Shown: one piece after another, positions 1-64,000 of the stretch
Layout of the letters: every line of letters begins with the position of its first letter
How positions within the stretch are numbered: the first letter of the stretch is position 1
Assembly (NCBI GenBank): GCA_026874595.1
Contig: CM049316.1
Span: 18,933,839 to 18,997,838 of the forward strand
Source of the DNA: Sipunculus nudus
Lineage: Eukaryota > Annelida > Sipuncula > Golfingiida > Sipunculidae
Direction of reading: 5' to 3'
DNA: 64,000 nt
The notes under the pieces: model-generated
What the model saw: only the letters and a program-made list of their open reading frames with translations
The model's database searches: none
What the model was told of the DNA's origin: nothing
Translations under genes and position numbers: made by a program

Positions 1-276
1 ACAGCTTTTACAAATAATTTATATCTTGAATATTCTCCAAAAATTATATCCTGCATATATTGTAAATATACGGTAAACATATATCAACAAATTACTCGAG
101 CATTAGAATATCAGTCAATAGAAAATATGCCACTATGTATAGGGGATAGGTAAACAAATTAAATACATTGCTAGTTTTGAGCAGGTCAGAGGATAATGAT
201 TTCTTATCAATATCATAAATGAATCTCAAAATGTATATATCCAAGGTAGGGGTTTAAATTTTTTTTATTTGTTAAG

Positions 277-3200
277 GCCAGAATACGCCTAGCCTTTACA
301 GAAGGACGATTCGAGCAGTGGTCTGATGCCGAGGATTGTATTAAGATAATTGACAGCTTGAAGTTTAGTCAGTCGCCAATAATCAGAGATATCTTCTACG
401 CACGTAAATCCTGCAAAAGCCTCAAAGAAGCAAAAGAGTTCTTGGAAAAGAGATGTTGTGTCTGTAAAAGGTTCAGCACAGTGTCTAAGGTAAGCTTCAG
501 CGTAGTTGGTTTCGCAAGAATACTTTCATGATCCAAATAGTAATACACGCAAACACATATATTTATATATATAAATTTGATATTAAATACAGAATAATAT
601 TTTGTTGTTGGCATACACAACTAATTTATCTCTTTATAATATAGATAATATAGAGAAATTAATATAAAATAATAATAAAAAAATACTAAACCTGATATTT
701 GTATACTAGTGGAGAGTATAGAAGTAAAAGTACAATAAAGAAGTGACGTTAATATACAATATTTTTGCATTTTTACCTTTGCTTGATCAATAATTTTTCA
801 CATAAGAACACTTATCAACAGTGTGCATAGTCAAAACAATTGAAATCAATTCTAGCTACAGTCATCCGGTGCCTGCCAGTGCTTGATATGTAGGGAGTGT
901 TACATCAGATTGTTCAGTGAAACCATAGAAAATGAAGAAGCTTGGAAGTTTTGCTGCCCTGTTTGCAAGTCTCCAGACCTTCTGGAAAACAAATCTAATA
1001 CAGAAAATTATTTTGCTTCACTAGAAACACAGGTGAGATGCTTGTAACTATTACATAAACTTCCAGAATCATTGAATGAGGTCTCTCTAAAGTAACAAAA
1101 ACACTGTAATAAATGTTTAAAAGGTTTTGAACATTTATCTTTAATATAACTATTGGTATCGAACAACTCCTGCATGTTACAGATGAGGAACCTACTGGAA
1201 AGGGAAGTTTATGAAAAGCTTCAAACGAAAATCTTAAATTGGGCCTTAACAGACAAAGACAAATTTGTATGGTGCCCACAGGTAAGTGACAGCATACGTC
1301 TACCGGTCAGTATAATCAGGATTTTATTTAATGCTCTGTAATGTAGGTGGATTAACCCAAACATATTGATCATACCGTATTAATGTTTATGCTTCGTTTT
1401 GTATTATCCAAACATCCAAACACGTCTAATGGTGCAATACACATTGAAATACTTTGCCTTGCATTCTAGCTCAGCTGACTGTAAGTTTTTCTGAGCTTTA
1501 GCAATCACTCTTTGTCCGTCGTCCGACCATCCGGCCGTCTGTCCTTTAACAGGGCACAGATCGTAACCGCTGCACCTGGAATCTTCTAACTTAATCAGAG
1601 ACCATGAAATATCTCCTTGGAAACCTAGAATTAGGGCTCTGTTACCCGTATTCTTCGAGCTATGGGAATCCGAAATACACCCCACCCCCCAGAATAATGG
1701 AATATTTGATACAAAAGCTCAAGTATCTGAACAACTAATGCATTGATCAGTAAAATTCTTAGCATGGATATTGATCATGAAGTGTTTCATCAGTTTCTGC
1801 AGACTGGTGGCGTCACCTTTTTTTTATTTTCTACGATTTTTTTCTCTATTTTTAAGACCTAAGACCTTAAAGGATGCGGTCATCTGTTAATAGGGGACAA
1901 ATCGTAATGACTGGACCTAGAATTTTGTATCTTATAATGCCGGGAGGCCTATGAAAAGTCTCCTTGGAAACATAAAATTAGGCCTCTGGTTCCCAAAACC
2001 TTAGAGCTATGGGGCTTCAAATTACCCCCCAGAATAATGGAAAATTTGATACAAAAGATCAAGTATCTGAACAACTAATGCATTATCACCATAATTCTTT
2101 GCTTTGATATTGCTAATGGAATGTTTCATCAGGTTCTGCAGATTTGTGGCGCCATCTGTATTTTTTTAAATTTGTTGTTATGCATTTTTTTCTCTGTTTT
2201 TGTGACCTTTAAAGATGTAGTCATCTGTTAACGGGGCACAAATCGTAATGACAGGACCTTGAATCTTGTATCTTGACATGCAGGGAGGTCCATGAAAAGT
2301 CTCCTTGCAAACCTGAAATTAGGTCTCTGCTACCCATATTCTCCAACTTATGGGCTTATAAACACCCCCCCCCCCCCCAAATGAAAAATATGATACCAAA
2401 GCAGGGCAGAAATCATAACCATTGGATCTAGAATCTTCTTACTTGACATATTGAGAGTTGCTCAAAAGTTCTCCTCAGAACCCTGAAATTAGGTCACTGT
2501 GACCTATATTATCTGATGTACAGGCCATGTTTGAGCACCCCGGAAATAATGCAAAATACACACAAATTGTCAGATTCCTCAGGATCGGCTGGATGGATTG
2601 TCATCAAATTTGGTGTGCTTATCGGTCTTGAAGAACTTCAGCTAATATGCATGAACTATCATGCCTCCTACATTATCTTTTTAGTTCCCTGTGCAAGAAC
2701 ATGTTGTCATCATGCCAGTCGGCTGAGCGTCATGACCCATGAGTCACTTGTTACTTCTCCGGGTCAGGGTTGGGGCAAGTTCATTTGAATGTACCTAGTC
2801 ATATGTACAGGTACTTGTGAGATGGTAAGGGACAGGTCAAGTAATTGGATACAGGTAAAGATTACCTCTTTTATAGAATTCCGAGGTAGAGGTACATTTA
2901 CTTTAAAAAAGTACCTGGAAACGGGTAAAGACAATGTCTTTCATTGAGTACCTAGGCACTGGTAAAGGCACATTAGAAAGTAACTGGGTAAAGCTAACTG
3001 ATTTCAGAGTGTACCTAGGTACAATTACATTTAATTCAGAAAGTACCTGGGCAAAGGTACATATAGTGTTAGTTCAAACACATTTGAACTTATGGTAATT
3101 ACATACATTTCAATTAGATTGTAAATAATAAGTTAATAATATAATGGTAGAATACATCATTAAAAAGTATTAAACAATCGCTCCCTGTGTCTTCATAAAA

Positions 3201-6200
3201 TATGAGACATGATTTACAAATAAACAGGACATATACGAAGTTGATGAATTAAAAAAAAATATTAAAAAGTAAATACAGTGGAGCGCCGTTAATCCGAACA
3301 CCGGTCCGCAAAACCGTTCATCCGTAATTAAAACTGGAGAACCGAAATTATGGCCGTTTATCCGTAATTTTGAAAATCTGGAAATATAAAAATGATATTT
3401 ATTCAATAGGAAGAACTGATAATGGCTCGTGTTTTTACTCCCGGTCCTGACTAATTATGAATGAATCACCGGTTCGTTTTTCCAGGTGTGACAACGCCTA
3501 ATTACAACAAAGTTGTACAACAAATTGTACTCATTTGAGCAGTTAAATGGTGCAGGCAAATCTATCTTCTTTATATAAGCTATACCATGACACGCTTGTT
3601 CATTCCCAATTTAGCAAATCTTCACCAACATTTATTCATTCTGTATCAGTAAAAAGGTATTTATCACACATTATTCCGTTCTGGTCCCGTTTATTTTAAC
3701 TATGAAAGCTAACCGAAGTCCCTTACACCGTACCATCATTAAGTAGTAATACCGGGATGACAACATCGATGAAACGATTTTATTTAACAGATGACCGTTC
3801 ATCCGAACGTTCGTTTATCTGATCAAACCCGTGTCCCCCGAGACGTTCGGATGAACGGCGCTCCACTGTATAAATAATATAACACATTTCCGTATTTAAA
3901 TATAAATATTGTGTATATATGTGTGTTGGAAGTAAGAATAAACATGATAATTGAAGGAAATAACTCTGAGGAATGTTTGAGTCATGCATGAGCGACTGAT
4001 TGTGGTACGTAAAATGGGGACGGTTTTCTGTTATATATGGTCTTGCTTTTTGGCTGATGTGAAGGGTACCATTTGGCGAATTTCTTCAGGGATATATTAA
4101 ATGATTTCTTAAATGTTCACTCTTCACCAGTGTCATGTTTATAGAAGACGGCAAGTATCTACATGGGGCATGTAAGCAACCCATCCCCAAACTTTCATGA
4201 CTGCTAGTTAATATATGCTGATAATGTCAAAATAAACTTTCTGTGTGGGGATGGGTGTAAACTGACGTGCCTCCAGGCAAGCTGACCTACTCAACTTTGA
4301 AGGCTGCATTGTATTTACCTCCTGGGTTAGGTAACTGCCCTGACAGTAGCGACAACTTGGCACACGTAATTGACTGAAACCTGATGTTCATATAAAATAT
4401 TATACATATGATACACCTGGAGTATAATATAGCTGGAATAGATACTCGAGTTCAAGGCAAAGCTACCGGAACCAGATACTTAATATTCATAACAACCAGG
4501 TAAGGTTTAGGTACAGGTATTCTTAAATGTGTAGACAGGTACAGGTGTAAGGAACGGGCCCCAACCCTGCTTCTGGTAATATCTGATATCATTCTATTGG
4601 CAGGTAAATGGATGAGAATGTTATCCATACTTATATATATTAATATTACGAATGTGTTGCATTTTGCGTTATCAATAACGTTTACCATTGTCAAGAAAAT
4701 GACGAATTCAATAACACTATACTAATATATATTGCAGTGTGAAGGAGGCGTTTTTGTAGCTGCTGTTGAGGACAACAAGAAATGTCCAAAATGCGATAAT
4801 TTCCTTGAGGCTGTTCAAAGTCAGTTAAAACCCTGTGTTATTTGTGGTGATGAGCTCCTAATGAAGAGCGTAAGGGAGGTTTTTTTATTCTAATATAACT
4901 TAACAGCATCCATAAATATATTTCGAATTAAACCTGCAATTGCATTTTTACATTTTTAAATAGTAGCGGGAATATTTTAGTTTTAGTGTTCTAATACACA
5001 GTTCAAGAACCGAAGGTTGTAAATTGTTTTATAAGTTGGGTTTGACGTCGCTACTTCTAATATAATCATCTGTATATTTGTATTTGCAAAGCTAATACGA
5101 CGGCCTCGAGCAAGGTTTACATAATATACGCATTTATTAAATGTTCATTTTAAGATCGGTCAAATATATTCTGGAATATTTTTGCAGCTGCAAACGCTAC
5201 CATGTTGTCAGTGTCTCTTCTGTGTTGGATGCTTCAAGGAATATTTCACGCATCAAGCAACTACGTCATACGCCAGTAAATTCAACTGCCCTAGCTGTGG
5301 ACTGCCAGACCTCAATGACCTGAATGAAGCGGAAAATCATTTCTGGTTTCTTGAGGCAAAGGTATTTTATCATAATACCGTTGTTTGACTCTTCCATTTG
5401 AAAATGAAATCTCCCATTTATCAGTTTATCACGTCAACATTTATGTGAATAAATGACGTTACAAATAAATACCGTGCATTTCAGCTGAAGGACATACTTG
5501 ACGAAGATATTCACAGAAAGATAATTGATAAAATTAGAGATTTTTGCCTGCAGAAGAACACTTTGTTCACATGGTGCTCTCACGTGAGTACTTCAATACC
5601 AAGATACATTATTATCTCAGATGTGTACCAAGCAAATGCCTCATTTTTATTGGATTCTTTTATGCTTGATGTAGACACGATGATTTTGTTATTTTGATAG
5701 TAAGACCGAACATGTCAAATTGTTATGGCTTTGTGTTTAAGGGTCATAGCATAATATAGGTTTGGATTGCAAGGCACGATATATATTTCACGTGCATTTG
5801 CAGATGTATTCTGCATTAGACAAAACTCACCCGTAATAGGTATCTATAATCTTATGCAAGATATAGTTGCAAATCATTGATTTCACAAAGATATATTGAA
5901 CTATGATGTTACAGTGCCACAATGGATTTATTGCCTTTGCCCATGGGTATAAAGCACAGTGTCCCCATTGCCGCGAGTGGACATGCATGGGATGCCGCAT
6001 TAAGGTTAGTCATTAAATACGTTGCGCACGGGAAAATATGTCATAACCCCTCATATCCACTTCACAAATCTCATTGAGATGTTTTTGCGTTTTCCAGTGT
6101 TTTTAATAATTTCACATAATTGTTTGATATGAAAAAGTACAGAAACAAAGTAAAATGTCCTAGCTTGAACAGGGTTCAAAGTCCGCTCGTCTTCAGTCGT

Positions 6201-8151
6201 TAACCCTGACCTGGCGCTGGCTAAACGGAGTGATAGTTACCGTTAAACTCGTCGATTGTTTGTTTTTAAGGAACGTATGCCGCTACATCAGTTTTATTAG
6301 AAACCATCATATTCTCATAGACGTTACCTGAAGGTTTCATTAAGGTACATGTCACGTCGTCCATATTCCCAGTTAAGTACTGGGTGATAGTGGCTCTATT
6401 TTACTCTTTAGTGGACCGACGATCACGACGGAGTATCGTGCGAAGAATACAAAATGAACAAAGAAATACAAGACGCAAAAGGAGCTCTCCAAGTCCTATC
6501 CCTTAACAACATATGTAAGTTATTTGATTATTTTACTTCTCTTACTTAAACATTCGGCTATCTACTGTGCGATATGTACTGAAAAAAAATGGCTACACAT
6601 TTGATGAAACTAAACAATTTGATTAAACTAAACCTGAGGTTATAGAGTAATTTGATTTTACGGTCTGTGGTCCTTAGTGACTGCTTATATACAAAAGTCC
6701 AACAGACTGTACCAATCAAACCCTTATGAAATAAACTCTTGAAGTTGATAGTGATGGGTGGTTTTCGACAGATTGCCCGGCTGAAAGATGTAACGCAGTT
6801 TTTATTGTGGACCGTGGTGGCTGTAAACATCTGACATGCCCGATGTGCAAACACGAGTTCTGTGAAGGATGTCGCATGCCTTTCAAAAAAGGAGAGGTAC
6901 AAAACATTTTACGTAAAGGAACCTTTATATTGTTTACATAATTTACATTCATAGAAACACCATATTTTTTAGTATGATAAAATCGCAGTTATATGAAAGA
7001 ATAATAGACCATACAGAACCTAAACAAGCCAGTCTTTCGTATGTGTTCAGTGATGATCCAACGGCAATATTAAAATTTTCTGTTTATTTTTGGTCTACAG
7101 CAATGCGGACGTTTTGAAGATTGTCATTCTCAAGGATTCCATGCACACCATCCGAGAAATTGCATCTATTATCTCCGCGACCAGGGAGAAGTGAAAGACT
7201 TGGAAGGCCTATTAGAAGTAAACTAATATTTTTATATTTTTAGAATTACAATGCCATCACACTACCCGGTCACTGTATACGATGTGACTTATGATAGCCT
7301 TAGGAAATACTAGAATATATATTAGCACAACAGATTTGTAGCCATGTTAAGAGCGAAAGCAATGCGTCCTTGCCCATCTTCCTTCCATTCATCGGTCCTC
7401 CCGGAAGGCCATTAACAATGTAACCATTGCGTATTGATAATATCAGACTAAGACTGGTGGTACCATCTCCATTTTGTAATAATTGTGTAATTTTACTTTT
7501 ATTTTATAAAACGCCAAATTAAAGAAATTCTGCTATTTTCTCAGCTGTCACTCCACAATCAAAGTATTTTTCTGAAGCATAGTGTTCTCATTGACCATAG
7601 ATGGTCAAAAAAGCTTAATAAGACTGTTGGTTCCACGTGTGTGTTTACTTTAGCTATGAAGTTGTCAAGTGTCAACAGTTGTGTCAGTTTCTCAGCAGTG
7701 GCTCAACTGGAAATATTAATTTTGTTGAGTCTTTTTTTTTCAGTTTCCCACATGTTTACTCGTATTTTTATATCACCAAATTGCAGTTGTGGCATTTTTT
7801 ATTGTTGGCCCATGTACTCTTCTGGCACTTGCTGTGTGCAATGAACAGGAACAAGACTAATGATGCCGCTATTATTTGCTTTATAAACTTTGAGTAATCA
7901 TTCAGACAAAAGGATTAATTCTCCAGTATTTCATGGATTGAATGAGTTGAAATGTGGTATCAAATGTTTGACGGCCGTTTCTAAAGTATGACACCAGAGG
8001 TGCCATCTAAAACAACGTATTTAATATTTGACGGGTTTATTAATATTTTTAAAATTAAAAAAAAAATTCAAGCCGCTCGATTATTTCCCATTAGCCCAGT
8101 TATCGTATCTTTTCCTCCGGTAATAAAGTAATGGTGCTTTAAATATATATA

Positions 8152-8205
<54 letters not shown>

Positions 8206-9621
8206 CGAACAGTTTCAATTTGTTAACTGATCAATAAGTGGCTCACTCCGATATTTTTGTCCACCTGTGCTTCTACGATTTACTTTCAGCTTCATCTAGT
8301 TTAGATTAAAGGAAAAGCAATTTTCACGAGTGAAGAAATTATATGAAAAATTTATATTATGATTATATGAAAGTCATTTGAAATGTTCTCTACAACCCTG
8401 CCATCTGATTAAGTTTGAGTGATGTCAAAGAAACCAGGCACAGTTTTGTCGCTCAATGTGCCATTATGAGGGAATTCATTCTCCAATTTTTGTGCTTTAT
8501 ATTCCCTTTGTTTTTTTTTTCTGATCTCGAATCTATACTGAATGGTTTATTTTCATATTTCATTTCCATTAATTACAATTAGTGAAGTATAGTTTTTTTG
8601 GTCCGGTTACAAATTTTCTGACGACCCTGGTTCGATTCCCGGCGTGGCTATAAGAGTGGTCTGTAGGGCCCGTGTTTCTCCGGTTTCTCCACGTTTAAAC
8701 ACTACCGAACGCCAATATGTGCCATGGAGATTGCCTATCATTAGACTTCAAAAACTATCTGTGAGATCTATGTAAAATAAATGAAAATTAACGCCCTACC
8801 ATGACTCATTTATCCTCTTATATCAGACTCATGCTGCTTTTGATGTATCTGTCTGATAAATAGTCATCCTGTTTGTAGAGACACGGGGTTGACTTCGAGA
8901 AGGAAGCAGCATATAGACACAGGAAATGCCAGATCCCTGAAGTGGTAGACGCTAAAGAGGGTAAAGGGAATGTGGTAACAAAAGAAAAACTGTGTGGAAA
9001 GAAAACACACAAGGGCCACGGAGATGTATGCACGTGCGTTCACATTTTCATTTCCCACACTCAATTTTTCATCACAAAAACTGTTGCGTGATTGTAACGG
9101 ATGATAAAAGTAGCTTGAATATGAGCGCACGTTTTTTAAATTATTAAATGTTCCGTTAACAGTTTGTTTAGTGAGGCTGAACAAATTATATGTTGACCAT
9201 TTTCTTATCTTCTCAGACTTTTTAATCTACAGGTTCCATTACAAAGAATACTTGATCCGGGAGCTGAATCGTCATAAGATTGATCCTGTGGATATGATGA
9301 CAGAAATGGAAATGAGGGCAGTTATAGCAAGAGAGAGGATCGATCTTCCAGCTCCAACCGCTTGTAATTACATGAATACTCTAAAAGAGGTCTGTTTACA
9401 CATGCATATATATATTCCTGTTATTTTATTATGTGAACACCAGTTGTCAAGATTAATTTATTAATTCATGTTACTGCTGTCCCCGAGATTCAAAGAATTC
9501 CCCAATAACTAGAGCTTGGAAATTTAATTTAAAAATTTTGGAAAAAACTATAATTCCCCCTTTGGTTTTCTGTTTTCAGTACATCGAAGTCAACATCCCA
9601 GTTTATCAGAGGCAGAAATGA
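277..9621 (+). CDS. RNF31-like: HOIP/RNF31-like RBR E3 ubiquitin ligase with duplicated RING1 (gene A, 5' partial)
   Basis: Thirteen exons: 277-489, 856-1032, 1183-1281, 4738-4869, 5188-5361, 5485-5583, 5915-6004, 6412-6514, 6772-6896, 7101-7217, 8879-9033, 9233-9389 and 9580-9621 (TGA). All have AG/GT borders and join in one open frame of about 560 residues. Domains in order: end of a UBA-like helical region; RING1a (CCVC, CQC, CREC, CPVC); half IBR (WCPQC, CPKC); RING1b (CVIC, CQC, CVGC, CPSC); full IBR (WCSHC, CPHC, CMGC); RING2 with catalytic Cys in RGGCKHLTC (Cys codon 6822-6824) and the His two residues on; the HOIP-type zinc-binding insert with HAHHPRNC; and the linear chain determining domain starting HYKEYLIRELNRHKIDP. 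The LDD and HHPRNC insert point to HOIP rather than parkin or ARIH. HOIP joins ubiquitin through Met1. The N-terminal part lies upstream of the window. The doubled RING1 is unlike human HOIP. Confidence 0.88.
1468..2750 (+). repeat. AGCT-family dispersed repeat, copy 1 (in intron 3 of gene A)
   Basis: Starts with AGCTCAGCTGACTGTAAG and a CCGTC-rich tract. It then runs through about three to four diverged internal units, each beginning near 'gggcacaaatcgtaa' (about 1551, 1892, 2234 and 2403). It ends near 'gctgagcgtcatgaccca' at 2721-2740. The same start, internal units and end recur at 10924, 16028 and 30297, so this is a dispersed element of about 1.3 kb. No coding capacity is seen; the ORFs in it are chance. 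Confidence 0.75.
2765..4569. mobile_element. Non-autonomous hAT-like element
   Basis: The ends are inverted copies of CAGGGTTGGGGC (2765-2776 and reverse complement 4558-4569). Further in, both ends carry AGGTAC-rich sequence. The flanking 8-mers CTCCGGGT (2757-2764) and CTTCTGGT (4570-4577) match at 6 of 8 bases, as expected for an old hAT target duplication. No transposase ORF is present. It lies in intron 3 of gene A and contains the MITE at 3276-3868. Confidence 0.6.
3276..3868. mobile_element. Pogo/Tigger-like MITE with TA target duplication
   Basis: The terminal inverted repeats begin CAGTGGAGCGCCGTT and continue with ATCCGAAC, about 24 bp with one mismatch. They are flanked by TA on both sides (3274-3275, 3869-3870). 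The length of 593 bp without a transposase frame fits a miniature element mobilised by a Tc1/mariner-superfamily enzyme. It is nested inside the hAT-like element. Confidence 0.8.
8143..8202. repeat. (TA)n microsatellite
   Basis: Nearly pure AT dinucleotide run of about 60 bp in intron 10 of gene A. Confidence 0.95.
8612..8790 (+). mobile_element. tRNA-derived SINE (in intron 10 of gene A)
   Basis: A pol III B box (GTTCGATTC, 8630-8638) is followed by 'ggcccgtgtttctccggtt' and a T/A-rich tail, the layout of tRNA-headed SINEs. The A box is not clear, so the head is diverged. The rest of intron 10 (7218-8611) contains no recognisable gene. Confidence 0.5.
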
Positions 9622-10730
9622 CTCTAGCTCTGAAGATGGAGGTAAGTATATTAAAATGTATTAAAGCTGGTTTTAGTGCATTTACAATATGGTTGCAGTA
9701 CAGGTTGCGATATTAATTCCGCGTTGCCATTATATATGTATCATTGTAGTTAAAGAGCATTGGGACCTCCAGTCGTTATCTGCCCTTTAAGATGTAGTGG
9801 TGATATCGCAGCAAATGTGCGCTTGACACATTGCACAGCTTTAAATCCACCCTGCGTAAGCTGAATTTTACTGATAATTCCCATGTCATGGCAGAGGATC
9901 AAAACCGGTCGAAGGACAAGTTCTATAACCAGAGTAAATGCTGGGTGTCTAACTACTTGGCAGCACTTTCTTAATATTATACATAGCTGATATGGATTCT
10001 ATAGTTTCTTGATGACAGGGTATTAACATTCGTTTCCTTAATCTAGGTTTAATCTCCGCTTCATGTTTTACCAGAGTGTATATTTAATATATGACCCAAA
10101 TGAGTTACACTTTTAGTTTCAAATAACATAAACCTTTTCAGGTCCCGTCTAGACATCGGAAGAGTCGGAGACCTTCAATATATCCAAAAGGACGACCCCT
10201 TGTGGATCCGACAACCATAATAATATTTTGCTATTGAACATATTTTTGACGATACAGTAAGAGCCAAGTGTAAGTGCAGGCTCTTTTGACCTATCATTTA
10301 TTTACCTTTTATTATATTTTACAATATATTACGTATATGGGAAATATTGACTCTATACTTTAAATTTTTTAACATTTTCAAATTCTGAGTTGTGACAAGC
10401 TTGCTTGCAATATAATATTCAATTCTGTCCAATGCCTGCACTAAATGGGTTTAGTACATATAGTTGTATGTGATGCGCAGATGATGCAAGAAATATATTA
10501 TTATTATATTTGTAAAAATTGTAGCAAGTGGACGAGATATTTATGTATATTACATGTGACTTCTGTCAGTAGAAAATCTCCTCTGCCCCTGACTGAATTA
10601 AATATGTTCTGGAAGACCGGATGGAATGCCCAACTGTTTATTTTTTTCTATAGCTTTAGTTACATTGTCTTGAATTTTACGGATATATGACAAGGTGCAG
10701 TGTAATAATATGTATTTCGTCTTAATATCC

Positions 10731-10736
10731 AATAAA
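10731..10736 (+). terminator. Candidate polyadenylation signal for gene A
   Basis: AATAAA lies about 1.1 kb after the TGA at 9619-9621. The stretch 9622-10730 has no recognisable gene. It includes a possible 3'-UTR splice donor at about 9640 (GATGGAG then GTAAGT). The hexamer is common by chance in AT-rich DNA, so this is only a candidate. Confidence 0.3.
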
Positions 10737-10923
10737 ATATGTTATGAAATATTTCAGATGTCTTTTTTCTTGTGTCATCCCAGCTCCTTATTATTACCCC
10801 ATTGCTTCATTTAAATTTTGTCTTGAATTTTACGGACATATGAGTATGTCCTGTGTACTTATTATCTATATCTTATTTAATTCCTATAAACTATATGATG
10901 AAGTTATTCAATATCCTTTATTT

Positions 10924-13900
10924 AGCTCAGATGACTGTAAGTCATCTGAGCTTTAGCAATAACTCTTCGTCCGTCGTCCATCCGGCAGTCCGACCGTCTG
11001 TCCGTTATCAGGGCATAAATCGTAACCGCTAGACCATGAATTTTCTAACTTGACATCCAGATAGGTACATGAAAATCATCATGAATAGCTAAAATTAGGT
11101 CTCTGTTTCCCAAAACCTTTGAGCTATGGGGCTTCGAAGTAACCCCCCCCCCACCCAGAATAATGGAAAATATGATACAAAATCTCATGTATCTGAGTAA
11201 CTAATGCATTGATCACCATGATTCTTTGCATGGCAATTTATCACAGAGTGTTTCAACAGTTCCTGCAGAATGGTGGCGCCACCTGTTTTTTTTTTCATTT
11301 ATTAGCTCCGCTGACTTTCAGTCAAGCTGGGCTATAGCGATGGGTCTTTGTCCGTCGTCCTTCCGTCTGTCCGTCCGGCCGTCTGTTTGTTAGCAGGGCA
11401 CAAATCGTAACCTTAAGGGCTAGGATCATGAACCCTATGCAGTCTTAAAGATACTAAAAAGCTCTCCATGCAGTCCTTAAATTAGGTCACTGCGACCTAT
11501 ATTCAATGTGTTACGGGGTGTGTTTGCATCCGACAGAATTAATTCTTGTAGCCAACATTTTCATCCCAAACCTTCCATCTTTCACATACAGCTCACCTAC
11601 CAACAGGGGAAGAACCATAATTATTTTGAGGTCACAAGGTCAAAGGTAAAGGTCACAGGACCCACTTCATTGAAAAGCTTGTGGATGCAATTTAAGCCAA
11701 ACCTTTCGTTCCAATCATTTGATCTTTCACATATGGCTCACCTACCAAGTGGGAGAAGAATCCTATAGATTTTGAGGTCACAAGGTCAAAAGTAAAGGTC
11801 ACAGGATCCACTTCTTTAAAAAGGTTGTGGACACATTTCAAGCTGGAATTTTCATTCCAAACCTTCAAGCACTGACATATCGCTTCTCTGCTAACAGGGA
11901 AAAAGACCTGTTGATTTTGAGGTCAAAGGTTAAGTTCACAGCACCCACTTCTTGCATGGAGTCATTTTAAGGCAAACTTTTCAACCTATAACTTCCATTT
12001 GTCATGTATGGCTAACCTACCAATAGGGGAAGAACCCCTGTTGATGTTGAGTTTAAAAGGTCAGAGGTCAAGGTCACAATACTAAATGTTCCAAATGCTT
12101 GTTGACATATTTCAAGCTTAACTGTTTATCCTAAACCTTCAGTCTTTTGCATATTCCTCATCTATGCGTCACTCAATTTGATTCAAACATAATTATGGGT
12201 CTCTTTGTTTGAAGAAATAACTTATTGCTTTTGGGGTCATCTGGTCAGGAGGTTAAATGTTGCAGGTCAGAGTTATTCATACATTTGTTGCCAAGTGATT
12301 ACTTAAGTTTTAAGTGGTTAGTAGTTACCCATCACTTTAAAAAGAATCCAATTGATATATGGGCAAAAGGGCAAGGGATGGGTCAGGGATGTTCACAATA
12401 AAATCTTACTTTGGGTAGACCATCTCTATTTTTCTTGTATATATAACCATCGCACTCCCAACTGGTACATCTCACTGTGTGCCCATAATTGTCAGTGACA
12501 CTTGTGATAGATGACTCCCTTTTGTATCAGCACATGGAGTGATAAGGACATATCATTAGTTCATGACAAAAACACTGTTGCCGGAATGCTTTGGCCAGGT
12601 ATTAAGACTATGAAAGTAAAGTGTTAAGGTTTCACTACTGATTTATCAGATGATGGGAACATTTTGCAGTTTATATCATGGAATCATAGCAATAAACTTA
12701 TTTCTAGATATCTGAATATTATAATACAAATCATCAGATATATCAGCAAATGTTTGTTTTGATAATATGTGGGTCTGTACCTGGATTTAGGATGGTTTTA
12801 TTTGATTACAAGAGTACAAGATTATTAGTGATACTTTCTGCATTTCTTTTCTTTCAGGTTTTGCAGTTTACCTACCCTGCTGACTCATTGAAAAGCAAGG
12901 TGATAATTAAAAAATATTGTACTTACACTTTTACATTTGCATGTCCAAAAATCTGATATGGGAGCTCTCCAACCTGATCATGCATTGGGTTAAAGATTTC
13001 CTAATAAATATGACCATCATTTATGAAAGCTCAGTACAGTCGGCTTGTATTGAACAAAAATCAATTCAGAAGCACCCATTTCTCAATAATTCTTGCATGG
13101 ATTTCCTTGATTTTTTGCTATATATTTTGATCCGATATGTGGTTTGTGTGGTATTCCTTTTGAGACTGACAGGTATCAAGCAAGCTGTAGGATAAGATCC
13201 TGATAGCCCAACAACCATACATTTTGCCTCAGACCATCAATTCACTGTGTTTTAACCAGACATATGTGATATAAATTTATGTCAACGTAGAAAGTTTCAA
13301 CAAAATTGGCTTCAACAATTTGACTGGAAGTTGTGAATCGCAGCCCACAATGTCGCAGGTAATGCTTGGCAGCTGAGCGTCATGACCCATGGGTCACTTT
13401 TTTTAACGATTTCTTTTCTCTATTTTTGAGACCTTTAAAGATGCAATCATCTGTTACCAGGGCACAAATCGTAACGGCTAGACCTAGAATCTTGTATCTC
13501 GACATGCAGGGTGGCCTTTGAAACGCTCCTTTGAAACCTCAAATTAGTTATCTGTTACCCATAACCTCTGAGCTAAGAGGCTTCGAAGTACCCCCCCCCC
13601 GGAATAATTAAAATTTGATACAAAAGCTCCAGTATCTGAAAAACTAATGCTTTGATCATCATGATTCTTTGCTTGCATTTTCATCATGTAGTGTTTCATC
13701 AGTTCTTGCAGATTGGTGGCGCCACCAATTTTTTTCGAATTTAAAACTTTTTTTTCTATGTTTTAGATCTTTAAAGATGCGGTCTATGTTAACAGGGCAA
13801 AAATCGTAACTGTTGGTCCTAAAAGCTTCTCATTTGACATCCAGGGTGTGCCATGATGATAACCTTCGTAACCTGAATTACGTCTCTGTTAGCCATATTC

Positions 13901-14365
13901 TATTAGCTGTAGGGCTTGTAAGCACCCCCCTCCCCCAAGCAATGCACAAATAATAATCATTAGACCTAGAATCTTCCAACTTAAAATCCAGGGAAATCCA
14001 TAAAAAGTCATGAATTTAGGTCTCTGGTACCCATATTCTCTGAGCTTTGGGGCTTATAAGCACCCAACAGAATAATTGAAAATTTGATACAAAAGGAGAA
14101 CACAAATCATAACCATCCGACCGAGACTCTTCTTACTTGACATCCTGAGAGTTCCTCAAAAGTTCTTCTGAAATTGGGTTACTGTGACCTATATTCTCAG
14201 AGTTTTGGGGTATGTTTGAGAACCCCGGAAATAATGCAAAATACACATAATTTGGCGTTTCCTCAGGAAAGGCTGGTTGGATTGTCATCAAAATTTGGTG
14301 TACTTACGGGTCTTGATGAAGCTAATATGCATGAACGATGATGCCACCTACATTATCTTAATTAG
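10924..14365 (+). repeat. AGCT-family repeat, copy 2, split by a nested relative
   Basis: 10924-11300 is the front of an AGCT element, with a perfect hairpin: AGCTCAGATGACT, loop GTA, then its reverse complement. The back half resumes at about 13400 ('aacgatttcttttctc') and runs to about 14365. The two join at the T-rich segment that is continuous in the copy at 30297. Between them lies a related element (11302-13400) with its own AGCTCCGCTGACT start and GCTGAGCGTCATGACCCA end. No gene is seen in the 3.4 kb. Confidence 0.65.
11302..13400 (+). mobile_element. Nested AGCT-type element with AGGTCA-rich units
   Basis: Begins AGCTCCGCTGACTTTCAG and ends GCTGAGCGTCATGACCCATG. The inside carries repeats of about 140 bp built on 'gaggtcacaaggtcaaagg' and 'ggtcacaggacccacttc' (for example 11629-11673 and 11772-11813). 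A related partial copy is at 56670-57860. Its position splits copy 2 of the other AGCT family. No coding frame of note. Confidence 0.55.
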
Positions 14366-14624
14366 TTGCCTGTGCAAGGACACACTTGTTCTTGTGTCTT
14401 CCCAGTGAATCGGTTGATCCAGATATAAAGCTAGGGTCAGGATGCAGTCTATCCATTATTCGTTCAACCATCAGAAAATCTGTCACCTGCTTTTTAAATT
14501 CCCGCCTACCGCAATTTTCCTTAATAAACAATTATCATTTTACCTTAATTTCTAAACCGATATTTTTTAAACGGTCAATTAAGTGAATACTGTTATTTAT
14601 AACAAAAATATCATTTGAACGTTT

Positions 14625-14629
<5 letters not shown>

Positions 14630-14677
<48 letters not shown>
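14630..14677. repeat. (TA)n microsatellite
   Basis: AT dinucleotide run. The surrounding 14366-15629 is AT-rich and shows no gene. Confidence 0.95.
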
Positions 14678-14680
<3 letters not shown>

Positions 14681-15629
14681 TTATATATAACCATACAATT
14701 ATACAATGTTGATACTTGATAACATATAGTACTAAAACAATGATCAAATTCCACGTAAATCTTCAAACTTTTACATAGATTCCCTATCATAGGACATTCC
14801 AAAAAGCCATATTCGACTGTCAAAAATCTTGGTAGATGTTTTTGTTTCTTTTAAACCCTGACAAGTGTATTATTGCGAAGTTGTTATTGCAAAACTAGGG
14901 AAAAATTGTTAAAAATAGCAAAGGATGCACCCATTTACTAAAATACATTTTGAGTCTCTCTAAAATGGGAAAATTGAGAAGGAATACTTCATGCATGCAA
15001 TGATGCGACAATGTATTGTATCTAAAATCAAAACATGAACAGAAAAAAACTTCAAGGATGATTTGACATTCATATTATGATAGGAGATCCTAATATCATA
15101 TATTGATTATGAAGTGCTAAAAAACATTGTTTATATTTAAGCGTTGATTTATTTGGCTTAAGAACCTGGACGATATGTATATACAAATACTGTACCTGGT
15201 ATGATGGATTAACATATATGTTCATATGAGTGTACTCAATACTATGTTGTGACGAGAACTGCCAGGTGCGCTGATATATTGACCATTTGATCTTGGAAAA
15301 TATATTTCTCTTGTATCTAATCTTATATATATACTACTGACAGAATAAACATATTCTGACTGTGTAGTCTAAATTAAATCTATAATATTTCGTTAATTTA
15401 TGTGCTCTTCATGTAAAAGAATATAATATACCCATTATGTGTATACACTGGAACATCAGCCAAATTACTGCTTGTATATATGTGTATGAGTGTTGTGAAT
15501 TAATTCGTCAGTCATATACTGATTCAGTTTTGATATTGGCTTCAATGTAAATACTTTCTCATAGTCCACAGCGGCGCAATGTCTTATTAAAATGGGTGGG
15601 AGGTGTGAGAGGGGACAGTAATAACCGGA

Positions 15630-15855
15630 GTGCCCGGCTTCTGTGGCTAAGGGGTACAGCGCAGGACTCAAAGCCAGGAGATCGCGAGTTCGAATCTCAG
15701 TAGAGGCGGTGTGAATTGCACGGTCGGCCCCCACCCAGGGAACGCTCTGCAAGCTCAATGGGAAGGCCGTGCCCCACTCCCGTGTTTCACTCACAAACAT
15801 GTTACTGAAAATACAGGAGCGTGCATTGAGTATTGCACCAGAATATTGTTAAATG
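15630..15855 (+). mobile_element. tRNA-derived SINE
   Basis: Both pol III promoter boxes are present and match consensus: A box TGGCTAAGGGG (from 15643) and B box GTTCGAATC (15688-15696), spaced as in a tRNA. A conserved-looking body follows ('cggtcggcccccacccagg') and then a loose tail. A 111-residue minus-strand ORF here is a by-product of the SINE. Confidence 0.75.
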
Positions 15856-16027
15856 TAAGTAACATGTAAGTAACATCCACGGTTTTATATTGAATGTATG
15901 CTAGGAACTCTCTCCCTGCATGTGCACGTATCTTGACATATTTTCTGTAACGTAGTGAACGGTTTGGCTTGCCCTAGTTGGCTCTAGTCATTATTCCCGA
16001 TGGCTTTAAAAAGTTTTCTTTAATGTC

Positions 16028-18491
16028 CAGCTCAGCTGACTGAAAGTCGTCTGAGCTAAAGCGATCACTCTTTGTCGGTCGTCCGTCTCTTTGTCCGTCT
16101 GTCCGTCCTTCGTTAAAAGGATACAAATCTATGGACCTAGAATCTTCTACCTTAAAATTCAGGGAGATCCATGGAAAATCTCCCATGAAACCCGAAATTA
16201 GGTCTCTATGACCCATATCCTCCGAGCTATAGGTCCCGTAAGTATCCCCCCCCTCACCGAATAATTATAAAAATACATATACAAAAGCTCCAGTATCTGA
16301 ATAACTATAATGCATTGCTCGCCATGATTCTTTGCATGCATATTGTTCAAAGAGTGTTTATTTTATTCCTGGAAACTTGAGGCGCCTATATATTTTCGAA
16401 TTTTTCCCCATTTTTTTCTCTATATTTGACATCTTGTACATCCAGAGAGGTCTTAGACAAACCTCCATGGACACCTGAAATTAGATCAGTGTGATCTTTT
16501 TTCTGCAAGATATGTGAAAGAACATGATTTGAGTACCCTGCAGGAGAGATTTGCATGATTCGTTACAGTTGGCCCTACAAACTTTTAATTTGATAAAGAT
16601 CCAGGTAGCTTCTTGAGAACATTTCTTGGAAACCTGAAATAATGTCACTGTGACCTATATTCTGCAAGGTGTGTGACAGAACATTATTTTAACACTCTGT
16701 TGGTCAGATGGCCATAAATGGTAGCAGCTTGATGGATAAGGTCACTGTAACTTATGTCTAAGTTGTGTTGGCAAATAATGTCTCTGTTACCCATATCCTC
16801 CGAGCTTTGGGGCCCGTAAGTACCCCGAGAATAATGAGAAATTTGAAATGAATTACTAATGCATTAATCGCCATGATTCTTTGCATGCATATTAATCATG
16901 CAGTGTTTCACCAGTTCCTGCAGACAGGTGGGTCATCTGTATTTTTTATTTCAAATTTTACACACCTCTTGTTCATTTGTTGAGACCTTTCAATTAAGCA
17001 GTCATCTGGTAACAGGGCACAATTCGTAACAATTTGGCCGAGAATCTTGATCTTCATATCCTGGGAGGCCCTTAAAAATATCCTTGAAAACCTGATATGA
17101 GTTCTCTGTAACTCATATCCTCTGAGCCATCTGGCTTGTTAATACCCTCATATTAAAAATTTGATACAATAGCTCCAGTATCTGAATTACATTGATCGCC
17201 TTGATACTTTCCATGCATATTAATCATGGAGTGTTTCATCAGTTCCTGCAGACTGGTGGCACCACCCATATTTATTTTCTTATTTTATGACAACTATGAC
17301 GGGACGTATTATGGTATACCCACAGTCCGTCCGTCCGTTCGTCCGTCTGTCAACGTTTAGTGTTGCCGCGATAACTTACAGGGCTTTGATAGATTTTCAC
17401 AAAAGTCACCTTAACTACTTACCAATAGATTGTCTCGCCTGAGTTCGATCATGAGCAAAATTCACGCATATAGAGGCCAGAAGTCACTAGTCACGCGATA
17501 ACGTGCGAGGAATATGATCGATTTTGATAAAACTCAATAATTTTTTTTTCAATAAAATATCTCGCATAAGTTCGATTTCAAGCGAAATCCAAGCATATTT
17601 AGTGAGGTCAGAGGTCACCAGGCTGCTTTATATAGGTCAACTTGTGGTGTCGCCGCGATAACGTACAATACATAATGATGAAGCATAATGGATTTTGAAA
17701 AAAAACTCAATAGAAATTTTTATCAATATAATATCTTTCCTGAGCTCTATTTCCAGCAAAATCAATGCATATTTAATGAGGTCAGACGTCATCACACTTT
17801 GGTTTCACCATCCTGACTTACCAAATATCTGACTTACCATCATATAACTCATTAGGAGTATTAACCAATACAGTTTCTCACATGATTTACATTCTCAGCA
17901 AATTCACGGATATCTAATGAGGTCAGAGGTCACAAAATGGGCAACAGGCAAATTATGCACCTTTGGGGTGCTCTTGTTTACACATTTTGTCTCTATTTTT
18001 TAGACCTTCAAATGAAGTCTGGCTGATAATAGATCATAACCAAAAACCGATAGACCTAAAAAATTTCTTATTTTGTATTCAGGGCGCACGTAGGCAAATC
18101 TCCGTGAAAACCTAAAATTAGGTCATGGTGATCTGTATTTTGCGAATTCGGGGAGAAAACATAATTTTAAGCACTCATGGAATCACATTTGGCAGAAATT
18201 GTATCCATTTGGCCAAGAAACCTCTTACATTACTTTCAGGAAGGTCCATTAAAAATCTACTTGGAAAATTGAAATAATGTCATTGTGGCCTTTACTGTGA
18301 AGGCTGTGTGAGAGAACATGATTTTAACACTCAGTTAGTTTGGCACAGATGGTAGCAGGTGGATGTAGAATAAGGTCCCTGTTACCTATATCCTAAGTCT
18401 ACAGGAAAAATGAAAAATGTTTTTGAGCACTCTGGGATTCATGTTACCAATTGTTCAAGGTTCTTTGAATTTAGCTGAGTGTCATAACCCA
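16028..18491 (+). repeat. AGCT-family dispersed repeat, copy 3, with a further inserted repeat
   Basis: Starts AGCTCAGCTGACTGAAAGTC with a CCGTC tract and ends near 'gctgagtgtcataaccca' (about 18472-18491). Several internal units begin near 'ggcacaattcgtaac' or related. About 17283-17965 is a different repeat type: 'gacgggacgtattatggta', a CCGT tract, then units with 'gccgcgataac' and 'gaggtcagaggtca'. No gene. Confidence 0.6.
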
Positions 18492-19735
18492 AAAGTACGT
18501 ATCCTTCGGCCTCGAAAGACTATGGAGTCACCCCCTGGAGGGGTGCGGCTATTCAGGATGGGCATCCCCTCCCACGTCGATTACACAGGAACTCTGATGC
18601 TGTTCTGTCAGCTTGACTTCTGGCTTTCCTGCTCTGTCTCATGACTTTCGTTTGTTGAGCTAAAGTCCCTTCGAACTTGGTGAGGCCTCGTTCTGAGGCG
18701 GTATCCGCGGTTGTTCAGTTCGATGCCCGTGGTCTTCAGGTCTCTCTTGCAGACATCTTAGTCGCGGAGTTGGGGTATACTTGTAGGGGTTGCTCCCAGT
18801 ACCAGTTCACCGTAAAGAAGATCATTTTGGAAGCGACCGTCGTTTATTCTATTGACATTTCCAAGCCATCGCAAACGTCTTTGTTTAAGTATGGCTTACA
18901 AGTTGGGATTTCAGGTCTCTTAATCACGGCAGTGTTTGGCACTTTATCCTGTCAGCTGATTTCCAGGGTGTAGCAGAGACAGCGCATGTGGAAAGCATTT
19001 ACCTTTGGCTCCTGTCGGGCGAGTAGTGGACAGGCCTCACTGCCATACAGCAAGGTGCTACAAAACAGGCTCTGTGGACCTTGATCTTGGTGTGTTCTGT
19101 CAGCTTGCTGTTGTTCCACACTGTTCCTCACCATGTTTCACACATGGTGGTGGCTGCCTTGGCAATACGCTTGTTCATCTCAGTCTCAAGGGAGAGGAAG
19201 TTAGAGTCATTGAGCCCAGGTAGACAAAGTCGTGCACGGTGACAAGCTGGTGATTTGAGGTTCTGATGTCCGGCGGAATGTCTACGTCCTGCCTCATCAT
19301 TTGCGTTTTCTTAAGGCTGATCGTGAGTCCAAAGGCCTGACAGGCTGCACTGAATTGGGACATGAACTTCTGCGGGTCTTCAGTGGGTTTTGACTGCTGC
19401 ATCTTCTGCACTGAGGAGGTCCCGCACCCACTTCAACTGACCTTTGACACTGCTTTTAGCCTGAAGAGGTTGAAGAGTTTCCCGTGTGACCTTGTTCGGA
19501 GGTAAATACCTCCGGTAGCAGATAAAAGCATGCTTCAGTACGACAGTGAAGAAGATGTAAACAGGGTCGGTGCAAGGACGCTTCCTTGTTTTAACCCACA
19601 TTGGATGGTAAAAGCTTCTGATGTCGTGCTATCATAGACCACGATGACATGACAGGACTTTATGGTGCTCAGGAGCGTGGGTGGACATCCGATCTTAGGC
19701 TGTTGAAGAGGCCTTTGTCAGGTCTATGCAGGCCA
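18484..19735 (-). mobile_element. Degenerate non-LTR retrotransposon, 3' part of reverse transcriptase ORF
   Basis: Read on the minus strand, broken frames give RT-like peptides in the right order: PVYIFFTVVLKHAF and a YLPP segment (19380-19601); FSAACQAFGLTISLKKTQ and VHDFVYLGSMT (19175-19411); LLYGSEACPLLARQE with FHMRCLCYTLEIS (18952-19134); and RWLGNVNRINDGRFQNDLLY with a GELVLGATP stretch (about 18770-18875). These match the thumb and C-terminal region of LINE proteins common in invertebrates. The motif order is kept, but frameshifts separate the pieces and the catalytic YxDD reads SAEDAA here. It is a dead copy. Confidence 0.75.
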
Positions 19736-22333
19736 TAAATAGATGTGATCTTTATATATTAAACATAATCTTGTACATATTTGGTGCTTTCAGTCCAATA
19801 TGTTTAATTATGTGGCCAATCAAAGACAAGATGTTCAAATGCTTGTTTGGGAAAGATTCGGATGGGATCTTTTGGCTTCACTGCATTTGGGCAATTAATT
19901 TAAAAAATTGCTTTAATTGTATAAAAGAGGCACATACCAGGAGTTTTCTGGAAGCCATATAGGAAATGTATAATGCAAGTTAAAACACTAAAGGATTCAT
20001 TGGTGATGTGCCATGAATCATGTGAGATGTTGAACATTCCATTTTATTGGTTATTATTTTAGCCCTATTTAACACCAAATGATAGTAGCGGTCTGTCATT
20101 CTTAACAACAGAATCAACGGTATTTCCATGATAGTGGGTATCAATTAATACAGTTAAATAATAGTGTGAAACTAAACATACCATTTAAGCTGCAGCCAAG
20201 CATAAGTGGGGGCCACCTATCATTTAGGCCACATTGAAAAATGGATTTTATCGATTTGGCTCAGGGAAGTGTAGTTTATAATTTACGTACTCATATAACT
20301 CGCATTACTTAAATTTGGCTAATACACAAAGGCACAACACATTTTATTAGCAGAAATACATTTCTGCAATAAGTAAAATTTCATAACGCTACCATTTGAA
20401 AAAAAATCACTTGGTACTCATATAATTCTAATTAATAGCAAGGAATATTTAACCTTCATATAAAAGCGACAGTGTTCATATGTTCGGCATTGGGTAGGGA
20501 GAAGTGGGAAGGATAATTTTGACTCATTTAAACTATGTCAGGTTACGAAACCTGTATTACATACTGGTATACCGATAACAGAATCAATATTTTATACCTG
20601 GTACTCAAAGTGTGGAGAGCAAACGTAACATATTATACAAAAACAAATATAATCTCCACATGAATGGTAAGCGAAAGTTATAATTCCTAAAAGGTAATTT
20701 AAATAAATTAATGTTGAAATCATTTTCATTTTCATAATGATGTGTCATTTATGATATAAAAGTGAAAGTATTATATTTACTGTTTTATCCAGGAAAGTGA
20801 AATGATACATTTTGACTTTAAAAACTCAGTCCAAACCAGATGGCATTGCTTGCACTTTATCTTAAAAATAATGCTGAAACATTCGGAAATGGAATTTTCA
20901 GAGTTATTTTGTAACAGACGCATGATATCTGCATATGCATTGCACACACATAACCTGTTCATCCTCAAAGTCTCGAAGGGGTAGATGAGGTGAGCGCCAT
21001 TTGTCTGAGAATAGTCTGAGAAGAGCCTGACTTTGAGGGTTATCTTTATCATGAGTAGCCTATAGCTGGCGGGATATAGGTCACTGTGACCTAATGTTGA
21101 GTTTCAAAGATTTCAAAGGACCCTCTGGATGAAGTCAGATGATTCTAAGTTTAATGATTATTATATTAACCTTATTATGGGACGGATAACTAGACAGCCC
21201 TTTGGACAATTGTAAAATAATACTAATTTCAAAAGTATCCTCTGTGCTCTCAACCTACTATATCAATGTAACTTTGTCAGGAACCATATTAAAAGAAATA
21301 TTTGGTCAAGGAGATCAATGGACACAGACTAGATTCCGTAGAATAAGAGGAGATGATCATGGTGATTGACAGGGTAACAAGGACATTCGACACAGGGGAC
21401 AATAAAGATGAGACATTGATAGTGGGAAGACAGGATATGTGTTCATGTAACACAACAATTTAGATTGAAAAAAAATGCCCCTTCACCATAGAACCGACCG
21501 GCGTTTCCTGCTGGCTAACATGGCTTAGGGACCGGTAAGCATGGTGAAGAATGAGGAGAATTTAATATCCCTTGATATGGTCGCCTGGGCCACTACTCTA
21601 TCATAGTCTCTTGGTTCTCGAGCACTCATATACAACCATTATTTTGGAACATTCCTTGTAACGACAACAAAACAAAGTCTCTAACTTTCCCTAGAAGACA
21701 CAGTTGCAACTTTATATTTCGTTATTTTCGAGCATATTGCCCATAGAGACACAAAACGATTGCGGACAGAGAGTTTGTAATGCAATCTGACGGTTTCAAG
21801 AATGGTGTGTAATATGCTTATAGCTGTACAAAGGAGACAGCCCTGGAGGACCGTCATCATATCCACCCTGGTCGGCCACACGGTAGGCCACAGCACAGGC
21901 TGGGCTTATAGACTGTTAATAAAATAAACTATTTTATGGATCCGTTCGGATTTATGTGTTCACGAGGAAGGGAACAGAGCGTTGATGTGAGGGACTTACA
22001 CCTTACCCACCATCTGTTCGTGCAACGAACTCTTCAAAATTACATACAGTAAGGGTCATTCAGTCGCCCAAATTTGGACAACATAACCAACTAAACTCTT
22101 ATATAATAGATCAGATTATAAACACGTTTATATAGATTAGAAATACTATTGAGATAATATCAATGACCTAAGGGCATTCATGTAATGAAGCACTATTTGT
22201 AGGATAGGGAATCGGGGATTTGCAACGTGTTATACAGTTAAATAATTCGTTTATACTATTAATATACTATTTCAGTTATGTTACAATTTTAAAATACATA
22301 ATATATATTTGCGAAACTGACATTACATCAATT
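19736..22333. other. Intergenic DNA without recognisable features
   Basis: Only short ORFs without known motifs or plausible splice context are present. I see no RBR-type exon, RNA gene or clear transposon end in this stretch. Confidence 0.5.
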
Positions 22334-22790
22334 GAACCATGTATGGAGAACAAATTCACAGTTCCTTTCCCAGTCATGATTACCTAAACATCATGTCAGT
22401 TATATTCTCGTTACGAGTTTAAGACAAACATTTGTACTACCTTTATAGACAATTTAACTTCAAATAATTGGCCGGGGCAGTTTCAAAAATAATTATAATA
22501 CATTTGGCGTGAATAGTTAATTTCCTATAAATATGTTACCCTGTGTGTTAAAATATGTAATTGGTAAAGGTAATTACATGAATTGTCCCTTGGATGGAAA
22601 ACAAATTTACAGTTCCTTTCCCAGTCATGAATACCTAAACATCACGTCAGTTATATTCCCGATACCAGTTTAAGACAAACATTTGTACTACCTTTATAGA
22701 CAAATGAACTTAAAATAATTGTCCGAGACAGTTTCAAAAATAATTATAATACATTTGGGGTGAATAGCTAATTAATCTCAAATTAATACA
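22334..22790. repeat. Local tandem duplication of about 200 bp, two units
   Basis: 22334-22530 and 22594-22790 are close copies. Both contain 'cagttcctttcccagtcatg', then 'gacaaacatttgtactacc', then 'aataattataatacatttgg' in the same order, at an offset of about 260 bp. Noncoding. Confidence 0.8.
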
Positions 22791-22964
22791 CACATATGAA
22801 TTTATGATCAGGTCGTTGCTAAATGTTATTCTATATTATAATGATTCGTGAGTTCTGATACAGGGCCAATATGAAGAATATACGATTCCTTTCCCGTGAG
22901 GATTAAGTTTACTTGCGCATTGTAAATGTTCCGAACTAGGCCGGGATTGAAAGGGCATGGCCAT

Positions 22965-24185
22965 GTTATGGCCCCGCTTGACAAGCGGTGCCCTATAGTG
23001 ATCACCGTGTCAGTCCGTCCTTCCGTCCTTCCGTCCATCCGTACTTCCGTCAGTGACACTTTCTTTCGCGCGCGATAACTCAACAACAACATACTGCAGC
23101 TTTCCCAAATTCACAGGGGTGATTGGTACCTATGAGGGCTCCAGACCTATCGAATAACAGACTTGTCGGAATTCAAATATGGGCCCCACTTGACAAGCGG
23201 TGCACTATAGTGATCACCGTGTCAGTCCGTCCTTCCGTCCATCCTTCAATCCGTACTTCCGTACTTGGACGCCATATCGCTGATTTTCTTTTACACGCAA
23301 TAACTCAACAACATTACACTGCAGCTTTCCCAAATTCACAGGGATATTGGTACCTATGACGGATCAAGGACCTATCGAATTACAGACTTGTCGGAATTCA
23401 AATATGGCCGCCACAGTCCAATCGCCGAATTTTCTTTCGCACGCGATAACTCAACGACAACATGATGCAGATTTCCCAGATTCACAGGGGTGATTGGAAC
23501 CTATGAGCGCTCCAGACCGATCGAATTATAGACTTGTCGGAATTCAAATATGGCCGCCACAGCCCAGTCGCTCATTTTCTTTTGCACGCAATAACTCAAC
23601 AACGTTACACTGCAGCTTTCCCAAATTCACAAAGATAATTTTTACCTATGACTGCACCAGACCTATCGAATTACAGACTTGTCGGAATTCAAATATGGCC
23701 GCCACAGCCAAATCGCTGATTTTCTTTTGCACGCAATAACTCAACAACGACATACTGCAGCTCTCCTGAATTCACAGGGATGAAAGGTACCTATGAGGGC
23801 TCAAAACAAAACCTTTTGCATTACAGACCTGTCCGAATTCAAGTATGGCCGCCACAGCCCAATCGCTGATTTTCTTTCGTGTGCTATAACTAAAAAAACA
23901 ACATACATCAGCTTTTCCAAATTTACAGGGATCATTGGTCCCTATGAGGGCTCCAGACCTATTGAATTACAGACTTGCTCAAAATCAAATATTGCTAACA
24001 GACTACATCCGGTGATTTTCTATTGCACACATTATTTCAGACATATATCTTCTTTAATCCAGTATGATCCTGTTTCTGTTTGTGATATTTTTCAAATTTA
24101 ACTTTTTTAATTTTTCACCCATATGCAAACTAGTCCAGCACTAGCAGAAACGCGGGGCCCTTTGAGGACCATTGTCCGACCACAT
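22965..24185. repeat. Repeat element made of ~146-bp tandem units
   Basis: A front of 'ccccgcttgacaagcggtgc' and a CCGTC/CCTTC tract is followed by about six units. Each contains 'cgcgataactcaacaac' and then 'cagacttgtcggaattcaaa', seen near 23161, 23386, 23529, 23681, 23826 and 23972. The last four intervals are about 143-152 bp. The far end carries 'cgcggggccctttgagg'. The plus-strand ORFs here are translations of the repeat. Confidence 0.75.
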
Positions 24186-24659
24186 CTAGTTTTCAAAACG
24201 TTGGATCCTGGAACGTGATAAACTGTGCGAAAATAAAAATAACACACATGCCTTTACTCACCTTTTTTTCAACTGGACATATGTTTATGTCTTATGAAAA
24301 GGTCTTATATCAGATAACACTGGTAAAATATTAGCTCTTACGGATATATTGTGCTTTTATTGAATATCTATTCACATATAATGAGGATATACTTTTGAGG
24401 TGCTGACATTTGTTTTCATTACCTAGCATGAATGTTGACACTAATGTCCAAAAATAATCATAATTGAGGGGCCTCACTTGCACTGGTAATACCTAGATAT
24501 AATGAAGGTATTATATAAATGCAAATATAAATTAAGCGTCCATTAGAATACTTCAGAATGATATTGAAACATTCATTTGCTGTACGTCCTCCTGTGTTCT
24601 GAGGTGCCCGTGTTTGCTGATATTTTAATAATAGAATTTTGTGCGGCTCAGATCCGTAA

Positions 24660-26340
24660 CTAAATACTTGATAATAACACCTGCTGTGTCAGTAGATGAG
24701 TTTAATGTCGCTCACAACTTTGCAAAAACATTTTTACATCTGCACGGTGGGTTTACTTTTGTTTTTCGAAACGTTATGAGATCATAAACGTACCAAAGAT
24801 CATACTGACATATTCAACGAATATTGGAATTTATATTGGTAATCATAGAAAGCTTCGTAAGAATTGTCATACTCATGGGTCTGTCACTCATTGTTTACAA
24901 TAACTGCCGAACACTGTGGGAGGGATAAAAAATGTTCTGCTGGGATTGATATAGACGGGTATTTCCATCAGTAATCGACTTGTCAGAAATAAGGCCGGTT
25001 AGAATATATTTTTCAGGATGTATACAAACCGAAGACTGATGCAATGTCTGTTTCAAACTAGAATTAGTTTTTTTTTTGCTATGCAAAAACAGATCTATGT
25101 CTCCCCTCCCTATCGGCCTCCCAATCCCATATTTGAGAAAAAAGTTCTATAACGGCTGATTTAACCTAGAAGATCTTGGTCAAGGCCACCAGTGTTAGAA
25201 CTCCTCAAATAACATGGTTGATGCAATAGTTGTTTCAAATTTTGATCAAACATATAAAAAAGTACGGACTTCAAATGTTATTGGGACCACAAAAAATAGT
25301 TTTCAGCCTTTTTGACCTTGACTATGAAGGTTAAGGTCACCGGTTTTCAAACTCGTCCGAGATATTGGCAGAAAGATTTTAAATTTCAAGTTTCATGAAC
25401 AAATGTTAAGTCGTGCAAAAGTTATATGTATATACAAAGTGCATATGCAAAGTTAACCAGGAAGTAATTTGCATATTAAAAGTTAAAAAAAATTGATGGC
25501 TTTAAGTCCCCTTTCCCAATAACTGGCTCAGAAGAAATACAATTAACCAGTTAACTTCCAGGTGGTACCTCCCTGAGGACGCATCAGAGCACACACACGG
25601 TTTTGAGGTCGCTGGGGCCCCCCTACACAGATGACACTTAATCGGGCACCCATTTGTAATGCTAGGTAAAAATAAGCACACTGGTGGCTGAGACCTTGCT
25701 TAAGGGTTTTAGCAAAGACAAGAGAGGCTACGGGATTCGAACTCATGACCAGTTGATTACAAGTCTTGTATCTTTGCCAATACACCACCACGTTTCACCT
25801 CTTATATGAACTAAGTTTGATTGTAGAAGGGCCTGTTATTCTGATGTGGCAAACAGGTGTAATGACCGAGGTATAAAGATAACAATATAACCCAGAAGAC
25901 AAAATGTGAGATAAAATGAGATAAGAGGCTAATTCAGTGGCACATCTAACAAGAAAGCGTCATGTAAGAACAAGTTGACCCAAAATCCCAATGAGATTGA
26001 TTCCACCTCATAGAAAATGATGAATCTTACTCTCTTATTTCTTTTTTTTTTCAAGGATTACAATAACTGAAGCAAATGCAACATTTTGGCTGAATGAAAC
26101 TCTTATGTTGAAGTACACATATCAAATACGTTTCATTGTATGTTTTTAAGTTTAGCCAATAAGAAATGAATTTTTATTTAGCAGTTACCCCTACGCCACC
26201 TGGGATATAAATTCAAATGAGTATTTCATATAAATGATAGCGAAAACATAAGAAACATTATTCATTTATCCAGGCTCTCAATATAAAGATAATGATCATC
26301 AGAAAATATGACCATCATACAATAATATATTTCATGTTTC
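24660..26340 (+). repeat. Duplicated 5' flank (partner of 28730-29790)
   Basis: Collinear blocks are shared with 28730-29790: 'cactcattg' followed by 'gccgaacactgtg' and 'gttctgct' (24884-24945 versus 28904-28966); 'gcaatgtctgtttcaaa' (about 25040 versus 29073); 'gagataa' with 'aattcagtgg' and 'caatgagattgatt' (25915-26005 versus 29430-29495); and 'caataactgaagca' (26061 versus 29559). A SINE and other DNA have been inserted at about 25090-25860. This is the upstream part of psi-1. Confidence 0.75.
25558..25800 (-). mobile_element. tRNA-derived SINE, minus strand
   Basis: On the minus strand, TGGTGTATTGG (A-box-like) precedes GAGTTCGAATCCC (B box), followed by a body that includes 'ggtctcagccaccagtgtgc'. 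It interrupts the duplicated flank of psi-1 and is absent from the partner flank at 28730-29790, so it was inserted after the duplication. Confidence 0.65.
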
Positions 26341-27097
26341 GGAAGTTTCAACCGATCCATTTACATAATGCAATCAGAACATGTACTTTAAATAAACTAA
26401 TGATTAGAACATGAATTGTCCATGATAGTTTTGAAAAAAAAAGGCTGAGCAGATATAGTGTTTTATTTTAGTGGACAGATGAGCAAGAGGGAATATCATG
26501 TGAGGAATACACGTTGAACAAGGAAACACAGGAAGGTAAAGGGGTCTTCCAGGTCCTGAATAAAGTTTGTACGTTGTGTGGTATCTTGACTTCTTGGACT
26601 TAGCATCTTATCCACTTGTCAGTAAATAATGTCACAACTGCTGTTAATTATGTTATGTGGAAAACAAAGTATTCAACATGAAAGAAGTTGTCAGGACCTG
26701 AGTTCATTTTAACAATTCATTTTCTTTTTGATATAGAGGATACATTATTCTTAAATCGTTGAATTATTTTCTCTGTCTTTCTTTCTAACTATCTCTAGAT
26801 CCCATGCATTACTAGGGATACTTGATTTGGGAGGTGAATCGTCACAATATTGATCCAGTATATATCATGACAGTACAGAATATGAGGGTTAAAGTAGGAG
26901 AAGACATTGCTTGCCTTACTCTCACTGACAATTACAGAGATACTCAGATTTAGGTATTTTCGTATATATAAATCACAAGTCTAATTAGACAGGTCAGTTT
27001 TATCCAATGTGAATACTGATGTGAATGCTTTTGATTCACTAAAGGGGGATCGTAATGGACAGATGAACTTATTAGACAAGTGGTCTTTTAGACAGGG

Positions 27098-27145
<48 letters not shown>

Positions 27146-27381
27146 ATACACCTGATATTTATCTGGTTTGTCCGTTAAAAGCTCAAAAAACAATTTCATG
27201 TTATTCACAACATTCATGGATGCTTTTAAAAATTCCATGATTATTTGTCATTAATCTGTTTGCAAAAATAAAAAAAAATGAAAGGTAAACTGACTGTAGT
27301 GCATTTGTTATATTTCAGTTTTCCAAGCTGAACATTCCAATTTATCAGAGGAATCAGCGGCGTCCTGTGCCCAACGTCTAA
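26041..27381 (+). pseudogene. psi-1: internally deleted HOIP-like gene
   Basis: Remnants of a gene like B or A. The first exon (about 26056-26110) aligns with B exon 1, but the ATG is TTG (26086-26088) and the acceptor CAG is AAG. The IBR-RING2 linker exon (26472-26568) is intact, reading WTDEQEGISCEEY. The LDD exon (26799 to about 26952) keeps YLIWEVNRHNIDPV but has an in-frame TAG at 26813-26815, where gene A has Lys. The final exon (27319-27381) reads FSKLNIPIYQRNQRR and ends in TAA. RING1a, RING1b, IBR, the catalytic RING2 exon and the HHPRNC exon are missing; in gene B the matching stretch spans more than 7 kb. It cannot encode a ligase. Confidence 0.85.
27101..27143. repeat. (AG)n microsatellite
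   Basis: Pure AG dinucleotide run of about 43 bp between the last two exon remnants of psi-1. Confidence 0.95.
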
Positions 27382-28729
27382 ACGAATTACTTAACCTTTC
27401 CTTTAGTTTTACTTAAGAATTACAGTATCATATTTGTTCTAACTGTAAGTATAAACTGTGCATATGTTTTTAGCATTGACTCTTATATCTACCTGTCTAT
27501 AACTCCATTAGTATATGGCATTTTGAAAACTGTTTGAAAATAGTTATGTTGTACCTTACAAGACATTTCCATTACACCTGTATGTTTATATATTTAAACA
27601 GCACGTAAAATAACCTGTTCAATTTTAAAATAAACTTTAAAATCGTGGATTTAAAATAGAATGGGTTAAGGTCAAAGTAATGCTTTTCAATTACGCCAGA
27701 GTTGATGCAGGTCATGAAACACTGTAAATAAGAAAGTGAAGCAAAGATATGACGCGTTTGGAGTTATATAACAATGTTTATCATGATATTGGTAATAATT
27801 GTTTATCGAGCTACAGAGGCCGAATCTTGTATGATATTAATGTAATTTGAAAGGACATAGTAAATATATGTGTTTGAAATATTTTCAAAAGGTTGACGCG
27901 GACATAGTTAAAATATTTATCATCATTTTTGAAAAAGAGATTTGTCGAATTTCAGAAGCAATAATTTTTTAATAATAAGAAAATATGGGATTAGTAATAG
28001 TAAGCGAAAATAATAGATTAATGATACATATATCGGTAAATAATGAATTATCATGACTTTTCCCAGGATAGCTTTGTTTATTTTTCAATTCGACATTAGA
28101 CCATATTGAATTGTTTATGTAAGCAAATGCAGCAAGAGAATAGTACGCCTTTAATTAAAAAGAATCATCTGTTACTAAATATGGTCGAAGCAGTTACATA
28201 TTTTGTACGATATAATGATCCTGATCAACGACCTCCAGTTGTGTTAAAATAAAAAGCATGAAAACATTGCAATACTTGTATTTGATATGTAAGAACCAGT
28301 TTTAAATACTAATATATGGAATTACGGCACGATATCATCTTTAACAAAATTGAATGAGCCCACTTATCGCTGCATCTACTGTATCATTCTAGAGGCCGAA
28401 TCATGAAAATAATTTTGATTAATACTTGGGACAAAGAACAGCGGAGTGAACATTTAAGTAAAATTAACCCAACACATGTATATTTGTGTAAGGTTTGTGC
28501 TAAATGTAATACTTAATCCCCTTGGTTATGTTACCAGATTACGCGTTCGGTATGTAGGCCGTAGCACGTATATGATTCACTTCGAATATGCGAGAGGTAC
28601 TCAGATGAATTTATTTACATAAATCTTTTTGCCGACTGTGTTTACTGTTTTATGAGGGGCCTTTTGTCCGATAAGAATGACAAAACGACAGTTATCAGGC
28701 GTATATTGTTGTCGTATCTTATTTATTGA
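27382..28729. other. AT-rich spacer after psi-1
   Basis: No recognisable exon or repeat. A possible relic polyadenylation signal AATAAA lies at 27629-27634. Confidence 0.45.
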
Positions 28730-29790
28730 CCACTCACTGACTACTCTGTTAGTATCAGCAGCACGGTGAGTTTACCATGGTTTTACCGAATGTTGTAAAA
28801 TAATAAACGTAACAAAGTTCAGACTGACATGTGCAACACTTATTGGTATTTCCCATGGGTAATCCCAGCAAGTCTGATCACAGCGCCCTTACTCATGTGT
28901 CGATCACTCATTGGTCATAGCAACGGCCGAACACTGTGAGCAGGAGGACAACATTGTTCTGCTCAGACTGATGTAGACAGCCATTCTGTGCATTTCTATG
29001 AGCAATGGACTAGTTAGAAGTAAGGCTGGTAAGGCTATATTTTTTAACATGTTTAAAAACCGCAGACTGACGCAATGTCTGTTTCAAATAAGGACTAACA
29101 AAAGGCTATAACAAAATATATGTGCACATATATATATGTGTGAGTGTGTGTGTGTGTGGGTTTGTGTGTGTGACCGAAATGCTTCGGGACACATACATTA
29201 CCTTTATACACAGATAAATCTTATACATATGCTGTACACTGGCTCATAGTGAACCAGGAAGTAATCTGTATATACAGACGTAGAATGTAGAAGGACCCAT
29301 TAAGCTGATCTGGCTCATAAGTACAACAGCCGAGGAATGTAGGTAAACATTATAAGCAAGCATTGCAGAGTAGTTAATGTGTAATATGATATTTGAATAT
29401 ATCATAATTACGTCGCTGTTTAACAGACGAAATGAGATAAGGGGTAAATTCAGTGGCGCCATCTGGATATAAAGTCTCAATGAGATTGATTTCTCCTCCT
29501 AGACTTATGTTTGAACTTCTTGAATATCAATTTCCTAATTCTTTTGCTCCCAGGAGTACAATAACTGAAGCACATGCAAAATCATGGCTGAATATGACTC
29601 TGATCTAGTAAGTAAAATTATCATATTCTTTTCATTTTCAATTACAAAAGATGTCTATTTAGCACTAACAATTACACCAAATATCACATATAGAGTTACT
29701 GATGACGAAAACATGATAACCATAATTAATTTAGCTATACTCTAAAGATAATAATAATATACATCAGAACACAATGACTGTCATGTAATA
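28730..29790 (+). repeat. Duplicated 5' flank of gene B (partner of 24660-26340)
   Basis: Collinear with the psi-1 upstream region, as listed there. It contains the presumed promoter and the 5'-UTR exon of gene B, whose acceptor CAG is at 29551-29553. A (TG)n run at 29140-29172 and other small differences separate the copies. The similarity extends past the ATG into intron 1, so whole transcription units were duplicated, not only coding exons. Confidence 0.75.
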
Positions 29791-32700
29791 ATCTGTTTTA
29801 GAGAAATATGTCGAAACTACATCCTGAAGATGAGATATATCTTGACAAGTTCAAAAGGTTTCTTTTCTTGGAGAGATCGGGAAGGAAAGATGTGAGTCAG
29901 CTTAGTCCTATAATTATAATTGAATTAAATTTTCGAATCTTAGGTACCTTTTCTTATTCTTTTTTTGAATCTTCTAGCTACCAGCCACAAAAATTTAGTA
30001 CCATAAGTATCATGGATACATAACAGAGAAAATTTGAAATATATTCATCATGTGACCTGTATGAAGCAATCTAGTACTACTAGTCTATGCTCGCACTGTT
30101 TTACCTAAAACAGATGATTCTAAAATAATTAAATCTCACTTTCTTGATTTTCAGGCATAGTTCAAACATATAGCATATTACTATTTACTTATTACTATCT
30201 GAAATTTGATAAATATAACCTATTTAATCATTAACTCATTAAATAATTAATCATTAATCATAAAAACTTAAACTTGGCTTTCTGAAATTCCTTTTTAGCT
30301 CAGTTGACTGTAAGTCATCTGAGCTATAGCGATCAACCTTTGTCCGTCGTCCGTCTGGCCATCCGTCCGTCCAGCCATCTGACCGTTAACAGGGCACAAA
30401 TCGTATCCGCTGGACCTGGAATCTTCTAACTCGACATCCAGGGAAGTCAATGAAAATTCTCCTTAAAAACCTTGAATTAGGTCTCTGTTACCCATATTCT
30501 TCAAACTATGGGGCTCCGAAGTACCCCCCCCCCCAAAATAATGGAAAACTTGATGCAAAAGCTCAAGTATCTGAACAACTAATGCATTGATCACCATGAT
30601 TCTTTGCATGGATATTGATCATGGAGTGTTTCATCAGTTTCTGCAGACTGGTGGAGCCACCTGAATTTTCGATTTTTTTTAACGATTTTTTCCCTTTATT
30701 TTTGAGACCTAAAAAGATGCTGTAATCTGTTAACAGGGTACAAATCGTAACTGCTGGACCTGGAATCTTCTCACTGTACATCCAGAGAGGTCCATGAAAA
30801 GTCTTCTTGGAAACCTTGAATTATGTCTCTGTTACCCGTATTCTTCAAGCTATGGGGCTCTGAATTACCCCCTAGAATAATGAAACATTCAATACACATG
30901 CTCAAGTATCTGAACAACTAATGCATTGATCATCATGATTCTTTGCATTGATATTAATCAAGGAGTGTTTCATCAGTTTCTGCAGACTGGTGGCGCCACC
31001 TGTATTCCTTCGATTTTTTACTATTTTTTAATCTATTATTGAGACCTTGAAAGATGCTGTCACTTATTAACAGGGCACAAATCGTAACGACTGAAACTAT
31101 AATTTTGTCCTTTGACATGCTCGGAGGCCCATAAAAAGTCTTCTTGGAAACCTGAAATTAGGTCTCTGTCACCAATATTATCCAAGCTATGGGACTCTAA
31201 AGAATCCCCCAGAATAATTGAAAATTTGATACCAAAGTAGGGCACAAATCGTAACCATGGGGTTCCAAATCTTCTAACTTGACATCCTGAGACTTCCTCA
31301 AAAGGTTTCCGAAGAAACCTGAAATTGGGTTACAGTGACCTACATTCTCACAGTTTTTCGGGCATGTTTGAGTACCCCAGAAATAATGCAAAATACACAC
31401 AAATTGCCAGATTCTTCATGAAATGCTGGTTTGATTGTTATCAAATTTTTGTGCTTGATGAACTTAAGCTAATATGCATAAACAATAATGCCACCTATCT
31501 TAATTAGTTGTCTGTGCCAGGATATATAATCAACATGTCAGTCAGTTGAACGTCATAACCCATGGGTCACTTGTTATAAAGCTTATTTAACGGATGTGGG
31601 TAAACAAATACAATTTTTACAGTACTGTGTACGTTTGAGTGGATATACCCGGTAAAATCAGGAAATATCGGTATTTAATGCACAAATCAAACCATCTGGT
31701 CAGCTTAAAACATAAGCGAGTAGAAGAACTAATTTCCCTGTGGGTTTCCGTTGAAAACGCCCTCCTTTCTCGAAGCAGTTAAACCAAATTTATGTATATC
31801 ATCAGCATGGCACTAACTGGTCAGTGCGCTCAGGTCACATGGTTCGCATCAGTTCTCCAGATTTCGCATAATCTTCTGATCTTTAGACAGAAACTCTGAG
31901 CAGTACAAAATCAAGGTATCACTACCTTGCAAATGAACTTGTACACGATTAAATCCGGTATCACTACCTTTTAAAGTGAATTTAGACCCTTTCTTGTAAT
32001 GGTATTTAAGTATATTTGATTCTACAACGTTCATTTTAATTTAATCTCATGTCATGTGACGTATATTGTTTTTTGATACTAGACAGGTTAAGATTGATTT
32101 TGGTAAAGCATATACTGATATACCAAATGGCAAAACGACTGAACACTAGTTATTCCCAAGGTGACGAGGAGGACTCGAACGTTTAGCAGGATTTCTACTT
32201 ATTTATATCTCATTTTATACCAAGCTATTTTTTATATGTAGCCATACGGAATATCTGTAATACATGAATATCATGAATGGATAGATTATAAAAATTCTAA
32301 GGTATAAAGTTGACTTAAGTGTTAATTTTTATATTAATGTAATGTATCGTTTTGTAGACCATACGCAGTTATCCGACGAGTGAAATAAACCTCCATCCTG
32401 CGGACAAGATCTTATTTGAAAAATTCAATAAGTTCCTTCTGAATGAGAGATCAGCAAAAACGGGATTATCTGTAAGTTCCTTTTGATCATATCCTAATTT
32501 ATCTCTGGTTCAAAATTCTTCCAGGGACCGGCGATTGATGTTCATGCATATATACAAAGCATATTTACAACTGACATTATTTCTGACAATGCAGGGATTA
32601 TCTAGTGCTGTAGATGACTTGGAAACACTTAATTATACTTTATCAATATGAATATGCAGCTGAGAGATAAGCTGACAAATGCCAATACCACAAAGTATTA

Positions 32701-33002
32701 CAGGTATTATTGGATTTTAATTAAACATTCTCATCGACATGCAATTGATAAATGCAAAACAACAGGTACAGATAAAATGGTCATTTTGAAGTTGTGTGTG
32801 TTTGGTACATCCGAATATGACATTATAAGGGCTATTTGAAAAGTAATTGCAATAATAATGATCAGTATATTATACATTTGTTCAATGATGACCACACCTG
32901 TTTTCATTAAAACAGAAGACGCAAAGGAGTCCACCAAGGCAACAGGATTGCGCTGGCTGCAAACGCTCTTTTCCCATCGGCACAGTAAGTTCATTTAAAC
33001 CT

Positions 33003-33081
<79 letters not shown>

Positions 33082-36000
33082 CATGAGTACACACATAAGT
33101 CGGTTCACTCCGTAGGGGATTCGAACCAATGACGGTGTCCTTTGCTATAAGCTAAGCTGACGAAGACCCCCAACCCATATGTGGATAATCACACTATTAT
33201 AGGAAGAAAAGGAATTGATGTAAGAGTATTATCTAATACATCTTACGCACACCTAGCATGCAGCAAAGAGAAATAATGGCCATTTATGGTGTGCGGCATA
33301 TCTCATATAGAGAGATGCATGAATAGGGCATGCTGGTTCCTTGAATCAAGAAAATTATAGACTTTATATGCCTTGATGTATAGAGAAAGAACATGAATAC
33401 ACTGAAAAATCGGTTCCCACCGTTTGGGAATCAAACCTACGATCTACCGATTGCCGGTGCATTAATTTGCCGGTCGTCATTTCGCAGGTTCCTAGAAGAA
33501 TGTTTCGGTAAAATTCTCATCACCTAATGATAATTTGAAGGAAACCACAAATTAAGAAAATACTCTTGTAATAAGATAGATACACCATTTATATAGCCAT
33601 ACATCCATATAATATGTAAAGTAATTTTATGCCTGTCATTTCAGATGATGAAATATGACTATTGCAGTTGTATTGCATGCTGGAACTGCATCACGGAGCG
33701 GTATAGAGCAATGATTAAAAACAAACATGCCTGGGAATTCTGCTGCCCTTTTTGCCGAAACCCGGACCTGTTGGAAAATAAGTCACAGACAGAAGAATTC
33801 TTCAAAATAGTACAACATCAGGTATTGTATCAATAAAATGCTGCCTCTTTTAACATGCCCTTGATTGATAAATTCCCACCCGCACAAAATGCACACGCGT
33901 TTCAATGCGATCTGAATACACAACTGTTCTTTACTGATTCAGTATCATTAATATATGCTGGTCCCGTTGAAAAATTAATTCAAATCTATAATTAATACTA
34001 CAGATCCCGCACCTACTATCACAGCATGAATCAAATGACCTTAAAAAGAAAATCCGTGAATGGACGGACAAAAAAAGGAAGATGACTTTCTATGGTGTCC
34101 AAGCGTAAGTGTCTTTTTTATTGTAAAAATGGGTTTTAAAGTTTATCATGGAGTGCGGATACCGTGACGACAATTCGTTTCTGTGTAAGAGGATTTATAA
34201 TGCGCATTAGTGTAGCTGGCAAGTATATTTTCAATTTTCCAGTGTGAAAGAGGTCTCTTTGTTAACGAACTTGGAGACGAAATGAAATGTACGAATTGTG
34301 ACCAGGTTCCTCCCCATTTGCAAAAACAATTAAAAGAGTGCTGCATCTGCAGTGAGAAATACAAGATAGACAAGGTTAGTCAGGAACACTTACTTTACAT
34401 TAACCTTCTTTTGTGCAAGGTGTGTTAAGGATATGAAATATTTTTATTACTATAAGATTCTATCTTCTATCATAAGATGACAAAATAACAGAAGAAGGTT
34501 CCTCTTTTCCTTTTAGATTTTTTTTTTTAAATTGCACATTTGTCTTGTTTTCAGATACAGCTTTTATATCACTGTCAATGCCACACTTGTACGGACTGTT
34601 TCAAAGCATATTTCAAACAAGCCATAAAAGGACAGAGCCTTGCAGGCTTTCGATGTCCCCAGTGCAGAGGGCCAGATTTATTGGATGCAGCCGTGGCCGA
34701 GGAGCACTTTTGGTTTCTTGAGGCAATGGTACGTTTTGTTATTTTTCGCAGACAATACCAGTCACGATATCCTTTGCCTAGTCTGTCAATAGTGATAAAA
34801 TCATGAGATTGTTACTTGCTAACTCGTCACTTTGAAATGGATTTTAAACTTTGTGGTGAGACTGAAGCCATAAGACTGTGATTGTATTTTTCTGTGGCCC
34901 TTCTATTCAATGCATGTTTTAATCCACCGACATACCTTATAAACAAAAGGTTCATTAATAAATAACGCAAAGATACGGATTTCATTAGCTAATATGTATT
35001 ACCATTTGTGTGCATTCATATGGCAGTTAGAGGACATGGTCTCGCCTGAGGAACAGCACATTTTATCCATGAAGATCCGCGATTGGTTTCTACAGAAGAA
35101 CGAAAAATTCATCTGGTATTCCAACCCGCAGGTTTGATTTGATGCTATAACCCTGAGCATACCAATAGTGGTTTTAATTTACATAATAACGCATAAAAGC
35201 TTGTGTATCCCCTCAACCAAGTAGTAAAACCAGAACACCGTAATTGCCGAACCTTTGGTTGGCAAATAACGCACATTTTCCCCTGCTCACTAATGGGGAT
35301 CGGCAATATTTCTTTGGTTCCTTCAGAGGAATATAATTTCATATACTTAATAAAAAATTGCGCAATTCACAAATCAAATTACCCGGCAGTGCTATATTAA
35401 ATAGCCTATTCTTGAATATAAGAATACCAAAACCTCTTAAATGTCTTATTGTAAAATTTCGCAGTGTGAACACGGTTTTATTTACGAAGGGACGTGAAAG
35501 CCACTTGTCCAAAGTGCAAGAGAAAAACGTGTCCCCTCTGCAAGTCAACGGTAAGTAGCAACATTTCTTTGTAGATTAAAAGTAGCTTGGTCATTTTAGA
35601 ACGATGAACCGCTTCACTTTTGATTTATGTGCCAATACGAATACAGGAACTCTCGGCCCGGAGACACTCGGCCCAAGCCACTCTCGGCCCCAGAGACACT
35701 CGGCCCCAGAGACACTCGGCCCCTGAGCATGGGGACCTAGCGACACTCGGCCCTGATGTAGATGACGTTAAGCATTTAGAATTATAACTATGCAAAAAAG
35801 GTTTTCAAGTAATACCAAGTGTCAAGTCTGAATGTGTCCAACTCTGAGGTGGGAGGAACTTACGATCCCATTTTTAAATAAAGGTCAGTAAACAGGTCCA
35901 ATGGTAATCAGGTCACCTTGCTACCATGGCTTAACAAATTAATTTTATACATACACATATTTTTTCACAACTTACTATAAAATTAAGAAAAAGTTTGATA

Positions 36001-39000
36001 ATTTAAAATTAGGAGTTAATGGTTTGAGCTAACCGTAAAGGTAAACGTTTCTCTCCGCAGGGTTTGGCAGCTTTTTCCCACAAGCATATGACCTTAAATA
36101 TGTCCAAAATCCTGTTCTGTTCTAAATGCTTACCTAAACTTTTATTTATAAATTCAAAATTTGAGATTTTAATTTATTAACTTAGTCAAACGGAAGTAAA
36201 ACATACAAATAAGATTTTTTTCAGAGGAAAAATCACACTAAAGTTTTGCTGTCCTGTCTTATACAGTACGAAAATTAACACATAATGCTATCGGATACAT
36301 TAAACATAAAAATATTTTGTAACACTTCAAGAACAATTTGGAGATCAAAATGATGTAACGGTTTAACTTTAGCCAGACATTTAACTAAAATTTCATTGAA
36401 ATGGACAAGGGCGACTCAATATAACTACGGGAACAATTGTGTTAACGGGTTCCCCGGGGCTTGAATCGGACCTGTGGGCCGAGTGTCTCTGGGACCAACC
36501 GACGGTCTTGGGGCCGAGTGTCGCTAGGTCCGAATGCTCAGGGGCCGACTGTCTCTGGGACCGAGTGTCTCTGGGGCCGAGAGTCGCTTGGGCCGGGTGT
36601 CTATGGGCCGAGTGTCTCTGGGGCCGAGGGTTCCTGTTACCGCCAATATATTACAGATTTAGCTTATTTTGAAATGTTCAACATTATGTCAGAGAGTCTC
36701 AAGATTAAGTTTACAAATAATATATTGTTACTATGAAGTTATCACTTGAACAAGTGTATTCTTGGTCATTGTGGTTGCCTTCTTTTTTGCAATTGCTTCA
36801 AATTCGCGATATTCACGGTTGCTCTGTGACCTCGAAATTAAAACAACGCAGTTCTGAATGCCAAGAGCATTAATTTCAGAAGCTGCCAATAAGTGGCACA
36901 TGACTGAAAAAATGTCAGTTATATTTAAAAATTAATAAGCCATAAAAAATACACGCTTGGACTAATTCCTGTTGGCTTTTGTATCAATGAATATAATAAT
37001 GGCTCATCAGCGATAAATAATTTAGACTCTAATTTCACTTTTTATTGATTAAATATATATGTTTTAGTGGGAAGGCCACGAGAATAGGACCTGTGCTCAG
37101 TTCAAAGTATACCAGGAACTTCTGTCAGCTAAAGGAGCACTGGAGGTGTTAAGTCATTGTAAAATATGTAAGTTAGACCTTGGTGTCATTCAAATGCATT
37201 CATATTTATTTGCACAGTTGATCAAACATAACATATATTGATGTTATATTGATAATAATAATAAAATTAATTTGGTAAGTATTATGGAGTATAATCTCAT
37301 TTTATCTTAGAAATGTTTCTTCGGTTCTCATGAAAATATAGATTGATAAGGAATGACGACTGACAGGGCACTGATTAGGTTAAGAAAGGCTAATGTTCCG
37401 CAGGACGTTGGGAAATGAATGAGTATATCATTATGAGTGGGAAACAGAAAATGGGCAACATGGTATGTTTTTTTTCAGATTGTCCAAAATGTAAAACAGT
37501 CTTTGCCTTAGAACGCGGAGGATGTCAGCATCTCACGTGCCGTCAGTGTAAATACGAATTCTGCGAAGGTTGTGGACAGCATTTTGGGGTAAAGATTATA
37601 GAGCAAACAAGCGCATGTAGTACTATTATTGATACCGATAGCTGTGTAATTCAAAAGGCTAATGAGAGTTTGCAACCACATAAGGACGTATTAGTTCGGT
37701 TAATCAACAATCGTTGTACCGATGGTTGTATATTGTCAGTGAATTGGTTGAAAATTATTTGCTAGTGCATTATTGCAGCTTTGCGAGAAATACGAAGACT
37801 GCACACTGAAAGGTCTACATGCACATCACCCGAGGAACTGCAGCTATTACCTGCGTGATTCAAGATATGACTCTGACCGACTGGAAAGTTTGCTCGAAGT
37901 AAGTGGATATGTAAGGTATCTATTGGCTGACGATATATTTAAGTTTCATAGTCAGGTTGTATAACGGAAATTTTATCAACAGCTACATATACGACAAGGA
38001 GAGCATCATTTAATGTTAACCATGCGCTCCGAAGGATGTATTAAGTAGGCTCAGGCTTTATCAGGAACTATAGAAAATGATTTATTTTCTGTATAGAGGG
38101 CTGCTAGTTTCTTGCATACAGACAGCTCCCACGAAAACGTCATAAAAGACCAGGATAAGATCATCTGTATATTTTCAGGACCATGGGATAGATTTTGACA
38201 CAACCACAGAAGGTCAACAGGACACATGTCCCGTAGAAGTAGTTTCAGAAGCTTCAAGTTCTTTAAACTTCATGAAATATCCATGTGGTGAGCCTGTCGA
38301 AGCAAATCAAGCGGGCGTTTGTAGGTAAGGTTTATCAGTTTTTTAGGTTATAAATAGACACATAGAAGAGTTGTATATACAGTTATCTTGATGGCTATCC
38401 ATTTTTTCAAAGAAAAGTAACCTTTAATTAGACAAGCCGTCCTCCTGGTAGGGAACCATTGTCACTCTTATTCGCGTTTCAATTGGCACCGCCCAAATCA
38501 GATAATGCTCATTTTCCTCGCGCTGAAATAGAAACAGGGTAATATTCACAAGTGTGTGATAGTCGATTGACTATTGTCTATGTAATACATGAGAGGTCAG
38601 GATTCATTTACTGCAGAGCAAAAGCCTGCATATTCAGTAAACTCGATACAAACAGATACGATAATAGGAAACAGATCAACAAAATGTACTTTACAGGTAG
38701 TAAGTGTCGAAAGATATCTAACTTCAGAGTCTTTAATTTTCTGGCCAGCATTATGTTAAAACAAATTTCTGACAATAGGAAACATTACAAAGAGTACCTG
38801 ATCAAGGAGATCAACCGACACAGACTGGACCCACTTGAGATAATGGACGAGTCTGAGATGCTTATGGTAATCGATAGAGGGCACAACGGACGTCCGACTC
38901 AGAAAGACAGGGAGACGTTGATGCAGGTCAGAAGAAAAACAAATATAATACTTTTATCTCCAGGGCTTGCTATTTATGTTTTAATCTGTAGTCTACAATT

Positions 39001-39291
39001 CACGAATGGAACTCTTCTTCATGTTCCATTTATTCCTAAAGCAGTTACAATCTGTAACATAATCTGTCATCTTCTCTCGAGTATGACGAAACCAAAAGGC
39101 TTCATATTCAATGCAAAACTGAAATTACATCCAAGAGAGCAAACTAGGCATGGTTTGTTTTTTATTTCTTTAATGTTTGTTAATAATACAAAATATTTCC
39201 TGTACCAAATGGTCCAAAGGCATCTTCCAGTGTTTCTCTCTCTCTCTTCCAGTTCATCAAAGATAACCTGGAAATCTACACAGACATGTAA
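29584..39291 (+). CDS. Short HOIP/RNF31-like RBR ligase paralog with two frame breaks (gene B)
   Basis: Sixteen coding exons: 29584-29607 (ATG), 29802-29891, 32358-32471, 32916-32984, 33645-33821, 34004-34104, 34243-34374, 34555-34728, 35027-35131, 35465-35550, 37068-37167, 37479-37588, 37779-37898, 38179-38324, 38779-38926 and 39253-39291 (TAA). Phases match gene A exon for exon from RING1a onward. The protein starts with two short similar segments ([15 protein letters not shown] and [15 protein letters not shown]). Then come RING1a (CAGC, CSC, CWNC, CPFC), half IBR, RING1b (CCIC, CQC, CTDC, CPQC), IBR, RING2 ([10 protein letters not shown] keeps the catalytic Cys and His), the HAHHPRNC insert and the LDD ([17 protein letters not shown]). 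It has no PUB, NZF or UBA. One base is missing near 34070-34076 (A run) and one near 35488-35492 (G run), and the first IBR Cys is Tyr (WYSNPQ). It is either a recent pseudogene or an intact gene with assembly indels. Confidence 0.72.
30297..31575 (+). repeat. AGCT-family dispersed repeat, copy 4 (in intron 2 of gene B)
   Basis: Starts AGCTCAGTTGACTGTAAGTC, forming a hairpin with ATCTGAGCT. It has internal units near 30389, 30735, 31070 and 31235, and ends at 'aacgtcataacccatgggtc'. This is the most complete uninterrupted copy in the window, 1.28 kb. Confidence 0.8.
33003..33076. repeat. Compound (TA)n(GA)n microsatellite
   Basis: TA run to 33050, then a GA run to 33076, in the intron between coding exons 4 and 5 of gene B. 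The same TA-then-GA order recurs at 50888-51012. Confidence 0.95.
35644..36636. mobile_element. Foldback-type element with repeat-built inverted arms
   Basis: Outer ends are CAGGAACTCTCGGCC and its near reverse complement GGCCGAGGGTTCCTG. Each arm (about 35644-35757 and 36468-36636) is built from several copies of GAGACACTCGGCCCC or its complement, with a shared 'gacctagcgacactcggcc' segment. The two arms align in inverted orientation, with one extra unit in the right arm. The middle of about 700 bp is AT-rich and has no transposase. It sits in the intron between coding exons 10 and 11 of gene B. A target duplication is not clear. Confidence 0.75.
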
Positions 39292-39683
39292 CTCTATAGC
39301 TTTGAGCCCACACGGAAGACATGTCATCATGACTAGGATGATTGATTTCTTACTCAAATAATACTTTATAAACATACACACTTCAAAATCCACCAGATGT
39401 AAAAACATGATTTATTCATATGAATATCTTTTTATCAGTTATGATAACATTTGAGTTTATTTCTCCATTAAATTCTTATTCCTGTAACACATATATTTAT
39501 CTTTTATAACCTCACAGTGAGCATTGGAAGTAAGCTATGTTAAATCCATGCACATCAGTTCAATGCATATTCCTATATATTGTTCCCTATATATGTGTAT
39601 AAATATAAATGTAAAACAATGGCTATCATATTTGAATCGTTACGCATAAAAAGTGCATTCTCGATATATGTGAACAAATGCAA

Positions 39684-39689
39684 AATAAA
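39684..39689 (+). terminator. Candidate polyadenylation signal for gene B
   Basis: AATAAA about 390 bp after the TAA of gene B; another is at 39933-39938. Either could serve. Chance occurrence in AT-rich DNA cannot be excluded. Confidence 0.3.
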
Positions 39690-39831
39690 GTATCTTATAA
39701 TACAGTATCATTCCTTTGTGTAAGAGCTATTTTTTCATATACATTAGTTTATATTGATCTGGCATGTTTATTTTGTGTACGTGGATTAAATTATACCAGT
39801 TGCAACACATATAAAGAGTAAGATAGATTCA

Positions 39832-39835
39832 CATA

Positions 39836-39877
<42 letters not shown>
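39832..39877. repeat. (TA)n microsatellite
   Basis: AT dinucleotide run downstream of gene B. Confidence 0.95.
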
Positions 39878-39878
<1 letters not shown>

Positions 39879-39939
39879 GTTTATACATTTATATATGCCC
39901 TTGAAATAATGGCCTGTCTGTCTGTGATCAATAATAAAC

Positions 39940-42900
39940 AGATGTCAAACAGATCCATTGTTGTTTCTTTTGTGTGCTGCTTAATAGTGTACCGTTAAAA
40001 GACAAAAAGTTGCAGGTGCTTTACTTCACACAGAATCAGACACTTCCTAGTCATGAAAGTTATGGGAGAGCTTTAACACAAGCGACATTGAGCCACCTCT
40101 GCGTCTTGGTGTTGCATAGTCATGTATATTATTTTATGTGACAGGTCTAGGAAGTAAATAGGATCTTTTTGAAAGGAAAAGATAAAATAAGAACACTATC
40201 TTGATCTACAACTTATAAGTCGTATTCAGAGAGTATCATTTACACAAGAATGTAAAAAAAACATGTGTTTATTAAAAGTACTGCACAATGGTCAATATAG
40301 AGTAACCCAGAGCCAATAGGCAGTCTATAATGGTGTTATTGGAGCGAAGTATTAGACATAAGATGTTTGGAATTAACATTTAGGCATTTTCGTGTCAACG
40401 CTGCTGACGAATAAACAAGTTAGGTCACTGTGACCTATGGTTATGTCCCATGGCTGGTTAGTGTTTAGTATGTCACCTGCAGCAGGGCATCATTACCCAT
40501 CGGAAACTTGTGTACAATAAGCCGTTGTGGAAAAATACCGCGTGGTATGAGTCAATGGGGTTATTGCTGGTTTACGTCCGATAGTTATCTTCAAAGCTCA
40601 TTGCCCACTAAGAATATTTCGCCCACAGTTCGTTATGTTCTTGAACCACTAAAGCGCGTGTCCGCACATTTTATTTATACAACGATACACTTAAAGGTCA
40701 CCTCACACCGAGACAAACTATTGCATAAAACTGTCAAGCGCTGGACTGGTGCTTAGTCTGTCTGCTTTACTTTTCCTAACTTTCATTACAAATACACCTA
40801 AGTAACATAATTGAGGACGATTGCTATGACATCAAATGTAACCTATTGAACTTCAGAATTATTGATTACCAAAGACATATTTACAACATAAACATTTTGG
40901 AATATTCTTTCAATCTAGAACCTACAAGCCGATTCCGGTTTCCCGTGGAATATGTTTTGATCATAGGTGAAAAAAGATGAAAGTGCCCGGACTAAAACTA
41001 ATCTTTAAAGTTTTACTCATTAGGTATTATTGAAAGACAATAACTTCACCATTAAAACAAATATAAAAAAATACACTGTTTGACTAAACATATCACAACT
41101 GAGCTGAGACACCAGCCTGACTAAATTAAGGTATTCATTAAAAATGTTAAGACCGAACTTTGGCTGTATGCTAATGCTGGCTTGTGAACCCTCTCGAGCT
41201 TTAAAATCTAAGTCAAAACATAAGGAACAACGGATCCGTATACCGTCGCAGGCACAACTTTGCTGAACCCATTAATGTCCTGTTATCGAAGTATTGTCAC
41301 TTTTGAAAACTTTGTACGGCGTTTGATTCAATGTAAAGGTCGGCCTTGTGACATTAGTGTATTCATATTTCTACTCTATAAAATAATAGAAAGTGCTTTG
41401 CAGCAACAGTTCACTAGCTGCTTATGCAGTAGCAAGTCTACTTAAAATAACCAGCTATTCCTGCCATCTTGGTTCATGAGCTGAAGCATCAACTTGACCA
41501 TTTATCCATTTCCAAATCCTTAATCTATCACTGAGTATCAGTAAACCCATCTTTGATCTGCCATAAGCAATGTGCACAAGTGCATTCGCTTACACAGAAA
41601 CTTTACAACGAAAATGCAGATGCAAAGCCTAACAATGCCTGCCATGTTTTTGACAACGATAAAAGTCATAACCTTTCAAGACAGGCGCCTAAGCTTTCGA
41701 TTGGTTTATCAAAGGCAAGAGGTATGAGCTTTGAATTCGTTACCATACTTAGCGTAAAACTATGATTTTCCTGATCTCTAGGCCATTTTGCCATTAATAT
41801 CCTAATCTCTTACCCGTCAGATCTCTTAATGTCACTCCCTGCGTGTTTGCGATCTTTTTATTCTCAGCGCGTTTGCTTTTGTGTTATACATGTTAGCACC
41901 ACATTCCACATCCCCTGGCTGTAGCCTAAAAAGGTTTTATTGATAGTTTCCTGTAACTCCTCGCTGATGTACCCTAATTTTTTCCCCGATATTGAATTCG
42001 ATGATTGAGTTTAACAGGCTAATTTAGTAAATAGTAACCGGATATATTTATCAAAATCGACACGCAAAAATATCGAAAATCCTTGAAAAAATGTAATTTT
42101 GTAAGTACAACCAAAATGGAGCGTTATCAACGTAGGCGCTACTGAGGTCAAACAACCAATCAACATAAGGTACGGATAGACTTCCAAGCAGGATAGATTT
42201 ATACCGCAACGTGGTAAAACTACTTAATATGTACATGAGATGGGACCTCACCAAACCTACAAGCAGAAGCACCGGCGCTAAAACTATATGTACCAATCAC
42301 GTTTGAGTCAGACTTTTGGGAAGATCTCTTCCTGATACAACTTATCCATGAAACTCCTTCCCATGAAAGATTAAGTCTACTTGACTACAGGTGACCTAAA
42401 GCATAAGACTGTAAAGCACAACATAAGCATTGTCTAAATCCTAAACCTAATGCGGACAGTTTCCCATATATAAACGAGTATTTATCAAATAACAAATTAT
42501 TGAATATGATTTTCAGTTCAGCCTATCATGCTTCAGGGTGTAAGAAAGTCCATCAGTGCATGAGTGATTAATAAACAAAATTATCCGATATTGTCAAATT
42601 AACATGCCTTGCGTCATGTCTGATATTAACATGCCATTTATCAAATATGACACAAATCCCATTTCAGGCGACCATATGGCATCTCGTACATGATAGCTGA
42701 GCCATAGAAGGCGGTGATTGTGTGCGATATTACACAAAACGCCAAAAAAAGGAAAACACATGGTCTATCAATAAACAGTAAATAATCGCTAGTCTAGTCC
42801 TTTTAAGTAAGTTGGCTGTAACGTATATTTTTTTGGTGAATGTTTGGTTTATTTGATGCACTCGCTTTAACTGTACTTAAATAGTCATGCTTATCTGTTC

Positions 42901-43299
42901 TGCTCGTTGTACAAAGCACCAGAAAATAATATGGAAAAGAATGTGCCTAAACTATTGAATGAGCTATAATTTAGTGTTGGACCAGGATCCTCGTGATATA
43001 CCCATCTAAACAGACCTGTTTCATTAATAGGGGATTTGCATTAAAATTCCTTAAAATAGGTTTTAAAATACCGTGACACTTATTTTCTCTCTTACTGTAC
43101 TTCTGTAGGAATAAAATAGGTAACCCTGCTAATACCGAACTTAATGCAGTTAATACAGATTACAGAATGGCACCATACAGTACACAACCATGAACGTTTG
43201 CTGGAATGTATGAGACATTTTTAATTTCACTATATGATCGAAGGAGCCCGTTAATCCACTTAAGAGTAACATTTAGGCTCGTTTTGCACCGTTATAGCT
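39940..43299. other. Intergenic DNA without recognisable features
   Basis: Short ORFs only (61-82 residues), without motifs. No RBR exon, clear transposon end or RNA gene was recognised on either strand. Confidence 0.45.
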
Positions 43300-43830
43300 G
43301 GGGTAAAAGCATTACTAATAGCACATTAGCTTCATACAACGTCGAATGTACCCATAGCTTTCAGATTCCTCTCTCAATTTGTTGAAAGCAGATTATCGAG
43401 CAACGTCTGTCGTGTTACCTTCTGTAAGGTTCGGCTCCACAAAACACACACTGGCTTATTTATGTTTACCGCGTGTCAGTGTATTTTCATGACAGTGGTT
43501 CTGTTGTTCATTGTGGTTTTACCAACGTGTCAATGGGAGAGCCTTACGAGAATGAATGCGCCAGTGGATTGGTATATCTAACCGATTTCACAGAAACGAT
43601 TAAATGGGTCCTGCCCGAATAATACAGTACCTTGGATAGCGTATACGTGAGAGACGACGGTAAGACTGAGTGGATTAAATCTTAAATCAAAATCTTAATC
43701 TTAAATCTTAATTTATCATTACCACTTTGACGTTTGCCCATATAGGGCTAATAGCGAAGACAGCCATCTTGTAATATTGGAAAGCCTAATGTCATTATAA
43801 AGGATTCCTGTAGGATGGCTGCACGTATAC
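43300..43830 (+). repeat. Diverged duplicate of 51180-51690
   Basis: Shares blocks in order with the right-hand copy: 'gcttcatac' with 'aatgtaccca' and 'aatttgtt'; 'tgtggttttacc' followed by 'aacgtgt'; 'gaatgaat'; and 'attggaaagcc' (here) against 'attgggaaagccca'. It lies about 1.5 kb upstream of psi-C, so it may be the old promoter side of that copy. A poly-C tract follows at 43833-43851. Confidence 0.55.
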
Positions 43831-43832
43831 AG

Positions 43833-43851
43833 CCCCCCCCCCCCCCCCCCC
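43833..43851. repeat. Poly-C tract
   Basis: Run of about 19 C. The rest of 43852-45363 contains no recognised gene. Confidence 0.9.
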
Positions 43852-45363
43852 GCCCCAACCAACAAATTCTCCACCCAAAATTATATTTATAATTTCTATC
43901 AGATTAATATATACGTTGTATCCTTATGTAATTTGCATTATTTTTATTTATGATGGCAATAAGCCATTAAACATACCACCAGTTCGATTAAAAAACAAAA
44001 GGTGAAAAAAACAGGTAAACATGGGGCTTAAAACGTGTGTTTTTACCATGCCCATGTCCATTTGTACTTTTTAGGAATATTTAATTTCTAAGCAAAGACT
44101 ACTGCCGTTCACGTGTCAGCTTTTTATAAGCTTTTACATGTTGCTTGTGGAAATGAATAATTATACATTGAATTAGATATTGAGCTTTTCTTCACCCCGC
44201 CTTATCTCGTTGAAATAGATTCTGGATTTATTTAAACCGAATGATTGTTGATTTCCGTTCCGTTAAAGACGGTTAGACTGGCACAGTCGATGTAATGGTT
44301 AAAACATAATTCGTCCGGCCAACAGAGTTATCATACTTTGCTGTGTCGCAAAGCTTAAAACAGGTACTCCCACCTTGCGGCAAATTGTATAACTAAAGTA
44401 CGGCTCTCTGGCCGACTATTCATCCACTAGTAAACTCCTGTTATTATGGACGGTCAGCGCCACACATCACCACCTCGCTTAACTAACCTCTTTTCCAGTG
44501 ACGTTATCAGTGGTCTTTCCCAGAATATTTTTCGAAACCAACATGGTTCATTCTGTCATCGCCTATTCCGGGCTTCCAGTTGACTACTAATATTCCCATT
44601 TAACCAGTCTTAATATTTTTTAGGCCATCGCTTATATTGATTTCGGCGAGACTTTAAAACACTATGATCTCAGCCTCAGTGCTGAGGTTTAGCGGACCAC
44701 TACTCTTCAAATGGGCCTGTTTAAACATAATGTAGGCCCAACAAACTCTGGCTCAGCCAGTCAGTGTGAGATATTCAGGTGCACGAGCGACGACCGCAGT
44801 CAAAATATACCGGCTGCCTGAAACGATCACGATTGCGAGTGGCAATTTGGCAGTTTATACACAGGTTCCTACAAATGCTGTCAGCTGCTCCTGTCATCTC
44901 GGAAGAGGAATTTTACTGGACCTGTCGTTCCAAAATTGTGGTGATAGTGTCTAAATATGCACTTACATTTGGCCCATGGACCGTAATATTCGTTCATTAG
45001 AGATTAATCATAGGACATGAAGGTCCATGTGTGGACTACCGGAATACATGATTTCAATGCGAATGTTAATAAGCGGGTAGAGCTGTAGGACGTTTCTGTC
45101 GCTCCCATAGCAACGATGCCATTCACATGAGGCGTGACGGCCTAATATCCGGGGGAATCGCCAGGTTCTAAAAGAGCCTTGTGACGACTTTATATGCAAA
45201 TATCAGGGATTCACCATACGGACTTTACAGGGCTTTAGTGATAAGAGTTGGCACTGAGTTAAGTCTATCGGTACATGGAACCACGTCGTATCTCCTAATA
45301 AAATTGTGGTCCCAAGGATATGATGCATTTTTCTTGTCTTTATTGTTCATTCCAAACAAAAGA

Positions 45364-46338
45364 ATGTCCCCAGTTCGAGGGAATAGGCAAAGCCCAAAAA
45401 CTGAAGATGGAAGAGAATGTTTTGCCAAATTTGCCAAAGAAGCTTTCCAATTGGGCATGTAAGTAGAAAAAAAACATTACACAATAAGAAGGATGGTGTC
45501 TTTTAAATAATCGAAATGATAAGTAATTTGACAATGTGGAAACTTTGAATTGTCAAAAATAAAAGTCTCATATAAGATGCATCTTTCGCATTTGCAGTTT
45601 GAATCAAAAAAGTTATTTAATACAAATGTATTACATTTTCAGATGCAACGGATTTTGAACCAAGTATCTTATAGCATGATGCTAGATAGATATTCAGATG
45701 GATCTAATGTGAAGACAAATATATCTGGTGTACAACTGTGAAAGGTTGAACAACTTATAAATCATAAATTAAAGATATAAAAATATGATTTTAGCGCAGA
45801 TGTGATGTGTTGGTTTTCTTAATATTTCAGTGTGAAAACTTTCCACAGAACATTAGGAAACAATTGAAAATGTGCAGCATATGTAACGGAGAATTCAATT
45901 CTGTGGCTATCAAAGAGAAAAGAGCACGTAATTTCAATTGTCCAATCTGCAAGAAGCCAGAGCTGCCTAGAGGTATCGATGCCGCGAACTATTTTATAGT
46001 TCTTGAGATGACAGTAAGAATATAATATTGGGTACATGATTTCAGTGGTTACAATTGTTCATGTCCTTGTTATCCTAAGGCGACAAGAAAATGAGAACGA
46101 ACACGGCTCGCACAGTAGTAAATTTAATAAATGAGAAAAAAGATTCTGATCACTCATAATAAAAATCACAAACAAAATGTATAAGGAAATTTTAATTGAT
46201 ACCAGATCAGTTTAACACATCTTTCTTTTTTGGCCTTTAGCTGACGGCCATGCTTTCCAGAGAACTACTTGATATATTTAATACAAAAATAAGGGATATG
46301 CGTCTGCAAAGTAATACATATTCCTGTGGTGCTCAAAT
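45364..46338 (+). pseudogene. psi-C: fragment of a HOIP-like RBR gene
   Basis: Four pieces. 45364-45458 starts MSPVRGNRQSPKTEDG and its ECFAKFAKEAF resembles the N-terminal segments of gene B. 45643-45738 is a helix exon, ending with a DKYIWC-like match to gene A's DKFVWC in a different frame, preceded by TAA. 45831-46013 is one open exon fusing the end of the half-IBR exon (QLKMCSIC) to the back of RING1b (FNCPICKKPEL), with the middle zinc ligands and the intron lost. 46241-46338 resembles the next helix exon (TKIRDMRLQSNTYS), with a frame break before WCS. No RING1a middle, full IBR, RING2 or LDD exon is found downstream. It cannot encode an active ligase. Confidence 0.75.
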
Positions 46339-47792
46339 GTAAATTGAAATATTTCCAACATATTGCCTTGAATCTGTTTCTTTTGTCCTTTATGCCATGG
46401 ATTTCATGACACAAGTGACACACACGTTTGAGAGCTTTGGTGATAACAATTAATTATATGGGATTGTAAATTGTGAAAGTTGTTTACAAATCGAATATAA
46501 CCGTTCTGATCGTATTTTCTTAAAAGGACGAGCCGACTTTGTAAAATTAATTGTCAACAAACTATATATTATCGTTATAAAAACATTTGATATAGGATTT
46601 GGTTACTTTGTTAAATTATTTGTTCACGATATTTGGAAAATTCACTTTGATAGGCTATGCTGCCCACATTTCATTTGAAATACACCCTTGCAGTTAAAAT
46701 CCCAATCTAGTTACATATTATATGGAGATTGGAAAATGGAAAAGCTACAAAAGTCTGAGAAAATGAAGAGTTTAGGCATCATATGTGCTGCTTCAGGTAG
46801 ACAATAAATACCTGCTTACATTTTCGCGAAGCTCAAGAATTGGCCAGGTCTAACCTTTCGTGATTCTCGATTTTGAAAATTCATACGTCAACCAAACCTT
46901 AAATTTATTTAACCTCGGATCGTCACGTAAAACGCAAACCATTATTTCTTAAGAAAAAAGGTATGATTAGATGAATTATACATTAAATTATCATATAACA
47001 TGTAAACGAGCAAAGCATACTCGTCGTAGTGTTAACCTTGGAAAGATTCGTATAAAATAAATGGTAACGTCGGGACAACAACTAGCAAAAGTTGGATAAA
47101 AACATTTGTGTTTAATTGTTTGCATGTTCTCGAGTATCTGCAGGGAATGTTTTTTTTTTTCAATTTTACTCTTTATTGACTATCTGAGAATGTGGATGTG
47201 TATTCATTCATTTCCTGCTTGTGGTTAGAGAGATACGTGCAACTATTTGGCTGCGAAAGGCCACACTGTCAAATTTTACTGATGTGTAAAGTTTTTATTT
47301 TTTGAACAAACAAAATTGTTAACACATAGCGAACCTTTGTATTTCTTAAACATTGTCCTTGGAAAATACAGTACTACCTTTCCATCAGCATTTGTCATAA
47401 ATAATTATATTGCACTATTGATAATAATAAAAATCGTGTACTCCAGACGGGTGCTGCAAGTTAGATGTTATTAGATTTTGTTAGATTTGTTAGATTAAAG
47501 CTATTGTTTTGCTTGTTTATCTTGACGAGGAGCAACATGAGTGAGTTTTATGTGGCGTAACTGCTGAGATGTAACTAACAATTACTTTTAATTCATTGGC
47601 TGACCACTATGTTTTTATACGTCTGAATAAAACTTTTCCCATGTAACTAGCGACACCTATCGGCAATATCTAACATCTATGATTCGAGGTTAGCAGTCAT
47701 CGGTGGGAGCAGATTAGTTTTTGGCCCCGTTGCATAAACATAAATTGAAGCGTCCTTGACAACAGTGAGAATCTTGAACAGCTGTTTTGTAC

Positions 47793-47793
<1 letters not shown>

Positions 47794-47848
<55 letters not shown>
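47794..47848. repeat. (TA)n microsatellite
   Basis: AT dinucleotide run of about 55 bp. Confidence 0.95.
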
Positions 47849-47850
<2 letters not shown>

Positions 47851-50800
47851 AACAATCCATGCTACGTACGTTGACAAAATAATGATTGTTGTCCCTTTAT
47901 TCACGGTCATATTACAGAACTTTTAACATCCTAGCTATAATATAGTTGCATTCTACCTCTTATTTGCTAAAAATAGTCACCTGAATACTTTATATCATCG
48001 TCTGTCTGTTTACATGTAGAGGGCAGCTGACCCGAACCCTGCAGATATGAACCCTGCTCAAGCACATGCTCGTGGAGAAGGGTTATTCGCCTTGCTTCCT
48101 ATAAAAAAATGCCATTCCTTCTCCTGTGATGAAAATACTAGAGCGGCCGATTGGTTCTGAAGCAGCTGACATCACTCGTCACCTAAAGTTACACAAACAT
48201 TTGCAATAACATGTTTCATCTCAGATCATAGGTCAACACATTTTTATTGTCTAAACGCAAACATTTCTCAGGACATCATCCAGCACACGTGCTTACTATC
48301 TTCAATGCACTTGTATTATACGTTTTTATGATTCTGCGTGTGAGTAAACACAATCCACGTGTCTGTTTGCCATAATAAAACTGATTTTCCGGTCTTGCAA
48401 ATCGGCGACAACTCCCAAACTAGGAGAAGAAACATGAAAGAAGATATTCTGTTTGTAAGATGGAACTACTTTATCTGTGAAGTTGCGCGGTGTGACTACC
48501 AGGTGGCGCACGTGGTCCCTATATTTATGTTTTGCCCAACCAATCATGCCAGGTGAAAGCATATTTACACTTTTGTTTAGCGGGAGTAAGCAAACGGGAT
48601 CAGAATGAAATATGGGCAAACACCGTAACATTTTAAGGCACAAATTACACTTCATGTACATTTAACGTAACTGGGACATGAATAGGTCCTTTCTAGGCCT
48701 AAGAGGCCGAACTCAAATCAGCCTGCGACAGCGCAGTAAATTTAACCCAAATGAGCTTTTCGGTTTCCAATATATTCTCTCAATACTCTAAAATAACATG
48801 GCCGTCTATCTAACTATCTGTCTTACCTTAAATCCCTGTGTTTGTGCACGTGCTTAATACATTTCCTTTAATATTTCCGAATATCCATGTTTCAGAAATA
48901 TGTAAATATGATCCGAAATGGCGCATTTTGATATTTTGTGACTCCCATGTATGTATATCCTTTTCGATTGTATCAAGAATATCGCAATAGCTCAAACATA
49001 CTAATTCTTTGAAGTACGATCACATATCCAGAATTACTCCTGCTAACATCATAATTAATTTAAACCCACATTGTGGACTCCGGGTAATATATCACATTTA
49101 ATATTCCTTTTCATCAGCCTAAGTAAGTAGGCTATGGTTTGTTAAGGGGGCGTTGAAATGGTCATAAGGTGTGTCATTCGGGCTGTAACGAAACATCATC
49201 CTACGATACGTTACGTATCGAAATACGTACGATAGGATACATAAAAGAAGCATCATAGTTTGATCCAAGGTCAAGGTAAAGGTTTTTTGTTTCTGGAGGT
49301 AAATCAAGTTTCAGGTTTACAATGCCATTGCTGCAAAGCTTCTGGAATAAAAAAAATAAGGAAACAACCCCTTCTGTTGGTTTAATCAGTGGGTCAATCA
49401 GACGCCGAGTGATTTCCGGTTAACGATTGTTCCTCTTCCAGTTGCTGGGCAACTGACCATAATTAAATGAAGAACTGTTGTCTATGTATCATATGTTGTC
49501 TGTGTATCGATTCAGGGCCCACTGGTGATACTAGTATTCTATGAACTTGATATCGGGATGTTTCCAATCGAATCATTCCAGTGCATAATGTCGTGTTAAT
49601 GGAATTTAAGAATTGTTTGTTTTCGTAATTGATACCCTGGTTGGTTATTTCTGAAATTGAAACTCATCTACAGACCGCACATCTCCGCCAACATTTGGAT
49701 TCCGCCATTATTTTGTTTTACTTGACCCGTTGCTCATGACCCTACATGCAAATTAACTGAAAACAGGGGGAGGTATAGCATGGATAAAAAAAAAACAAAC
49801 AGGCAAACAGACACATGAATTTATTTCAGGGCAAATGACTGCCCATTTCATTAAATAAGCAATTTCACATTTGGGGTATAACATATATAAATTTTCAGTT
49901 ATAGTAAAAACATATAAAACATTTTACAAACATATATATAGGTATCACATTATGATTGGTTTAAAATGATATATACCTTTTATGAATTATTTTAATTAAC
50001 ACATGTTTTGCTAAGAATGCTTCCTTGAGACGGTTATCACCCAGCAACAGCCAATAATTCGTAAACTGAACATTGCACATTTCTTGTCATCTGAATAAGG
50101 ACATTTTAACCTTAGAGTTGTACAATTTAAACCTCTTAAGTGTATGGGGCTTTTAATTAAAGATAAGGGGCAGATCTCTATCGAAATTTCAGGGTTTTCT
50201 TTCGGAGACTTTGCATGGATGGTACACCGTACCTTCAGCTTAAAGTTCGGAATTCAAAACCGTAAAGCCACTTGGTTCCGCCCTACCACTAATAATCTTC
50301 TTTCGCCTTGTGAGTCCCAGGCATTCCCAAAACAGGCGATTGGCAGTTTGAAGTTGCAAGGCAGCCGTCCAAACTAACGCAGTGGACAACTCCAAGGTAC
50401 ATTATAATTTTGACCACTTAGCGTTAAGCCCTATGAGGAGTTAAAATAAGTAGATCTATTGTATATATTTTGTACGCATTCTGTGACGTTTATGTGAACA
50501 ATTTTTTCATTGTAATATGATGTAATATAATTATTTTGTCTATAATGTTTTATAATAATATTTGTTTTATAAATATTACTTTTATAGTGTAAAATACGAA
50601 ACTATATTATACTCAACGAATTTAACAGTTCTTTATTATAATACACCGCACAATTCTACTTCATAATATGTTTTATCCCATGTATATTATAGTACAACCT
50701 ATAACCCGTTCTTGAATGGTTCATTTACTTTCTTATAGATTGAAGTCAAATTTCTCAGGATTAAATTGAAATCATTTGAAATGTCCTTCACTTATGACAC

Positions 50801-50884
50801 ACTTGTTAGGTTCACGACAGTTCCGCGATAATGGTCTGGTGGCAGCACCGTCATTCATGTAGTGCACTTATGAGATATACAGAA

Positions 50885-51012
<128 letters not shown>

Positions 51013-51179
51013 TGGTAGATTGGTAGATTCCAGTACAGCCGCTTAGTAAATAATTAGTTTTAAAATATTTTAATATAATTTTTTTATACACAGTCAATAA
51101 ATCTTATCCTTAGCAGGCAGAATTCATTGCCCCATTACTGTCCCCGGATTCAGCTCAGGCTGACACACGGTGTGTTTTT

Positions 51180-51690
51180 TACTGGTGTAAATACAAATAA
51201 GCTTCATACCACATTGGATGTACCCAATGAGAATCCTATCTTAATTTGTTTATATCGGATTGTTGAGTGATGTCAATTGCTTTATGTGTGGTTAAGTTTC
51301 ACGTGAGACATAGGGCTCGTATATATTTACACATGATGCAACCTGTTTGCACTTTGTTCCCCTCAGATCAGCTTATCATCAGGGCGCTGGTTGTCTGGCG
51401 TGTCCATGTGGTTTTACCGAACGTGTGAACACGACAGGTTTACAGGAATGAATAATTACGTACACAACTGCTGTGGGTAATTCTGTCTGACAAAAAGGCA
51501 AAAATGGACCCAACCAGACAAATACAATCTCAGCTATAACTTTTGAAGAAGGCTAAGGTAAGAGCTCGTGATGGGAAACTCAAGACTGTCATTTCTGTCA
51601 TCATAGTGTCATGACATTGCAGATATTGTCCAAAGCAATCATAGCCATAATCAAGTAACATTGGGAAAGCCCAACAGTCATTGTATAGGA
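51180..51690 (+). repeat. Diverged duplicate of 43300-43830
   Basis: See the partner entry for the shared blocks. No RBR exons follow within the next 6 kb, so if this was a gene flank its gene has been lost or lies beyond recognition. Confidence 0.55.
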
Positions 51691-53284
51691 TTAGGGGGAG
51701 AGGGTGTTACCACCACGGAAATGCATGATTTAGTGTGTATCAGAGAGAAAAATGTTTTGTTCTTTTGCATTGTTTTCGACACTTAAATTGTAATGAAATA
51801 TGAAAAAAATATATTGTATCAATATAAAATTACAGTAAACCTTGAAAACGTATCTATAAAATATCTATTCCCTTTTTAAGAGATGTACCAGTAAATATTG
51901 CTCGCTAGAAATTGATATACTAGTCAGGGCCCCAACGTTCGACTTCGGCACTTGCGGGAATTCGACTTAACCGAGTTCGACACAACGAGGTTTCATTGTA
52001 TATATATATATTGTAGGGCAAAATAGAAATCGGAAGAACTATTACAAATGGTTTCGTTTCTATGACATTGAAGGTAACAAATTCCTAATCGGGTTTGTTC
52101 ATTTATTTAGTCTAAAAATATTTTAAGTTATATACCTATATATTATACCTACAGGTATTCAAGCATCAGTGCTATGACGCACCTGTCATTAGGAAAGAAT
52201 ACCTTTGAACCCCGAGTGATAGATAAAAAACATACGTTTACACTACATTCAAGTAAATTATATGCATTTACATCTGTATGCACGATAGAAAAATACCAGT
52301 GTTCAATGGAGGTAATTCAGTGCGCGTCTTAACAAATACTTAGGTCAAAATGATTTAATGGACAAAGTGCTGCGTGAGGGTAGGTGGAAAAACCAACATT
52401 TACTGTCAACTTCCTTGTTGTATCTATAATCGTCTTACGAAGTGTGTGCATTGTTGAACTCAGATCGCACATAAAGCTGAGTGGTTTGGTGTCCAGTGTA
52501 CAAGTATCTCCAGACATTCCCGATTTGCAGGGATCCCGAATTCACATTCCGTATCAATAAGGCCACATAAAAACAGTATTTATTACATAATCGCCTGGGG
52601 CAGATTAAGAGTGGGCGTTCCCTGCGCCCGACCTTTTTCGGCCTAAAATTGTGGGCAATCGAAAAATATACGATGAATGCTAAATTGTAGGGTCGAATTT
52701 TGCTTCTGCCATTGTATTCTTCCCAATATTTCTTCATAAAAGAGTTATTGTATATAGTCGCGTTGCACCACCGGCAAAGGTGTTTCAATAAGTCATGTTG
52801 TTGACCACAACCCCCCCCCCCCCTTCGTTTACAGAGATTCTATATCAGCTCTTTATCACCGTTCTTTTTCTGATCAAATCCTATTTTTGCCTCCGCAGGA
52901 GGGTATCCATTCATCCCAGTTCACACCTTAACTTGCGCAGTCATGAACGGAATCTCATACAACTTTCAGTACATTGCCGGGTGTGTTATTATCAGTGTGT
53001 GTTTTATTCGTGCATGCAATGATTAGATGATTGATGATTGTCTCAGTGAACACAGTGCACTGCACAGGGACTCAATATAAACAGTCGATATTCGTCAAGG
53101 GCTGTGTTTTTTTTAGTAAATCCCTGGGTCACATAAATGTAAGTTACACTTTATGAACCCTAGCGTGTATAACATACAGACCCCTTACCGGTAAGGCCAC
53201 AAAGCTGGGATTTATATATCACATGTAAGGAAAGTTTATTTTGAAAGGTGATACTTTTGTCTCTATACACTTGGCATCCATCAC

Positions 53285-53285
<1 letters not shown>

Positions 53286-53346
<61 letters not shown>

Positions 53347-53367
53347 GTGTGTATATATATATATATT
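53286..53367. repeat. (TA)n microsatellite with TG interruptions
   Basis: AT dinucleotide run broken by 'gtatatgtgtgta'. Confidence 0.95.
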
Positions 53368-55840
53368 TGTGTGTTTATTCGGAAATATTTGCATACATTC
53401 ACAGTACATCAAAGCAGCATAGCTACATTATTACACCCACATTTTTCATGTTTAGAAAAGCTATACCATATTTTCTTCTCACTGCACATACACATATAGC
53501 GTATAATACTGTAGCCTGTGTACTGTAGTGATCTGTGCTACACACCACATGCAGGAAGCATGCATTGATTTGTTACTGGTACCGTCGTAGCGAATTTAGA
53601 TTACCCTCGTTCCCAAATGCCCCCTGGAAATGAATTATCGGGGGTAGGGTGAATCGATTTTAATCTATCCCAGGGTGTAAAATACAATCGATCCCACCCA
53701 TACCCGTACGATTTGAGGAGGAGATGAAGTACTGGTACTAGTATAAGTTACAATAATAATAATAATTGTCGTTAAAACCCTAAGTTTTTTTTACTGTCTA
53801 ATTTTTTTATAGTTCAACATTTGTCCGTAATTGTGCGTTTTATCAATACACAGTTGTAATTTTTTTCCTTCTGAAATTCCCAAATAAGGATGAATCCTTA
53901 ACGTGTTTTTCACATATCATCAATCAAAGGAACATATAGCTTTCTTAGTTTCAGGGTGGGGGTGGGGGGGGGGGGGTGTGGGGGGGGGGATGGGGGCGCA
54001 GTTAGGGGACAACAGAGGTAACCTGACATCAACTTGAGGCTAATCCTGATTGTCATAAAATATTGTCTAGATTTTCTCTTCATAATACATCTAGTACAGT
54101 GAAACCCCTCTATAGCGGACAGTCATGGAAAAGCGGACAGTCACGGAAACGGAGGAATTGCCCATGATTACGGGGTATCCGCCCGAGAGGGGACCAGGCC
54201 CGAGGGTCCTGTGGCGGTCAGATGTCCAAGGTCCAGAGGCGAGAAACAAACATCTGTGAAAGATATGCGTGTTATATCGAAATAGTTTATCGCAACTTAT
54301 TGTTGGTTTTTATTTTTAGCTCAGCCGACTGAAAGTCAACTGATGTAAAGACACATCCGATGTTTGCAAACAAAGCCCCCCAACTGGCGCAGGCACACTG
54401 GGCCGTAAGGCAAGAAGCACAGCCCAGCTTGACTGTCAGCCATATAATCAACACAGTTTACCTATATAATAGCATCAGTGTATCTTTGATCAGTATCAAA
54501 TAAAAAGACACTCTGGCCTACAGTAACTTTAATTATCCCAATAAATTAGGCTACACTTAACCCATTGAAATAAAAGGCACAGCCTATTTACTGCATCAGA
54601 TCACATTTGGTCATTTCTATCAGAGATGACACTTGTGAATATAAGATCGTTGGACAGAAATGATAAAGTAGTTTAAACATCGAAGAAGACTTGTCTTCCA
54701 TATAGCTTATTCAACTTGAAACTATGTTCAATTTTAGTGAAAAAAAAGTCCATGATTTATTACAATAGCCTATAATTTGCATGAAAATACACTAAATGGT
54801 GCAGTCTCCCCAAAAAGCTAATACTACCGAATATACAAGAATACTCAACTGTTAATTCAGTCTCCTCTCTTAAACACAATTTAATAGATTTAAATTTTAA
54901 TATATATGTTTATCATATTCTTGCAAATTTACATAAATTTTGTCGCTCATCATTGGCCGATACATGTATATATGAGTGTCAGTAGTGCTGCAACAGGTGA
55001 TGTCTCATACTGTACAAAAAAAAAAAAACTGCAATCAAACTTGAACGCCTTTATATAAGTTATCACGTTTCTTTGGGACCAACTGACACTGAGGAAAACA
55101 TATTGTCCACATACAAAAATATGTTCCCTTCTTAACTGCTTCATAATTTTTATGGCTTATAAAAAGTTAGAGTCTAAAATGCCCCCCCCCCCCCTCCCAT
55201 GCATCCTCAGGACCAATAAATATTAGCAATATCATCAATCCCTGTCCTTTAATCACTATTCACATCTTAATGCCAATCCTTATTTAAAAAAGGGCAATAA
55301 TGCACCTCCCACCAAAAACTTCCATATTTTATATAATTAATGTAGTATTATTAAAAAGAAATTATTGATATCTTCCAGTACCTTGCCTGGGTTTCCACTA
55401 GTATATAAAAAATAAATACCTTTATATAGTACTTCAAATGAACCATGAATGAAAAAGGAACCTTCCAAATTTTGGTTATATTCTTATATTATTGTTATTA
55501 TAATAATAATTGCCAGGAGAGTAAATGTAAAACAATGTAAAGAATGGTTTCCTTTGATGTATTATTGCAATCAGTTAATTAATTATTTAGGTGTAGTAGT
55601 CGATAAATGCAACGTTTTGTGTTCGTTTAAAAGAGAGAGTCATTGTGTTGTTTACGTTTTATGTTAAATTGTGGCGTTTGATTAGAATATAAATTAATTA
55701 AAATTAAAATAATGTAACATTGATTATAACTGTAAAAAACATTAAAAATATATAAATTTGCTAGGGATTTTCCTTTTCAGTAGTTTGGATATTAATGATA
55801 TTCATATTATTATTAAAGTTATTATAATGATTTATTATTG

Positions 55841-55899
<59 letters not shown>

Positions 55900-55931
55900 T
55901 TTATTATTATTATTATAATTATTATTATTAC
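55841..55931. repeat. (AAT)n followed by (ATT)n
   Basis: A triplet run of about 50 bp passes directly into its own complement, so the two halves can pair as a hairpin. Confidence 0.9.
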
Positions 55932-56669
55932 AAGAATAAGTAACTATATGATAAAAACATTTATTGAATATTAAGTGAAGGAGATATATCTGTTACAGGT
56001 TATGAGTCTCAAATTAACTTAGGAAAATGAGTAATTAATTATGTCATCAGATAAACCTTCCATGGACATTCTCAACTTGGATCAGTTGATAGACGGGTCT
56101 AAAGACAAATTTATTCTGATATAAAGATTTTATAATTTGGAAAAATAACTCTGAAATGTGATTTGTTATTGGAAATGATCCACCAAAATGAAGGCTGTAC
56201 ACCCTTTTTGGCATAAACGTTTACTCCCGCCAACAGGGAGGTCCAGGTCTGGACAAGGAAGTCTGACATTTCTTCTGATGATTAGGTAAACAAAATTGTC
56301 CATGTAAGTCACGCGAATGGAACTGCACTTATGGTAGTAATGCATATTACAAATATATAGAATGAAGCGTGAAAACCTAAATGTTAAAACCTCTGACCTC
56401 TTGAATAGCCAAGACTAAATGCAAGGATGCTGAACACCAAATGGGATTGTCAGCTGCAAATTTAAATGTTTTAGGAAAGGCCTCCTGGAGTTAAAATGAC
56501 CATTTATTTGTAGGAACACTAGAATGACATGTTTATGATGTTTGATATGCAAAATTTGCACTAAACAGTGAGAAACATGAAGCGTAACCTAGAATGGTAT
56601 TGTAGTGTAAATAGCTTGTCCAGTACCTGCCGCAGCCCATGTTTTGCCTTACAGAGCACCACGTGGTCA

Positions 56670-57860
56670 GTGACCTGGTTTCTCCGACGTCATGATCGGA
56701 TGTGTCTATAGGAAGGGCGCTTTGTCCGTTGTTCGTCCGTTAGCAGGGCACAAAGCCTAACCCTAGAACCTTGTAACTGAACATCCATGTAGGTTTGACA
56801 TATGGATTTCAAACTTGCCTTATATACAGCAAAAACTAAATGAGGTCACAAAACCCACTTCTTTTGAAAGTGGAGGCATTTTAAACCAAACCTTTCATCC
56901 TAAACCTTCCTTTTTCCACATATAACTGACCTGCCAATAGTGATGAATCTGATCCCTTTTACGGTCACAAGGTCATAAGTCAAGGTCACAGGGGCCATCT
57001 CCTAACATATTTGTTTCAAGATAACAACTCATTGTTTGGATTGACATATTGGTTTCATATTTGATTAAATATGACCCTCCAATAAAGTAAGAACCGTTTT
57101 GATTTTGTGAGCATGGGATTAAAGGTCAAGGTCACAGGACCCAGTTCTTTAAAAAAATTATGAACCTTTTTTAAGTCAAACTGTTAATCCCAAACCTTCG
57201 ATCTTCCACATATAGCTGTCCTTCCAAAACTGGCAGACACTTAATGATTTTGGGTTCACAAGGTCAAAGGTCAAGTTCACGGGGGCCATCTGTCCACATA
57301 TCTGCTTCCAGATGATAACTCCAGTTTAGGTTGACATATTGGTTGTAAACTTGCCTTAAATACGATCCCACAATAATGTAAGAACCTTTTTGATTTTGGC
57401 CTCATGAGTTCACAGGTCAAGGTCACAGGACCCACTTCTTTAAAAAGATCGTGGATACATTTTAAGCCAAACTTTTGATCCCAAATCTTCCATCTTCCTC
57501 ATATAGCTAACATGCCAATAGTGACAGAAACTTAAACTTGTGGGGTCACAAGGTCAAAGGTGAAGGTCACAGTGGGCCATTTGTCCAAATATTTTCTTCC
57601 AGATATAACTCCAGATTTGGTTGCAAACTTGACTTATATATGACCCACCAATAAAGTAGGAACCGTTTCACGTTTTGTGTCATTAGGTCAAAGATAAAGA
57701 TCACAGGACCCACTTCTTTTAAAGATCGTGATTTCATTTTTAGCTTAACTTTTCATCCCAGACTTTCCATTTTCCAGATATTGTCAACCTGTCATAAGGG
57801 AAGAATCTGATCGATTTTGGGTCACACAGATTCAAACAGATAACATCAGCGAGACTGAGA
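56670..57860 (+). repeat. AGGTCA-rich dispersed repeat (relative of 11302-13400)
   Basis: Front 'gcgctttgtccgttgttcg' with 'agcagggcacaaagcctaa', then diverged units of about 140-280 bp. Each has 'ggtcacaaggtcaaaggtc' and 'cacaggacccacttcttt' blocks (for example 57123-57151, 57256-57280, 57413-57440 and 57541-57572). Contains perfect AGGTCAAAGGTCA (57261-57273) and AGGTCAAGGTCA (57123-57134). Noncoding. Confidence 0.65.
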
Positions 57861-58431
57861 TCAATCAATACGGTTAAAACAAAACAAGTCCTATACGGAA
57901 CACTGAGAGATCCTTGTTCGCACTAGCGACTTTTACTAACGACACAGCTAGAAATGACGCGCATACTACCGTTCGAAAATTACATGTTGTGTTATCAATG
58001 AAAAATACCCACGTCACTGCAGCTTTCAATTTTATCAGGTTATTTCCAGCCAGGTGTACGAGAAATGTGCACCATTATGTTCTCGTATTACTCCCTGGAA
58101 ACAGTCTCTCTCTTCCAAACCACAACAAATGCACACAGCCTTCTTCTGTAAATACTTCTCTTTTAAAAGATGTGCAGGACACTGGATCAACGACACTCCG
58201 AAGAAAGCGATGTGTTAATAGCCTTGCCGTACCTTACCAGTCGATAAAGAGTTGTGTGGTGTCCGCCACCTTAAGTTAAAACCTAGAGAAAATGAATTAT
58301 TCTTTAAAGTCTGATCAAAGCGGGACAGATAACAGCTGACTGATATAAAGCTCTCGATGGAAATTTTGACCTTGTCTTTTATTTGTATAATTGCAGGTGT
58401 GATGTTTTGAATCTTCTGGTGTGTTACTGAC
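57861..58431. other. Upstream region of gene D
   Basis: Contains the presumed promoter and a likely 5'-UTR exon with acceptor CAG ending at 58396. An open frame of 121 residues (57914-58279, plus strand) has no motif I recognise and no splice link to gene D, so I do not call it a gene. Confidence 0.4.
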
Positions 58432-61400
58432 ATGGCAGGATGGCAGCAGATATCTGTAAGTTAAACATTTAACAATAACAATGTAAGAAGAAATGGTATT
58501 TAGGTCCATTCATAACCTTTCAAAGTTGACCCCTGTAACTCTCAAACCCAGAGCGTTTCAAGAATATCCTGTGATTCTGCAATAGATCTGTGTGAAACAT
58601 GTATCATGCATTTAATGGACACAAATACACTTTTTCCGTACCTACTCTATAATTTAGGGAGTACGCAGAACTGGCAAATTTTCAGGTATATGCTTTTGTC
58701 TGTTCATTGAACGTGATATGTGGTATAATCCCTCCTTGTTTTCACTGTGTGTTAAACAAAACCTGTAAACACTAAACCATTTTGATCTACCCACTATACG
58801 CTAATAATCGCCTATCTGTCCGTATGTAAACAGGCTGCTCGTAACATACGAGGGAACATTAAACAAACACTCCTGGAAGGACAAGAGCCGGATGAGGAAG
58901 CATATGTCAAGTACCAGGAGGTTACTTTAAGCCTCAAAGAGAAATACAAACAAATTAAACTGGATGAACTCATCCACAACAACGCCAGGGTACTATTACA
59001 TATTATTTCCCACAATGTAATATATCGTTATAATTTCGTAACAGCTGAGATTCACTTTAATAAATTCCTAAGGGAATCCTATTCCGCTACAGGGAAAATT
59101 TGTAATAATAAAACAAGGTCATGCATGCCATATAGTTACGACCAGACTTGTTCATTATGCAGTACCCCTACAAATCGTGCGACCTTGCGAGTAGGAAGAA
59201 ATAAGTTAATTAAAGAGTTTAATTATGTGATGGAAATATTGATATTATTAACCTTGAAGTCATTTACACAGATAAGGCTTCAAGGTATTTAAAGTAAACA
59301 GAATTTTTCAATTGTTCCTTTTCATAGGATGAACAGTGGCACAGTGGCATCGATAAAGGTTTTGAAACTTTGGGAAGATACGGTAAAACTCTTCTTAGCC
59401 CGGCGGATCATCGACCAGATGAATGGCGAGTCATCCGATTCTCCAACCCCAAATACAGGAGTGATCTTCAGAGTGTAAAGGTGGGTGCTCCATTTTCCTC
59501 CGTTTGTCCGCTTTTTATATAATTTGTAGCTGAAAATAAATTGTTTGTAAATTAAGGGCGCAAATGTTGGAGTGAACTGTGTCAATTTGACTCTTATATT
59601 ACAGGCGTGTTTCTTGATAATGAGTTCTGTTTTTGCCTGTCTTACCTTCGTGTATAATCGTTACCAATTTCAGAGTGGGATCTTTAGGTCGGGGAATATT
59701 GCATTAGATTGCATAACTTTGTGATACATAGTAGAGTATCACTTCAAAGACCAACTCAGAGATGAGTTACGTGTCAGTGGGATGGTCGGGATCCCGAGGC
59801 CGGACTTTCATTACTTATATCATTTTAAAATACATCTTTCCATACAGAGGCGAATGATATTAATGATACTATCTGCAGGGTAGCCGTGACATTCTGAAGC
59901 AGTTTGGCTACATTCACGAAGATGAAGACGGAATCTATTTCCCTCAGGAAGGTGAACCAGACAGGGATAAGGTGGCCGCTGTACTGGTCGAAATACTTTT
60001 AGCAAAATCAGAATTAGCTACATTTATAGAAGGAAGACACAAGCAGCACGAAACGTTTTGCCAGCTCTTGCCAAAAGAATACAGGTAAATTTAAGATAAG
60101 GTCACCGTACTAAAGTAAATACATGTAGCTAATGAAAATAAATCAGAACCTTATTTTATATAAAATGAACAGGAATTTTTACATGTATTTCTATCCTTTA
60201 TAACTTTTTCTTTCAGACCAAAGCTAGATCGTAAAGGTTTTCGTAAAATTCCAAGCGGGAAGTCACCGGGGGTGAGCAGGAAACCGGCCAAACCCAACTC
60301 AGCGGTGGCAGGTCCAGTAATGCAAGAAAGCGCAACACAGCCTTTCAGGGAATTATACACAACGCCGACAGAGCAGATGCCTGTTCAAACGGCAACAACA
60401 GGGACGGCGCAGATTAACGCGGCACAGCAAAGGTCTTTGGGGGAGATTCAGACGCAGCAAACCGATCAAGCAGCAATAACAGCGATGCCTCTGCAACAGA
60501 ACCCAACGACGCCGGAAGCTGTCGCAGAACAGGTTTTGCAAGAGGGTCAACTAGCAATCACACCTACGTCCCATCCCAGGGAGAACCTTGCCATAAACCA
60601 ACCTAGTCCAGGGCAAGCATGGGAGCAGGCTGTGGCTTATCAAATTCAGAGACAACAAATGGGTCAAACACCTTCAATCGGCCAAACTATGCCTGGACAA
60701 TATCAAACGCCACACATGTCAGCGTTGCCTGTCCAAGATCCACTAATGACTCCATCGGTAATTCCGCCTGGGCAGTTGCTACAGGTGTCATCAGCACATA
60801 CGGAGGATCCTAGTCACGTGACAAATATGGATTACACTGGTTCTACCTGGGTCCAATCACAACCAATTGAGAGGGTTGGTATATCCTAATAAATTTGTAT
60901 ATTAAGTTAACCACATAAGTATATGCACATACGGTCTTTATGAACCGTCATCTTTAGATATAGCAACGTTAACTTTTTTGTTATTGAATGTTTTTATTCA
61001 GATTGTCAATGCTGGCACAGTAAAAATACAGAAGAAAGCAGTAAACAAGCATTCATCTGAGTTCAATATGATTACCATGAATAAAAAGAAATGAAAGATT
61101 CGTGAAAAAAACTTGCGTAGTAATTCCGTTTTGAAGAAATACTAAGCTTCTTTAATCCCTGTTTGGTATAGATCCCTGATTAAATATAGCATTAAAGGCT
61201 CATGATAATTACGGGTGAGTAATATGAGCGTATTATAATGTTAATAGGTGGACGACACGAGTCCAAAGGCTACAGGCATTACTGGACCAGAATATCAGAA
61301 TCTGAGAAGAGATGCACATGAAGACAGGTAGGAACCTTACAGACGATTTGACTGTGTATTTCAAAAGGTGATAAATTGCTTTTATATTTCCTTCAATTAA

Positions 61401-64000
61401 TCATTAAATAATATAAAGTTACATATATTGCAATATTTACATAGTGCTGCGTGATTGTTTAATTGCAAACACTTCCTGTAGCCAATCTTTAGATTATATA
61501 ATGTTACAAATGTGACAACATTTGAATAGTGTTGTATTATATTTTTATTGCAAATTAATATTATATTTGTTAAGAAATCTTGTATTTTACCAAGATAACA
61601 ATCTTGATTTTTTTTAGAATAAAAGTTTATTATTTTACCAAGATAACAATCTTGATTTTTTTAGAATAAAAGTTTATTAAAGTCTACATTTTACTGTTAT
61701 TTGGAGAAGAAATATCTTATGTTTTAAATTACCTATGCAAAATTAAATCCTAAACACTATAGATTTTCAGCAGATTTTTAAAAAGTTATGTTTGTCAAGC
61801 GCAAAAGCAAAAGTAACAAAGATTATCCATGCGCATATAAATTAGATAAAGCCTGACAAAAACATGTATTCTATGTTTAACGTTTATATTATGGAATGTT
61901 TATATTAGAAAGTCCCTGAATAATAGCAGACAGTGGAAGACATTTTTATATATCATGTCCAGTTCGCTATGATAATTCTTGTGATAAAAAAATTAGGCAT
62001 GTGATTAGGTATGTAAGGATAATGTAATTTAGCCATATAAGCATGATAGTGTTTCTTATATCCCAGGGGAACTGAACACCCCTCACCGCCACCGAGACCT
62101 CCGAGGAAACCAGTACATGCAAAACCTGAAATTCCGCCAAGGGGAAACCAACAGGTATTAAATGTCTCAAAACGTCGGCAAATAAGATCATTAAAGTCTT
62201 TCTTACTTTTGTGTTCATTCCCTTGTAAGTTAAAGTACTCTGTTTCTTTAGCGAGGCCATATTGTCAGCAGCAGTGAAGGACATTCTGCAAAATACACAA
62301 CACAGAGCAGCGTTGAACAAAGTCATGTGGAACAAGGCCAGCAATATTTCCAGCAACAGCCTGTAGCTTTGTCACCAACATCAACGCATATCCCATCCTC
62401 CTCACACATGGGTCCGATAATGCGGATAAATGAATATCAAGGGGTAAGTGTTGTTCAAGCATTTGGATGCCAAAACCCCCAAACATTAATGCCTGGGCAA
62501 CCCATGTGCCCGACCGCCATTCCAACATCACAAGGGACAAGCTCTTTGCAGTGTTCACCATTCGAACCTCGCGGCTTTGATCCTGGATCCAGACCTTTGC
62601 AAAATACTGCTCCAGTGTTCCCACCATCATATCAGCCGCAAACAAGGCCACCAGCTTTCACAAATAGGGCTCCCTCTTCAGGCTTCGGTGTAGGAAAACA
62701 ACCTTACCATAACGAAACAGCATTTCCACCGTGCTACCAAACACCTCCAGCGAATCCACAAAGTCAGATGACGTTTCACTCTGAAATTCAGAGAATTGAA
62801 GGATTATCAAATGTACAGTTTCAACAAAATGCTGCGCTTGCGTCCAATAAAGTTCAACCTTTCTTGTCCACTGCAGAGCATCAAGGACACATGGCGCCAC
62901 CTTCAATGTCTGATATGCTTTACGGCGACGGGAGGCAAACTACTCAACGTACAGTGCAAGAATGGGAACATATGTATCAGATCCCGAAAAAGTATGTTCA
63001 GGTAACAAAAAAACAGGCATCTGATGGGATTAAAGCTAGCGGTATTGGCCCAAAACAACAAGGACCCCCGGCAGTAATTTCTTCTCAACTCCAGGAAAAT
63101 CGACCACAATGTCCAGGAAACAAACAGGACGATGTGTATCATGATGACACCACATATGATACGCCTCCGCCCCCGAAGAAGCTGTTAACAAAAGATGCAG
63201 GTCTCCAGGAACCATATGGGAAAGATGAAACATTGAAACCCGCCCTGCCACCAAAAACAAGAAAGCCTCGAAGTGATCAATTTAAAACCGGAGTGAATAC
63301 AGGACAGTACCTGACCACAGTCTCACCAGCAGTACGCCCAAGTACACGAAGAATGCAAATTCCCCTTGAAGCAGAGAAACGAGTTTACTTCGAACCAGTT
63401 GCACAAGAAGAACCATGCATTTTTCAGCCTTCGGAAGTAAATCTTAATCTTCAGTCCCACGTCTATGAAAAGATAGATTCCATTCCGTCACACCTACCAC
63501 CAGAGAGTGTTCGTAGACCACCAAAAGCAGAGGCAATAAGACCAATTACTCTTGCCGTAAAGTCACCATCTATGAAGGTATGTTATTCGTGACATAAAAA
63601 CTTGTCATCTACATATCATTTTTAAAAAGAAATAATTAAATAGGACCATAGATTATGAAGTCATGATTAATTTTAATGTAATCTGCATTCAGCCTATAGA
63701 TGAAAAATAAGTTTTACGAATAATTTAATTTTAAATGTTTGTAAAAATCCCTGATTTTAAATATGTTGCCTCAATAATCACTATATGGTATTTGGCAGGG
63801 GTAATGTTAAATTAGTATTAAACTGCCAGTACATTTGCATATCTTAATAAACGGTAATAATGTACATTCCACATGAACAGTATTTTGTTATATATTGTTT
63901 ATGTTGAATATGTGTGGTTTCAGGAAATAGAACAGGCACCAGGCAGAAAGATATATCACTGTGAAAAATGCCTTGCGGAGAATGGTCCTGATGATAGAAT
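58432..64000 (+). CDS. RNF31-like: HOIP/RNF31-like protein, PUB-domain N-terminal part (gene D, 3' partial)
   Basis: Exons: 58432-58455 (MAGWQQIS), 58834-58989, 59328-59480, 59879-60084, 60217 to about 60874, 61248-61327, 62067-62154, 62252-63577 and 63924 onward past the window. Phases agree at every join. The end of exon 5 is uncertain: GTTGGT after 60874 and GTGTCA after 60784 both keep the frame. Exons 2-4 encode a PUB domain in HOIP order: LGRYGKTLLSP, then EWRVIRFSNPKYRSDLQSV, then GSRDILKQFGY and an EDGIYFPQEGEPD stretch. In HOIP this domain binds OTULIN and the CYLD partner SPATA2. A linker of about 700 residues follows, rich in Gln and Pro, with PPRPPRKP, PALPPKTRKP and YDTPPPPKK. 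The last exon opens a zinc finger (YHCEKC). The 3' part is outside the window. Confidence 0.85.
61583..61678. repeat. Tandem pair of 48/47-bp units with internal hairpin
   Basis: Two almost identical units, each holding CAAGAT-AACA-ATCTTG, a perfect 6-bp stem with a 4-base loop. They lie in the intron between exons 6 and 7 of gene D. Confidence 0.85.

Follow-up and report, generated by a model that had tools for sequence, protein, structure and literature searches.

Predicted HOIP-family RBR ligase genes carrying two RING1 units in a tandem array of Sipunculus nudus

We analysed a stretch of 64,000 nucleotides of the Sipunculus nudus genome (assembly GCA_026874595.1, contig CM049316.1, positions 18,933,839 to 18,997,838 of the forward strand), referred to below as the window, which holds a HOIP-like (RNF31) gene, a damaged relative of it and a remnant of a third copy, here called A, B and C; two further copies, D and E, lie outside the window. 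Spliced gene A reads in one frame through the HOIP UBA pair, a first RING1 (RING1a), the RING1-IBR linker, a first IBR zinc site, a second RING1 (RING1b), its linker, a full IBR, RING2 with the catalytic Cys, the LDD and a stop codon. Since ag/gt was read at the internal borders and the frame is open up to a TGA stop, the order proposed in a preliminary description (RING1a, half IBR, RING1b, full IBR, RING2 and LDD in one open frame) was borne out. The extent given there, 277 to 6896, covers only the middle of the gene, with exons on both sides of it. The parts of gene A, in window coordinates, are as follows.

-797..-534 and -266..-15: two further in-frame exons, just 5' of the window
277..489, + strand: exon e1, final part of the region between UBA and RING1, then the opening CxxC of RING1a; ag/gt borders, 213 nt (also in D and E), phase 0
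856..1032, + strand: exon e2, remaining RING1a (CQC, CREC, CPVC) and the DLLENKSNT motif; acceptor attctag before 856, 177 nt, the same in D and E
1183..1281, + strand: exon e3, linker between RING1 and IBR in unit a, then the half IBR's first Cys (WCPQ|C)
4738..4869, + strand: exon e4, fused; carries the remaining three ligands of the single-zinc IBR (C..CPKC), followed by the CxxC that opens RING1b (CVIC); 132 nt in A, B, D and E
5188..5361, + strand: exon e5, remaining RING1b; 174 nt in A, B, D and E
5485..5583, + strand: exon e6, RING1b-IBR linker and first IBR Cys (WCSH)
5915..6004, + strand: exon e7, IBR, with what remains of its first zinc site and the Cys pair that opens the second
6412..6514, + strand: exon e8, IBR end and IBR-RING2 helix; 103 nt, equal in D and E
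6772..6896, + strand: exon e9, RING2 with the catalytic Cys (RGGCKH, aligned to human RNF31 RGGCMH)
7101..7217, + strand: exon e10, LDD start (HAHHPRNC)
8879..9033, + strand: second LDD exon; the PF18091 match covers residues 607-698 of the spliced protein
9233..9389, + strand: third LDD exon
9580..9621, + strand: last coding exon, TGA at 9619-9621; AATAAA at 10731

Assignment to the HOIP family, claimed at the outset, is upheld by several matches. In gene A the Pfam profile UBA_HOIP (PF16678) was found with E 2.1e-26 and 93.1 bits at a cut-off of 22.4, the HOIP C-terminal domain (LDD, PF18091) with E 3.7e-17, and a phmmer comparison aligned query residues 192-432, from RING1b to the start of the LDD, with human RNF31 (chain 5edv) at E 4.2e-45. 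On the correct strand, UBA_HOIP was likewise matched upstream (5') of both D and E, the stretch matched at D containing one TAG, and more PF18091 matches fall at B, D and E. The catalytic Cys of RING2 is followed by a His two residues on, in RGGCKH of A and D and in RGGCQH of E. Judged by these sequence features, A, D and E each combine a RING1 and a RING2 with a thioester Cys in one chain, which is what defines an RBR ligase. For PUB, only sub-threshold matches were obtained, at 19.075 Mb (E 0.04) and 16.631 Mb (E 0.08) of C11; they lie on the 5' side of E and of the 16.61 Mb single-RING1 copy, respectively, on the strand of those genes, and none was found near A.

The zinc pattern CxxC-x14-CxC-xx-C-xx-C-x18/19-CxxC is present twice in gene A, which agrees with the eight Cys ligands ascribed earlier to each RING1, and it is doubled likewise in D and E (3/3 open copies) and in both units of B. 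The half IBR, described before as keeping only WCPQC and CPKC, does hold these motifs and is better called a complete first zinc site, WCxxC-x14-CxxC being found in 3/3 open copies; in an ungapped alignment of A, B, D and E it is followed by RING1b after 13 residues. Taken by itself, unit a (RING1a, linker and half IBR) was compared with human RNF31 for two copies and matched residues 6-128 of 5edv with E 1.8e-16 in A and 2.2e-20 in D; these residues run from the first RING1 ligands through the end of the first IBR zinc site, and unit a matches them end to end. The Pfam check of spliced A, which the preliminary description had suggested and which returned UBA_HOIP and the LDD, gave no RING family over RING1a, and over RING1b of A and D it gave sub-threshold zf-RING_2 only. 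Chance spacing of Cys residues was ruled out, because unit a matches RNF31 by itself and the doubled pattern, the exon lengths and the phases repeat in D and E.

Lengths of e1 to e10 in A, D and E are 213, 177, 96-99, 132, 174, 99-105, 87-90, 103, 110-125 and 114-120 nt. Units a and b belong to one gene, because a single 132-nt exon, e4, completes the half IBR and also supplies the opening ligands of RING1b. It might be argued that two adjacent genes, or a decaying tandem copy, were misread as one, with RING1a coming from a truncated gene in front of a normal one, the more so as broken copies (B, C and fragments) do occur in this tandem array. Against such a misreading stand the joining of both units inside e4 in A, B, D and E, three copies open over e1 to e10, the absence of a UBA_HOIP match between the units and the limited amino-acid change in unit a. 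We consider it very unlikely, and two separate genes are rejected, e4 being one exon. From the sequence evidence it appears almost certain that A, D and E encode HOIP-family RBR ligases in which an additional RING1, with its RING1-IBR helix and the first zinc site of an IBR, precedes in frame an otherwise complete HOIP RBR-LDD.

The other copies of the double layout are listed below, those in the window with window coordinates.

32916..32984, + strand: gene B, first CxxC of RING1a (CAGC)
33645..33821, + strand: gene B e2, remaining RING1a; 177 nt, in frame
34004..34104, + strand: gene B e3; 101 nt, out of frame
34243..34374, + strand: gene B e4, fused half IBR and RING1b start; 132 nt, in frame
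34555..34728, + strand: gene B e5, remaining RING1b; 174 nt
35027..35131, + strand: gene B e6, linker, with Tyr in place of the first IBR Cys (IWYSNPQ)
35465..35550, + strand: gene B e7, IBR; 86 nt, out of frame
37068..39291, + strand: gene B, IBR-RING2 helix, RING2 and LDD exons, the last exon read by eye
45831..46013, + strand: remnant C, from a copy with the double RING1; its fused exon and RING1b are joined, each partly deleted
C11:19.014-19.019 Mb: D, outside the window, open over the ten exons compared
C11:19.033-19.046 Mb: E, outside the window, open over the ten exons compared

Gene B had been put forward as a second gene of the same layout with complete RINGs. All 16 of its RING1 cysteines (8/8 in each RING) are indeed in place, but as a second intact copy it is rejected as assembled, with e3 and e7 out of frame and an IBR ligand lost, although an assembly error is possible. 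A genome-wide search found the fused exon at five loci, all within about 112 kb. The same genome holds single-RING1 HOIP-like genes at C11:16.61, 18.707, 19.098, 19.133, 19.180 and 66.41 Mb and at C16:27.57 Mb, in two of which (19.133 and 19.180 Mb) no exon bearing the first ligand pair was located. In the stretches read and in the genome-wide search these genes are without the e2-e4 cassette. As far as read, three of them (16.61 Mb, 18.707 Mb and C16) share with the double genes the borders of e1 and of the exons for RING1, linker and IBR, and the RING1 pattern, checked in the same three, is matched at 16.61 Mb and on C16 and is short of one ligand at 18.707 Mb. Some copies of the tandem family look catalytically dead.

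The double unit is best accounted for by one in-frame internal tandem duplication followed by tandem gene duplication. The breakpoints would lie in e7, an IBR exon, and in e1, which has the first RING1 ligands at its end; fusion of the two exons would have given e4, with the acceptor from e7 and the donor from e1, and the first unit would have lost RING2, the LDD and the second half of its IBR. Tandem gene duplication would then have spread the double layout over about 112 kb, B and C decaying. The head of e4 resembles the IBR exons and its tail resembles e1 ends, the latter weakly in A and D, where 51 and 43 of 1000 shuffles were equally good. In phylogenetic trees the RING1a copies cluster (91/92, the 91% being below the program's 95% mark), while RING1b copies form no clade. 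B and E are sisters for RING1a (80/85), RING1b (85/89) and RING2/LDD (91/91), a pattern to be expected of units that travel together within a single gene. In the RING2/LDD tree A stands apart from D and E, joining F and G weakly, so that exchange among tandem copies is likely; the basis for inferring a single duplication event is the shared e4 together with the RING1a clade.

The cassette e2-e4 totals 408, 405 and 408 nt in A, D and E, each exon being of phase 0, and the e1-e5 joint gives a canonical RING1 pattern with no premature stop in all three. These features would suit a splice switch, in which skipping yields an ordinary single-RING1 HOIP and inclusion the double form, maybe inactive, autoinhibited or differently regulated. 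Frame neutrality, however, follows automatically from a duplication between phase-0 introns and is not itself a sign of regulation, and we hold such a switch to be unlikely. Skipping of exons 2-4, named in the preliminary description as a refuting case, is thus compatible with the sequence, but the limited amino-acid change in the cassette and its intact zinc ligands in A, D and E argue against permanent skipping.

Among A, D and E, pN is 0.35-0.41 at pS 0.84-0.97 in unit a and 0.35-0.40 at 0.85-0.96 in unit b; pS is saturated for both pooled units, and pN and pS are therefore given in place of a dN/dS ratio. Finite ratios were obtained only for e6 between A and D (0.18) and e7 between D and E (0.36), neither exon being in unit a. 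These values are best accounted for by purifying selection on both units. That unit a is a neutral relic, translated and without function, would be in keeping with the decay that does occur among tandem copies in the array; yet RING1a keeps 24/24 and the half IBR 12/12 of its zinc ligands in A, D and E despite only 36-42% identity over unit a and saturated pS, and a relic is thus most improbable. Retention of the doubled layout in more than one paralog, as claimed earlier, is strongly supported by D and E and weakly by gene B, so that A, D and E are the best witnesses.

As in HOIP, the RING1b-IBR-RING2-LDD part would act as the catalytic core, with E2~Ub on RING1b, a thioester on the RING2 Cys and Met1 linkage via the LDD, and a linear (Met1) chain is the product we infer. 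Unit a has no catalytic part and would raise the local E2~Ub supply or gate the core. RBR residues in contact with E2 include HOIL-1 V284 and HHARI I188 (PMC9834252; PMC5462532). The pattern C-x-[V/I/L]-C is retained in 6/6 RING1s of A, D and E. Its variable residue we take, by our own placement, to sit at that contact position. The second E2 contact, in the central helix of RING1, differs among copies by eye. An allosteric ubiquitin site of RBR ligases is formed by the RING1-IBR helix and an IBR strand (PMC9834252). Unit a keeps the stretch between the Cys pairs of the first IBR zinc site. HOIP E809, counted back from C885, presumably falls within this stretch. By ungapped count, unit a has Glu at that position in D alone, with Ala in A and Asn in B and E, and none of the full IBRs in A, D and E has Glu there; as a marker of a working allosteric site E809 is of no help, the position being variable in both units.

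Since unit a retains the elements by which studied RBRs bind E2 and activating ubiquitin, and has no catalytic part, the most likely role among those considered is that of a second E2~Ub or ubiquitin docking or sensing module, a role we propose tentatively and rate somewhat below an even chance. A competing proposal is that RING1a is autoinhibitory, or a scaffold for a dimer or a partner, without E2 binding, on the model of parkin, in which an extra zinc domain before RING1 (RING0) can block RING2. RING1a does have a conserved motif of its own, [DN]LLEN[KR][ST]xT, found in 4/4 RING1a and missing from the 4 RING1b and 7 single RING1s aligned, and it groups apart from RING1b; however, in A, D and E it keeps two traits of RINGs that bind E2, C-x-[V/I]-C and CPxC, and we find this proposal improbable. 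Taken as a whole, the explanation of double-unit architecture, origin by duplication, HOIP-type core and docking or sensing by unit a stands about evenly between right and wrong. A bolder version, doubtful and less probable than either alternative just weighed for splicing or autoinhibition, would be a HOIP-type ligase in which two working E2~Ub or ubiquitin docking units feed one catalytic RING2, switched by a frame-neutral cassette, after one duplication and diversification in a paralog array. If true, it would mean a splice-controlled second 'loading bay', or a linear-ubiquitin sensor gating chain making.

To our knowledge, RBR ligases are generally described with one RING1, one IBR and one RING2, and within the literature collection and the phrases searched we found no doubled RING1 or doubled RBR. 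The molluscan orthologue from Aplysia (LOC101849805) is reported as one gene (PMC9334734). Gene A shares with human HOIP/RNF31, the catalytic subunit of LUBAC, the UBA_HOIP pair, RING1-IBR-RING2, RGGC-H and an LDD with HHPR-C. The human protein has exactly one RING1, whereas A, D and E carry two full RING1 zinc patterns, with the additional RING1, linker and first IBR zinc site in front. Parkin (RING0-RING1-IBR-RING2) likewise has an extra zinc domain ahead of RING1. Its RING0 is not known to be a RING1 copy, in contrast to the extra unit of A and D, which matches RNF31 over RING1, the linker and the first IBR zinc site. In a naturally maintained HOIP whose second RING1 unit lacks all catalytic parts, docking and activation would be set apart from catalysis, and such a protein would allow a direct test of how linear-chain synthesis is controlled by E2~Ub loading and by allosteric ubiquitin. 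Human has a single LUBAC ligase, which here has radiated into a tandem family with a new architecture.

Gene A occupies positions 277-9621 of the window on the + strand, together with two further exons directly 5' of it; the exons traced give a HOIP-like product 732 residues long. The gene's internal exon borders carry ag/gt; introns traced as far as e7 are in phase 0 (e1-e10 run from the first RING1a ligands to the LDD start), and exon lengths show other phases for the introns that follow e8 and the second LDD exon. In Pfam, the protein matched the UBA pair of HOIP (E 2.1e-26), zinc modules of the IBR type and, with E 3.7e-17, the C-terminal RBR domain located after RING2 in HOIP; no RING family was reported for the first RING1 (RING1a) and only a sub-threshold zf-RING_2 for the second (RING1b). 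The crystal chain 5edv of human RNF31 (HOIP) aligned with A (E 4.2e-45) over a best-matching stretch that opens at RING1b and reaches the beginning of the linear-chain determining domain, LDD. Judged from sequence, the double gene product is a HOIP-family protein by its UBA, RBR and LDD.

The zinc pattern of HOIP RING1, CxxC-x14-CxC-x2-C-x2-C-x18/19-CxxC, occurs twice in A. The two occurrences are separated by the exon for the RING1-IBR linker and by a zinc site, WCxxC-x14-CxxC, that corresponds to the first of the pair in an IBR (half IBR). RING1a, linker and half IBR (unit a), searched alone with phmmer, matched RNF31 5edv residues 6-128 end to end, both from A (E 1.8e-16) and from the outside copy D (E 2.2e-20). 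Exon 4738-4869 of A (e4) holds three of the four half-IBR ligands and also the first Cys pair of RING1b, 13 residues past the last half-IBR ligand. An origin of the RING1a and RING1b units from different genes is ruled out, since this exon carries parts of both.

Further copies were surveyed by translated searches of the window and of the species' own 1.43-Gb genome, and all counts are lower bounds. At least five loci carry the fused exon, three of them in the window (A, B and the remnant C) and two on C11 outside it:

C11:19.0148 Mb, fused exon of D (translated search)
C11:19.0452 Mb, minus strand, fused exon of E (translated search)

The e1 exons of A and E lie about 112 kb apart. All ten exons compared are open in D and E, and e1 (213 nt), e4 (132), e5 (174) and e8 (103) are equally long in A, D and E. 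B keeps 16/16 RING1 cysteines; as assembled, its frame is broken by the lengths of exons 3 and 7 and Tyr replaces the first IBR Cys, defects which may be assembly errors. Two short tandem repeats of 'ctcggcccc', inverted relative to each other and separated by about 0.8 kb, were seen by eye in a B intron (near 35640-35760 and 36460-36640 of the window), and the pair looks like a small mobile element.

Seven other HOIP-like copies, several of them retrieved in part, showed no e2-e4 cassette in the portions read, nor did genome-wide searches reveal it elsewhere in the 1.43-Gb genome beyond the fused-exon loci. The seven are:

C11:16.61 Mb, HOIP-like copy
C11:18.707 Mb, HOIP-like copy
C11:19.098 Mb, HOIP-like copy
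C11:19.133 Mb, HOIP-like copy
C11:19.180 Mb, HOIP-like copy
C11:66.41 Mb, HOIP-like copy
C16:27.57 Mb, HOIP-like copy

Three of them were tested for the RING1 pattern; two match and the 18.707 Mb copy is without one ligand. This single-RING1 copy (C11:18707621-18707794) has CVDD at a RING1 Cys pair, and a UBA_HOIP match lies 5' of it despite the missing ligand. Both birth and decay of genes are visible in the array. Window 21293-21373, 26472-26561, 26807-26905 and 27319-27357 are fragments of more HOIP-like copies: an exon for the IBR-RING2 helix and parts of the LDD, in some cases interrupted by stops; no RING exon was matched near them. At C11:19176582-19176704 a HOIP-like RING2 has GGD instead of the catalytic GGC and lacks the following His; this paralog is likely inactive, beside active-looking ones. 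A second array (C11:56.995-57.390 Mb) gave nine LDD matches and a single weak match to RBR queries; in the one stretch read, C11:57384001-57390000, the RING2-like exon has RGIKRH at the catalytic RGGC-H position, so the enzyme looks dead. Long Pro/Gln-rich open stretches on the + strand (window 60164-60886 and 62252-63589) had no Pfam match; the latter ends about 10 kb 5' of a UBA_HOIP match near D, and both might be the N-terminal part of D.

Among A, D and E, the cassette shows 36-42% identity (pN 0.35-0.41, pS 0.84-0.97) and e5-e6 44-51% (pN 0.35-0.40, pS 0.85-0.96). No ratio is given for either pooled unit because synonymous sites are saturated in both; finite ratios were obtained in two single exons outside unit a (e6 A-D, 0.18; e7 D-E, 0.36). 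As pN stands similarly against pS in both units, we infer that amino-acid change is restrained about equally in them. Zinc ligands are complete in the three genes (RING1a 24/24, half IBR 12/12). RING1a of A, B, D and E grouped with support 91/92, below the program's strict mark, and RING1b copies were scattered among single RING1s without forming a clade. The motif [DN]LLEN[KR][ST]xT past the last RING1a ligand is present in 4/4 copies and absent from the four RING1b and seven single RING1s, all aligned.

The single-RING1 copies read have the order e1, RING1, linker, IBR exon. Because e4 of the double genes starts like the IBR exon and ends like e1, one tandem duplication with breakpoints within these two exons would have produced the doubled layout. 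The e4 head resembles IBR exons in 4/4 copies (0-3 of 1000 Cys-preserving shuffles as good); similarity of the tail to e1 ends is clear for B and E (0 and 6 of 1000 shuffles as good) but weak for D and A (43 and 51 of 1000). In each of the three trees (RING1a, RING1b, RING2/LDD) B and E pair as sisters, the pattern expected of jointly inherited units. In the RING2/LDD tree A lies, with weak support, close to F and G, two single-RING1 copies, and apart from D and E, which counts against a simple history; exchange among tandem copies is likely.

A recurring repeat, starting near 'gctcagctgactgtaagtc' and followed by 'tttgtccgtcgtccg', lies within or adjoining HOIP-like genes (window about 1465, 10925, 16030 and 30300, by eye) and is a possible substrate for unequal crossing-over.

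RBR RING1s bind E2 via a conserved hydrophobic residue and the RING1 central helix, and the RING1-IBR helix carries the activating ubiquitin, whose tail rests on an IBR strand (PMC9834252; for HHARI, PMC5462532). Unit a keeps the parts that correspond to these E2 and ubiquitin contacts and lacks every catalytic one. The C-x-V/I/L-C residue, by our placement the putative hydrophobic E2 contact, is found in 6/6 RING1s of A, D and E, and the position is Gly in RING1a of B. HOIP E809 presumably maps to the IBR half retained in unit a (counted back from C885); by ungapped counting Glu occupies it only in D. Since unit a keeps binding parts and no catalytic ones, we favour its prediction as a docking or sensing module, which would receive a second E2~Ub or ubiquitin alongside an ordinary HOIP core. 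Unit a may instead have an autoinhibitory or scaffold role. Also, e2-e4 may be a splice switch: together these exons measure 405-408 nt, and without them A, D and E would still encode a canonical RING1.

A literature search covering titles, abstract openings and few subscription papers found no described RBR with two RING1 domains. For Aplysia, one HOIP gene is reported (PMC9334734). Human HOIP has a single RING1, whereas the double gene product has two.
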